Positions 1 to 50,346 of a stretch of DNA of 50,346 nucleotides are shown here, one piece after another (position 1 is the first letter of the stretch; the number at the start of each line of letters is the position of its first letter). The stretch comes from Nostoc sp. GT001 (lineage in GTDB: Bacteria > Cyanobacteriota > Cyanobacteriia > Cyanobacteriales > Nostocaceae). The DNA is taken from positions 1,726,432 through 1,776,777 of the forward strand of contig NZ_JAUDRJ010000003.1 in assembly GCF_030382115.1 (NCBI RefSeq). The letters run 5' to 3'. The position numbers and the translations under genes were made by a program. The notes beneath the pieces are model-generated. The model was not told the DNA's origin, made no database searches, and saw only the letters and a program-made list of their open reading frames with translations.

Positions 1-1041
1 TCAAGCGAGGCCCGATTAGCCCAAGCTCAAGCCCAACTAGCTGCGGCTAAGGCTGGTAATCGTCCTCAAGAGATTGCTCAATCTCAATCACAAGTGGATG
101 CGGCTCAAGCAAGGGTGAATTACACCGGTGAACAGGTAAAGCGTTATCAATACTTATATAAAGAGGGAGCAGAGAGAAAACAATTACTCGACCAAGCCAT
201 CAGCGACGACAAAAGTGCTAGAGCTAGTTTAGAAGAAGCGAAAAAACGATTGTCGTTAGTCCAAAGTGGTTCTCGGACTGAGGAAATTGACCAACGCCAA
301 GCCGCTGTTAACGAAGCACGGGCAGCATTGGTACTGTTAGAAGATGGCACCCGTTCTGAAGAAATTGTCCAGCGTCAAGCCGCTGTTGCATCCGCTGAGG
401 CTCAGTTAAAGGGTGTACAAGTGCAGTTAGAAGATACTATTATTCGCGCTCCTTTGTCGGGAATTGTTACCCAAAAGTATGCCGAACCAGGTGCATTTGT
501 TACACCCACAACTTCTGCATCTACTAGTGCATCGGCAACTTCTAGTTCAATTGTCGCCGTAGCAAGGGGTTTAGAAATATTAGCTCAAGTTCCCGAAGCC
601 GATCTTGGCAGAATAAAACAGGGACAGCAGGTGGAAATTGTCGCCGATGCTTATCCCGATCAAGTTTTTAAAGGTCATGTACGCCTGATTGCTCCAGAAG
701 CAGTGGTAGAACAAGGTGTGACATCCTTTCAGGTGCGGGTTGCTCTTGATACTGGTATAGATCAACTGCGTTCTGGCTTAAATGTAGATCTGACTTTTTT
801 AGGCGATCGCGTTAATAATGCCTTGGTGTTACCAACGGTGTCAATCGTCACCGAAAAGGGTAAAACTGGCGTACTCGTACCCGATGCAAAAAATAAACCC
901 CAGTTCCGCGAAGTTACAGTTGGGGCACAAATTCAAGACCAAACTCAGATTTTAGGGGGAGTTAAAGAAGGCGATCGCATTTTTGTTAACCCACCCAAAG
1001 ACTACAAAATTGAAAAGGCAAAAGAACAGAATAATTCGTAA
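1..1041 (+). CDS. HlyD/MacA-type periplasmic adaptor protein (5' partial)
   Basis: The reading frame is open from the first base, so the start lies outside the window. The visible part begins with a long Ala/Gln/Glu-rich coiled coil containing two near-identical blocks around SRTEEIDQRQAAV and TRSEEIVQRQAAV. A lipoyl/barrel-sandwich segment follows (IIRAPLSGIVTQKYAEPGAFV), then a beta-barrel part ending in KEGDRIFVNPP. This is the architecture of membrane-fusion proteins that link an inner-membrane ABC permease to an outer-membrane channel. The next gene, 36 bp downstream, is a MacB/FtsX-type permease, which supports a tripartite exporter similar to DevBC or MacAB. The last codons (NNS, stop) are built from the AATTCGT tandem repeat, so the C-terminus has probably been altered by repeat expansion. 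The substrate cannot be told. Confidence 0.85.
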   Translation, partial: SSEARLAQAQAQLAAAKAGNRPQEIAQSQSQVDAAQARVNYTGEQVKRYQYLYKEGAERKQLLDQAISDDKSARASLEEAKKRLSLVQSGSRTEEIDQRQAAVNEARAALVLLEDGTRSEEIVQRQAAVASAEAQLKGVQVQLEDTIIRAPLSGIVTQKYAEPGAFVTPTTSASTSASATSSSIVAVARGLEILAQVPEADLGRIKQGQQVEIVADAYPDQVFKGHVRLIAPEAVVEQGVTSFQVRVALDTGIDQLRSGLNVDLTFLGDRVNNALVLPTVSIVTEKGKTGVLVPDAKNKPQFREVTVGAQIQDQTQILGGVKEGDRIFVNPPKDYKIEKAKEQNNS

Positions 1042-1067
1042 TTCGTAATTCGTAATTCGTAATTCGT
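1033..1067 (+). repeat. Short tandem heptamer repeat (AATTCGT)x5
   Basis: Five perfect copies of AATTCGT start inside the last codons of the adaptor gene and fill the gap to the permease gene. Heptanucleotide arrays of this kind (STRR) are typical of Nostoc-group genomes. The array contains the adaptor's stop codon and sits just before the permease start, so copy-number change would alter the spacing between two coupled genes. Confidence 0.9.
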
Positions 1068-1077
1068 AATTTAAGAT

Positions 1078-2295
1078 ATGAATTTTCTCGAAAGCATGAA
1101 TATGGCGGGGAAAACCCTGCTATCAAATAAGCTGCGTAGCGCCCTCACGATGTTGGGTATAGTTATTGGCAACGCTTCGGTGATTGCCATGATTGGCATT
1201 GGCGAAGGTGGGCAAAAGTATGTAAATAAACAGTTGCAGTCATTAGGGCCAAATGTGCTGTTTGTACTGCCAGGTAATCAAGAAACTCAGCGGATATCCT
1301 TTGAAGTACCAAAAACTCTAGTGTTGCAAGATGCGGAAGCGATCGCTTCTCAAGTCCCAACAGTAGTAGGAGTTGCACCAGAGTTAAACAGAAGACAGGT
1401 AGTTACGTACCGCAACAGAAACACCGATGTCAACATCATTGGCACAACCCCCAGTTTTCTATCTGTGCGGGATTTTGAAACTGCTAAAGGCAGGTTTTTC
1501 TCTGAGGTAGACATCAAGCGAAGTAACCAAGTCGTAGTGCTGGGTGGAGATTTGGCAGAAAAACTATTTGGTAATAGTAACCCTGTAGGACAGCAATTGC
1601 GAGTTGGAAATACCAGCTTTCAAGTAATTGGGACGTTAATAGCCAAAGGTTCCAGCGTGGGAGCAGATTATGATGATGCTGCCTTAATACCAATTACCAC
1701 ATCAGCAAACCGACTTGTAGGCAAGAATTCTCCTTATGGTATCGCCTTAGATTATCTCGTTGCTGCCGCTCGTGATTCCGAGAGTGTGGATGCAGCAGAA
1801 TTTCAAATTACTAATTTGCTGCGTCTACGACACAAAATTAATGGTGAAGATGATTTTACTCTTCGCAGCCAGAAAGATGCTTTGCAAACTGTCGGTCAAA
1901 TTACAGGTGCATTAACAATTATGCTAGCTGCGATCGCAGGTATATCCCTGTTTGTCGGCGGCATTGGCATTATGAATATTATGCTAGTCTCCGTCACCGA
2001 ACGCACCCAAGAAATCGGATTGCGAAAAGCGATCGGGGCAACTGAGCAAGATATTTTGCTACAGTTCATCATTGAGGCAGTGATTGTTTCCGCAGCTGGT
2101 GGTTTAGTTGGGACTGCGGTTGGTATCAGTGGCATCCTATTAGTGGGAGCCTTGACTCCTTTAGAAGCGAGTCTTTCTCCTGTAGCAATTACTATGGCAG
2201 TTGGTGTCTCTGGGGCTATTGGTTTATTCTTTGGCGTTGTTCCTGCACGTCGCGCCGCTAAACTCGACCCCATTGTGGCTTTGAGAAGTGCTTAG
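1078..2295 (+). CDS. ABC transporter permease, MacB/FtsX family
   Basis: The protein has 405 aa. An N-terminal membrane helix near residues 15-45 is followed by a large periplasmic MacB-type domain, about residues 50-265, containing PVGQQLRVGNTSFQVIG. Three C-terminal membrane helices follow, with the FtsX signature NIMLVSVTERTQEIGLRKAIGA near residues 300-322. The end, PARRAAKLDPIVALR, is characteristic of the family. It lacks the fused ATPase of MacB proper, so a separate ATPase is needed; none is in the window after it, and it may lie upstream of base 1. It is transcribed with the adaptor. Macrolide, glycolipid or peptide export are all possible from family knowledge. Confidence 0.88.
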   Translation: MNFLESMNMAGKTLLSNKLRSALTMLGIVIGNASVIAMIGIGEGGQKYVNKQLQSLGPNVLFVLPGNQETQRISFEVPKTLVLQDAEAIASQVPTVVGVAPELNRRQVVTYRNRNTDVNIIGTTPSFLSVRDFETAKGRFFSEVDIKRSNQVVVLGGDLAEKLFGNSNPVGQQLRVGNTSFQVIGTLIAKGSSVGADYDDAALIPITTSANRLVGKNSPYGIALDYLVAAARDSESVDAAEFQITNLLRLRHKINGEDDFTLRSQKDALQTVGQITGALTIMLAAIAGISLFVGGIGIMNIMLVSVTERTQEIGLRKAIGATEQDILLQFIIEAVIVSAAGGLVGTAVGISGILLVGALTPLEASLSPVAITMAVGVSGAIGLFFGVVPARRAAKLDPIVALRSA

Positions 2296-2332
2296 ATAAA
2301 TTGCCGTCAAGACAAAACGACTGATTGATTAT

Positions 2333-2361
2333 TGTAGAGACGGCGATTCATCGCGTCTCTT
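2333..2361. repeat. Dispersed hairpin repeat after the permease gene
   Basis: GAGACG, then CGATTCATCG, then CGTCTC forms an imperfect inverted repeat. It has no T-run on either strand, so it looks more like a dispersed cyanobacterial palindromic repeat than a clear rho-independent terminator, although it could serve as an mRNA 3' end. Confidence 0.45.
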
Positions 2362-2521
2362 GCCTTAACCGAACAGTATTGATATGAGTCCTATAGTTGC
2401 GCGATCCATAAAAGCTTCGATGCGCAATCGCTACAACCCATTGAAGTAATTTTGCTGAAAAACGGGAAGACTATGGTTAATCCCTAATGGGGAAATTTCT
2501 ATAAAAATCCTGAACAGCAAA

Positions 2522-3133
2522 ATGCTCAAAAAATCTCTACTTAACTGTTTAATTTTACCTTTTTCTCTAGTGCCCTGGCTCTGTGTGGGAACGCTTTTTG
2601 ATTCCCAAGCCAATGCTTTACCAGGACAAAGTACAGAAGAGGTAGGCACTTGGATTAAAGCACATCCGACACTCCGCCCCAGGAGAGGGGAGCAATTATT
2701 TGTGCAAAAGACTGATACTGCTGCCCAACGATTCACTTTTCAAGCGTCGGTATTGCCTCCTGGTAGAGTGGAGTTTTCCAAAGACCGTGGCACAATTCGG
2801 ACTGAGCGCATTACTATGTATGATGCTATTAACGGCATGACATTTGCGCGTCTCCAAGAATCCCTGCGGGTGATTTATGGCTTGGAGATTTATCAAGATT
2901 ACGATCGCGCTCAAGTCGTGTATCAATATCCCAACCAGAAGGTAGTTAATTCGGCGCGTCTGGCTAAAACTCCGATTCGGGAAGCCTTAAAGGGAGAATT
3001 ACGAGTAGGCGATCGCTATGTATATTGGGTGGAAGTTGCCCAACCCAAGACGGGCAAAGCTTTTACTGGTCAAATGACCGTTTTACTCAAAACTGATCTA
3101 AACAAGTTAGAAAATGAACTGCAAATTCGTTAA
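2522..3133 (+). CDS. Secreted protein of unknown function
   Basis: The 203-aa protein starts with a signal peptide: Lys-Lys, then a hydrophobic stretch to about residue 25, with a likely cut after SQANA near residue 32. The mature part is soluble and beta-rich (QRFTFQASVLPPGRVEF, RYVYWVEVAQPKTGKAFTGQMTVLL). It has no cysteines paired for obvious metal binding and no enzyme motif that I recognise. It is probably periplasmic or exported. The neighbours are unrelated, so it appears monocistronic. Confidence 0.7.
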   Translation: MLKKSLLNCLILPFSLVPWLCVGTLFDSQANALPGQSTEEVGTWIKAHPTLRPRRGEQLFVQKTDTAAQRFTFQASVLPPGRVEFSKDRGTIRTERITMYDAINGMTFARLQESLRVIYGLEIYQDYDRAQVVYQYPNQKVVNSARLAKTPIREALKGELRVGDRYVYWVEVAQPKTGKAFTGQMTVLLKTDLNKLENELQIR

Positions 3134-3140
3134 TAGGCAT

Positions 3141-3176
3141 CTGAGTGCTGAGTGCTGAGTACTGAGTGCTGAGTGA
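3141..3176 (+). repeat. STRR-type tandem repeat (GAGTGCT units)
   Basis: Heptamer copies of the GAGTGCT kind, one with GAGTACT, follow the secreted-protein gene. The same motif recurs after psaC. This is typical Nostoc-type STRR sequence. Confidence 0.8.
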
Positions 3177-3252
3177 GAAGTAAGGAATTATTTTCCTTGC
3201 TCCCCTGCTCCCTGGTCACTGAGCGAAGCCGAAGTGCTGCTCCCCTGCTCCC

Positions 3253-3621
3253 TCATCTCTTCCCCAACTCCATCGGAGCTAAGGTTTGCCAGATACCCGA
3301 AAAGATACTTTCAGCTGCTAAAGAAATTCGTAGTAAATCTTCTTTGAGTAGTGGTGGCCAATCAACTCCGGCTTTACGCCCTGCGCCAAATAGCTGTTGC
3401 GCCTTAATGCTTAACTGATAAAGGGCCAAAGCCAGTTCTCGGTCTATGCTCTTTGCATCTTTGAGGGCTTCAAACACCACTTTCAATGCCAACAAAATCG
3501 AAGTTATCTGACCGGGTACCAGCGGTTTGCCCTGTTTCATACGCGTTAACAGCGCATCTGGGTTTTCCTCGGTTGTGATTGTCTGATCTATGAGGAGTTT
3601 CCTAGCTGTTTCGTAATTCAT
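3253..3621 (-). CDS. Conserved small protein of unknown function
   Basis: The 122-aa protein is mainly alpha-helical, with a central segment (PGQITSILLALKVVFEALKDA, near residues 36-56) that looks like an amphipathic helix rather than a membrane span. It has no signal peptide and no catalytic motif that I can recognise. It is encoded opposite to its neighbours, with about 120 bp to the secreted-protein gene and 209 bp to the next gene. The start ATG (MNYETARKLLIDQ) is the only reasonable one. The plus-strand frame over its end is a shadow. Confidence 0.6.
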   Translation of the reverse strand: MNYETARKLLIDQTITTEENPDALLTRMKQGKPLVPGQITSILLALKVVFEALKDAKSIDRELALALYQLSIKAQQLFGAGRKAGVDWPPLLKEDLLRISLAAESIFSGIWQTLAPMELGKR

Positions 3622-3830
3622 GTAGTCAGTTTAGCGCACATTTTGCTTCAGCAGTAATACTTAATTAAAAAGTCATAAAACGGCTTTCTAGTTATTTATA
3701 GCAATCTCTGATGATTTGTGAAATGATAGGCGTGGGGAAAATGATCGGGAATTGACGATGCTCTAGGTTAACCAGATAAACTGAATATAATATCTTTGAA
3801 AAATACACCTTACTAGGAATTAGAAGTAAA

Positions 3831-4067
3831 ATGATCTCACCGAATTTACTAGAAATTGAGCGCTCCATCCTTGCCTTGTCTGTGGAAGAACAACTTTGGC
3901 TGTTAGAAAGCATTGTTCGACAAATCCGAGAAAGGGAGTATGAAAAAGATAAATCTTCTGATGCTAAAAATCTAGAAGAGCAACTGCAATTAACACCTGT
4001 TGAGCCAAAAATTCAAACACAAATTGCTGCTATAAATGATGAGTTTGCAATTTCTGAAATTCTCTGA
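3831..4067 (+). CDS. Small antitoxin-like protein (orphan)
   Basis: The 78-aa protein begins with helical segments (LEIERSILALSVEEQLWLLESIVRQIRE) that resemble short addiction-module antitoxins common in cyanobacteria. The second half is charged and probably disordered. No toxin gene lies directly downstream; the next 470 bp are non-coding until psaC. It may be an orphan antitoxin or simply a small unknown protein. The assignment rests on composition only. Confidence 0.45.
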   Translation: MISPNLLEIERSILALSVEEQLWLLESIVRQIREREYEKDKSSDAKNLEEQLQLTPVEPKIQTQIAAINDEFAISEIL

Positions 4068-4782
<715 letters not shown>

Positions 4783-4786
4783 AAAG

Positions 4787-4812
4787 CTGAGTGCTGAGTG
4801 CTGAGTGCTGAG
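4787..4812 (+). repeat. STRR-type tandem repeat after psaC
   Basis: Three to four copies of a GAGTGCT-type heptamer follow directly after psaC, with the same unit as at 3141-3176. Confidence 0.75.
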
Positions 4813-5063
4813 ACAAAAAGAAGTTAATCAGAAACACAATTTCTTGATTCTTCACTCGGAACTTGGAACTCGGCACTCAAGTCTTTTAAGTGTCGCAATA
4901 GCAAGCACCTTTATGATCGTAGAGTGGACACTGCCCACCTTACGAAATCGCAATTTTAGATTGGGGATATAATCTCTGGGTATCTAAATCCTAGAAGCTG
5001 TATTTGTACCGTCAAGTCAAAAGCTGACGGGGAATCCGCTGTAAAAAAAACCTAAAATCTATA

Positions 5064-5834
5064 ACAATACCGGCGTTGCATAATGGCGGTATGAATCATA
5101 CTGAAACTGGAACATCCCAAAACTTGAGATAGTGAAGTAGCAATCGAATCGAGTATTTCAGCATTTGTGCTGATTTGGAATAACATAGCGTTTTTCGATG
5201 CAATCGAGCGAGATAGTGGCGCAACCGGGTGTTTTCCCCCTCAACTCGTGTCATGTAAGTCTTGCTCACAATCTGGTCGCCCTCTGGAATAAAGCCTGGA
5301 TAGACCAACCATCCATCCGTGACATAGAAATAGCACTGCCAAGTACCTACAATATCCCATAACGGTCGAAAAGTTTCGGCGCTATGGTCGCCCAAAACCC
5401 ACGCTAAAATACCTTGTGTGAAGTGGTTCACTGCTGTCCAAAGCCAAACTTTGTTTTTTTTGAGCCGACGAACGTTTCTAGTTCATCGAGTTCGCCAACT
5501 TCTGGAATTGTCTCTGGATCATAAACATCAGGTAGCAGTTCTCCTACAAGTTTTACCCAAGTAATCAATGTCGTGTGATGCACACCTTTGACCCGTTCAA
5601 TGCCACGAAATCCCATACCATTAACGTACATTTTCAGGCATTCCCGTTTCACTTCATCACTGTATCCTTGAGGTGGTTCGTACCGATCAATAAATTGGCG
5701 ATCGCAATTACAGCAAATGTGATTCTGTTTACCTCTTTTATTTCCGTTCTTACGGATATGAGACGACCCACAACGCGGACATTCCATCCAGTTTTACCTC
5801 AATTCATACCGCCATTATGCAACGCCACAATACC
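5064..5834 (-). mobile_element. Complete IS1-family insertion sequence with 8-bp target duplication
   Basis: The element itself spans 5072-5826 (755 bp). Its ends are perfect 25-bp inverted repeats that begin GGCGTTGCATAATGGCGGTA. The 8-bp sequence ACAATACC flanks it directly on both sides (5064-5071 and 5827-5834). It inserted between psaC and glmS, 5' of a hairpin that looks like the original terminator. Perfect ends and an intact duplication point to a recent insertion. Confidence 0.93.
5096..5787 (-). CDS. IS1-family transposase, two frames joined by -1 frameshift
   Basis: The upstream frame (5428-5787, 119 aa) is InsA-like, with a zinc-ribbon (CPRCGSSHIRKNG, CCNCDRQF) and a helix-turn-helix. 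The downstream frame (5096-5431) carries the catalytic InsB-like part (ending LRHYLARLHRKTLCYSKSAQML). They meet at a run of eight A in the coding strand, where a -1 slip turns SKKTKFGFGQQ-stop into SKKNKVWLWTAVNHFTQG and continues into the second frame. Programmed -1 frameshifting on an A-rich site is the known way IS1 makes InsAB', so I read this as a working gene and not a pseudogene. Confidence 0.85.
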
Positions 5835-5844
5835 TAGTGGTAGA

Positions 5845-5868
5845 GGGAGTAAAATACTCCCTTTTTTC
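5845..5868 (+). terminator. Hairpin with T-run before glmS
   Basis: GGGAGTA-AAA-TACTCCC is followed by six T. Before the IS insertion this would have been the first strong terminator between psaC and glmS. It now lies just downstream of the IS right flank. Confidence 0.75.
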
Positions 5869-5940
5869 TTTGCAAAACGTCCACTTTATGCTACCTACTA
5901 TACTGGATTTAATCATCCTGAAAAAAAAGTGGCGTGAAGA

Positions 5941-7821
5941 ATGTGCGGAATTGTTGGATATATAGGCACTCAAGCGGCGACAGACATTTTACTAGCTGGA
6001 CTGGAAAAACTAGAGTACAGGGGCTACGATTCGGCTGGAATCGCCACTGTTTGGGAAGGTGAGGTAAATTGTGTGCGGGCAAAGGGTAAACTCCATAACC
6101 TGCGTTCTAAACTGGAACAAATAGAAACCCCTGCCCAAATTGGTATTGGTCATACACGCTGGGCAACTCATGGTAAACCAGAAGAGTACAACGCCCATCC
6201 CCATTTGGATACAGCAAAACGAGTAGCTGTGGTGCAAAATGGCATTATTGAAAACTACCGCGAGTTACGCGAGGAACTCAAAGCAAAAGGACACCAGTTT
6301 CTTTCTGAAACCGATACAGAAGTAATTCCCCATTTAATAGCCGAATTTTTAAAGAATCTTCCTCCCTCATCTTCCTCATCTCCCTTCCTAGAAGCAATTC
6401 GCCAAGCTGTTAACCACCTAAAAGGGGCATTTGCGATCGCAGTTATTTCTGCTGACTATCCCGATGAATTGATTGTTGTCCGCCAACAAGCACCCTTGGT
6501 AATTGGTTTTGGGCAAGGGGAGTTATTTTGTGCCTCTGACACCCCTGCGATCGTTGCCTACACCCGTGCCGTACTACCTCTGGAAAATGGCGAAATTGCC
6601 CGCCTCACACCTTTGGGTGTTGAGATTTTCAATTTTGCTGGCGACAGGTTGAAAAAACAACCCCGACTGCTCAACTTCAATCCGGCAATGGTAGAAAAGC
6701 AGGGATTCAAACACTTCATGCTCAAAGAAATCCATGAGCAACCAGGGGTAGTAAGAGCGAGTTTAGACGCTTACTTTAATCCAGCCGAATCTACTGAATC
6801 GCCAATCAATCTTGGTTTACCTGCGGATTTATACACTGATTTAGAACAAATTCATATTGTCGCCTGTGGTACGAGTTGGCACGCAGCATTAATCGGAAAA
6901 TATTTACTCGAACAATTAGCAGGAATTTCAACTCAGGTACATTACGCTTCTGAGTATCGCTATGCACCATCGCCTTTGACATCTAATACTTTGATCGTTG
7001 GCGTTACCCAATCGGGTGAAACTGCTGATACCCTAGCAGCTTTGACGATGGAAAAAGAACGTCGCCAAGGGAAAGAACCTAAATATCAAGCGCGACTACT
7101 GGGGATTACCAATCGCCCAGAAAGCAGCCTTGGTCATCTAGTGCCGCATATTATCAGTACCCTCGCAGGAATTGAAATTGGGGTAGCAGCGACGAAAACT
7201 TTTACCGCCCAACTGATGGCGTTTTATGCTTTGGCATTGGATTTAGCAGCCCGTCGTCAGACAGTTTCAAAAGACACATTAGATCAAATTATTAATGGGT
7301 TACGGCAGATTCCCAAAGAAATTGAAGCAACTTTAGAAAGTCAAGAACGTTTAACCGAACAGTTAGCCCACGAATTCGCCGAAACCCAAGATTTTATTTT
7401 TATAGGCAGAGGAATTAACTTTCCAATTGCTTTAGAAGGCGCGTTGAAATTAAAAGAAATCAGTTATATTCACGCCGAAGGGTATCCAGCTGGAGAGATG
7501 AAACACGGCCCGATCGCCCTTTTAGATGCGAAAGTGCCAGTAGTTGCGATCGCAATCCCTGGTAGTGTTTATGAAAAAGTTATTTCTAATGCCCAAGAAG
7601 CCAAAGCCAGAGATTCTCGGTTAATTGGCGTGACTCCCGTCAACGATGGCGAAGCTGCGGAAATCTTTAACGATCTTCTTCCCGTCTCTCATGTAGAAGA
7701 ATTACTTTCTCCGATTCTGACAGTAGTTCCTTTGCAATTATTGGCTTATCACATTGCCGCCCGTCGCGGTTTAGATGTTGACCAGCCAAGAAACCTGGCT
7801 AAAAGTGTTACCGTAGAGTAA
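5941..7821 (+). CDS. glmS: Glutamine-fructose-6-phosphate aminotransferase
   Basis: The 626-aa protein makes glucosamine-6-phosphate from fructose-6-phosphate and glutamine, the first step to UDP-GlcNAc. The N-terminal glutaminase domain starts MCGIVGYIG with the catalytic Cys at residue 2. The two SIS isomerase domains follow (HIVACGTSWHAALIGKY near residue 305 and DFIFIGRGINFPIALEGALKLKEISYIHAEGYPAGEMKHGP near 480-520). The C-terminus DQPRNLAKSVTVE is the conserved end. The 3' end of glmS is the known recognition site of TnsD in Tn7 elements, and a Tn7-like end begins 25 bp after the stop codon. A serine-rich insert (PPSSSSSP) lies near residue 141. The gene appears intact. Confidence 0.97.
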   Translation: MCGIVGYIGTQAATDILLAGLEKLEYRGYDSAGIATVWEGEVNCVRAKGKLHNLRSKLEQIETPAQIGIGHTRWATHGKPEEYNAHPHLDTAKRVAVVQNGIIENYRELREELKAKGHQFLSETDTEVIPHLIAEFLKNLPPSSSSSPFLEAIRQAVNHLKGAFAIAVISADYPDELIVVRQQAPLVIGFGQGELFCASDTPAIVAYTRAVLPLENGEIARLTPLGVEIFNFAGDRLKKQPRLLNFNPAMVEKQGFKHFMLKEIHEQPGVVRASLDAYFNPAESTESPINLGLPADLYTDLEQIHIVACGTSWHAALIGKYLLEQLAGISTQVHYASEYRYAPSPLTSNTLIVGVTQSGETADTLAALTMEKERRQGKEPKYQARLLGITNRPESSLGHLVPHIISTLAGIEIGVAATKTFTAQLMAFYALALDLAARRQTVSKDTLDQIINGLRQIPKEIEATLESQERLTEQLAHEFAETQDFIFIGRGINFPIALEGALKLKEISYIHAEGYPAGEMKHGPIALLDAKVPVVAIAIPGSVYEKVISNAQEAKARDSRLIGVTPVNDGEAAEIFNDLLPVSHVEELLSPILTVVPLQLLAYHIAARRGLDVDQPRNLAKSVTVE

Positions 7822-7846
7822 TATTTTTTACAAAATTTTATATTTT

Positions 7847-7913
7847 TGTGGAGGAATAATTCGGTTAAACAATAAATAATTCGATTCAACAATTCATAAA
7901 ACGATTGAACAAT
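7847..7913 (+). promoter_or_regulatory. Transposon end next to glmS: three TnsB-type sites
   Basis: Three copies of a 19-bp element lie at exact 20-bp spacing: AATAATTCGGTTAAACAAT (7855-7873), AATAATTCGATTCAACAAT (7875-7893) and a weaker CATAAAACGATTGAACAAT (7895-7913). This compact arrangement resembles the Tn7 R end. The sites lie 62-120 bp before the tnsA start, so transposase binding would probably also repress the tns operon. Confidence 0.82.
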
Positions 7914-7974
7914 AACCTCTAAGGGAGTACTATTGTACCAAGTAAAGGTGCGATCGCTTCCAGAGGTTATTTTT

Positions 7975-8793
7975 ATGGTTAGGCGCAGAAGGGAATGGAC
8001 ACAAGCTAAATATGAACGATACATAAAAGAAGGTCGTGGTCGAGGAAGCGGTAAAGACTATAAACCTTGGCTTACAATTCAGGATTTTCCCTCTAAAGGC
8101 CGTTCCTCTAGAACTCCTGGTTGGAAAACGAATCGAGTACATCATTTCTTCTCAGACCATGAAAAACGGTTATTTTATTTGTTTGAGTGGTCAGATATAG
8201 TCACAGATATAAGAGAGCAGTTTCCTCTAGATAATTTGGATCTAGCCATGAGTATCGCTACAGACATAGGTATAAAGTACCCTATAGATACACAAAGTGG
8301 CACTCCTAAAGTTTTAACAAGCGACTTCATGCTTACAGTCAATCGCAATGGGAAGCAGATGCAGATTGCCCGGACTGTCAAGCAGTCAACAGAACTGGAG
8401 AAAAAGCGAGTTAATGAGAAATTGGAGATAGAAAGACAATATTACTTAGCAAGAGGTATTGACTGGGGAATTATCACAGAAAAAGAAATTTCAAGGCTTT
8501 TAGCAGAAAATGTTGAGTGGGTTCATTCCGCTTATAGGCTAGAAGCAAATTCGGAAATGGACACTTCACAACTGCATGAGTTGTCAACAATTTTAAAATC
8601 CAAGCTTCAGGAAGAAGATGCAACCATCAATAAAATAACTAATGCTTTAGATGAAGAAATGAATGTAAATTATGGTACATCACTTTATGTATTTAAACAT
8701 TTAATTGCTAAAAAACAACTCATTGTAAATTTAGTAAAAATAAAATTATCTGCTTGCCCATCAACTAAGGTGATTGAAAAAATAATATTTTAA
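7975..8793 (+). CDS. tnsA: TnsA endonuclease subunit of a Tn7-like transposase
   Basis: TnsA cuts the 5' strands at the transposon ends, while TnsB cuts the 3' strands, giving cut-and-paste movement. Starting at ATG 7975 (MVRRRREWTQ) gives 272 aa, nearly the Tn7 length of 273, and an AGAGG lies 8 bp before it. An earlier start at 7933 lacks these advantages. The restriction-enzyme-like core shows E63 (DHEKRL), D117 (TSDFML) and K136 (TVKQS), the expected E-D-K triad, with the family string DIREQFPL. The C-terminal part has EKLEIERQYYLARGIDWGII, the conserved TnsC-contacting domain. TnsA and TnsB are separate genes here, unlike the fused TnsAB of type I-B1 elements. It appears intact. Confidence 0.93.
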   Translation: MVRRRREWTQAKYERYIKEGRGRGSGKDYKPWLTIQDFPSKGRSSRTPGWKTNRVHHFFSDHEKRLFYLFEWSDIVTDIREQFPLDNLDLAMSIATDIGIKYPIDTQSGTPKVLTSDFMLTVNRNGKQMQIARTVKQSTELEKKRVNEKLEIERQYYLARGIDWGIITEKEISRLLAENVEWVHSAYRLEANSEMDTSQLHELSTILKSKLQEEDATINKITNALDEEMNVNYGTSLYVFKHLIAKKQLIVNLVKIKLSACPSTKVIEKIIF

Positions 8794-8815
8794 ACCTCCA
8801 TAGTAGGTAAATAAT

Positions 8816-10855
8816 ATGGTTAAAGATTTATTTGTCAATGATTTAATAGAGTGGACTTTAGATACCAACGCTCATGTAGTTGAAAGAATTATTTGGATAG
8901 ACGAAGGTTATATTATTGCATTCGTTATAGATATTAATGTTACAAAAGGTTTGCCTGAACCTAAGAAAATATCTGAAATTTTAGAAGCCATATCTGAAGG
9001 TATTGCTTTGAAACAGCAACAAGATCCTTGGGCAAGAATCGTGAGGGATGAAAATTTAACAGATAGGGAAAAGGAATACAGAGATAAAGCTTGGGAAATA
9101 ATTTCATCATTAGTTAAAGAAGAACCATCAATATATTATAGGAATTTTAGAGGTTCGCTGGTTAAAAAAATTGTTGAAAAGCATAACTTAGAAAGAGATA
9201 AAGACAAATTGGTAGAAAAAACCGTCTATGGATATTTGAGAAGATTTTGGCAGAGGGGGAAAAATATAAACGCTCTTATACCTGATTTTATTAATTCATC
9301 AGGGAAGGGCAAAATTCGAGGCCAATCAAGCAAGAAGAGAGGAAGACCAAGAAAATATGCACATGAGCCAGATATTGGTGAAGGTGTCAATGTTACAGAA
9401 GAAGATAGAAAGATTTTTAGAATAGCTATAAGTAAATTTTACAATAGCTCAAAAGAGAACTACTTAACAACTGCTTATGAATTAATGGTTAAAAATTATT
9501 ATAAAGAAGGAATTAGATATGACGAAAATGGTGTCCAAAAATCTATCTTAATTCCGACTGATAAAATACCTACAATTACCCAATTCAAATACTGGTATCA
9601 ACTTGAGCAGGATGATGTCACAAAAACTTTGACATCTCGAAAAGGAGCCAAGAAGTTTGCTTTAGAGAATAGAGCGATTTTGGGAACATCTAAGATGGAA
9701 ACTATTGGCCCAGGTTCTCGATATCAAATTGATGCCACGGTTGCTGATGTATATTTAGTATCAAAATATAATCGTGATTGGATAATTGGCAGACCAGTTA
9801 TTTATGTAATTATTGATGTTTTTAGCCGAATAATCACGGGTATTTATGTTGGTTTAGAAGGCCCATCTTGGACAGGGGCAATGATGGCACTAGCCAATGT
9901 AGCGACAGATAAAACCCTATTTTGCCAAGAATACGACATTAATATTACTGAAGATAAATGGCCTTGCAATCAAATGCCAGATGCAATTTTAGGAGATAGG
10001 GGAGAATTAGCAGGTATGAAAGTTGAAACATTAATCCCTAATCTTTATATTCGTATTGAAAATGCAGCTTCCTATAGAGCAGATTGGAAAGGGTTAGTAG
10101 AAAGACACTTTCGTATAATCCATGAATATGTAAAACCTTTTTTACCTGGTTATATAGATACTGATTTTAGACAAAGAGGCGCAAGAGATTATAGGCTTGA
10201 TGGCAAACTTGACATAGATCAATTTACTGAAATTATTGTTCGTTTAATTGTTCACCACAACAATAAACCTCTTAAGGAATATGAAAGGGACAAAGCGATG
10301 ATTGTTGATGATATACCCCCTATACCCAGAGAGTTGTGGAAGTGGGGTATTACGAATCGTTCTGGTAGACTTAGAACTTTTTCTGAAGATATTGTCAAAT
10401 TGAATTTGATGCCTACTGAAAAAGCAACCATTACCGCTAAAGGCATCAAAATGAGAGGGAAGGAGATGTACTATACCTGTGATAGCGCTGAAAAGAGGCA
10501 ATGGTTTGAAAAAGCTAGAAGTAATCTCCTTTCTAAGTCAGATAAATCACTGATTGTGTCTTACGATATCAGAAATCCAAACTTCATTTACCTTCCATCA
10601 AGTGATGGTAGAGATTTTGAAAAATGTTTTCTTATCGATTCAGAAGGGCGGTATGCTAATAAAAACTTTCATGATATTGAATATTTGCTTGCTTATGAAG
10701 AATTGGAAAGACAAAAAAGCCAAGGTAAACAACTACAAGAAAAGGTAGATTTGATAGCTGATATTGAAAGCATAGTAGATAGAGCAGAAAAAATGACCAA
10801 TTCTGCTCAGGAGCCTAATTTAAGTAAGTCTAAAAAACTCTCTGGAATCAGATAA
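8816..10855 (+). CDS. tnsB: TnsB transposase, ended early by an in-frame TAA
   Basis: TnsB is the DDE transposase that binds the ends and joins them to the target. It starts 22 bp after tnsA and has 679 aa to the first stop. The catalytic residues are D306 (YQIDATVADV), D394 (LGDRGELAG) and E429 (GLVERHFR). An N-terminal HTH region and a basic linker (KKRGRPRK, residues 173-180) are present, followed by the beta-barrel after residue 500. The stop TAA at 10853-10855 is followed in the same frame by 62 more coding-like codons up to a TGA at 11042-11044 that overlaps the tnsC start. The C-terminal hook that contacts TnsC in related elements would be lost unless the stop is read through. Confidence 0.88.
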   Translation: MVKDLFVNDLIEWTLDTNAHVVERIIWIDEGYIIAFVIDINVTKGLPEPKKISEILEAISEGIALKQQQDPWARIVRDENLTDREKEYRDKAWEIISSLVKEEPSIYYRNFRGSLVKKIVEKHNLERDKDKLVEKTVYGYLRRFWQRGKNINALIPDFINSSGKGKIRGQSSKKRGRPRKYAHEPDIGEGVNVTEEDRKIFRIAISKFYNSSKENYLTTAYELMVKNYYKEGIRYDENGVQKSILIPTDKIPTITQFKYWYQLEQDDVTKTLTSRKGAKKFALENRAILGTSKMETIGPGSRYQIDATVADVYLVSKYNRDWIIGRPVIYVIIDVFSRIITGIYVGLEGPSWTGAMMALANVATDKTLFCQEYDINITEDKWPCNQMPDAILGDRGELAGMKVETLIPNLYIRIENAASYRADWKGLVERHFRIIHEYVKPFLPGYIDTDFRQRGARDYRLDGKLDIDQFTEIIVRLIVHHNNKPLKEYERDKAMIVDDIPPIPRELWKWGITNRSGRLRTFSEDIVKLNLMPTEKATITAKGIKMRGKEMYYTCDSAEKRQWFEKARSNLLSKSDKSLIVSYDIRNPNFIYLPSSDGRDFEKCFLIDSEGRYANKNFHDIEYLLAYEELERQKSQGKQLQEKVDLIADIESIVDRAEKMTNSAQEPNLSKSKKLSGIR

Positions 10856-11044
10856 AATAGGGCGTTTGAAAAGGCTAAACGGCGAGAGAGCGAAGGATTT
10901 GAACTAGCAAATACAGAAAATCAGAACAGTTTTCAGGCTGTAGAGAGCAAACTCGAAACTTCTGAACAGCCAGAATCACTACAGCCAAATCATCTGGATC
11001 TTCTCAGGAAAAACCGACAGGAGCGTAAACGTGGACAGAAATGA
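10853..11044 (+). other. In-frame 3' continuation of tnsB beyond the TAA
   Basis: After TAA the same frame stays open for 62 codons: NRAFEKAKRRESEGFE, a Gln/Asn/Glu-rich linker, then HLDLLRKNRQERKRGQK and TGA. The composition (charged helix, linker, basic end) is like the C-terminal tail of TnsB proteins. The TGA at 11042-11044 overlaps the tnsC GTG at 11031, as expected for a coupled operon. The stretch therefore looks like the original end of tnsB, separated by one nonsense codon. Confidence 0.8.
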
Positions 11045-12095
11045 AGGTGAATTAATTAGGATTCCCAATGGAGAATTAGCGATTGTTGCCAGATACATAG
11101 ACCAAAAACTGCCAGAATATAACGCTAATCCATTAATTCAGGCACTACCTCCTATCCTTTCAGCAAAAGAATTTTTAAATAAAGTAACAAGAACGCCAGA
11201 GTTTCATGAACAAGAGAAGGAGCTAGAAGCTCATTATAGATTTCATTGCATCGAAAGGTTATCTAGGTATTTTGATCCCCAAAATAAAACTGTTGAATTA
11301 CAGAAGGTAATTTGTGCCCTCATAATGAGTGGCTATCTGGCTCGGAATGTTCTAAAGCCTGAATATGCAAGTCGCTCTAGGCAAATTTATAATGCAATAA
11401 AAGACGGAGGAGGTAAAAACTTAGAAAACTACGTTAATCTTCCTACATCTGCTTCCGGTTTAACCTTGATTGGCCCATCAGGAATGGGGAAGTCTACAAA
11501 TTTTCAAAATATTCTTAATCTTTACCCTCAAGTAATTCTTCACCCTGAGCATAGTGTCTACCAGATAGTTTGGTTGAAGGTTGATTGTCCTCATGCAGGT
11601 TCTTTGAAAGTTTTCTATAACGAAAGTCAAGGAATTATTGATATTGCCGTCAAACTTTATAAGATGGCTCAATGGAGAGCAATTTCAATAGGTGGGAAAG
11701 AAATTATTACTATTAACTTAATTCGACAAGCGGCTAAAGACGGACTATATTTAGTCAAGCCAATGCTAGATGCTATTAGGTCAGGGGACAAAGATTGGAT
11801 GATTAAGTATAAGGATATTGCTCCTCTTGATACTACAGAATATCAAAATAAATGTCTCTCTAAGCTTGATTCTGACGATTTGAAAGAAATTCAGAGATTA
11901 GCTAGAAAGCAGCAGAATCAGCAGAAAGTATCGCCGAAGCTAAATTATGTAATTCTTGAGCTTTTGAAATTGGAAGTAGAAGCTGCTAGAGCAAAGGAAT
12001 GTGCGGAACAAGTAATTGTTTATAATGATGAAAATGCAGATATTACATCTTTAGTCAATAAAGCATATACTCTTGCTTTGCAAGGAGGGCAATAA
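11031..12095 (+). CDS. tnsC: TnsC AAA+ regulator, internally deleted and ended early
   Basis: TnsC passes target information from TniQ/TnsD to the TnsAB transposase. The start is GTG 11031, with AGGAG 7 bp before it, inside the end of the tnsB frame. The N-terminal part is family-like and Walker A is intact (GPSGMGKST, residues 148-156). After CPHAGSLKVFY (to residue 196) the sequence jumps directly to the late AAA+ lid part ESQGIIDIAVKLYKMAQWRAI. The Walker B motif, usually LVIDEIQ, and sensor I are missing, so about 130-150 residues have been lost in frame. The protein should bind but not hydrolyse ATP normally. A TAA at 12093 also cuts the C-terminal TnsA-contact tail. It has 354 aa against roughly 550 in Tn7. 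Confidence 0.85.
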   Translation: MDRNEGELIRIPNGELAIVARYIDQKLPEYNANPLIQALPPILSAKEFLNKVTRTPEFHEQEKELEAHYRFHCIERLSRYFDPQNKTVELQKVICALIMSGYLARNVLKPEYASRSRQIYNAIKDGGGKNLENYVNLPTSASGLTLIGPSGMGKSTNFQNILNLYPQVILHPEHSVYQIVWLKVDCPHAGSLKVFYNESQGIIDIAVKLYKMAQWRAISIGGKEIITINLIRQAAKDGLYLVKPMLDAIRSGDKDWMIKYKDIAPLDTTEYQNKCLSKLDSDDLKEIQRLARKQQNQQKVSPKLNYVILELLKLEVEAARAKECAEQVIVYNDENADITSLVNKAYTLALQGGQ

Positions 12096-12284
12096 AATGG
12101 GAACCTTGTTAAGATAAGTAAAAAGAAAGCTAAGTTGAAGCCGATGTACGTAGAAAATGACATTCGACGCACTGTTGAAAATGCACAAAAAGAGAAAAAA
12201 TCTGCACATGAAGCTTTAACATTGGCAGGTATAATCAAAGATCCAGTAGAAAATTTTATAAATATTTCGCTTCTTGATGCTTAG
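12093..12284 (+). other. In-frame 3' continuation of tnsC beyond the TAA
   Basis: After TAA the frame continues NGNLVKISKKKAKLKPMYVE and ends AGIIKDPVENFINISLLDA with TAG at 12282-12284. The lysine-rich block followed by LKPMYVENDIR is typical of TnsC C-termini, the segment shown in Tn7 to bind TnsA. The TAG overlaps the tniQ ATG at 12277. It is thus the original tnsC end behind a nonsense codon. Confidence 0.82.
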
Positions 12285-13224
12285 TTTCTTCCCAACTCTT
12301 TATCCAGATGAACTTTTGTATAGTGCTTTGGCTAGATACCACATTCGCAGTGGTAACAGAATTTTTAAGCAAACCGACTTAGAGCTATTCGGTTATAGTT
12401 CTCAACAAGTTTGCAAGGTCACTTTAACTAATCACTTAAATTATTTAGTTAAAAACTTGCCTTTACGTTCCCAGCAAACAGTCGGTAATTTACTGCAAAA
12501 TCATACTTTATACCCTTTTTATGCAACTTTTTTAACACCACAAGAAGTTTGGTTATTAAAAGACTCAATGAGTAAAAAACTTAGTGGTTCTATTTTAGAG
12601 CTTGCTAAGGTGGCTAATGGTTCTAGTGGTGAGTCAAAAAAATTTTTAAAATTTTGTCCTGAATGTTTAGAACAAGATACACATCAATATGGTGAGCCTT
12701 ACTGGCATAGAACACATCAAGTACCTGGCATATTAGTTTGTCCAACTCATGGTGTCTTTTTGTGCAATAGTTCTGTCACAATTGAATCGAAAGGCATACA
12801 TTATTATGCTGCGAGCTTAGATAATTGTTTAACAGTTACTGGTTTAAAAAGTTTGACAAACCAGGCTTTAAAAACACTCTTCACACTGGCAAATGATATT
12901 AACTTGCTGATTCATGGTAATTTTGCCTTTAAAGGCTTGGCTTGGCTTCGCGCTCAGTACCAGCATTACTTAATCAGTAAAGGGCTATTGCAAATTTTTC
13001 CTGCTGGGAAGTTTAAATTTGACGAATATGGTTTTTCAAAGCTTATATTTGATTTTTATGGTCAAGAATCTTTAGAAGCTCTCAATCCAAAGTTAACCCA
13101 ACATCAAGGTAAATATTTCTCCCATTGCTTGCTTGGATGTGACTTAAATCCAGCAATTGACCGGATCACCCATATCTTGATGATAAAATATTTAGCAAAT
13201 TCTATAGAACTATTTTTCCTATAG
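12277..13224 (+). CDS. tniQ: TniQ, short target-selection protein linked to CRISPR
   Basis: The 315-aa TniQ/TnsD-family protein starts with the family signature MLSFFPTLYPDELLYSALAR. It carries zinc-binding residues in FCPECLEQDTHQYGEPYWHR and GILVCPTHG (about residues 125-166). It ends at the point where the longer TnsD protein at 16455 continues (IKYLANSIELFFL versus RFLTNSIEEFFN). Short TniQ proteins of this size bridge Cascade to TnsC in CRISPR-associated transposons, whereas TnsD recognises fixed sites. Its position directly before cas6 fits the CRISPR-guided role. The ATG overlaps the end of the tnsC frame. It appears intact. Confidence 0.85.
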   Translation: MLSFFPTLYPDELLYSALARYHIRSGNRIFKQTDLELFGYSSQQVCKVTLTNHLNYLVKNLPLRSQQTVGNLLQNHTLYPFYATFLTPQEVWLLKDSMSKKLSGSILELAKVANGSSGESKKFLKFCPECLEQDTHQYGEPYWHRTHQVPGILVCPTHGVFLCNSSVTIESKGIHYYAASLDNCLTVTGLKSLTNQALKTLFTLANDINLLIHGNFAFKGLAWLRAQYQHYLISKGLLQIFPAGKFKFDEYGFSKLIFDFYGQESLEALNPKLTQHQGKYFSHCLLGCDLNPAIDRITHILMIKYLANSIELFFL

Positions 13225-13399
13225 CAAAAGTTCACATATACTTTTTAAATATATTTAATATAAAACAATAAAAAGTTACTAAAAATTATCATGTTTGCTT
13301 GTCGTTTTAAAGTAATCTCACATTAATCACTAAGGTAGCCTAAGTAATAATTTAGTTGCCTCAAATATCGTGTATCTGCTTAAAGATAGGGTGGGAAAG

Positions 13400-14101
13400 A
13401 TGATTATTGATTGCAGGTTACCTACGCAGATTTCTCCAGAGTCACCTTTAAATCTAATAAAGCAAAGAAAGCTTTTAACGTCTGAGTTACCATACATAGA
13501 TTTAATTTTTAACTTGGTTGGTGAGACAGTACCTGTCGACCACGGCTATGAGCTATTTTCTGCGATCGCCCACTTTGAACCTGAACTTCATAAGTTAAAT
13601 ACAGTTGGAATTCATACTATTGCAGGTATTCCCAAGGAAGGCGTAATTCAGCTAACTAAAAATTCTAGGCTTCGGATTCGGCTACCAGTAGATCAAGTGC
13701 GTTTGGTTTATCCGTTAGCAGGTAAGTCGCTGAAAATTGCCAGGCATACAATTCGCTTAGGAATTCCTGAAATTTATTTGCTTGAGCCTGCTGAGAGACT
13801 GCGATCGCGTATAGTGATTATCCAGGGTTATCAAGAACCGGAGTCGTTTTTAGCAGCAGCACAGCGTCAGTTAGAACAACTGGGTATCCAGGGGAAAGCC
13901 TTTATTACCAAAAATACTGATGGTAGCCCAAAACGTAGAAGTATCAAAATCAAGCGCTTTACTGTTGTGGGTTTTGGGTTAGAAATCATTAATCTCAACG
14001 ATGAAGATTCGCTAACATTGCTAAGATATGGCATTGGGGGAAAACGTAAGATGGGCTGTGGCGTTTTTGTGCCTGTGAAGAGAAAGGGAAACGCAAGTTA
14101 A
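13400..14101 (+). CDS. cas6: Cas6 CRISPR RNA endonuclease (I-MYXAN/I-B-like)
   Basis: Cas6 cuts the CRISPR transcript inside each repeat and stays on the 3' hairpin. The 233-aa form starting at ATG 13400 is preceded by GGGTGGG; a GTG at 13370 is a weaker alternative. The N-terminal ferredoxin-like part has VDHGYELFSAIAHFEPELH, with histidines suited to catalysis. The C-terminal glycine-rich loop GIGGKRKMGCGVFVP (about residues 213-227) is the Cas6 hallmark. The sequence resembles the MYXAN-type Cas6 found in type I-B CRISPR-associated transposons of cyanobacteria. Its target should be the repeat at 15285-15749. It appears intact. Confidence 0.85.
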   Translation: MIIDCRLPTQISPESPLNLIKQRKLLTSELPYIDLIFNLVGETVPVDHGYELFSAIAHFEPELHKLNTVGIHTIAGIPKEGVIQLTKNSRLRIRLPVDQVRLVYPLAGKSLKIARHTIRLGIPEIYLLEPAERLRSRIVIIQGYQEPESFLAAAQRQLEQLGIQGKAFITKNTDGSPKRRSIKIKRFTVVGFGLEIINLNDEDSLTLLRYGIGGKRKMGCGVFVPVKRKGNAS

Positions 14102-14159
14102 AGCTGGTTTTAACTACTACCCAATATAAGTTTGAGAGTATTTCCCAGAAATAAATAAG

Positions 14160-15239
14160 ATGTCCGTAGTAGCTAGTGTTGTCAACCCCAAAATTCAGTT
14201 AAATTTGGGCGACCCAAGCATAACTTGGATGCATCGTGCTGGCATAGCAGGACTGTGGATGACGCTTAGGCAACTAGAAAAACTATACCCAATACCTGCG
14301 GAACGACCTGGTAATTTAACTTGGTTGCTGACTCCTCGCAGCATCAGTATTGAATGGCAAGGGCAGGATTTCGTAGTTTTAGACTGGCTGCTAAAGCAAT
14401 CCTTTCAGATTAATAAAGAAGGTCTAATTTCGCTGACAGGCTTAAATACGCATTCAATCAATATTGAAACCCAAATTAATATTCACTTGGGAATAACAGG
14501 AACGTTTCTCCAACATAACCAGGTTTTTAAATTTGACGGCGGTAAATCCTGGTCATTAATAGTTGATGGTATAGAAATCGATGTCGAGTATAAAAAAGCA
14601 GTTTCCTATGCTCATCAACATTTTGCTAAACAACTCTGTGATAAACAAGGTCAATTATTAGGACAATTAATTGGTGTAGCAGGGTGGCTATATCCGGGAT
14701 CTGTAGTTCGTCATGTCGCTTTTACAAAAGAAACTAGGTTTGAAGAGAAACCACAATTGGCTTTTGCTCTTTTATATGCTCTTGTTGCTTGCCACTATTT
14801 TGTTTTGCGATCGCATACCAAACCGGAACATACACAATATGCCCTAGTTATACCTGAAGTGGTTGACTTAGAAATTTATGCCCAGGAATACTGGAATTTG
14901 AGAAACTTAGATTACAAGGATTTCAATGTATCTAGCTTAGGAGACGCTGCGTTAAGATACCTTACTTACGAAACAATTATAGAATTGGCTATACCCGATC
15001 AAGTAAAACGATGCCAAGTAATATTATTTGGAACGGTAGTTTGGTCAAAGCAGCAAAAAACTCGCATAGAAATAGCAGTGGTAGAAGCGACTGAAATAAT
15101 AGATTTTATCTATAAGCTTAGTCGAATTTATTTTCCAGAGTACCAAATTATTCAGTATAAAAATAAAAATTTTATCATTAGCAATATTGGCCCATTAAAT
15201 TTTGCAAATTTAGTGCCTCCTAATGACAGGTGCTTGTAA
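14160..15239 (+). pseudogene. cas8: Cas8 (Cmx-type), C-terminally truncated
   Basis: The N-terminal half looks like MYXAN-type Cas8 (LGDPSITWMHRAGIAGLWMTLRQLEK, then GLNTHSINIETQINIHLGIT). Cas8 is the large Cascade subunit that reads the PAM. The visible protein has 359 aa, whereas I recall family members near 550 aa; the end (ISNIGPLNFANLVPPNDRCL) does not look like a normal C-terminus. Eight more codons (DYLEDLMD) follow the TAA in frame. The CRISPR array begins 45 bp later, so no room is left for cas7, cas5 or a normal leader. A deletion running from within cas8 to near the first repeat explains this. RNA-guided targeting should not work from this locus alone. Confidence 0.75.
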
Positions 15240-15284
15240 GATTATCTAGAAGACTTGATGGATTAAGATTGTTTAGCCATCGCC

Positions 15285-15749
15285 GTTCTTTAACATTAGA
15301 TGTCGTCAAACGTTGAGCAGTATGGCGAAGATAAATCCCCGTTCGCGCAAGCACTGTTCTTTAACATTAGATGTCGTCAGACGTTGAGCAGGCGTGGCTG
15401 CGTCCGGTTAATTCTCCGGTTTTGACTGTTCTTTAACATTAGATGTCGTCAGACGTTGAGCAGTCGAAGGCTGCAATCTAGATGGCACGCTTAATGACGA
15501 GTTCTTTAACATTAGATGTCGTCAGACGTTGAGCAGTCGCACATTTCCCATATCAAGGTTGGCTTAAAGTCGTTCTTTAACATTAGATGTCGTCAGACGT
15601 TGAGCAGTAGGGCGACGCATTGCGGTTGCTCCAGCCAAAGGAGTTCTTTAACATTAGATGTCGTCAGACGTTGAGCAGCCAATGGATAGAAGCCTCTACC
15701 CAGCTAATTGGGAGTTCTTTAACATTAGATATCGTCAGACGTTAAGCAA
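15285..15749 (+). CRISPR. CRISPR array, 7 repeats and 6 spacers
   Basis: The 36-bp repeat begins GTTCTTTAACATTAGATGTC and ends GTCAGACGTTGAGCAG. Repeats start at 15285, 15356, 15428, 15501, 15572, 15643 and 15714. Spacers are 35, 36, 37, 35, 35 and 35 bp. The first repeat has one change (G25A). The last has three (G18A, G31A, G36A) and so marks the distal end, giving transcription on the plus strand after cas8. A small inverted repeat (CGTC-A-GACG) sits in the 3' half, where Cas6 normally cuts. Only 45 bp separate the truncated cas8 stop from the first repeat, so a leader is not evident. No integrase genes (cas1, cas2) are present, as is usual in transposon-borne arrays. Confidence 0.97.
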
Positions 15750-15793
15750 GATTCTGTTGCTCTTGCCATAACTTATACTTCAATAAACCTCTC

Positions 15794-16176
15794 TCAACCC
15801 TGTTGATGCAAAATTTTTGCACGGATTTGTTCCCATTGCTCAATCTGCTTCTGTAGTTGCAATTTGCGATCGCCCTCAACTGCACAAAGACCAGTAAACA
15901 AACCCTGACCGTTCAACTGATCGCTGTAAATAGCAATCAATTCAGCCAGTGCTTTTTTATAGCTTCCATCTCCTCCTCAGTGAAGGAATTTACATCTAGG
16001 CAAATCAGTCGTCTGCCAATTCTCTCTACAAGCTCCGACCTGCTTATATCAAAATTGGAAGCGATCGCATCTAATCCTTCAATACCAGTGGGAGTAAGGG
16101 CTAGGTTAACCCTTTTCTTCACCTCATCGTACATCTCTGGTACGTCTTTTTGTCCTTTCTGCCCTTTCTTTCCCAT
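15794..16176 (-). CDS. Ribbon-helix-helix protein, two frames across an A6 slip site
   Basis: The first frame (start ATG 16176) encodes MGKKGQKGQKD, then an RHH-type segment (KKRVNLALTPTGIEGLDAIA, ISRSELVERIGRRLI) and stops at 15937. The coding sequence continues in the -1 frame as ALAELIAIYSDQLNGQGLFT and onward to LHQQG, with TGA at 15794-15796. The switch point is A AAA AAG, preceded 13 nt upstream by AGGAGG, which resembles the dnaX-type frameshift signal. A one-base deletion in an A7 run would look the same. RHH proteins are DNA-binding regulators; this one lies between the CRISPR array and tnsD and reads toward the array. Confidence 0.65.
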
Positions 16177-16327
16177 TAGTACCCAGCTATTACACACCTC
16201 CTAAATCATAGTCAACAGCAAGCACTACAGGTAGATTCTATAAATTGCTCAAAGATATTTAGTTATTGTGTAGTACCTGAATTATTGCTAATATAGGCGT
16301 TGTGTAATACCTAAAATTTTGATGATA

Positions 16328-16343
16328 GAGGACAAAAATCCTC
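16328..16343. repeat. Small inverted repeat before tnsD
   Basis: GAGGA-CAAAAA-TCCTC lies about 110 bp before the tnsD start. Two direct copies of TTGTGTARTACCT (about 16267-16279 and 16302-16314) lie just upstream. Together they may be control sites for tnsD or for the divergent RHH gene. Confidence 0.4.
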
Positions 16344-16454
16344 ATAATTTTGTTGACTGTGCAGAGAAAGGTGTGGAAGGCGATTGCCACAAACTTGAAA
16401 CACTTTGGAATTTACAAAAATATTCTTTTCAGGTTTCAACATGAGAAAAAATCT

Positions 16455-18356
16455 ATGCTTGGCTTTTTCCCAGCCCCTTATCCAGATGAAATTTTATACA
16501 GTATCTTGGCTCGCTACCACATTAGGAGTGGTAACACAAGTCCAAAAATAACTCTAGGAGAGCTATTTAATTTTCAAGATGTAATAGCTACTGTTGACTT
16601 ACCTTCTAACCTTAATTCGTTGATTGAGAATCTACAATTTATCTCGAATTATCAAGTAAAAGATTTGATATATAAATATACCCTTTATCCTTTCTACAGT
16701 GTTTTTCTGCCACCGAAAAGAGCCAGTCAGGTGATGGAGTCTATGAAAGCAGATTTCGGAGGAGATATTCACACCAGAACCGGAATTATGGCGAGTTCGT
16801 TGAAGATGCCGAGGTATCTGCGATTTTGCCCAAAATGTTTGGAAGAAGATTTGCAAAACTATGGGGAGTCCTATTGGCATAGACTACATCAAACACCAGG
16901 GGTTCTAGTTTGCCCAGTTCATGGTGTGACTTTGCAAGATAGCACAATTCCTATGCAAGGTTTTAACAGGCATGAATACTATGCTGCAAGCCAAGAAAAC
17001 TGTCCTGTTGTACCGATACAACAGACTTACAGTCAAGAGACTTTAAAAAAGTTGCGACTGCTGGCTCAAGATATTTCATGGTTGATAAATAATAATCTTT
17101 TCTCTAGAGAACTAGAGTGGTTTCAAAGAAAATATATAGCTTTATTGATTGAAAAAGATTTTGCAACGGCAACTGGGCGAGTAAACCAGAAGAGACTACT
17201 AGATAATTTCTTATTCTTTTATGGTGCTGAAGTGCTTGAGGCTGTTAACTCGATGGTGAATTACGAAAATGAGCAAAACTGGCTATTCAGCATTGTCAGG
17301 AAGCATAGAAAGTCATTCCACCCCATCAGACACCTACTCCTAATTAGATTTCTGACGAATTCTATCGAGGAGTTTTTCAACACGGATTACGAGTATAAGC
17401 CTTTTGGTGAAGGCCCTTGGCTATGTCTAAATGCTGCGGTAGACCATTACCTCAAGCCAGTAATAACTAATCTTGTTGTCACTCACTGTTTGGATAATAA
17501 AAAGCCATTAGGTATTTTTTCTTGTTCCTGTGGCATGGTTTATTGTAGAACTGGCCCTGATAAAACTGATGAAGACAAGCTACGAATTGGCAAAGTCTTG
17601 ACTTACGGTCAATTTTGGGAGCAGAAGCTAAAACAACTGGTAGAAATTCAAAGATTAGGTCTACGAGAGACAGCAAGACAGCTCAATGTCGATCCCAGAA
17701 CAGTAAACCGCTATACTGCCATACTTAAGCTAAAAACTTTTTGGAAATCTTCACAGGAAAATCGGCTAGTAGACTTACAGGAAGTTTTAGATTCAAATCT
17801 AAATTTAACCAGCGATCACAAGATAAAATACAGGGAAGCTTGGAAAGCTTTACAAAAGCAGTACCCAGAGGCATCGAAAACTACTCTCAGGGCATTAGCT
17901 AAGGCAACCTATATTTGGCTATATAGAAACGATAAAGAGTGGCTCAACAAAAATTCGCCTTCTTTAAAAGTGCCTCTCCCTTGCATCGGTAAAGTTGACT
18001 GGGTAGAAAGAGACAAGCAAGTTCTCGAAAAGGTAAAAAATGCTGTGCGATCGCTTCTGAGTGCAGAAAAACCCGCAAGAATAACTATTGGCAAGATAGG
18101 CAAAGCTATTGGCTTACTGGCACTACTCGAAAAACATTTGTCAGAAATGCCAGTGACTAAGGTTTATTTAGAATCAGTGACAGAAACTGTAGAAGATTTT
18201 CAGATTAGGCGTATTAAGTGGGCAATTCAGCGGCTTGATGATTGCGGAGAAGAAATTCAGCCTTGGAAGGTAATTAGACTTGCTGCGCTACGAGAAAATT
18301 GCTCACAGAGAGTAAAAGCAGCTCTAGAAAATGAGCTTTATAAACAACTAGATTAA
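16455..18356 (+). CDS. tnsD: TnsD-like site-specific target selector
   Basis: The 633-aa form starts at ATG 16455 (MLGFFPAPYPDEILYSILAR); the frame runs back to 16350 but those 35 codons lack family resemblance. The N-terminal TniQ domain carries the zinc site (FCPKCLEEDLQNYGESYWHR, then GVLVCPVHG). It extends well beyond TniQ length with a second cysteine cluster (FSCSCGMVYCRTGP), an HTH-like segment (GLRETARQLNVDPRTVNRY) and a helical C-terminal DNA-binding region. Proteins of this size direct Tn7-like elements to a fixed chromosomal site; given the insertion position, the 3' end of glmS is the likely target. It lies downstream of the array, apart from tnsABC. It appears intact. Confidence 0.9.
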   Translation: MLGFFPAPYPDEILYSILARYHIRSGNTSPKITLGELFNFQDVIATVDLPSNLNSLIENLQFISNYQVKDLIYKYTLYPFYSVFLPPKRASQVMESMKADFGGDIHTRTGIMASSLKMPRYLRFCPKCLEEDLQNYGESYWHRLHQTPGVLVCPVHGVTLQDSTIPMQGFNRHEYYAASQENCPVVPIQQTYSQETLKKLRLLAQDISWLINNNLFSRELEWFQRKYIALLIEKDFATATGRVNQKRLLDNFLFFYGAEVLEAVNSMVNYENEQNWLFSIVRKHRKSFHPIRHLLLIRFLTNSIEEFFNTDYEYKPFGEGPWLCLNAAVDHYLKPVITNLVVTHCLDNKKPLGIFSCSCGMVYCRTGPDKTDEDKLRIGKVLTYGQFWEQKLKQLVEIQRLGLRETARQLNVDPRTVNRYTAILKLKTFWKSSQENRLVDLQEVLDSNLNLTSDHKIKYREAWKALQKQYPEASKTTLRALAKATYIWLYRNDKEWLNKNSPSLKVPLPCIGKVDWVERDKQVLEKVKNAVRSLLSAEKPARITIGKIGKAIGLLALLEKHLSEMPVTKVYLESVTETVEDFQIRRIKWAIQRLDDCGEEIQPWKVIRLAALRENCSQRVKAALENELYKQLD

Positions 18357-18395
18357 GTTAATAACGCTTTTTTGATAATACTTCTGTTGATCAAA

Positions 18396-18436
18396 AGTTC
18401 CAAAAAATAAAGAGACGTGAATTTAACACGTCTCTA
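18396..18436 (-). terminator. Terminator for the small minus-strand gene
   Basis: On the minus strand, AGAGACGTG-TTAAATT-CACGTCTCT is followed by TTATTTTTT. It ends the small gene at 18460-18792 and separates it from tnsD. Confidence 0.75.
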
Positions 18437-18459
18437 TGTGATGGTAAGAATATTGAGTT

Positions 18460-18792
18460 CTAAGCTACATCTGCAACCAGTAAGCCGTTGACAGCAACAA
18501 TCAAAAGCAGTGCTGAATCAGAAGTATCACAGCAGTGTTTTTTATCGCTATTACAGGGTTGTGCTACCCATTTGCTTTCAAGATTCTGGTAAAAAGTTCC
18601 CAGAAGTTGGGAACCGTTCCAAACTCGATACAGTTCTCCCAAATCATCTGGTACTGAGTCAATTTCAATTTCTGGTGCTACTGCGTCAGCTAAATGGTCA
18701 ACATATTCCTCAAACTCTGCTTGAGCCGAGGCTTGGTTGTCAAACTCATCTTGTACAATCATCTGAGTAACCTCATTGATGGGGTTTAACAA
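18460..18792 (-). CDS. Small acidic protein of unknown function (copy 1)
   Basis: The 110-aa protein starts MLNPINEVTQMIVQDEFDNQ, is very acidic in the middle (EFEEYVDHLADAVAPEIEID) and contains a short beta-rich part (GELYRVWNGSQLLGTFYQN). The C-terminus has CNSDKKHCC and a hydrophobic tail (LLLIVAVNGLLVADVA). No family is recognised. The 261 bp from 18543 to 18803, including the 5' end and upstream HIP1 site, recur at 31718-31978 with few changes. A role as a small secreted or modified peptide is possible but not supported. Confidence 0.55.
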   Translation of the reverse strand: MLNPINEVTQMIVQDEFDNQASAQAEFEEYVDHLADAVAPEIEIDSVPDDLGELYRVWNGSQLLGTFYQNLESKWVAQPCNSDKKHCCDTSDSALLLIVAVNGLLVADVA

Positions 18793-18803
18793 AAGGCGAT
18801 CGC
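18543..18803 (-). repeat. 261-bp duplicated segment, copy 1
   Basis: It aligns without gaps to 31718-31978 in the same orientation, with roughly a dozen substitutions, and covers most of a small acidic-protein gene plus its upstream end. One copy lies inside the transposon and the other about 0.9 kb past its far end. Confidence 0.9.
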
Positions 18804-18958
18804 AATCTTTGGACGGAGGGCGATCGCCTTTGTCTTGTTACTATATTGTAGTTACTTGTCATTACCAAAACAAGAGCGTTACTACAAAATTTTCAAAATT
18901 CGCCACAATTAGGGTAAATAGAGTTATTACAGATTGAAAGTTTTCAGCAGAAAGTAAT

Positions 18959-19216
18959 ATGGCAAAGCGGCAGACAACAAAATTGAGCAATCAGATTATT
19001 GTCAGAATGGATGATGAGACAAAGGAAGCTTTTATGAATAAAGCTAAGGCTGAAGGCAAGACAGCCTCAGAATTGATCATGGGATGGATTCGTTCTTACA
19101 TGGCTGAAGAACTCCAAGGAACTCCAGACTTAGCCAAAATGCAAGCGGACTTGGAGAATCTAAAACAACAAGTTGCTACACTCCAAAATGAATACTTGGG
19201 AAAATTAGCAGCCTGA
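18959..19216 (+). CDS. Ribbon-helix-helix (CopG-like) small regulator
   Basis: The 85-aa protein has an RHH pattern: the strand NQIIVRMDDETKEAF (residues 11-25), then helix KAKAEGKTASELIMGWIRSYMAE. A coiled coil follows (DLENLKQQVATLQNEYLGKL). Such proteins bind operator DNA as dimers and often regulate their own mobile-element neighbours. It is followed by a clear terminator. No toxin partner lies next to it. Confidence 0.75.
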   Translation: MAKRQTTKLSNQIIVRMDDETKEAFMNKAKAEGKTASELIMGWIRSYMAEELQGTPDLAKMQADLENLKQQVATLQNEYLGKLAA

Positions 19217-19283
19217 GAGAAGAGAACGATTCTCTCAGGCTATGGATAGATCAAATTATCAGTTCTGCCCCTAAGAACCCAAA

Positions 19284-19318
19284 AAACCCGTCAGATGCCT
19301 GACGGGTTTAGTTTTGTT
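19284..19318 (+). terminator. Rho-independent terminator after the RHH gene
   Basis: AAACCCGTCA-GATGCC-TGACGGGTTT forms a strong stem followed by AGTTTTGTT. Confidence 0.85.
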
Positions 19319-19493
19319 AAGGAGATTAACTATGGGAAGATATTTGGTTACTACGTGTAATAAATAAGTAGTAACTATTATTAAGACTGCGATTGCCCTC
19401 AAATCCGTTAACCCACAAAACTTTCCCTTACTTCGTTGGGTGTGACTTAATGCTTTACCTCATTACTATCTAACAAGTTTATCTACCTCAACT

Positions 19494-22400
19494 TTATTCT
19501 TGTTCAAATCCATGATTACTAAATTTGAGAACCCGACAATTCTCGCTGACTGTGCGAATCACGTTCTCTGGCACTCCTTCAGGGACAGTGACCTGAAGTT
19601 CTAAGGTGATTTCTACTTCAGCATCTACTAAACTACTGAGGTGTTGAATAACCTCGTCTGCTATCTGTCCTATGTCACGTCTTAGCCGCAATGCGTCCAA
19701 TTTGACTGAACCATAGAAACGTTTTGGTGGAACTATGACAGCAGAGGAAGCATTATCTGTTATTACAATGTCAATAGTTTTTTCTTTTTCAATCTTGTAG
19801 CTTCCTGTTTTTTCTTTAAATCCTGGTGGAGTCAGTGGTGGAGTTACTTTAGCAGCAGCATCTGCCTCAATTTGGCGTTGCGCTACTTCTGGCTTAACTA
19901 TCAGATTTTGACTACTAAGGGTTACGGTAATGTGTTCAGCTGCTTTCAAACCAAGATAACGTCCTTTGGATTCATCCCAGCCTGTGGCATAAGCAAAGTT
20001 TTCATTCCACAGTAACGCTGCAACTCCTTCTGCGATCGCTTGTAATAGCACTTGTTGATTTTTGATGCGTGGCAGGTAAAGGTAGTACGCTAAGTACTCC
20101 CATAACTTCTTAAGGTCGAGGTGGTTTACATCGCGCCAGAGATAAGGGTCAAGAGCTTCCAAGCGCAGGCGACTAGCAGCATAGTTAGCAATCAAATGTT
20201 CTTCATGAACAGCTTTGCGACTTGCTTGCACAATAGGAGAGTCTTGCTTTTGCAATCGGATTTCTTGCCATTCAATCTGTCCTTGGGGATCGGGTTGCAT
20301 CGGCACTAACAACCAGATGTAAGCTTCCTGAATTAAACTTTTTACATCTTTGTCAGTTTGCTGTTGTTTAGTCGTCGCCTGATTGCTTTGAAAAACATCT
20401 AAGTTTAAGGCTTCTTTATCTCGAATAATCGAATTCCAGGCGAGGTACTGGCAAACAGATTGTTCTAATAGCTCCAGTTTTGCCTTGTCTGGTGCCAGGA
20501 ACAGCAACATATTTTTGCAGTACCGAGGACTGGCTCCCTTTTGGTTTAGTATTTCTTCGGCTCTGGTGCGGGCTTGGGTTTCGCTTTCCTTATTTTTATG
20601 GGGATGTTGTGGCCCCATGACAACCAGCCTTACGGCCATTTCATCAGGAACATCTGCCGAAGAGTCGGGAGCAATATGTACTCCAGCAAACTCACCGCGC
20701 TGCTTATCAGCCTTTAATCGGAGAATGATTTCATCCCAAACTTTATCCTGATCCTGCTGGATTTGCTCGGCTCGGTCTTGGGCAAGTCTGGTGACACTAG
20801 GCTGAGTTGAGAACCAGTAACGAGTGCTATCGACATAAAGATGTGTGGACTGGTCGGTAAGTCGGCGCAAAGCATCGCCAAAAGTTGCTGCACTTTCCCC
20901 TGGTTGAACACACCCTAACTTGATCCGATGATCTTCTACACCGCGATTGGCTGCTCTTAGAGTAGGAGCAGAACCAAGGTAAATCGTCCGGGCAACGCGG
21001 CGACAGGCAGAGTAACGTCCCAAATTCGGGTTTTGGCGATCGCACGCTAATGGTAGAGAATTATATCCATCTACATCTTTTTCAATCACTGGCACCCAGT
21101 TATCTTCCAGGTAGCGAGTCAATTCTGTTTGTACCTGTCCGTCATCCATTGGCACGCTGGCAGGCATGATTAACAAACTCTTGTCCTGTCCTTCCCAAAG
21201 TGAATGAATCACCTTTGCCATCAGTCGCAGCACACCCCGCGTGCGTTGGAATTTGTCGAGAGTTGACCAGTCATTATAAAGTCGGTCAAACAGTTCTGGA
21301 TGGATAGGATAGGCATTTTCTAGCCGTCGTTTGTAACTAGCTTCTCGGCACTCACTAGGAAACTCCTGAGATTGGTTTTGGTACATTTCTGCAAAGGCAC
21401 GGATGATGGCATCACGGGCAATAAAGCCACTTTCTTCGGTGATGGGTTGAAACAGTCGCCGCCGCACAATTTCAAAGCTTTCATCGGCAGTTGCTGGTCG
21501 CCAAGGAGATTCGACTCTGCCAATAGCATTTTTGAGTCTGCTTAAGGCTGCTTTACCGCGATCGCCTCCAATCTCATTATCAGATGCAGGGATACTCACA
21601 ACCAAGAGCGTTTGGTTAGCGTTTTTTGCCGACTCACTCAAAGTCTGGGCAAAGGTAAAGTGAGTGTCAAAGCTGCCCCCCGGAAGGTCGTTTATTTCGT
21701 GAAGCTGTCGGGCATAAGCTACCCATTCATCAATTAAAATCAGGCAGGGTGCATAGCGGTTAAACAGCAGGCGGAGGGTATCGCCAGGGTTCGTTGAAGT
21801 TTCATCTGCTTCTCGAATCATATCGTAGGCTTCTCTACCGCCCAGTTGCCAAGCTAATTCGCCCCAGAGTGTGCGGACAACTGTGCCATCTTTTTTATGT
21901 TGAGGCTGACCGGGAGAAATTTTATTTCCTACCAGTACTGCTGTGTTAACTTTTGGCGGAGGTAAAACATTTGCCGCTTCCAGCACTGGTTCCAATCCTG
22001 GTAACTTGGATGCGGGAACTCCCATGAACAGGTGGTATAGTGCCAGCATCGCGTGGGTTTTGCCGCCACCAAAGTTAGTTTGGAGTTCGATAACGGGGTC
22101 GCCTTGATTGCTAGCAAGACGTAGCAGGGCATTTGTGAGCAGTTGCTTTAGCCCTTCAGTGAGAAAAGTACGACTAAAAAACTCTGTAGGTATGCGATAT
22201 TCGTCGGAACCTTCATCTAAATAAACTTGCCAGAGGTCGGCAGCAAATTCTGCTTGTTGGTAGCTACCAGAGGCAACATCTGGGTGAGGTGTAACAATTT
22301 CTCGCCAGGGTTTTAAACCGCCTACAGGATTGCCTTCTAGAGGTTGGAGAGTAGCACGACGAGTTTCACGACGGGCTTGTTCTGTAAAGCGTAGCCGCAA

Positions 22401-22817
22401 AAGTTCTTGTTTTTGTTTATCAACTTCATCTGCTTCTGGTGCGGAAAAAGCAGAAAGTAACCGCGATACGCTATCAAGAGCGCGATAGGCATCATCTGTA
22501 GAGAGTGGCTTGTTGTGCGCCCAAGAGTTGCGCGTATCAATTAATTCCCCAACCAAGCTTCTTTCAGCATTGCCCAGAGTCTTTTTGAACACCTCACGCC
22601 ACTGATTAGACATGAGTTTCAGCAGTGCTGATTCGTCCTGCTTGAGAATTTGCTGGACATTACGTCTTAGGCTGTGGTCTTCTGGAACAAAAGGTGTAGC
22701 GGCAACTACCCACTTATCGCCATAAATGGAACGCATCTCCCTTTCCACAAAAGGATATAAGCCATCTCTCAAAAGGTCTAGCACCCTGCCAACTCGTTCG
22801 CGGTTACTTACGGACAT
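19494..22817 (-). CDS. HEPN (Swt1-type) plus DUF499 ATPase, defence cargo
   Basis: The 1107-aa protein has an N-terminal Swt1-type HEPN domain whose RNase motif R-x4-H is visible as RNSWAH (R96, H101). The DUF499 ATPase follows, with Walker A NFGGGKTH (residues 248-255) and Walker B CLILIDE (358-364). The C-terminus has DIVITDNASSAVIVPPKRFYG, a beta-rich end. DUF499 proteins are regularly encoded beside DUF1156 DNA methylases in prokaryotic defence islands, as here (127 bp downstream of the methylase gene). The HEPN motif suggests that an RNA- or tRNA-cleaving toxic activity is tied to the ATPase. This is inference from family knowledge; the exact system name is not certain. The gene appears intact. 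Confidence 0.85.
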   Translation of the reverse strand: MSVSNRERVGRVLDLLRDGLYPFVEREMRSIYGDKWVVAATPFVPEDHSLRRNVQQILKQDESALLKLMSNQWREVFKKTLGNAERSLVGELIDTRNSWAHNKPLSTDDAYRALDSVSRLLSAFSAPEADEVDKQKQELLRLRFTEQARRETRRATLQPLEGNPVGGLKPWREIVTPHPDVASGSYQQAEFAADLWQVYLDEGSDEYRIPTEFFSRTFLTEGLKQLLTNALLRLASNQGDPVIELQTNFGGGKTHAMLALYHLFMGVPASKLPGLEPVLEAANVLPPPKVNTAVLVGNKISPGQPQHKKDGTVVRTLWGELAWQLGGREAYDMIREADETSTNPGDTLRLLFNRYAPCLILIDEWVAYARQLHEINDLPGGSFDTHFTFAQTLSESAKNANQTLLVVSIPASDNEIGGDRGKAALSRLKNAIGRVESPWRPATADESFEIVRRRLFQPITEESGFIARDAIIRAFAEMYQNQSQEFPSECREASYKRRLENAYPIHPELFDRLYNDWSTLDKFQRTRGVLRLMAKVIHSLWEGQDKSLLIMPASVPMDDGQVQTELTRYLEDNWVPVIEKDVDGYNSLPLACDRQNPNLGRYSACRRVARTIYLGSAPTLRAANRGVEDHRIKLGCVQPGESAATFGDALRRLTDQSTHLYVDSTRYWFSTQPSVTRLAQDRAEQIQQDQDKVWDEIILRLKADKQRGEFAGVHIAPDSSADVPDEMAVRLVVMGPQHPHKNKESETQARTRAEEILNQKGASPRYCKNMLLFLAPDKAKLELLEQSVCQYLAWNSIIRDKEALNLDVFQSNQATTKQQQTDKDVKSLIQEAYIWLLVPMQPDPQGQIEWQEIRLQKQDSPIVQASRKAVHEEHLIANYAASRLRLEALDPYLWRDVNHLDLKKLWEYLAYYLYLPRIKNQQVLLQAIAEGVAALLWNENFAYATGWDESKGRYLGLKAAEHITVTLSSQNLIVKPEVAQRQIEADAAAKVTPPLTPPGFKEKTGSYKIEKEKTIDIVITDNASSAVIVPPKRFYGSVKLDALRLRRDIGQIADEVIQHLSSLVDAEVEITLELQVTVPEGVPENVIRTVSENCRVLKFSNHGFEQE

Positions 22818-22944
22818 AGATTTTTTATACTAGTTTTTCTTTTAACTCAGGGCTGCTGCCTCACGATCGCTACATCTACTCTGAGCGTTAGAGCCACCCA
22901 GAATGTGTTAATAGGCTGAGGCTAATAAAGAGAGTCGAAAATAA

Positions 22945-25752
22945 TTAAAGTAAAGCCATTTGTAAGGGAGTCGATTCTTCGGTTTCAGCAGCGAGGCGAG
23001 AAATTTCTGGCCAGGAAATCACTAAGCTGTTGTAAGCGACACCTTCAGCAGCCCAGCCTTTTCTGTCGCAAATGTTATACAGCCGATAAGCTAATTCCCT
23101 TGCTGCTTCTCCTATGGTTCCCAGTTGAGATAGCAAATTTGCAGCACCTTGATTTCCAGCACCGTCTTGCAATTCCCGAATCATGTGCTGTGTGGCTTCC
23201 CAGACCGTGAGGCGATTATCGGTTTGGGGGTTCCAATTTTTGGCTAATTCGTCGCGGCGCAATAGTCGCACTTTACCCGCCTTGGCAGTGAGGATGCCAG
23301 CGTCTACCAAGCCTTGTACTGCTGTATTCTTAGCTTTGGAGAGGGTTTCAGCATCCCCAAATAATCCTTCATTAAAGGTATGCTGTTCAAACCAAATCAA
23401 AGCAAAACGGGTTTCAGGCTCAAATTCGCCTTCTTGTTCAGCGAGAAATTCATCTAAAGTTTGGTTAATCAGTTGCAGCGCGGTACGCACAGGCATTTCT
23501 TTGCCGTCTGATTCTAAGACTTTGCTGTAACGCGAGTAAATTTCCATACCAGGGCCGATGCTGGCTTGTGCTAAATCGACCGGGGCGATGTTGCCTTGTT
23601 GGAGTTTTTGCAGTGCATCTGGAAGTTCGCGTTTAAGAGTGTTGACAAATTGGCGGCGGGTGGTGGATGAGGCGTTTTCTGGGCGAGGACGGCATACAAG
23701 TGCAATACAAGAAGCAAGGGCATTAACTTTTGCCTTAACTCCTGTAGGGCGTTCGGTTCGCATGGGCAACGTACCAGTAATGGTAAAACCTGCTTTAATT
23801 AAGCCTTCTAGCATGGTTTCCCATCCTGTAGATGCGATCGCTGTTATACCATTTCCATCTTGTTCGTCTTCTTCATCTGTTTCCGATTGTTTGAAGGCAT
23901 AGTAAATGGTCAGTGGATAATCAGAATCAGCCACTTTACGCATTTGAGCAAAAGCTTTACCTAATCCTTCTTTAAAAAATTCTTGAGCCTTTTTCTTATC
24001 ACCACCAAAGCGGTAAGGAGTGGCAATTAACTCTTGTTTTTTTGGTGTGAGTAATGTGTTTAAGATATTAGGATAAATTTTTCCAAGTGAAGGACGTAGC
24101 CAAACATAGAAGAAGTCTGAGAGGTCAGCATAGCCTATATTGTCAAAATAAGGTGGATCAGTAGAGATGACAATTGGGTTTATTAATGTGTTTTCAGCAC
24201 AAGCATCCTTTTGTAAAACTGATGACTTACCTTTAGCAGGCAATGATGCAATGGTCTTAGACATTGACTGAGTTGTTTCACCAAAATCACCAGCTGCTCC
24301 TGCAAATGGATTAACTTCGGGAAAATCCCAGTTCATGGGAAGAGCTTGTCGGCTAAACACATTAACACTTTGATCTCTACTTTGTGACCAAACTGCTAGT
24401 GAGCAAATTGTATTAGCACTCCGACTTACACTAAGTCCTAAATAAGTTGCAATTGCATCAGCGTAAGCTGTTGCATTAGTGCCACCCTCATCAAGCGGTA
24501 AATTATCATCAGATACCTTGGCTGCTATAGCATCAATTAGCACCTTTGTTCTTGCTTCTGTTACTAGGTCACTTAAAGTGGTTAGTGTGACCAACTGACG
24601 TAGAGTGAAGAGTTCAGCAAATGTACACATCCCGTAGTTAGGGGTTTTGAAATCTCGTGGATTGATTGGTAACTCAGCATCTGGTTTCCATTCTGGCTGT
24701 GCTGAAGCTGCAATTTCCTCATCTTCCTGGGTTGGTGAGATAAAAACCCTCTGGCGCTGACCTTCGGCCACGATCGCCATTAGTTGAGTACTCAATCGTC
24801 CCGCTTTGCCTTCTGCACGAATGTAGTCAAATGGCACAGGCGTAACACAACATATACAAATACCACCTTTACGATTAACAATTCCGTTAGGTGTTTTACC
24901 TTTACCCGTCTTCACTTGAAAACTTACAATAGGCGGGTGCTGGCTTCTATCTATAATGGGTTCTACCCAAGCTTGCTTATCTTTTTTGGTTGAAAGTGTA
25001 AAAGAACGCGTCAAAGGTATTTTGGCACCACAAGCAGGATTAGGACATTTCACCATCCTTGCCCACAACCAAGCAATAATCGTGGCCTCACCACCACCAT
25101 ACTCTTGTGGTAAATTCACTTTTGGATAAAGATACCCAATTCTTTTAAATGCCTCATCTCGCATCCATTTCCCGTAATAGCGTACATCTTCAGCTAAACC
25201 TTGCGCCCCAAACCATTTTTTAGTAGCTAAAGAGTTTTTTCGAGAATCAGGGTTAACCGGAGGCTGATTTGCAAACTTCGGCGGAATTTCAATCAAAGCT
25301 TTGGTAATCAAAACCGCCACTGGATTAATATCACTACCATGTGCCTCTAACCCCAATCTTTGCGCTTCCAAAGGTATGGAACCCCCACCGCAAAATGGAT
25401 CTAGGACAGGTGGTGGATTGTTATTAGTTGATTTGAGAATTTCTGCTTTAGCTGCGCCTAAAACTTCCTGATTATTGATATTTTCCCACTTCACCAATTG
25501 CTCAATAATTTCAAACAGGCGTTTTCTCTCAGTATCCTGCGCCTCTTTTGTGGGAAATTTATCAGGATGACTGGATGGATCATCTACCAAAGACGAAAAC
25601 AAAACTGCCCGGCAAGTTGCTAGCGGCCGCCGCGCCCACCATAAATGTAGTGTCGAAGGGTGTCCATGCCTAATTGATTTTTCTCTGGCAGACTCTTTGT
25701 TAATTGCTTCCAGTGGTAACGCGACTTCGATTAGCTTCTTGCGGTAGGTCAT
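22945..25752 (-). CDS. DUF1156-type DNA methyltransferase
   Basis: The 935-aa protein begins with the DUF1156 signature KLIEVALPLEAINKESAREK and LHLWWARRPLATCRAV. The SAM-binding motif is DPFCGGGSIPLEAQRLG (near residues 118-134). The catalytic motif is STDPPYFDNIGYADLSDFFY (near residues 524-543), of the DPPY class used for amino-methylation of adenine or cytosine. A zinc-binding insert (CPNPACGAKIPLTRSF, CICCVTP) lies between them. It would methylate the host's own DNA so that the partner proteins ignore it. DUF499 lies downstream on the same strand. The divergent HTH gene at 26008 shares its upstream region and might regulate it. It appears intact. Confidence 0.88.
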   Translation of the reverse strand: MTYRKKLIEVALPLEAINKESAREKSIRHGHPSTLHLWWARRPLATCRAVLFSSLVDDPSSHPDKFPTKEAQDTERKRLFEIIEQLVKWENINNQEVLGAAKAEILKSTNNNPPPVLDPFCGGGSIPLEAQRLGLEAHGSDINPVAVLITKALIEIPPKFANQPPVNPDSRKNSLATKKWFGAQGLAEDVRYYGKWMRDEAFKRIGYLYPKVNLPQEYGGGEATIIAWLWARMVKCPNPACGAKIPLTRSFTLSTKKDKQAWVEPIIDRSQHPPIVSFQVKTGKGKTPNGIVNRKGGICICCVTPVPFDYIRAEGKAGRLSTQLMAIVAEGQRQRVFISPTQEDEEIAASAQPEWKPDAELPINPRDFKTPNYGMCTFAELFTLRQLVTLTTLSDLVTEARTKVLIDAIAAKVSDDNLPLDEGGTNATAYADAIATYLGLSVSRSANTICSLAVWSQSRDQSVNVFSRQALPMNWDFPEVNPFAGAAGDFGETTQSMSKTIASLPAKGKSSVLQKDACAENTLINPIVISTDPPYFDNIGYADLSDFFYVWLRPSLGKIYPNILNTLLTPKKQELIATPYRFGGDKKKAQEFFKEGLGKAFAQMRKVADSDYPLTIYYAFKQSETDEEDEQDGNGITAIASTGWETMLEGLIKAGFTITGTLPMRTERPTGVKAKVNALASCIALVCRPRPENASSTTRRQFVNTLKRELPDALQKLQQGNIAPVDLAQASIGPGMEIYSRYSKVLESDGKEMPVRTALQLINQTLDEFLAEQEGEFEPETRFALIWFEQHTFNEGLFGDAETLSKAKNTAVQGLVDAGILTAKAGKVRLLRRDELAKNWNPQTDNRLTVWEATQHMIRELQDGAGNQGAANLLSQLGTIGEAARELAYRLYNICDRKGWAAEGVAYNSLVISWPEISRLAAETEESTPLQMALL

Positions 25753-26007
25753 TCATTTTGCCAGACTGGTATTAATCGAAGCGAGTAAATGTCTGAGCAA
25801 GAAGCAGCACAAAATATTCCGAGTAAATGGACTTACGGAATATTTGCATCAAGCATTGGTAGGCTAATTAGTCTTTGTTGATTGCTGCTCGCCTAACTTA
25901 GTTACAGAGCTTCGTCCGGCAATTATAATCACGATACTTGCTGGATGGTTCAGTGATAACTCGGAGCGCACATTATCTTTAGCTAAAAGCCTGTAGTTTA
26001 AAAAACG

Positions 26008-26355
26008 ATGACTTCTAATACAATTTCTTGGGATTCTATTCGTGATGAGGTTTTAGCAGATCCAGAGGTAAAGGCTGAATACGATGCCTTGGAGTCTGAA
26101 TTCCAGCTTGCAAGACAAGTTATTGCTTTAAGGAAAGCTAGTGGCTTAAATCAACGGGATTTTGCACAATTAGTTGGCATTAAACAGCCACAGCTAGCTC
26201 GGATTGAATTTGGGAAACAGGTTCCTAAAATTGAAACCCTAGCAAAACTTGCTAGGAGTGCAGGTTACGATGTCGAGATTCGCTTTGTAGCACCCAAAGG
26301 AAAGCGATCGCACAAAGTCGAGCCTCTGAGGATTTCTGCTAAGGAGTTAGTTTAG
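26008..26355 (+). CDS. HigA-like XRE-family HTH protein
   Basis: The 115-aa protein has an XRE helix-turn-helix (RKASGLNQRDFAQLVGIKQPQLARIEFGKQVPKIETLAKLARSAGY compressed over residues 43-88). The N-terminus ISWDSIRDEVLADPEVKAEYDALE is typical of HigA-type antitoxins in HigBA pairs. No HigB-like toxin flanks it. It is read divergently from the DUF1156 methylase gene, 255 bp away, so a regulatory role on that defence operon is plausible. Confidence 0.8.
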   Translation: MTSNTISWDSIRDEVLADPEVKAEYDALESEFQLARQVIALRKASGLNQRDFAQLVGIKQPQLARIEFGKQVPKIETLAKLARSAGYDVEIRFVAPKGKRSHKVEPLRISAKELV

Positions 26356-26544
26356 TCCTGTGATTGCTCTCACCAAAAGTATCCCTTTTTAGTTGGATAA
26401 CTAGCTATCCAATAAAGTAGGCAGACTCAAGAGCGATTACTCTGACAAAATTGCAATCGCACCAAAAAACAATTAGCAAATGAAGTAAACCTGTAGCAGT
26501 TATTTTAGAGAAAGCTAGAGTTCTGAAATTTTGGCATAGTTGAG

Positions 26545-26931
26545 CTACCCGACATCATCAGAGAATAATGGCACATCATAAAATTTAAACTTTTGGTCTA
26601 CTGTAATTATTGTTAAACCTTCTACCAAAGCTTGAGCAATTAATATCCTATCAAAAGGATCTTTATGGTGTAGAGGCAAATCAGCAACCTTTATTCCATG
26701 TGCCAATGTCATAGACAAAACCTCAAACCGACTGAAGCGCAAAGCCTCCTCCAAATTACCAGGAGCAATTAACTTTCCTAAAGACTGTTTAATTGAAATC
26801 TCCCAAGCACTAATCGCACTGACGAAAATTAAATTTTCAGGATTAGTAATTACCTCTCGTAACCGATCGGACAATTTAGAATCATTTTCTAAAAACCACA
26901 ACAAAATATGAGTATCTAACAAAAAACTCAC
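26545..26931 (-). CDS. VapC-type PIN-domain toxin
   Basis: The 128-aa PIN protein has the acidic active-site set: D6 (FLLDTHILLWFLEND), E near 45 (SAISAWEISIKQSLGKL) and D near 93 (HKDPFDRILIAQA). PIN toxins cut RNA, often tRNA. The start overlaps the last base of the antitoxin gene, as in most such pairs. Confidence 0.9.
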   Translation of the reverse strand: MSFLLDTHILLWFLENDSKLSDRLREVITNPENLIFVSAISAWEISIKQSLGKLIAPGNLEEALRFSRFEVLSMTLAHGIKVADLPLHHKDPFDRILIAQALVEGLTIITVDQKFKFYDVPLFSDDVG

Positions 26932-27218
26932 TACTCATCCCCATAAAATGCTGCAATTACTTCTTCTGGAGTCTCATCAAAATCATCAGCAATCTTAACT
27001 TTCCCCTGCCAAAAACCCGCAACTCTTGGCTTTAAAGCATCATTTAAATCAGCTTTAGTAACTGTAGGCTCAGGTTGAGTCAAAGGCAAAACTTTTGCCA
27101 AAGGGACACCCTGATGAGTTAGGGTAACTTCAACATGATTTTGGATATCTGACAATAAATCAGCTAAATTCTCAGATAAGTCAGCAATATCAAAAGTTTT
27201 TGGTGACATTTTGCTCAT
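26931..27218 (-). CDS. Phd/YefM-like antitoxin of the PIN toxin
   Basis: The 95-aa antitoxin has a Phd-type N-terminal fold (KTFDIADLSENLADLLSDI, VEVTLTHQGVPLAKVLPL) and an acidic C-terminal part (DDFDETPEEVIAAFYGDE) that would bind the toxin. The stop overlaps the vapC start, giving a translationally coupled pair. It lies between the DUF3883 stump and the DUF1156 gene and may stabilise the cargo. Confidence 0.88.
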   Translation of the reverse strand: MSKMSPKTFDIADLSENLADLLSDIQNHVEVTLTHQGVPLAKVLPLTQPEPTVTKADLNDALKPRVAGFWQGKVKIADDFDETPEEVIAAFYGDE

Positions 27219-27347
27219 GTCCTACTGATTACCACCATTATAACCAATAAAATCTACCCTCACTGAAGATGAAATCGAATAGTCTTGGAGGATGAAGAAT
27301 GATTAAAAATATCAAGAATGTAATCATTAACACGGTAAATAATTATT

Positions 27348-28238
27348 TTAAAACGGCTCAGTTCCCTGTTGCCACAACTCCAGCCAATCATAATTAACAC
27401 TCGTAACGGCAAAATCTGGTTCTTTATGGAACGGACGGCGTAAGTAGTGAATAGAACAATTACCTTCCATATCTTCTGCTAAAGGCACTTGCACCAATGC
27501 CAAAATGAAATTATCTGGCTTGTTTAGAGCGGTAATAATTTCATTCTTCGTCACTGTCACAGTTTTAGCGCCTGTAATTCGCCCTTTCACCTCAATAAAT
27601 CGTAAGCCCTCACCCCGCCTCCGGCTCCCCTCTCCCAAATTGGGAGAGGGGCTGGGGGTGAGGGGACGTGACTCAATATCATAGCCGCACTTCTGATGAC
27701 TCACATTTATTGGTTCGTACCCTAAATTGCGTTCTACTTCCATCACAGCCGTCATTGCTGCCTTTTCTACTCGTTCCGTCTCCCTGGCAAATATCGCCGT
27801 TGTTGCCTGTTGTTTGCCTTGCATTCGTTGCAGTAAGCCTACTGAAACTACCAACGCACCCCCAACCACCACAGGCGGTAATGGCGATAATCTACGTTCT
27901 TGCTCTAATTCTTCCAAGCGTTGCATTAATCGTGCTTGCAAATCATCAGCTCGCTGACGTGCTTTACCTGAGTTAATTTTGGCATTAGGCTTGCCAGCTT
28001 CCTCTTGCATTTTCAGTTCTTCAGCCCGATGATCCCAGTAATTAATCTCCTTGGTTAATCTATCTTTTACTGCTGTCATCGTTTTAGCAATAAGTTCCTC
28101 TTTGCGCTGCTTGAGTTCTTGAAGATGTTGGGGAACAAGATGAGCGATCGCATAACTCTTAGCTTTTGCTTCTAAATCTTCTCGCAACCAAGATTCTTCT
28201 AAAACTTTTTCTACAACACCCTTCTCCTCGTCTGTTAG
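27348..28238 (-). pseudogene. C-terminal stump of a DUF3883 (helicase-type) protein
   Basis: The frame is open up to the IS left end at 28239, beginning LTDEEKGVVEKVLEESWLRED. It then has a long coiled coil (LKQRKEELIAKTMTAVKDRL and onward) and a C-terminal DUF3883 restriction-like domain with FIEVKGRITGAKTVTVTKNE. Proteins with this end are usually large SNF2/DEAD-type helicases of DNA-modification defence systems, working with methylase and DUF499 partners like those next door. The helicase part is absent: sequence past the IS right end (29530 on) does not continue the frame, so an IS-adjacent deletion removed it. A palindromic repeat is inserted in frame (27607-27665). Confidence 0.78.
27607..27665. 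repeat. Palindromic GC-rich repeat inserted in frame in a coding region
   Basis: A CCTCACCCC / GGGGTGAGG outer arm encloses a perfect inner palindrome CCCCTCTCCCAA-A-TTGGGAGAGGGG. It adds about 20 residues (RPLTPSPSPNLGEGSRRRGE) to the DUF3883 domain without breaking the frame. The same element type is widespread between genes in Nostoc-group genomes, so a coding copy is unusual. Confidence 0.88.
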
Positions 28239-29529
28239 CAGGGTGGATTAATTGTCGGGAGAGAAAAAGTTTTCTCACTCGACCATTGGACTCACAGGCA
28301 TTGGGCAAAAGGAGTCGGAGTGGTCAAATAGCGCATCAAAAATCATTTGAAGTTGGTTAGCCATCAGCCTTAACGCTTCGGGAAGAGTCCGACAATTTAA
28401 CTGACGAGCCAGGGAAACTAAAAACTGTCTGACCATCGCCCAATTAGCTGGTGAAAAACCGCCAGTATGAATACAGTTATCTTCATTTAAAGTTACATCC
28501 TTGACCCAATGAAGTTGATTTTCAATTGACCAATGACCACGAATAATCTCCGCGAATTCTGAAGCTGAATAATTTCAGCTACTTAAATAAAAGTGTTGTT
28601 CATGATAGTCAACAATCTGGCGACGACAATTCTATCCTTGAGGTCGAGTTCCATATCTGTTAACCTCAATTAAACTTTTAGCGCCAACCCAATCAGGTAG
28701 TGACTCAAATGGAATTGGATAGACTTTGACTTGACGAGTAGTCTTTCGTCCATGTAAATTTTCATCATGGTAATTGGTATCGATAGCGATTGAGGATTCA
28801 GCTAGCTCAGTAGCTACTTTCAGGAGATTTGGCTGGTTTCTTTTAATAGTAATAATGTAGTCATTTTCTCCCTCGATAATCAGCTCAACAGTTTTTTTTG
28901 GCAATGTAGTGCATCGGCTGTAATCACGATATGATGCCCATAAAGCTTTTTAATTAGCTCTTCTACCACACTAATCTCACTGTTTTTGTTATTTTCCATA
29001 GCTTGATGTCTGATTACCCATCCTTGCTGATGACTATAAACTGAAAACTGAAACGATACTCACAAAGTTTTGATAGGATTGATTTCCCCCGGTTACAGTA
29101 CTTTTAATACATTTCCCATCGATGGCAAATAATTCTTTGAAATTAATTGGCAAACTCTTTTCTGCCCAGACGTTAAACAGTTCAGCTAATATCTGAAAAT
29201 CAATTGACATCATAATATTTCTGAATGTTGATGCTGACGGAAATTGAATATCTGGAGATAAATCTAATAATTTGATTAGAGATAATCGATGATTTTTTGT
29301 GAACTCAGCTAAAGGTTTATACCCCCAATATCCTGTACAACTACCTAACAAAACTATAGTTAGTATTATCCAAAGTCTATGTCTAATACCTCTAGCATGT
29401 CGATAATCGGGAACCCCTTGGATTGCTTCGATTAAATTCATTCCTAACTTTCCTCTGGGAGAACCGTGTTTTTCTTAAGGAATCATCCTTCTATGTTATA
29501 TTTTCTCTCTCGACAATTAATCCACCCTG
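28239..29529 (-). mobile_element. ISAs1-family insertion sequence (1291 bp)
   Basis: The ends are matching inverted repeats that begin CAGGGTGGATTAATTGTCG, with one mismatch over 29 bp. The transposase between them is frameshifted. The flanks (CTGTTAG before, CCTTCCC after) do not form a target duplication, suggesting a deletion next to the IS that also removed the neighbouring gene's 5' part. Confidence 0.88.
28262..29441 (-). pseudogene. ISAs1-family transposase, frameshifted
   Basis: The N-terminal part (start 29441) shows MNLIEAIQGVPDYRHARGIR and the family DDE-associated segment (FPSASTFRNIMMS, FAIDGKCIKST). It loses frame near 29035, after SIVSVFSL. Coding resumes in another frame as HQQGWVIRHQAMENNKNSEI, shifts again at an A8 run near 28905 (QKKTVELIIEGENDYIITIK), then continues past a stop near 28634 as RGHWSIENQLHWVKDVTLNE to the left end. 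At least three lesions make it inactive. Confidence 0.85.
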
Positions 29530-30643
29530 CCTTCCCGCGTCGGGAAGGGGGTTAGGTTTTGGTGGACTTTTCCACATAACCTGAAAAGTCAGTCGTTACA
29601 CAGAGCGAAGGCACGGGTTTTCAGAAACCCTTACTGGGTAAGGATCTGGAACAAAAAATAGGCTAAACGATAAAATGCGGAAACCCTTGCTATTAAAGGT
29701 TTCGTATACAGATGATGGGTTTGCTCTGGCTCGTTGCATCCGTTTGCAATTTCCGGAAAGTGGAAAAGCAAAGCATGAACGAGAATCGGGTTGTTACCGA
29801 AAACTTGCTCAAAACGATGAAATATCAAAATGTTTCGACACAATCAGAAAGTGCAGATTTGACAACCTGCATGGAAAGTCGAAAATGGATATTTGCGATT
29901 TTTCCCCAGTTGAACTGGAGAAAATAGCGTGAAGTCAGTGGAATCTATATCGTACTAGCCGTAGTCAAGAACAACTTCCAAATGCGAGTTTACATATTTG
30001 ACATCTTGATATGTCAAATACCTGAACTTGTGAACTCCTGGCTGAGAGCAAGCGTCACGCTACACAAACACGAAACGATGCTTTAGCAAACCCTAAATAG
30101 CAATTTAAGGGATTGCTGTACAATGAGATGGCTTTTTGCTGTATATTAGCCTAATTATTGATTTACAGACGATTATATCCTCATATAGATGCTTGTCAAC
30201 AGACTGTAACATTATATGTACGTATTTATATGGAGACGCACATCAATAACCCATATTGACCACGTAATAATCTGGGTTTTAGCCATCGTGTAAAAAACCT
30301 ACACCTGTCAGGGGGATTAAAGTTGTTGGCTTATTCGTATCAATGAAAGTATTTCATGAACGAGTAAGCTTTTCTTATCTCAAAGAAATTTTGGGCAACC
30401 CGTACATCTAATTCCACTGTCTCTATCAGGCACAGCGATCGCTCTTTGCGGGCGGATAGCCATCACAAAGCGCGCTCAACGAAAGCAGCGATCGCTCAAT
30501 GCTACTGACTATAGGTAAAGTCAAATAGAGTGCGATCGCCACTGAGGTATTTTTGTGAACACTACCATGCCAGCAATACAATTAGAAGATGTTTAAAATT
30601 TTGAATAGTCCGTCAAACTATTGTTATATAAAGCTTTTCAGAA
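29530..30643. other. Non-coding stretch between the IS and the transposon far end
   Basis: I see no convincing gene here. Short open frames near 29675-29932 lack coding features and family resemblance. The region is AT-rich, with a hairpin CTTCCCGCGTCGGGAAG at its left edge and several HIP1 octamers near 30437-30540. It is probably the remnant of deleted cargo. Confidence 0.6.
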
Positions 30644-30791
30644 ATTGTTTAATCGTTTTATTTGTTGATTAGACTAGGAATCAAGTTTTTTGAAAGTCAG
30701 GAATCAAATTGTTCAACCGTTATTTCTTCTTTGTCAGGAAATAACAAGCATTTGATGCGCTAAAATTGTTCAACCGAATTATTTGTCTACA
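30644..30791 (-). promoter_or_regulatory. Far transposon end: three spaced TnsB-type sites
   Basis: Three inverted copies of the 19-bp site occur: ATTGTTTAATCGTTTTATT (30644-30662), ATTGTTCAACCGTTATTTC (30708-30726) and ATTGTTCAACCGAATTATT (30765-30783). The end reads TTTGTCTACA. The wide spacing resembles the Tn7 L end, in contrast to the compact 20-bp phasing at the glmS side. Confidence 0.85.
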
Positions 30792-30917
30792 GTAGTCGGT
30801 TATTTTTTCGTATGATAACTTTAGGTCACTCGAAAATAGAATTACATGACTACGAGCATTAGTTTTAAGATTAGTTTTGACTATAATAAGCTAATCAGCA
30901 TTCAAGTTGCATAATCA

Positions 30918-31175
30918 GGGCGGGCAAGATGCCATTAGTGTCAACTTAAGGTTAAAACCCATTTGTCAACGATCGGTTTTGTAAGTAATGAAGTATAAAC
31001 TTGAACTTTTTTCTGCCTTTCATACGCAAGCGGGGAGTGATGCTAATAAACAAAGCATTAATAGTCCCTGAAAAAGTTCGTTTTTTGTCCCTTGAAAACC
31101 GAATTATTCAGCCTAAATGCTTATTGACATAGTAAGTTTGAGCTTAACTTGACACCAATGGCAAGATGCCCACCC
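30918..31175. mobile_element. MITE-like element, about 258 bp
   Basis: The left end reads GGGCGGGCAAGATGCCATTA and the right end, inverted, GGGTGGGCATCTTGCCATTG; similarity continues for about 40 bp with several mismatches. There is no open frame inside. It is an old non-autonomous element directly next to the transposon end. Confidence 0.6.
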
Positions 31176-31207
31176 CACAAGATATTGAGAAAATTTTCAT
31201 CTGCAAA

Positions 31208-31726
31208 TTAGATGTGTTTTAGCTTAACTATATTCAGTGCTTGGGCAAATTCTTTATGAAGTAGGGTAGCGTGATAAACATCTGTTTGGATTTGATCCTC
31301 TATACTACTTTTACATAAATATTTGTTCGGTATGTTACTATAATCCAGCTTTTCACCGTATTTACGACGAGAGCGTTTATTGGGGTCAGGATTTTGATAA
31401 GGTACGTACAATGCTGAATCGTAGCGTAACTTGGAAATTATATGCAAGTTAACTTGTCGAGCCATCTGCAAAGCGTTATTGTTACCAAAATGTCCATCTA
31501 TTACTAAGTAAGTAAGTGGAACAAATCCAGATAGTAATTTGAACAGCGAATTAATCATTTTTTGAATTCGCACTAATTCAGATGTTAAAGTAACCTCCAC
31601 CTTATTTTTGTTCTTGCTCCCTTTTGGTCGCCCACGTCCACACTTTTCTTTGGGTTTGATTTCTGGTTTTGGCGCTACATTACTTTTTTCTACATCCTTC
31701 CTGATTACCTGTTCTATTATCGCTAT
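31208..31726 (-). pseudogene. Transposase fragment (IS4/IS701-like)
   Basis: The frame is open from about 31726, where the coding-strand sequence reads IIEQVIRKDVEKSNVAPKPE, through GRGRPKGSKNKNK into VIDGHFGNNNALQMARQVNL and YGEKLDYSNIPNKYL. It stops at 31208. These strings are typical of a transposase family common in cyanobacteria. Both the N-terminal half and the C-terminus are missing. It abuts copy 2 of the 261-bp repeat and replaces that gene's 3' end. Confidence 0.75.
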
Positions 31727-31967
31727 TACAGGGTTGCGTTATCCATTTGCCTTCAAGATTCTGGTAAAAAGTTCCCAGAAGTTGGGAACCGTTCCAAACT
31801 CGATACAGTTCTCCCAAATCATCTGGCACTGAGTCAATTTCAATTTCTGGCGCTACTGCGTCAGCTAAGTGGTCAACATATTCCTCAAACTCTGCTTGAT
31901 CCGGGGCTTGGTTGTCAAATTCATCTTGTACAATCATTTGAGTAACCTCATTGATGGGGTTTAACAA
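31680..31967 (-). pseudogene. Small acidic protein, copy 2, 3' end replaced
   Basis: The first 75 or so residues match the protein at 18460-18792 (MLNPINEVTQMIVQDEFDNQ, then GELYRVWNGSQLLGTFYQN). After CNSD the frame runs into the transposase fragment (NRTGNQEGCRKK, stop). The native C-terminus with CC and a hydrophobic tail is lost. It could still be expressed as a 95-aa product. Confidence 0.65.
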
Positions 31968-31978
31968 AAGGCGATCGC
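31718..31978 (-). repeat. 261-bp duplicated segment, copy 2
   Basis: Gap-free partner of 18543-18803, in the same orientation. It lies outside the transposon, so homologous recombination between the copies would delete about 13 kb, including the far transposon end. Confidence 0.9.
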
Positions 31979-32042
31979 CTTTTTGCTTTCATCAATACAT
32001 TAGTTACTTTAGTAGCTAAAAATCAAGAAAATATCTAAAACT

Positions 32043-32336
32043 TTAATTAGTTACTTCAAGAGTGCTAAGGAAGTCGCTTAGAGAAATACCCAATGCTGCA
32101 CAAATAGCCTCTAATACTTTAATAGAGACACTTTCAGACTCACCGTACTCTAGTTTTTTGATGTTCTGATGGGAGCATTCCCCTCCTGTGGCTGCAATTT
32201 CATCAGCTAGTTTCTGCCGCGATTTTTTACCGCGTAATCGCTTTAGAAGCTCCCCCCTCTCGTTATTCCAAGCAACGAATACAACATCTGCAACATAAAT
32301 ATACATTTTAGTTTCTTTTTTACCCTTCTCACTCAT
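32043..32336 (-). CDS. XRE-family HTH regulator
   Basis: The 97-aa protein has an XRE HTH (KSRQKLADEIAATGGECSHQ, NIKKLEYGESESVSIKVLEA) and the end CAALGISLSDFLSTLE. It lies about 640 bp before the plus-strand operon that starts at 32977 and reads away from it, so it could be its regulator. The start is uncertain: the first 12 residues are charged and ATG 32303 is an alternative. Confidence 0.7.
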   Translation of the reverse strand: MSEKGKKETKMYIYVADVVFVAWNNERGELLKRLRGKKSRQKLADEIAATGGECSHQNIKKLEYGESESVSIKVLEAICAALGISLSDFLSTLEVTN

Positions 32337-32976
32337 ATAATAGCTACAGCAGTAAACAAAGACCGGAATTTTGGGCTACTACAGTTTACAAACAATGAGG
32401 AGATTAAGATGAAAGCGATCGCATCAGGATAGATTTAATTTCTGGAGTCCCTTACTGTTCTCCTTGGCAATAATTTCGATATTAGAAAGCCTTCTTGGAA
32501 TAACTCGCGTACATCAGCGAGATTTTAAGAGTTCTAGTCCGATTATTAGGCTTAAGGATAACTCAACTGTGAGAACCAGGGAAAATCCAGTTGGAGTTGA
32601 TCGTGTTTTCGTAGATGCTTTCAATACTAAACACTTGCGAGTAGCCTTTCTGATACGACAATTGGCTGGTAGTTTAGGTGAGATATGATTTGAACAAAAG
32701 TCTTGGTTACTTGGTTGAAATTACCCAAAGTATATTGTAATATTGCAATCCATTGAATTTTAAAAAAGCTAAGTATAAATAGGGTGCGTTACGTCGGAGT
32801 CCGTAATGCACCAAAGCTTTCGGACGGTGCGTAACGCAACGCTTTCACACCCTGCGTATATTTCCAAAATCAAACATGAGTCCTATAGTAAAGCAGGCTA
32901 ATTTGGCAAAGTGGTTATGTAAAGATGTTAAGTTATAAAAGCCTTATTGATATATGGAGTTAAAAAAGGTTCTTGG
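32337..32976 (+). other. Upstream region of the GNAT-TGT operon
   Basis: This 640-bp stretch has no convincing gene; a 74-codon frame at 32464 lacks family resemblance. A dispersed repeat with hairpin arms (GGTGCGTTACG, then GGTGCGTAACGCAACGC) lies at about 32780-32860. The operon promoter must lie in the last 100 bp, or upstream of this repeat. Confidence 0.5.
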
Positions 32977-34365
32977 GTGAAGTACGTGCAGATTAAATCC
33001 TTAGAAACTACAGTAACATTTGCAACAGAAAAAGACTTACCTTTTGTCAAGGCTCTCGCAGATGCCCATCGCCATGAGATAGGTTTTGTTAATAGAGCTA
33101 CTTTGGCTGAGGCAATAGCTCATAAGGAAATTTTATGTACGTCTCATGGCTTCTTGCATTTTCATCACAGGCGTGACAGAATATCCACTTTATACCATCT
33201 TTCTGTTTCCCCATCTCACCGCCGACAAGGGGTAGGTTTTAAACTAATTAGAGCATGGGAAGAATATAGCAGAACATCCGGTATAAAAACTTTACGCCTC
33301 AAATGTCCATTAGATTTGGAAGCTAATGGTTTTTATTGCCGAATGGGCTTTAGTCGAGTCAATATTGAACCAGGAGTAAAACGCAGTTTAGTTGTGTGGC
33401 ACAAAAAATTAGTGTCTGCAACACCATTAAGTTCTCAATTTGTTGCATCTTTTAGTGCGGGTGGTTCCCAATTGCAGCGCCTTTTTGAACTATGGCAATC
33501 AGGCGGTGATTTGGAACGTAATCCCTTTGCTTACGTTATTTATTCACCTATCACTTGCCCACCATCTACTACCAAATTTTTGCAGCAACAAAAAGATGTA
33601 GCAAACATTAAAAGTGTCTGGTTAGATTGTGGTGCTTATCAAGTGCAGCAAGGTAAACGAACTTATGATGAACTTCTTGCCTTTTTAGATAAATTTTATA
33701 AAGAAAATCAGTGGGCAGATGGGTATGTATTACCTGACATTGTACCTTTAAGCACAGATAATGATGAGATTGTAGAGTACAAAGTCCGTGACACACTCTA
33801 CCATTGTGAGGCATTTTATAGCAAAATGCCTAATTATGTACAAGAGCGTGCGATCGCTCCCGTACAGGGACGTACTATCAAGCAAATCAATCGTTGTATC
33901 GAAACCTATGCGAGACTTGGTATTCGCAGAATTGGCTTTGGTTCTTGGGGAACATCAGGCCCTAACGGAAGTGTCAATATGATATCTTTTGAGAGCTTGG
34001 CATTATTTAAAAAAGTCTGTGATATTGCTAGAGAACATGGAATGCTTGTTCACTGTTTTGGGATTGGTGGGCCAAACAGCTATAATCGCCTCCGCAGACA
34101 TAACTTAATTCCCGATACTCTCGATAGCACAACTTGGTGGAAAGCTGGAGGCTTTGGCAGTATCTTTTTCCCTAATAAATCTCAAATTCAAATTACAGTG
34201 AGACGTAGTTTTGAAACCACGAAAGCGGGTGTAGAAAAGCTCAAAAGAGATACTCACCACTCCTGTTATTTTTGTGAAAGTATTGAGCAATTAAGAACTA
34301 GCCGAAATCATCGAATTATGCACAACCTAGTCGCTTGGTTGGATACATTGGAGCGTGATTTATGA
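32977..34365 (+). CDS. GNAT acetyltransferase fused to a DpdA/TGT-like transglycosylase
   Basis: With GTG 32977 as start (AAGG 7 bp before it) the protein has 462 aa; a TTG at 32947 would add ten. Residues here count from the TTG start. The N-terminal GNAT domain (about 20-150) has the acetyl-CoA loop SPSHRRQGVG (88-97). The C-terminal part resembles tRNA-guanine transglycosylases and DpdA: WLDCGAYQVQ (D227), VLPDIV (261-266), APVQGRT (304-310), GFGSWGT (330-336) and TLDSTTWW, with D393 as a candidate nucleophile. SCYFCES (C440, C443) would be part of the zinc site. DpdA swaps guanine in DNA for a 7-deazaguanine. The stop overlaps the next ATG. No preQ0 synthesis genes lie nearby. Confidence 0.8.
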   Translation: MKYVQIKSLETTVTFATEKDLPFVKALADAHRHEIGFVNRATLAEAIAHKEILCTSHGFLHFHHRRDRISTLYHLSVSPSHRRQGVGFKLIRAWEEYSRTSGIKTLRLKCPLDLEANGFYCRMGFSRVNIEPGVKRSLVVWHKKLVSATPLSSQFVASFSAGGSQLQRLFELWQSGGDLERNPFAYVIYSPITCPPSTTKFLQQQKDVANIKSVWLDCGAYQVQQGKRTYDELLAFLDKFYKENQWADGYVLPDIVPLSTDNDEIVEYKVRDTLYHCEAFYSKMPNYVQERAIAPVQGRTIKQINRCIETYARLGIRRIGFGSWGTSGPNGSVNMISFESLALFKKVCDIAREHGMLVHCFGIGGPNSYNRLRRHNLIPDTLDSTTWWKAGGFGSIFFPNKSQIQITVRRSFETTKAGVEKLKRDTHHSCYFCESIEQLRTSRNHRIMHNLVAWLDTLERDL

Positions 34366-35195
34366 ACAAAAGATTGACTCTCCACATACAGCAAAATACC
34401 ACTTTGTCAAGAGTGGCGGTTATTCTGGAAAATTTTTCTATTCAACAAACAGATATTGACCAGTTAGCGGTTCTCTGTAAACTTGGAGCTACTGTTTTAC
34501 AAAAAAATGTTTTTCCCTTTCTGCGTAACCTTTCTATTCTCGACAAAAAGAATCCATCTAGTTTAACTTCACTAGGTAAAGTAGCGGCTGATATTCAACA
34601 ATCAAACCCAGCTTTACTAGGCGATTTTTTACACTTAGTAATTTATCAGCTACATCTTTTCGACCCTGATAAAAGGTTCTCCTGGGCTTATGCAACTGTC
34701 GTACAACAACTGTGGTTACGAAAAGAAGTTATTTTATCACCTGCTGAAAAAAAGTCCATAGTGGGAGAAGTGATTGAAAAAGCTGCTGTGAACTTTGAAC
34801 TTACTGCCAGTGAAATAGCATTCAGTGATAGCAGTATCACTGGTGTCTTGAACTGGTTACATTCTCTATCACCCTGTGTAATTAAATCAGAAGGAAAATC
34901 CGAATACTTCAGTCGTCGCTACTTCTGCGCTGCTCCTATTTTTATAATGGCGGTAGACGCGATTTACAAACAACGGCAACGAACCTATGGAACTAAGATT
35001 TTCTTGCGCGAAGACATTAAAGACGCTATCTGTCAAATGCTTTTGCTAGATCCGAGTGGGTTAGACGGCACTCTAGATAATGCAAAATGCACCTATGATT
35101 ATGACCAAGGAGAGTTCTTTGACTGTGGGTATGAAGGGGGTTATGGACAGTGGATTATGTTAAATAAATCCCCAGAGTGGACTCAATTAATTTAA
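34362..35195 (+). CDS. Helical protein of unknown function in the modification operon
   Basis: The 277-aa soluble protein is mostly helical, with LGKVAADIQQSNPALLGDFLHLV near residues 71-93 and WAYATVVQQLWLRKEVILSP near 108-127, and a Cys/Tyr-rich end (CTYDYDQGEFFDCGYEGGYG). The arrangement is loosely like DUF4007-type or DpdG-type proteins of DNA-modification islands, but I cannot confirm this. ATGA overlap with the GNAT-TGT gene implies translational coupling and joint function. Confidence 0.6.
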   Translation: MNKRLTLHIQQNTTLSRVAVILENFSIQQTDIDQLAVLCKLGATVLQKNVFPFLRNLSILDKKNPSSLTSLGKVAADIQQSNPALLGDFLHLVIYQLHLFDPDKRFSWAYATVVQQLWLRKEVILSPAEKKSIVGEVIEKAAVNFELTASEIAFSDSSITGVLNWLHSLSPCVIKSEGKSEYFSRRYFCAAPIFIMAVDAIYKQRQRTYGTKIFLREDIKDAICQMLLLDPSGLDGTLDNAKCTYDYDQGEFFDCGYEGGYGQWIMLNKSPEWTQLI

Positions 35196-35222
35196 AAATT
35201 TATATTCCCTTCAAACCTATAT

Positions 35223-38200
35223 ATGAAACGACTATTTATGAAGAAATTATTAGAGCAACTAGAATCAATTCAAGCAATTGTAGATACCGTTAGTCCATCT
35301 CAGATTGAAAGCGAACTTGAAAGTATAGCCCATAATTATGAATTATATGCTATCAGCTACGACCCACTCGAACAAGTTAAAACACTTCGAGATCGTTTAA
35401 TTGATGAAATTGGTAAGGGAAAGCCTGTCAATGGCTACCTAAGTGCTGACTATGGCTATGGTAAAACAGCAACCCTGATTTATTTGTGGTCTGAGTGCAG
35501 GCAGAATACAATTGTAGCTGTGCCACCGTTCAAATTTAAAGAATTGGGCGACTTAATGGTTGCCACTTATGCCTGGATTAAGGCAAGTTTAGAACAATCC
35601 TCCCCTAGTCTTGTTCCTAAAATTGAGGCACTATATTCTCAGTACGGTCTAAAGTCTCAACAAGAACAAGCCGCAGAAATAGCCCGCAAGTACAGAGTCT
35701 CTGAAGACAAAGCTCTGAAAATTGTTCAAGAATTAAAAACTGACACCACCAATACTGATAGTGTTCTAAATTTTTGGCAGGAGAGTGTTTCTATTTTGCG
35801 GGAAGCAGGTTTTAAGGGGTTAGCAATATTTGCTGACGAATGTCAAGAATTCCTGCGGACTGAAGAGGGATCTAGCGTTCGTATCCAGATTTTGAGCGAT
35901 TTAGTCAAAGGAATGCGGGCTTTAGGTTCTACACCTGTCGCACTCATTCTCGGAATGCCTACCACGCCCACTGAATCAGCGATTGAAGAACAGGCTGGTG
36001 ATATTATCCACCGGATGCAGGAGCAGAAAGTATCGCTGCGATTAACTGACGCTTATAAATCTGATTTTCCGGGTAAGCTTTGGGATTTTTTGTGTGAGAA
36101 GTTTTTGCCAGAAGATAAGTCTCAGGGAAACGAGTTAGTAGATTTAGCAACCCTTGAAAGTTTGGGACAGTTGTGCGAGCGCAAAGACCTGGGAAACGGC
36201 CCTCGCACCGTTATCGAAGTCTTTAAACGCATAGTTACTTTTGCTCAAGAAAAAGGGAAGCCGTATACTCCTCTGGATTTGATTGAGGATTATCTTGAGG
36301 GACGAGTGCAGTTATACGGTACGCAGCAGCACAAAATTAGTGATGCTATTAACAAAGTAGAGTCAGTGATTTCCTTTAAAAAACATCCAAAAGGACGAGA
36401 AGTAATTAAGCTTCTTGCTAGTTTTCCATCGGGTGTGAACGCAAGTATCGCTGAGAGCTTCAGACTGTTAAAGAGTTTAAAAAAGCTGGCAGAAGACGAC
36501 GATTTTTATGGTTCGTACATTGTACAACCAACCGAACGTAGCTTTGCCTTAGTTGCTCTTCTTCAAACAACTCCTCCTACAGTCATTGATAAAATTCTTG
36601 GGTCATTTCGTCGTAGCTGGTTTGGAGAGTGGAATGATGCTCAAAAAGAAAAGATAGCAACAACGATTTTCTGCCAGGAAATTCTCCCCTTACTTTTCCC
36701 AGTTTCTCGCTCTGGTCAGAAAGCCAATTGGAATTGGCGCTATAAAGGTGAATGGCAAGAGGATAGATTTGGATTTTATAATTTTTTGACTAGCTCTCCT
36801 GAGAGATATAATTTAGAGTTTCCCAACCGTTCTGTCGTTATTAGTGTTGGTGGTGAAGACTCTGACTTGATGAGATTTACTCCGCCGGAAGAAACTCACT
36901 TAGACTGGCGATTTTACTTGAGGTATGACCAGAATGCAGCTAATGTTCCACAAAGATTAACTGCGATCGCGGGGACAGGTCAAGTAGATTTCCACCTTCA
37001 GCTTGCTCGAAGCGAAAGGGAATATCCGACAGCTTTCGGCTTACTCCGCAAAATCATGGTTGCCGAACAGTGTTCAGCTTGTACGTTGCTTAATTTATCT
37101 AATTATATTCAAAACTGGCTCTCAAGCCATCCTGAAGTCAGCGCATCAGATAGAGATAGATTAGAACATCACCGTCAGGAGTGCCACGCCTTAGCTCTGC
37201 GGCTGCTATTCCCATCAATTGCATCAGAAACCTGGAAAATTCTCGGTTTAGAGGCAGTCAATGGTACGGAAACAAAACTGATAGAATCTGTGTTTTATCA
37301 AAAGTGTAAAACTCTATTTCCGAACTATCAATCTTTCTACACAAATCTGCGTCCAGCACTTCTCAAGTATAAGGTAGCGCTTGAGAAAATTTCGTTGTCT
37401 GTTCGCCGGGGTCGTCAGTTTTATCAAGCCTCAAAGGAAGATTTTGAAAATTTATTTGAAGTTGCGGGTTCTGGTCTGCCTAGCCTTTTGGCAATTTTGA
37501 AACAGCACAGTTTGATTAGTGAATCCAAAATTGCTAGTAAGAAAACAGAAAATTCTCAAGTTCAATTTACTGTTCATCCTCTGGAATCCTTGATTCAAAA
37601 CCAACTCAAATCAAAAGAGGCAGTTGAAAATGTACAGGGTCAGGAAACTCAGATATGGAAAGAGGTCAAAAAACTTGGCTATCTTCAAGAAGAGTTTGAG
37701 GAAGCACTGGAATGGTTGCAACGTCGTCGCTATATAGAATGGGAGCGACCAAGGGGAATCATTCGCACTTCTGTGGCAGAACTAGACCTTAATGATTTGA
37801 AGGGTCAGTTAAATGAACTTCGCACTCATGTTTCTTCATTACTAGAAATTTTTGATGAGAAGCTTTTAGACGAGGTTCTTAGCGACCTCAATGAAGCAGA
37901 AACAACTCTTTCTTCAGTAGCAACTTCACCACAGGGGTTTAAGACAACTGAAGAGAAACTAACTTTATCTAAAGACTTTGATAGCGCAGCGTTAGCGAGT
38001 ATTCGAGCGTCTGGCGTAGAGACTGCACAGAAGTTCGCGCAACACAAGGATGATGTGGTTCTTGATGGAGTTTATAGAACAATACAAAACCTAAGCGATC
38101 GCCTGGAAATATTTCGCCGGGATAAACGTTATACTCTGCAAAAAGAACTAGGTGAAATGACACGAAAATTAGAAGATTTAACGCTCGAATTGAAGGCTTC

Positions 38201-39245
38201 TAAAGTTAGTCAGGCAATTCTTACTATGAGTGGTTTAGAAGATTGTTTTAATGACCATCGAAAGACTTTAGAAAAACAATTTTTACAGCTAGATCAAGAT
38301 TGCCATAATATAGCCAGTTCGGTTGCCTTAGAAGAAGCAGACATTCTGAAATTACATCATCAACTCAATCACTGTAAGCAGTTTTTGCAAACTAACGAAA
38401 GCACTCAAAAAAAACTTATTGATTTAGTAGCTGGTCTCGAACAGTGGCGAATTATTTTGACACGTGCTGAGAATTTACGAAACAGTTTGAGTAACGATTC
38501 AGAACATCTAGTGCGGTATAACGATGAGTTTGTTGACCGAGTGGTAGAGCATTTTAGCCGTCATGGGGTAAAAAGTTTTAGAGAATACGATCTGCTGCAA
38601 AAACCCTTGGCTGAAATTGAAGTTATTATTAAAGGTGAGAGGCGATCGCGTCGAGATAGTTTCGAGCAACGACTAACTCAATACGAAGATTTATTGTGTC
38701 TAATTGCTCCTAATGAACGTTATTTGAAAGACAGATGCAAATTTGATGATGAAGACCGTGAAGGGTCTTATGAAGCCCTAAGACAAGTTTTTTGGGAAAA
38801 ACTACTCCAGCAGTGCAAAAATTTGATTTTAGACTGGGAGCAACTAGAAAGAGATTTATACTTTATTGCCCGAAACCGCGAACAAGATGTGACTCCTCTT
38901 TTGAATCAGGTCAGCAATTTAAAAGCACAGTTACTATCAAAAATAGACTTGTGTAAAGAAGCACTCACAGACTTTGAAAACCTTGAAGCCCAGGTTAACG
39001 AAATCAAATCTATTTTTGATAAATGTCTGGGTTCGCGTGAGGAATTGAGCAAAATTGAGCTTCCAAAAAATGAAAATGTTCTAGAAGAAGAAAGACAGTT
39101 TTTAAATGTCATTAGCACAGTAGAAACTGGTCTTACAATTAGCCAGGTTTGTCAAAGTTTACCAGATAATCAGGATGTATGGAAACTTTTAAAGACTTTG
39201 TATAAAAAGGGTTACTTAGAGATTACGCTCCGCCAACGAGATTAA
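35223..39245 (+). CDS. Large P-loop ATPase with C-terminal coiled coils
   Basis: The 1340-aa protein has a P-loop (SADYGYGKTATLIYLW, K81 T82) and a Walker B AIFADE (201-206). A sensor-like segment follows (ALILGMPTTPTESAI, about 238-252). After mixed helical domains, residues about 860-1290 are long coiled coils (LNELRTHVSSLLEIFDEKLL, then repeated Leu/Glu/Lys heptads). The end (GLTISQVCQSLPDNQDVWKLLKTLYKKGYLEI) is a winged-helix-like segment. Large ATPases like this (BrxC/PglY, DpdH) are core parts of DNA-modification-linked defence. I cannot assign it to one family. ATG 35238 is an alternative start. It appears intact. Confidence 0.75.
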   Translation: MKRLFMKKLLEQLESIQAIVDTVSPSQIESELESIAHNYELYAISYDPLEQVKTLRDRLIDEIGKGKPVNGYLSADYGYGKTATLIYLWSECRQNTIVAVPPFKFKELGDLMVATYAWIKASLEQSSPSLVPKIEALYSQYGLKSQQEQAAEIARKYRVSEDKALKIVQELKTDTTNTDSVLNFWQESVSILREAGFKGLAIFADECQEFLRTEEGSSVRIQILSDLVKGMRALGSTPVALILGMPTTPTESAIEEQAGDIIHRMQEQKVSLRLTDAYKSDFPGKLWDFLCEKFLPEDKSQGNELVDLATLESLGQLCERKDLGNGPRTVIEVFKRIVTFAQEKGKPYTPLDLIEDYLEGRVQLYGTQQHKISDAINKVESVISFKKHPKGREVIKLLASFPSGVNASIAESFRLLKSLKKLAEDDDFYGSYIVQPTERSFALVALLQTTPPTVIDKILGSFRRSWFGEWNDAQKEKIATTIFCQEILPLLFPVSRSGQKANWNWRYKGEWQEDRFGFYNFLTSSPERYNLEFPNRSVVISVGGEDSDLMRFTPPEETHLDWRFYLRYDQNAANVPQRLTAIAGTGQVDFHLQLARSEREYPTAFGLLRKIMVAEQCSACTLLNLSNYIQNWLSSHPEVSASDRDRLEHHRQECHALALRLLFPSIASETWKILGLEAVNGTETKLIESVFYQKCKTLFPNYQSFYTNLRPALLKYKVALEKISLSVRRGRQFYQASKEDFENLFEVAGSGLPSLLAILKQHSLISESKIASKKTENSQVQFTVHPLESLIQNQLKSKEAVENVQGQETQIWKEVKKLGYLQEEFEEALEWLQRRRYIEWERPRGIIRTSVAELDLNDLKGQLNELRTHVSSLLEIFDEKLLDEVLSDLNEAETTLSSVATSPQGFKTTEEKLTLSKDFDSAALASIRASGVETAQKFAQHKDDVVLDGVYRTIQNLSDRLEIFRRDKRYTLQKELGEMTRKLEDLTLELKASKVSQAILTMSGLEDCFNDHRKTLEKQFLQLDQDCHNIASSVALEEADILKLHHQLNHCKQFLQTNESTQKKLIDLVAGLEQWRIILTRAENLRNSLSNDSEHLVRYNDEFVDRVVEHFSRHGVKSFREYDLLQKPLAEIEVIIKGERRSRRDSFEQRLTQYEDLLCLIAPNERYLKDRCKFDDEDREGSYEALRQVFWEKLLQQCKNLILDWEQLERDLYFIARNREQDVTPLLNQVSNLKAQLLSKIDLCKEALTDFENLEAQVNEIKSIFDKCLGSREELSKIELPKNENVLEEERQFLNVISTVETGLTISQVCQSLPDNQDVWKLLKTLYKKGYLEITLRQRD

Positions 39246-39363
39246 TTTTTACTTTGAAAGCGAGGGTATTTTTGAATAACAGCAACCAAACTAGCGTAGC
39301 ACTCCTATTAACTGATAAGCAATAAAATAGAAGAAACTTTCTACTCATACGCTTAAAGCTACT

Positions 39364-40230
39364 ATGTCCAAGAGAATTCCAACTTTTCATTTACCCAAGG
39401 TGTATCCAGAGGATATGAGGATACTTGTAAAGGGTCTTGTAGCTAATGAAGGTCAGACCTTAAAGACTGCTTTGTATTGGCTAGAAGGTAAGCTAGTTAC
39501 TCACAACGTAAATAAAGTAAAACCAGCAGGTACGCCCATGTCTGCTACAACTATAAAAAACTATTTAGCAGGTTTTTACGTTCTCGATTTATATAAAGCA
39601 GATGGTCATATCTACTCAAAAACAAACACTGAAAAGACCAGACCATCGATTTCTGTTCAGTCAACAATCCAAATTATCAATCCCTTAGAAAATCTTGCTC
39701 AAAATTCGCCCTCTCTTGAAACATTTAATGAAAATTTAACTCAGATTTGTTCTCAGTATTCGCAACTTGTTAAAGATTACACTAACGCTAGGTTTCAACT
39801 TCATGAAAAACATCAATTATCTGAAAATCCAAAACCAGCACTACTTCAAAAATTATTAATACAACACTGTGGCTACAGCTATGTTGGTAATCCAGGGGTG
39901 GGTTATCTGGAGTTGTTTTACAGAGACAAAATAGAAATTGACAATTACTTAAACCTCTTAGACTTCATTTTAAATAATTACCGCGATATTGCCCAGAAAA
40001 GTCTGGGTTTAGTTCCAGTTGCTCAGATTCGTGATAGAGTTGTGAAGCAAGTATCAGATTATACGGAAGAAGACCTTAAAAAACATTTGATTCAGTTGCA
40101 ATTAACTCGCCGTATCGAATTAAGAACAACTAAATCTCAACTTGCCCGTAATATGGGAATTGATTTAATTGACATTCGAGGAGTTAAGTATGGATTTATT
40201 AAGATTTTAGAACCTGCTATTGCTGTTTGA
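39364..40230 (+). CDS. Winged-helix-like protein of unknown function
   Basis: The 288-aa protein starts MSKRIPTFHLPKVYPEDMRI. An N-terminal HTH-like part (GTPMSATTIKNYLAGFYVLDLY) is followed by a helical centre and a C-terminal segment (VPVAQIRDRVVKQVSDYTEEDLKKHLIQLQL, then RRIELRTTKSQ) that looks like a second winged helix. This would suit a DNA-binding or bridging role beside the two ATPases. No family is recognised. It overlaps or nearly touches the next gene (ATG 40233, 2 bp after the stop). Confidence 0.6.
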   Translation: MSKRIPTFHLPKVYPEDMRILVKGLVANEGQTLKTALYWLEGKLVTHNVNKVKPAGTPMSATTIKNYLAGFYVLDLYKADGHIYSKTNTEKTRPSISVQSTIQIINPLENLAQNSPSLETFNENLTQICSQYSQLVKDYTNARFQLHEKHQLSENPKPALLQKLLIQHCGYSYVGNPGVGYLELFYRDKIEIDNYLNLLDFILNNYRDIAQKSLGLVPVAQIRDRVVKQVSDYTEEDLKKHLIQLQLTRRIELRTTKSQLARNMGIDLIDIRGVKYGFIKILEPAIAV

Positions 40231-40232
40231 CT

Positions 40233-41501
40233 ATGCCCTATCAAGACGTTAATGCAAAATCTATAGCACCTGCCCAAAATCCTTATGTTGTTTCTGGATC
40301 TGCTGCATCAGTAGTCTCTCAGGACGACACCTCAAAACTGGTTCGTACAAAATTTATTAATAACCTTCTGGATGAAGTTAAACAATCCATTAAAATCAGA
40401 AGACCTATCAAGTTATTTTTTGTAGGAGAGTATGGATATGGGAAAACAACTTTACTCAATTTGATAGCTAAAGAATTTAATGATAATGGCGGGGTGTGCG
40501 TTCCCATTAAGTTTCAAGAAATCGTGACACCGATTGCAGCATCAAGCCAGCAAGATAAGCACTTTGAAAGTCTTTTGGGAGCAATTCTACTGAAGTTGTA
40601 CAATGTCTTGCTTCACGAAGGTCTTTTAAGCAAATCAGATAAAGTATTATTTGAAGAAACAGAGTTGATTAATTTATTTGAGATTTTTTTTGAATTCCTG
40701 AAGCGGACTCAAAAATATTATGTGCTAATTGCTTTTGATGAAGTTGAGGCACTATTTTCTAACCTCAGTATAGAAATTTCATATTTTATGAGTTTCTTGC
40801 ACAGTTTGTCTGAGAAGTTTTCACTAAGACCAGGTTGGGCATTGTGTGTAAGTGTGACCGAAGAATACTATAGTCAAATTATTTCAGAAGCTCGCCAGCT
40901 ACAAGAAGCACGGTTTAATTTTAAAATCCTCAAGCCTTTGAATCCACAAGAAGTAAAAGAGTATATAGAAACCAAAAATAGTTCTGTAACTTTGAAGAAT
41001 GATAATAAGCTTTATCCTTTTGAAGAGGAAGTTATTGACTTTGTTGCAGTAGTTTCTGGAGGTGTTCCCCGATTTGTAGAAACGATATGTCAGTTGCTTT
41101 GGGCTGAAGCGGAACCATCCCAAACATCAGTTGGCCTTGAAACGGCTCGAAGAATTTTCAGTAATAGTTATCGAGTGTATGCCGAGGCATATTTTTCAGA
41201 GTTACGAATTAGTAATGAGTTATCTGAAGAAGCAGAGGCTTTTTTAAATCTTCTATTTTTTAGTGGTGGAAGAAGACAGTCAATACAAGACCTTTTGATT
41301 CTGTATGATTCTTGTTCTATTTCTTATTTTTATAGACTAAGTGAACAACAAGCTAAGTATAGATTAGACAAAGCGAGTTCACAACTCAGGAGTAAGTTAG
41401 ATTTTGAGCAATATATCGAAGTTTTTGGTCAAAGACCTTATATGTATACTCTTACAAACTTAGTATATAAAGATATCTTCAAATTTCGGGAAAGACTGTA
41501 A
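40233..41501 (+). CDS. AAA/ORC-like ATPase
   Basis: The 422-aa protein has an intact Walker A, GEYGYGKTTLLN (near residue 67), and Walker B, VLIAFDEVEALF (near 166). ALCVSVTEEYY is a sensor-like strand, and a C-terminal lid and winged-helix region follows. This arrangement is typical of ORC/Cdc6- or STAND-like ATPases. TTG 40227 inside the previous stop is an alternative start; ATG 40233 is preferred. Its Walker A (EYGYGKT) closely resembles that of the 1340-aa protein (DYGYGKT), so the two may work as a pair. Confidence 0.78.
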   Translation: MPYQDVNAKSIAPAQNPYVVSGSAASVVSQDDTSKLVRTKFINNLLDEVKQSIKIRRPIKLFFVGEYGYGKTTLLNLIAKEFNDNGGVCVPIKFQEIVTPIAASSQQDKHFESLLGAILLKLYNVLLHEGLLSKSDKVLFEETELINLFEIFFEFLKRTQKYYVLIAFDEVEALFSNLSIEISYFMSFLHSLSEKFSLRPGWALCVSVTEEYYSQIISEARQLQEARFNFKILKPLNPQEVKEYIETKNSSVTLKNDNKLYPFEEEVIDFVAVVSGGVPRFVETICQLLWAEAEPSQTSVGLETARRIFSNSYRVYAEAYFSELRISNELSEEAEAFLNLLFFSGGRRQSIQDLLILYDSCSISYFYRLSEQQAKYRLDKASSQLRSKLDFEQYIEVFGQRPYMYTLTNLVYKDIFKFRERL

Positions 41502-41513
41502 AATAAACGCTTT

Positions 41514-42629
41514 ATGTCAGCAGAAAACCTGGATCGTAATTCTCCATCCATTAAGCCTAAGATTATTGCTGAGGAAATCAAGCAACTACAAAGGAAATTA
41601 AGTGAAATTGTAGAACCATACCAAAAACCGATTTCTTCAATTTTACCAGAAGAACGGAGGGTAGAAACTTCTTTGTTATTTGACGATATAGAGATTGAGG
41701 CTTGCTATGATAGGTTTTCTAGCTGGGAAGGTTCTTTGTCCAAGAAAAAAATTCGCGATTGGCTGAATCAGTTTGAAACAATTCTAGAGCAAAACATAGC
41801 CTATTTACTCCTGAGTAAGTTACAATTTTTTTCCATAACAAATATTGAATCAGCTACTCGAAGTTTACAGCAGAATTTACTTGATTTACTTCTAAAAAAA
41901 GATAATCTTTGGCAAGCTTGTCATGATGATCCTAAAGTTGCTTTAAAAGATAATGAAGCTGAGTTTAAAAAATGGTTGAGAAATAAAATTATTAGATATG
42001 CTGAATTACCTTATGATGCAGCAGAAAGTCAGTACAGGCTTTGGGGAATTTATGAAAGGTCTGCTTTGACTGCAACTAGCGTTCCTGATGGTAAAAAAAT
42101 CAGACCTCTGAGAGAGTATTTTCAAGCAGGTACAGGAAGCCATGAAACATCAGTGTTTGTTTTTATGGATTATACTAACGCTTCCGGTGAGCAACTCAGT
42201 AAATCCCTTAGAAAAATTAATCAATTACTCTCTAAATATCCAGAATGGCAGAAAAGTTTATTTGTTTTTATGTATGTAGTTGAGTCTGAAGCATTTCGGA
42301 TTGAAGATATAGAATTACGCCCCCAAAATAGCCAAACACTTGCTTATAACGCTATGCTTCATTATAAAAGTACAGAAATTATGAGAATCCTTGCGGATAA
42401 TCAAATCACTGAAACTGAGTATGATGATTTCATAGAAAAATATTGCCTGCGTGCTTCTGAAAAGAGTACTGTTGGATATCGAAATTCTGGTGCTTTAACT
42501 TGTCATCACTATAATTGTCCCAACAACACATTACCTTTTTTTAATAAACAGAGGGAAAACTGGGAAGCGCTTTTTAGAAACAGCCAAACGCCAAGCGCCA
42601 CCCGTTATAAGCAACTAAGGCTTTTCTAA
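41514..42629 (+). CDS. Phosphoribosyltransferase-like protein (PRTase-CE-like)
   Basis: The 371-aa protein has a mid-to-late segment VFVFMDYTNASGEQLSKSL (residues 214-232) that resembles the PRPP-binding loop of phosphoribosyltransferases, and a late motif CHHYNCPNNTLPFFN (330-344) like the CPNNTLP block of PRTase-CE proteins found in conflict systems. The second acidic residue of the usual DD pair is Tyr here. It starts 12 bp after the ATPase gene and ends 7 bp before the convergent helicase gene. With a TGT-like gene in the same operon, chemistry on a nucleobase or ribose is a reasonable guess. Confidence 0.5.
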   Translation: MSAENLDRNSPSIKPKIIAEEIKQLQRKLSEIVEPYQKPISSILPEERRVETSLLFDDIEIEACYDRFSSWEGSLSKKKIRDWLNQFETILEQNIAYLLLSKLQFFSITNIESATRSLQQNLLDLLLKKDNLWQACHDDPKVALKDNEAEFKKWLRNKIIRYAELPYDAAESQYRLWGIYERSALTATSVPDGKKIRPLREYFQAGTGSHETSVFVFMDYTNASGEQLSKSLRKINQLLSKYPEWQKSLFVFMYVVESEAFRIEDIELRPQNSQTLAYNAMLHYKSTEIMRILADNQITETEYDDFIEKYCLRASEKSTVGYRNSGALTCHHYNCPNNTLPFFNKQRENWEALFRNSQTPSATRYKQLRLF

Positions 42630-42636
42630 GCAAAAA

Positions 42637-45600
42637 CTACGCATAATCCGCAGGGCGACGCAAAACCTTAAACGGATTGGCAGATATTACGTCATAACCC
42701 GTATATTGTTGCCTTGCCATTTCCTCAGCCGCTATCCACTCAGGATGCTCATCAGTCCACAATGGATGTCGCAAAATCAAGACCTTTGCTAAACGCCCAC
42801 TGCGAACGTAACCACGTAAACTGCCAAACTGTATATGTGAAGTGTACCCCAGACGTGCCAAGGTAGCAGGGATTGGTGCTTTTGCTCCTATAATTAGATT
42901 CCTCCAAGGATTGGGACAGCCATTCCAAGATGATTCAAGGTCGATCGCACTGGCACTTGATGACGCTATCCGCGCCATATCTAACGCTAACCGCCAGTCT
43001 AAAAGACCATGATAGGACAAATTGTAAAAATCTCGCAGGCACAAATTGCAAGAGGTATCGCACTCGCTTTCATGCTCTGGAGACATCCACTTTGCGGCGA
43101 TACTATCGAGATGCATTGGTTCTGCCATCGCCATCAATCTGCTCAACTGGGCAGCATCATTAAAAAACTGGCAATATCCTGCACCATTTTCTAGCTTGTC
43201 ACATAAAAATGCTTGACCGATAGGTTGTCCCGTCACTTCATCTGGCAAAACACGCAACCCCGCTTCCAACTCCAAGGCATCCACATCCAACAGCGCACCC
43301 GCCGCAATTCTCAGCCAAAACGCAAAAGAATACCAACCGGCACGCCCCTCAACCTTCGTGGGATCGGCAAACACCCCAGAAGGCCACCGTTCAATATTCA
43401 CCAGCAAAATATCTGTTACCCGCCGCGAGATCAACGCCACACGGTAAGCAGCACCAGAGACGGAAACATAACCCTCCTCGCCAACAGCATAAGCCCCATT
43501 CTTCAATTCCCCGTAAATTTTGGCGGCTTGGAAATCAAATCCTCCCTTACCTTCATGATCATTCACTGAGAGAATTTGGTCAGTTAGCGCCACCACCGAA
43601 CAGTTGTCCACACTGGCAGAGGCAACTCCTCTGGCATCCACACTCAAAGAAGGACGAGTCGATCGCGGTTGCCACTCGAACTGTCCATCAAAATCTTGCG
43701 GTTCCAGATCGCTAAAAAAGCCCTTCGGTTCGCGGACATCCAGAGGTATGAGAGAGGGTTCGGAGTATTGACAAACTGGACAGGTTTGCTTTTCAGGTTC
43801 CCGTTTTCCTAATGCAGGTTGTGGCATAGCAGGCAGGGACACAACCGCCTGACAATGTTCGCACACTCCGATGGGGTTGGTGTTTCCTTGAGGCAAAGGC
43901 GGGTAAAAACCATTTTCTGAACTGACAACCTTCCCTGCTGGCCTCAGCACCACCACACCAACTGCCGTGTGAACTGCCTTATCCTTAACTGTTTCCGAAC
44001 CCGGTGCAAATTGACTGAGAGCAATATCCAAATTACGATCAACAAGACCATCTTCTGGGGGCCAGGGGAAAGACTGGCGAGGCCAGCGCGTGTAAAGCAC
44101 TCGCACACGAGTCGGGAAACCAAACATTGGCAGCAAACCAGCATTGGCAAGGCGTTCACTCAAAGCATCCTGCGAGTAAGATTCATTGCTAGCAATCTCT
44201 CTGATTTCCTCAATCAGGCGATCGCGCAAATAGCTTCGCATTTCCTCTTGAAATTTCTCACCAGCCACACCCGCCCAAGGGGTTTCAATACTGAGAGATT
44301 CCATAATCGAATTGATAACCTCTTCATTCCTAGCATCTTGCAGCCACTCTCGAATTTCCGGCTCATAAGTTGCCCATTCTTCAGCCGTGCCAAATTCCCC
44401 ATGTACATTATCAGTTTGACTGCCTTGACTCAAAATTGGTGTGTCGGTAAAAGCTTGGCGCAATACCTCTTTAATTAACACCCGTTTGTAGATTGTTTGG
44501 CTTCTCATATCCACATAGGGAGGCGGGGGCGGATCGCCTGTCATGCTTTCAGGACGTTGGTAGTAAAAATCATCGTGGCTTCTCCCCCGGCAAAATGTCA
44601 CCGCCAGAGAAACCCCACTAGCGCGACGACCAGCCCGCCCAACTCGCTGCTGGTAATTAAAGCGTCGCGGCGGCATATTTGCCATCATTACCGCATTGAG
44701 AGCGCCGATATCAACCCCTGCTTCCATAGTGGTTGTCACGCTTAACAAATCGACCCCGTAAATCTTCTTTTTGGCAAGTTCATTAGCAATGAAAACTTCT
44801 TGAAACCAACGCTGTCTTTTCGGTCGTTCCGCTTTATCGGTTTGTCCTGTCAGTTCTTCACAATTCATGCGAAACAGCTTGGCATCTGGTCTATCTGTTA
44901 ATTCCGTGTAATAGTCGAAATGTGAAGTCAATTGTGCCGATGCAACAGGTTGTAAAGATTCTGGGTCTATGACCACATTGTGTAAATAAAACGCATTGGT
45001 TTGCGGACACCTGTAGACTCCCTGACTCAGTTCTGGAGGGACTAGCGTTAATTTATCTGGGTTTAAAATCAGTCCATTAGACGAAGAAATTCCTGCCCCT
45101 GACTGTAACAATTGCTGTTGCACTTCAACGTCAGTCACACCCCAATTTCGTATTCCTGCAAGATAATCGAGCGAGTAACGCCGAAAGTGGTTTTCTGTGC
45201 CTTGATAAATCCAAGAGCAATATTTATATAAACTCCTAACGCCTAACTGACGGATAACAGCTTCTGTGGCATTAATTAAAGCTAGTGAAGCATTTTTGTC
45301 AGTTTGGTAACTCACCCAACCTTGACCCAAGGCTTCCAGCGTCCTGGCAATATGGGGGAATAAAGCATACATTAGCTCTGCCATCAACAGAGCGTCCAAG
45401 CGAGCAATATGCTGTCCTTGTTCTGCATCAGCGTTGACTAAAGGCAAGGGAACAGCGTTACTCCAGTCGTAGCAATTAAACCAAAAATCCCAGAATTTAT
45501 CTGCGGTTTTGTATCGCTTGGCTTTGAATTCTGAGCCACCGTGACAGATACCTATTTCTAGTAATTGATCGCGAATTGTGCCGCGTAAATTTGCTAAGGG

Positions 45601-47086
45601 AATTCGCCCTGGATAACTTTCTAATAACTTTACCCAGTCTGCATGAGCTTGCCGATTATTAGGTGGCGCTCCCATGAACCACATCAGTGCTTCAGTCATC
45701 AGATGTGCATTGGCAGCAGCAAATCTTTTCTGTGCGATCGCATCTTCTGGTTGGGAGGGTTTTGTAACTTCAGCATAAAGAAGCGAATTTAACGTTTGTA
45801 ACTGGGGAAGATTAGCAGGGTTAAAGGTAAACATTATCCGCAGGTAGGAAACCAAATCACCCCAATATTGCCGAAACGATTGAATCATAGTGAGGCGTAC
45901 CATATCTCGATAATGATCTCGTTCCATTCCCGCAGCCAGTTTTGCCGCATCTTGGCGACTGTCAGAAAAAATCACAAGTTTTCGGGATGAAGATGTTCCT
46001 ATCCCTTCATCGGTCATTTCTCGGAATAAAGCTCCCGCCAAGACTTGACAGGCTTTTTGAAACCCTGTCCGATGACTTCTTAAAGGTGTTCTGAATTTCT
46101 TGCGCTTTCCGTAGTCAGCATCGCACCGAGGACATTTGCTTGGCATGGAAGGCTCTGTTGCAGCTTTTTGTCCGGTGGAGGGTATTGAAGGCGGTACTGC
46201 TGCTTTTTTTCCGGCTTTTTTTTCGTGAACTTGATACAGCCATCCTGGAACCTCTTTGTCTAAGTTGAGCGGTACAATTTTTTGGGAAAGTAAACCTGTT
46301 GTTTTATCTAAATTCAGTGCATCCAAAACCTCTTCACGTTCTTCCTGTATCTTTTGCAAAATTTTACGGAGGCGATCGCGGCTTTGTTTTGTTTCTCTGC
46401 CGGAAACTGGAGTTAAGCCAGTATAGCGACCAAAAGTGATATAATTTCCTTGACGCTGTTGTTCCAACCACCTGTGAACGTCATTGTCATCTAATGCTAT
46501 TCGCAGTCGTCGCAGTTGGTCTTCTACTAAAGCATTCAGAGGATAAAGAATAATCGCTCTCAAAGCGTGGGGACGAGTTGTGTGCGCCCACTGCGAAACT
46601 CTGATATCGTTATTATCATCTTTAGAATTATTCCACCACTGGCGGTTAGCAGATGGTGAGCCTGAAGTAGTCCAAGTTAACGACTCTCGTGCGAGTTGGG
46701 CAAAAAGTGGCAGCAAGAAACACTCAGTTTTTCCCGAACCTGTGCTTAGTGGTGACGACAATATCTTTACGGTTGACTAAAACTTCATCTAGACTTTGCC
46801 TTTGGTGTCGATACAGTTCGATATTGGAGGGAAAGAGCTTTTGCCCTAATGATGACAAACCACTATATTCTGATGGTAGCCGCTTTGTTGCAGCCGCTAG
46901 ATTCAGACCGGAAGAGGGATAGATGGGTACGGTTTCGATTAAGGGCGGTTGACTTAAAACTCCGGTTTGATTGAGAACCCGAAAGCGTTCTTCGCCTAAA
47001 ACTTGCGATCGCAAAGGAAAAGCACTTTTGATGTAAAGTCGATACAGGCGATCGAGCCTTTGATAAGCTCCTAGTAGGTCATGCAC
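42637..47086 (-). pseudogene. DUF1998-type helicase, frameshifted in Walker A and lacking DEAH/SAT
   Basis: The frame starts at GTG 47086, overlapping the previous stop, and reads FPSNIELYRHQRQSLDEVLV (Q-motif like) to VVTT. At about 46745-46748 it shifts: the first frame gives KHRFGKN-stop, the other STGSGKTECFLLPL, the rest of Walker A. Motif Ia (ILYPLNALVEDQLRRLR) is present. Then, within residues 140-170 of the second frame, sequence passes straight to the zinc segment (CPRCDADYGKRK) and SRKLVIFSDSRQDAAKLAAG. DEAH and SAT motifs are missing, so some hundreds of residues appear lost. Motifs V and VI (TTTMEAGVDIGALNAV, QRVGRAGRR) and the DUF1998 cysteines (CDTSCNLCLRDFYN) remain. It is probably inactive. 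Confidence 0.78.
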
Positions 47087-48410
47087 AGCTAAAACCCTCG
47101 TCGCAGTTTATATAAAGTTTTTTTGTCAATTTTTCTGCTAAATTTGGAGCAATATTTTCATAAATAAGCCATAGATTCTGTTCGGTTTTGTGATAGATTG
47201 GCACAAATCCAGAAGCTAGCACTAAAGCACGTTCGTATAATTCAGGCCATCGTTGAGAAAACGGAATTGCTAAACGTGCGGTTGTAGAATCGTAATGGGC
47301 GATAAGCAAGCGATCGCTGTAGTGCAGAGCGAGAAATCTTAACCCATACCAATCTCCTTGTAGCCAAGTATCGGTTTCTGCTTCATAAAAAAGGGTCATA
47401 CGGGAAAAATCGCTGCCTTCTCTATTCCACATTTGGTACATTCCAGTTTCGTTCTGGAAAGTGCGCTCAACAAAATCATTGCCGTCAAATCGCATCCATT
47501 CGTAAAGAGATGGCACTATACCCGGTACGCTTCTAAGACTCTGCTGCCAAATTCTCATATCCGGTAAGATGTCAGCCAGTCGGCTCGATACATCACCCGT
47601 GTTAATAATAGGAAACTGCTCTGTAATTATATTACGTTCGTTTACTTTCAGACGAATACAAGGTGGTGCATTTCCTGTGGGTTGGGAAAGGGGTATTATC
47701 TCTGCATATTTTTCTAACTGGGTGAGCCAACTGATGCAACGCTGACCGCATAAAATAAATTCTTGTGAGTTTAACTGAGAGTTAATTTTCACAAGAGTCG
47801 CAGGAGCAGCAGACCATCGTTTACCATCTAATGAAGATTCAACATGACCGAGCAACCTAAGTCGGCGTAAGATGCGTTTAGGTTCTTCAAGTTGCAAGAC
47901 TTCACACCCTTTCTTGAAAGATTCCCAAGTTCCACTACCAAGAGCGGATAGCCAGTAAAGAAGTTGCTCGGATCGACGGGATATATCAATATCAATGAAT
48001 GAATTATTGATAGATGCTGATTCTATTAAGTCAAATGGATGATCGCAGGTTAATTCCTGTACGGGCTGATAGGGAATGTTGTTACTATACTCATAAACAT
48101 CATGAGCGACCCCAACCATAGGTTTTATTTCTTCATAACTAAAGCTGGGATTACCTGGAATAGTAGATTTAAAAAAAGGTAGTTTAAGCAGATTTGATTG
48201 AACTTCCGTTGGTATGTCACCTTTTTGTAAACTTTCAAGCGCCAGAAAAAAGTAAAATGGTTTGCGTGATTTTACCCCTTTTTCCACTCGTAAAAGCGGA
48301 ACGAAATTTCCCAAATTGTGACGTTGAACTTGCTTGGAAATTTGCTCAATAAGTTCTTGTGGATTTCCCCTATAAGAAAAACCTTTATACCAGCGCTGGA
48401 TTTGTGGCAT
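47079..48410 (-). CDS. Unknown protein in the helicase operon
   Basis: The 443-aa soluble protein is upstream of the helicase and overlaps it by 8 bp. It has no membrane span. A central winged-helix-like part (YWLSALGSGTWESFKKGCEV, EEPKRILRRLRLLGHVESS) and C-terminal beta segments are visible. No family is recognised. It may be a loader or specificity partner of the helicase, by position only. Confidence 0.6.
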   Translation of the reverse strand: MPQIQRWYKGFSYRGNPQELIEQISKQVQRHNLGNFVPLLRVEKGVKSRKPFYFFLALESLQKGDIPTEVQSNLLKLPFFKSTIPGNPSFSYEEIKPMVGVAHDVYEYSNNIPYQPVQELTCDHPFDLIESASINNSFIDIDISRRSEQLLYWLSALGSGTWESFKKGCEVLQLEEPKRILRRLRLLGHVESSLDGKRWSAAPATLVKINSQLNSQEFILCGQRCISWLTQLEKYAEIIPLSQPTGNAPPCIRLKVNERNIITEQFPIINTGDVSSRLADILPDMRIWQQSLRSVPGIVPSLYEWMRFDGNDFVERTFQNETGMYQMWNREGSDFSRMTLFYEAETDTWLQGDWYGLRFLALHYSDRLLIAHYDSTTARLAIPFSQRWPELYERALVLASGFVPIYHKTEQNLWLIYENIAPNLAEKLTKKLYINCDEGFSCA

Positions 48411-48428
48411 TATGCACCTGATTTGCTT

Positions 48429-50132
48429 TTACTCTTTTGCAGAAACAGTCTGAATGACGCTGCCACATATATAATTCCCAGAACTAATAGGTGTTATTTC
48501 ATAACGTTGTGGTTTTTCTATACCAAGCCAACTCCAATCGACGATTTTGACCAAACGTTCTGTGGATTCTCCTGCACAAGTTGCCTTGACAACATAGTCT
48601 CCTGAACTTGGTAAATTTACCGAAATTGGCGTATTTGTACTTTGCGATCGCTCAATTATTGATAAATTATCCAATAATCGAGTTATTTGTAACGTCACAG
48701 TGGGATAAAAACCAAAGATGGTAACTTGAGGACTATGACCCTCCAACCATGCGCTCTGCTGCGGAACACGTAACCCCCCTGAAAAGCTAATAGATAAACA
48801 AACATTGGGCTGCAAAGCATCCTTAAGTTCTTGATTGCTAATAAATACTCCATTCCAAGCTAAGGAAATAACCATACACTGGTGAAGCTCTACCCAGTTT
48901 GAATTATTAAATACAGGCTGAGGTTCACCGCTCCACTCTATTAGCCGCTCATCTCGCAAGCGATTGATATCTGGAAGTAGTTCTTTTTTACATAGCAGGA
49001 TAAATTTAGTGCCGAGTGATGGTTGACCCCAAGTTGCATAAACTCCTGTATCTGTATCATCTGGATCGGGAATTAACATCCAAAAATCACGAGAAGGTAA
49101 AACCAGAGAATCAAGGTCAGATTGCAGAATAATTGGGTATTTAGCACCGCGTTCCAATTCACTTAAACTTAGAGGAAATTCTAAGGGTAAATACCAGCCA
49201 GGGCGTTCATCTATTAACCGTTGATCTCTCTTACCATACTGAATTTTTATAGTGTTTAACTCCCATCCCCGCACTTTTTTTGGGTAAGGATAGTAATTAA
49301 CATCACCAAAAAACGGATCTTCTGTGCGATATAAACCAGCAAATATGTTACGACTCCAATTACGTACTCCTGCTTTTACTACTGCTGGCCGTCCTTGTGC
49401 TTGCCACTGCTGGTAAACTTCATGAATAGATTCGGCTACTGCTTCATAGCGTTCCCTGTTATCAGTTAGCAATAGTTTGAGATGTGTAGAGAGTCGCTGC
49501 GCTTCTCGTCTCACACCAGCAAACAGAGTCATAGCATCCCACTGCGCTGTCCATTGTTTCTCATTAAACAGTTGTACAAGTCGGTTTTTATCTGTACGAC
49601 GAAGTAACGATTGAGAAATTGGATAATTAATATAAGTGGTTGGGCCTCCACGACCTCGATGTGCTGAAGGCATGAATCCATTTACCATCAACCAAAGATT
49701 CCAGCCTTCCCATAAGGGTTCTTCTCCTTGTTTACCAAACTTCATACCTGGCGGACGACCATTTTCTGATGTTGGCAAACCTAATACTGCTTTTAGACGC
49801 TTAAAATAGTTCTCTTCTGAGATTTCCTCTTCATCTACCATTTCATTGGCAGCCAGAACCATTGCACCTAAAAAAGCAACTCCTTGCGGTAAGCTGTCTA
49901 AATTACATCCTTGCAATTTAACCAAATCAACTCGTCCTTGTGTGACAACTTTTTCTCTTACGGCTCTACGGAAGTCATCACTCCAATTGCCATCTTCAAT
50001 TTTTTGGTTGAATTTCTGACCAATTTGCTCTAAAATTTCATTGTCAACACTCAGATAAACTCTTTTACCCCGTGGCAAGCCAGTGGTAAAATAAAATATA
50101 AGCGCTTGATTCCACTCTCTGTAATTTGCCAT
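48429..50132 (-). CDS. Unknown protein, first gene of the helicase operon
   Basis: The 567-aa protein starts MANYREWNQALIFYFTTGLP. The N-terminal half is helical and the C-terminal half beta-rich with a Ser/Thr-rich sheet region (VTLQITRLLDNLSIIERS, NLPSSGDYVVKATCAG). The final part resembles an immunoglobulin-like fold. I do not recognise the family. It is 18 bp before the 443-aa gene, so the three minus-strand genes form an operon. Confidence 0.6.
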   Translation of the reverse strand: MANYREWNQALIFYFTTGLPRGKRVYLSVDNEILEQIGQKFNQKIEDGNWSDDFRRAVREKVVTQGRVDLVKLQGCNLDSLPQGVAFLGAMVLAANEMVDEEEISEENYFKRLKAVLGLPTSENGRPPGMKFGKQGEEPLWEGWNLWLMVNGFMPSAHRGRGGPTTYINYPISQSLLRRTDKNRLVQLFNEKQWTAQWDAMTLFAGVRREAQRLSTHLKLLLTDNRERYEAVAESIHEVYQQWQAQGRPAVVKAGVRNWSRNIFAGLYRTEDPFFGDVNYYPYPKKVRGWELNTIKIQYGKRDQRLIDERPGWYLPLEFPLSLSELERGAKYPIILQSDLDSLVLPSRDFWMLIPDPDDTDTGVYATWGQPSLGTKFILLCKKELLPDINRLRDERLIEWSGEPQPVFNNSNWVELHQCMVISLAWNGVFISNQELKDALQPNVCLSISFSGGLRVPQQSAWLEGHSPQVTIFGFYPTVTLQITRLLDNLSIIERSQSTNTPISVNLPSSGDYVVKATCAGESTERLVKIVDWSWLGIEKPQRYEITPISSGNYICGSVIQTVSAKE

Positions 50133-50346
50133 TGCAATTCTAAGTACTTTGATCTTGATGTGTGTATTTATGCGTTTATAGACAAAATATTAGATACACT
50201 CATGCTTTGGTCAGTACAATTTTTTATACCTTCATTATCACAATAAATTATACAATTATTATACTTAAAAGGCGAGGTGTGGTTATCGCTTTTATACCAA
50301 ACTTCACTATTTACGGTAAGAAAATGTCATAGACCAACAAGTTTTC
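50133..50346 (-). promoter_or_regulatory. Upstream region of the minus-strand operon
   Basis: AT-rich, non-coding, and the only place for the promoter of the three-gene minus operon. No clear motif can be named. Confidence 0.4.

Follow-up and report, generated by a model that had tools for sequence, protein, structure and literature searches.

The window (the whole 50,346-nucleotide stretch of Nostoc sp. GT001 DNA that we analysed) carries a real defence island in which two sets of genes face each other. As originally predicted, six plus-strand open reading frames (ORFs), extending from 32947 or 32977 to 42629, converge with a minus-strand set (42637-50132), the stops of the two arms being separated by 7 bases (42630-42636). 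The first gene (32977-34365, plus strand) encodes a GNAT acetyltransferase fused to a TGT, with matches to Pfam Acetyltransf_7 (8.9e-10) and to the PHROG queuine tRNA-ribosyltransferase (2e-9). Its ORF is open from 32947, and 32977 corresponds to the start in the 462-aa close relative P0001. This protein had been correctly described as TGT-like, but the description omitted the N-terminal GNAT domain, which lies over the Pfam cut-off. The Pfam TGT model (PF01702) was not listed in the search with the window protein (32947-34365); family members in five loci (L033, L034, L036, L038 and L047) exceed its cut-off, and residues D227, D264, D393, H438, C440, C443 and H459 are invariant across 66 sequences. 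An alignment with canonical TGT, with a probability of 1.7%, served for register only, and the GNAT-TGT profile, when run against PDB sequences, retrieved acetyltransferases only (24 sequences). The fusion occurs in cyanobacteria, one Binatota and one Armatimonadota bacterium, the two genes being adjacent in others. Separate GNAT and TGT genes were also found on a phage contig, within a replication module (clamp, helicase, exonuclease, DNA polymerase); a second viral scan recovered the same contig, on which the QueC profile had no match, and four records of the phage collection matched in the GNAT part only.

The second gene, p2 (34362-35195, plus strand; 277 aa), is a core gene that belongs to no family and follows the TGT in most loci, namely 18 of the 22 seeded with the GNAT-TGT profile (the exceptions being L032, L043 and L044, with L045 coming from another collection and L030, where p2 lies beside a TGT fragment, counted). 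It is followed by p3 (35223-39245, plus strand), a 1340-aa BrxC-like P-loop ATPase. Its match to BrxC_BrxD (0.0017) was below the cut-off, hhalign aligned it with DUF6079 members (36%, E 3.8e-4), and its relative in L047 is annotated as "BREX system ATP-binding domain-containing".

The conserved core does not include the three remaining plus-strand genes, which make up an accessory module separating the two arms: p4 (39364-40230; 288 aa), p5 (40227-41501), a 424-aa AAA/STAND-like ATPase (AAA_16 5.5e-7, below cut-off), and p6 (41514-42629), a PRTase-CE protein. They occur together in five of the nine cyanobacterial Druantia-linked loci, and strong matches to p5 were restricted to G000 and G197 among 373 cyanobacterial genomes. 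The P-loop strings of p3 (DYGYGKT) and p5 (EYGYGKT) are near-identical, as had been noted, and the PRTase-like nature of p6 was borne out by Pfam PRTase-CE (PF24390, 2.9e-21) and the PADLOC retron model PRTase_III-A (3.9e-19). Because no p4-p6 module lies between the arms of L023, L025 and L046, we rejected the idea that the nine genes form one unit.

The minus arm is a Druantia type IV operon, whose DruE, DruL and DruF proteins are all matched by PADLOC models. DruF (48429-50132, minus strand; DruF2 1e-18, DruF4 5.7e-18) and DruL (47079-48410, minus strand; DruL4 1.6e-17) are followed by a druE pseudogene (42637-47086, minus strand; DruE4, 1045.9 bits). The helicase had been taken for a DUF1998 protein, an identification that we abandon in favour of DruE; no Pfam DUF1998/MZB match was listed at E 0.1. 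That it is broken was right: it is split into two ORFs (46724-47086 and 42637-46761) by a frame break inside the Walker A motif, and ~410-450 residues, including motif II (DELH), are gone compared with seven intact relatives of 1897-1935 aa. The type II partners DruM and DruG had no match among the ten proteins searched at E 0.1. Across 15 Druantia-linked loci, the proposed marking genes (GNAT, TGT and p2) are always intact, and in three of the loci p3 is either split or truncated or was not seen; the comparison of their decay with that of druE is thin, because druE is whole and intact in five loci (L027, L031, L034, L046 and G197) and runs off the fetched stretch in nine.

We also considered, and rejected, the possibility that the CRISPR-associated Tn7-like element beside glmS carries the island as cargo. 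TnsB-type repeats of 20 bp, of which three lie at 7855-7914 and inverted copies lie at 30644-30662 and 30765-30783 (five matches for 0.31 expected), place this element at ~7.8-30.8 kb, so that the island lies just outside it. No target duplication was seen by eye in the bases flanking the two putative ends, and a search of the genome for tandem TnsB sites gave no match.

Relationship to known defence systems

The original prediction likened the island to systems that modify self and restrict foreign DNA, here with a TGT, and the locus indeed equals no one named system, but its restriction arm is the known Druantia type IV. The profile check for Dpd, BREX and DISARM retrieved none of them. With Dpd the locus shares a TGT homolog and a YprA-family helicase, as well as the queC, queE and queD genes of a haloarchaeal relative, and it differs by the presence of GNAT. 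None of the ten proteins matched DpdA, DpdB or DpdC in PADLOC at E 0.1, which rules out Dpd membership and agrees with the reported absence of dpdB- and dpdC-like genes; the only Dpd matches were weak ones of DpdJ to DruE, and the TGT of the haloarchaeal relative matched NCBIfam DpdA far below the cut-off (1.9e-5). BREX was discarded because PADLOC found neither the BrxX/PglX methyltransferase nor PglZ in the ten proteins, and DISARM (DrmB, DrmC, methyltransferase) because it was represented only by weak DrmA cross-matches of DruE. BRIGADE combines an ARMADA/Druantia-clade helicase with predicted 7-deazaguanine chemistry and is described only from halophilic archaea, where it usually comprises a pair of YprA-like helicases as well as PLD nucleases; the text of its description contains no mention of TGT, transglycosylase or acetyltransferase (PMC12458937). 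We searched for two YprA-like helicases together with a PLD or PD-(D/E)xK nuclease and found a single YprA-family helicase, DruE, and no nuclease family match among the ten proteins, so that BRIGADE was excluded as well.

The closest published relative is BREX-Related Capture (BRC; Rakesh and Krishnan, NAR January 2026, PMC12839542), which comprises a GNAT, sometimes fused to TGT, a TGT, a BrxC-like ATPase and a BrxA-like DUF4007 protein, along with HerA, PglZ and a STAND NTPase. The GNAT, TGT, p2 and p3 set has its counterpart in a part of BRC, and the claim of novelty stands only for its coupling to Druantia type IV, for which we found no published report; the word "Druantia" is absent from the text of the BRC paper. 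By elimination, p2 would occupy the place of the DUF4007 protein, which the BRC authors assigned from structures (PMC12839542); our hhalign profile test of p2 against DUF4007 members gave a probability of 0.3%. HerA, described as universal in BRC, had no profile match in the window, where Druantia type IV is found instead, and neither the PglZ-like protein z nor the small STAND/AAA protein y of BRC had a window match at E 0.01. Nearby, the HerA profile matched only a 706-aa HerA in L002, which belongs to a HerA-NurA-methylase set.

Druantia type IV was defined by DruE, DruF and DruL (PADLOC 2021, PMC8565338), a definition that, in the part consulted, includes neither a methyltransferase nor any other marking enzyme; the window adds GNAT-TGT, p2, p3 and the broken druE. 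According to a 2026 review, Druantia is listed as methylation-marked with a restriction mechanism that is unknown (PMC12904381). For Druantia III, published work attributes sensing to DruH and identifies ssDNA-containing replication intermediates, and not a missing mark, as the target of DruE (PMC13192584), which speaks against a Druantia arm that reads a mark.

A candidate base-exchange mark

The locus is probably a composite of modification and restriction, in which a base-exchange marking arm is joined to Druantia type IV. The TGT domain would replace a guanine in the cell's own DNA, which we infer to be its substrate instead of RNA, with a queuosine-pathway 7-deazaguanine, either preQ0 or, as we think likelier, preQ1. 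In this scheme, p2 would bind DNA and choose the site, acylation of the inserted base would fall to the GNAT domain, and Druantia type IV (the DruE helicase with DruF and DruL) would attack unmarked DNA, marked self being protected; the BrxC-like ATPase p3 probably aids sensing or restriction and not marking. Because this strain has a broken DruE, we expect its locus to mark DNA without restricting it.

Several observations bear on the nature of the base. A plasmid of the haloarchaeon Haloplanus sp. HW8-1 carries the same TGT-p2-p3 set together with neighbouring queC, queE and queD-like genes, and has a QueF-family gene immediately 3' of GNAT; QueF had no match in any of four archaeal control genomes. 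QueC is over the cut-off in all nine sampled cyanobacterial genomes carrying the system and in 11 of the 18 module-bearing genomes or records, QueF in 9 of the 18; the gaps fall mostly in drafts from the Chloroflexota, Binatota and Bacillota, and module-bearing genomes devoid of QueC or QueF would need base salvage. In the host, the QueF match contains one in-frame stop. DNA marking through a TGT homolog is described for Dpd (PMC6884629) and acylation of adenine in DNA for Mom, a GNAT-superfamily enzyme (PMC7824862), in the parts of these sources available.

The mark might simply be dPreQ0, with the GNAT acetylating a protein or being regulatory, as would suit Desulfovirgula, which has QueC and lacks QueF, and the suggestion of the BRC authors that the modification may go no further than dPreQ0 (PMC12839542). 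We regard this as possible, if rather unlikely, since the GNAT is fused or adjacent to the TGT and, in Haloplanus, directly followed by the QueF-family gene, which together point to an amine-bearing base. Formylated preQ1 occurs in phage DNA. We tentatively propose, while conceding that so specific a reading is doubtful, that the self-mark is an acylated 7-aminomethyl-7-deazaguanine (e.g., N-acetyl-preQ1) in cellular DNA and that Druantia IV reads its absence.

Recurrence of the two arms in one locus

Three phyla have both arms at a single locus, which is more than chance would give; the predicted co-occurrence holds for the arms, but p4-p6 recur in only some of the loci. Of the 22 loci for which only the GNAT-TGT profile served as seed, 10 have Druantia IV within the fetched stretch, 7 have a HerA arm and 5 have neither. 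Further paired loci are G197 and the intact one on plasmid pOSC7112.01 of Oscillatoria nigro-viridis PCC 7112 (L046), and the only new p2-positives among 301 newly drawn genomes, the Chloroflexota G605 and G613, both have Druantia IV. The island could nonetheless hold two independent defence systems, with a reduced BRC-type set encoded by the plus strand and Druantia IV by the minus strand, brought together by a defence-island effect and not forming one machine. This would fit the HerA arm replacing Druantia next to GNAT-TGT-p2-p3, the four changes of TGT label needed on the DruE tree, and the variable orientation of the arms, which converge in most cyanobacteria and diverge in L027, the Binatota and the Chloroflexota. 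It would also fit the lack of a GNAT-TGT match in 9 of the 11 cyanobacterial genomes with near-full-length DruF, because of which Druantia IV can be said to work without GNAT-TGT. However, the same pair is found in three phyla with deep divergence, its frequency in the TGT-seeded loci contrasts with a background of near-full-length DruF in 11 of 373 sampled cyanobacterial genomes, and all cyanobacterial GNAT-TGT loci viewed far enough have Druantia, the sole exception, L024, being truncated by the end of its stretch; we therefore judge two independent systems unlikely. A TGT that works on tRNA or another RNA during infection and marks no DNA would fit the fact that tRNA is the substrate of TGT homologs in both the queuosine and the archaeosine pathway (PMC6884629). 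We consider this very improbable, since a canonical-type TGT is already present in 15 of the 18 module-bearing genomes or records and the partners are DNA-acting or DNA-defence proteins (the DruE helicase, HerA, the BrxC-like ATPase).

If the composite system is real, the marking of cellular DNA with 7-deazaguanines would extend beyond Dpd, and one marking module would serve two unrelated restriction arms, Druantia and HerA/PglZ. The acylated 7-aminomethyl-7-deazaguanine, a DNA base that to our knowledge is not known from cells, would be the first self/non-self signal proposed for type IV Druantia. The tie between a Druantia arm and a base-exchange enzyme makes the question of the self-mark directly testable, Oscillatoria nigro-viridis PCC 7112 being a named cyanobacterium whose locus is intact, and might, if our proposal is true, reveal a new DNA base.

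Architecture of the two convergent arms

Between positions 32947 and 50132 of the window, six plus-strand and four minus-strand open reading frames converge, with 7 bases separating the stops of the two arms. Two of the minus-strand frames are pieces of one gene; counting it once, they agree with the six plus and three minus genes of the original prediction. The window spans 1726432-1776777 of contig C3 in a 7.9 Mb host genome. PADLOC models identified the minus-arm genes as DruE (DruE4, 1045.9 bits), DruL (DruL4, 1.6e-17) and DruF (DruF2 1e-18, DruF4 5.7e-18). By its published definition (PMC8565338), Druantia type IV combines DruE, DruF and DruL and lacks DruM and DruG; by gene content, the minus arm is a system of this type. 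Its helicase had been described as broken, which comparison with seven intact DruE proteins (1897-1935 aa) bears out: the window copy aligns as three segments, its frame is interrupted within the Walker A motif, and it lacks ~410-450 residues including the DELH motif (residue 331 in the Oscillatoria protein). This DruE is a pseudogene.

The first plus-arm protein fuses a GNAT domain, over the Pfam cut-offs, to a TGT part whose nearest database relative comes from Nostoc commune NIES-4072 (97%). The Pfam TGT model does not detect this part in the window protein; its cut-off is passed by relatives in L033, L034, L036, L038 and the Haloplanus plasmid (L047), and the window protein matches queuine tRNA-ribosyltransferase in PHROGs (2e-9). 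A PDB search with the GNAT-TGT family profile returned acetyltransferases as the only matches. D227, D264, D393, H438, C440, C443 and H459 are invariant across 66 aligned family sequences; from general TGT biochemistry we take them to be the catalytic aspartates and zinc ligands, a correspondence that also leans on how the residues line up in an hhalign alignment of low probability (1.7%). Among the other proteins, p3 is a P-loop ATPase whose Pfam match to BrxC/BrxD falls below threshold, p5 an AAA ATPase and p6 a PRTase-CE protein (Pfam); p2 had no family match, nor did p4 in Pfam.

Recurrence of the pairing and its known relatives

Scanning a GNAT-TGT alignment against one genome per species (84,980 species) retrieved 22 loci, to which per-gene profiles were then applied. 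Ten carry Druantia IV genes within the fetched stretch (L023, L025, L026, L027, L028, L029, L031, L033, L034, L036). Seven show a HerA-type arrangement: y (a small STAND/AAA protein), p3, z (PglZ-like) and HerA occur in L037-L042, and L035, counted here, shows y and the beginning of p3 before it is cut off. Five show neither arm: the fetched stretch truncates L024, while L030, L032 and L043 are fragments or at contig ends, and L044 is a lone TGT. The arms, whose co-occurrence across cyanobacteria was at issue, thus recur together, at these ten loci, in the window, on the Oscillatoria nigro-viridis PCC 7112 plasmid (L046) and in genome G197, where DruF and GNAT-TGT lie ~29 kb apart on one contig with a HerA set also between them. 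The Chloroflexota genomes G605 and G613, the sole p2-positive ones besides the centre G395 among 301 of their phylum, are likewise Druantia-linked. Window included, Druantia-linked loci total 15, from Cyanobacteriota, Chloroflexota and Binatota: a conserved, real pairing of two known kinds.

Of 373 cyanobacterial genomes, 22 had DruF matches, and 11 of these had one of nearly full length (ten in one piece, G119 in two). GNAT-TGT was matched over its length in 2 of 386, both carrying Druantia IV; 16 others at threshold match the GNAT part only. In the remaining nine of the 11, GNAT-TGT was not matched, and no TGT, p2 or p3 was seen in the DruF neighbourhoods of eight of them (all but G119; the stretches of G091, G010 and G332 reach or near contig ends). 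Thus, in cyanobacteria TGT goes with Druantia IV, and Druantia IV does not need TGT. On a TGT tree of 27 rows (G197, with both arms, labelled Druantia), 6 changes account for the labels Druantia, HerA and other, against a mean of 10.5 after shuffling (0/200 shuffles were as low), so arms were rarely exchanged. A DruE tree of 23 rows, built by a quick method with several partial rows and with two long branches that meet, requires 4 changes of the TGT label, against a mean of 6.8 after shuffling (5/500 shuffles were as low), so gain or loss of the TGT arm happened more than once among Druantia IV systems.

The nine genes had been taken as one set, which does not hold for p4-p6: they lie between the arms in five of the nine cyanobacterial Druantia-linked loci (window, L026, L028, L029, G197), the L027 stretch includes some of p6 at its margin, and L023, L025 and L046 lack them there. 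At threshold, p5 matched 5 of 373 cyanobacterial genomes, strongly only the two with GNAT-TGT. Given this distribution, p4-p6 form an accessory module, found in this analysis only with the GNAT-TGT/Druantia system; that it serves as a second effector would be a guess based on the retron-type PRTase kinship of p6 (PADLOC).

Other genes accompany some loci. Chloroflexota HerA-type loci encode a large upstream protein (L035:244-3195, L037:584-2665, L038:7725-9968) in which RNA polymerase alpha-CTD domains recur and which also has sigma-70 region 4 and a HARE-HTH domain (identified by Pfam in L035 and L038, by profile in L037). Second p3 copies lie near the first in L033:11385-20559, L092-L093 and L074, those of L033 and G605 as part of p2-p3 pairs: this unit duplicates. 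Beyond DruF, two Chloroflexota Druantia-linked loci have an additional ~660-aa gene (L033:7832-9805, L036:7841-9823), the L033 copy matching UvrD helicase and, weakly, NERD nuclease.

BREX-Related Capture (BRC) systems are described as comprising PglZ, DUF6079 (BrxC-like), STAND NTPase, DUF4007 (BrxA-like), HerA, GNAT and TGT; HerA is universal, a subset has GNAT and TGT, occasionally fused, and GNAT/TGT marking, with acyl and 7-deazaguanine derivatives as self-markers, was already proposed there (PMC12839542, January 2026). Our HerA-type loci fit BRC: the HerA match is clear, a p3 relative bears the RefSeq name BREX system ATP-binding, z matches PglZ weakly (8.6e-5, 3.6e-6), and p2 and y are left for the DUF4007 and STAND places by elimination; comparing p2 with DUF4007 by profile gave a negative result. 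The main text of PMC12839542 has zero occurrences of Druantia, DruE, preQ1, cyanobacteri or QueC, and the text of a YprA-helicase survey (PMC12458937) nowhere names TGT, transglycosylase, acetyltransferase or PRTase. Full-text searches of open-access papers, without their supplements, turned up no description of a Druantia and GNAT/TGT pairing; as far as could be searched, the coupling is unreported.

A proposed marking mechanism and its base supply

We propose that preQ0 would be reduced to preQ1, which TGT would swap into the cell's own DNA where p2 directs it; GNAT would then acylate the aminomethyl group of the inserted preQ1, and Druantia IV would attack unmarked DNA. What the base is, that it is acylated and that Druantia reads it are all proposals. 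Mom, of the GNAT superfamily, acylates adenine in DNA (PMC7824862) and so offers a precedent for acylating a DNA base. GNAT, TGT and p2 are intact at all 15 Druantia-linked loci; p3 is defective or unseen in three (split in L023, perhaps by sequencing error, truncated in L025, not seen in L027); DruE, broken in the window, is complete and intact in five loci and extends past the stretch in nine. This decay pattern fits the mechanism, being expected if GNAT, TGT and p2, as marking enzymes, have a protective role in the cell that p3 lacks. On the opposing side, in Druantia III DruH is described as the sensor and ssDNA-containing replication intermediates are engaged (PMC13192584), so the mark need not be what Druantia reads.

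On the Haloplanus sp. HW8-1 plasmid (NZ_CP098519.1, L047:12983-25823), queC, queE and a queD-like gene are divergent from TGT-p2-y-p3-z-HerA-GNAT, and the gene right after GNAT belongs to the QueF family (best NCBIfam model preQ1 synthase, 81.9 bits vs cut-off 86.9). Its product contains ESKSLK, which we take to be the reductase's NADPH motif. NADPH-dependent reduction of preQ0 is the reaction of QueF, and a related QueF-like enzyme is described as adding ammonia instead (PMC5485725), so this gene may possibly have QueF-like activity. QueF had no match in any of four archaeal control genomes. Other results speak against preQ1 as a general route. Of the 18 genomes or records that bear the module, QueC exceeds its cut-off in 11 and QueF in 9 (the misses fall in draft genomes from Chloroflexota, Binatota and Bacillota and in the Oscillatoria plasmid considered alone, plus G390 for QueF), and the host's own QueF match has one in-frame stop. 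Fifteen of the 18 have PF01702 matches at the strength of canonical TGT (E 1e-124 or lower), making salvage a possible source of the 7-deazaguanine base. Adjoining GNAT and TGT genes of the same family also occur on a 41-kb phage contig (L045:3953-5243), next to genes for a clamp, a helicase, an exonuclease and a DNA polymerase; QueC is absent from that contig.

The surroundings downstream of glmS

At 5941-30800 of the window, glmS is followed by a Tn7-like CRISPR-associated transposon of the type I-B kind, with TnsB-type repeats at both ends. It encodes TnsA (7933-8793), a probable TnsB (8816-10855; by position, with no Pfam match), an ATPase (11031-12095), TniQ (12274-13224), Cas6 (13370-14101), a weak Cas8b (14160-15239) and TnsD (16350-18356), and its cargo (19494-28187) is an Hma defence system with HmaC, HmaB and, as a C-terminal fragment only, HmaA. 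In a Desulfovirgula MAG, a HerA-type GNAT-TGT system also directly follows glmS (L040:7272-20503). Right of the window (L002:6119-17206) lie HerA, NurA and a DNA methylase, a GmrSD-type gene and the TnsA-TnsB fusion of a second Tn7-like element; with these genes, the region downstream of glmS in Nostoc sp. GT001 is a layered defence hotspot.
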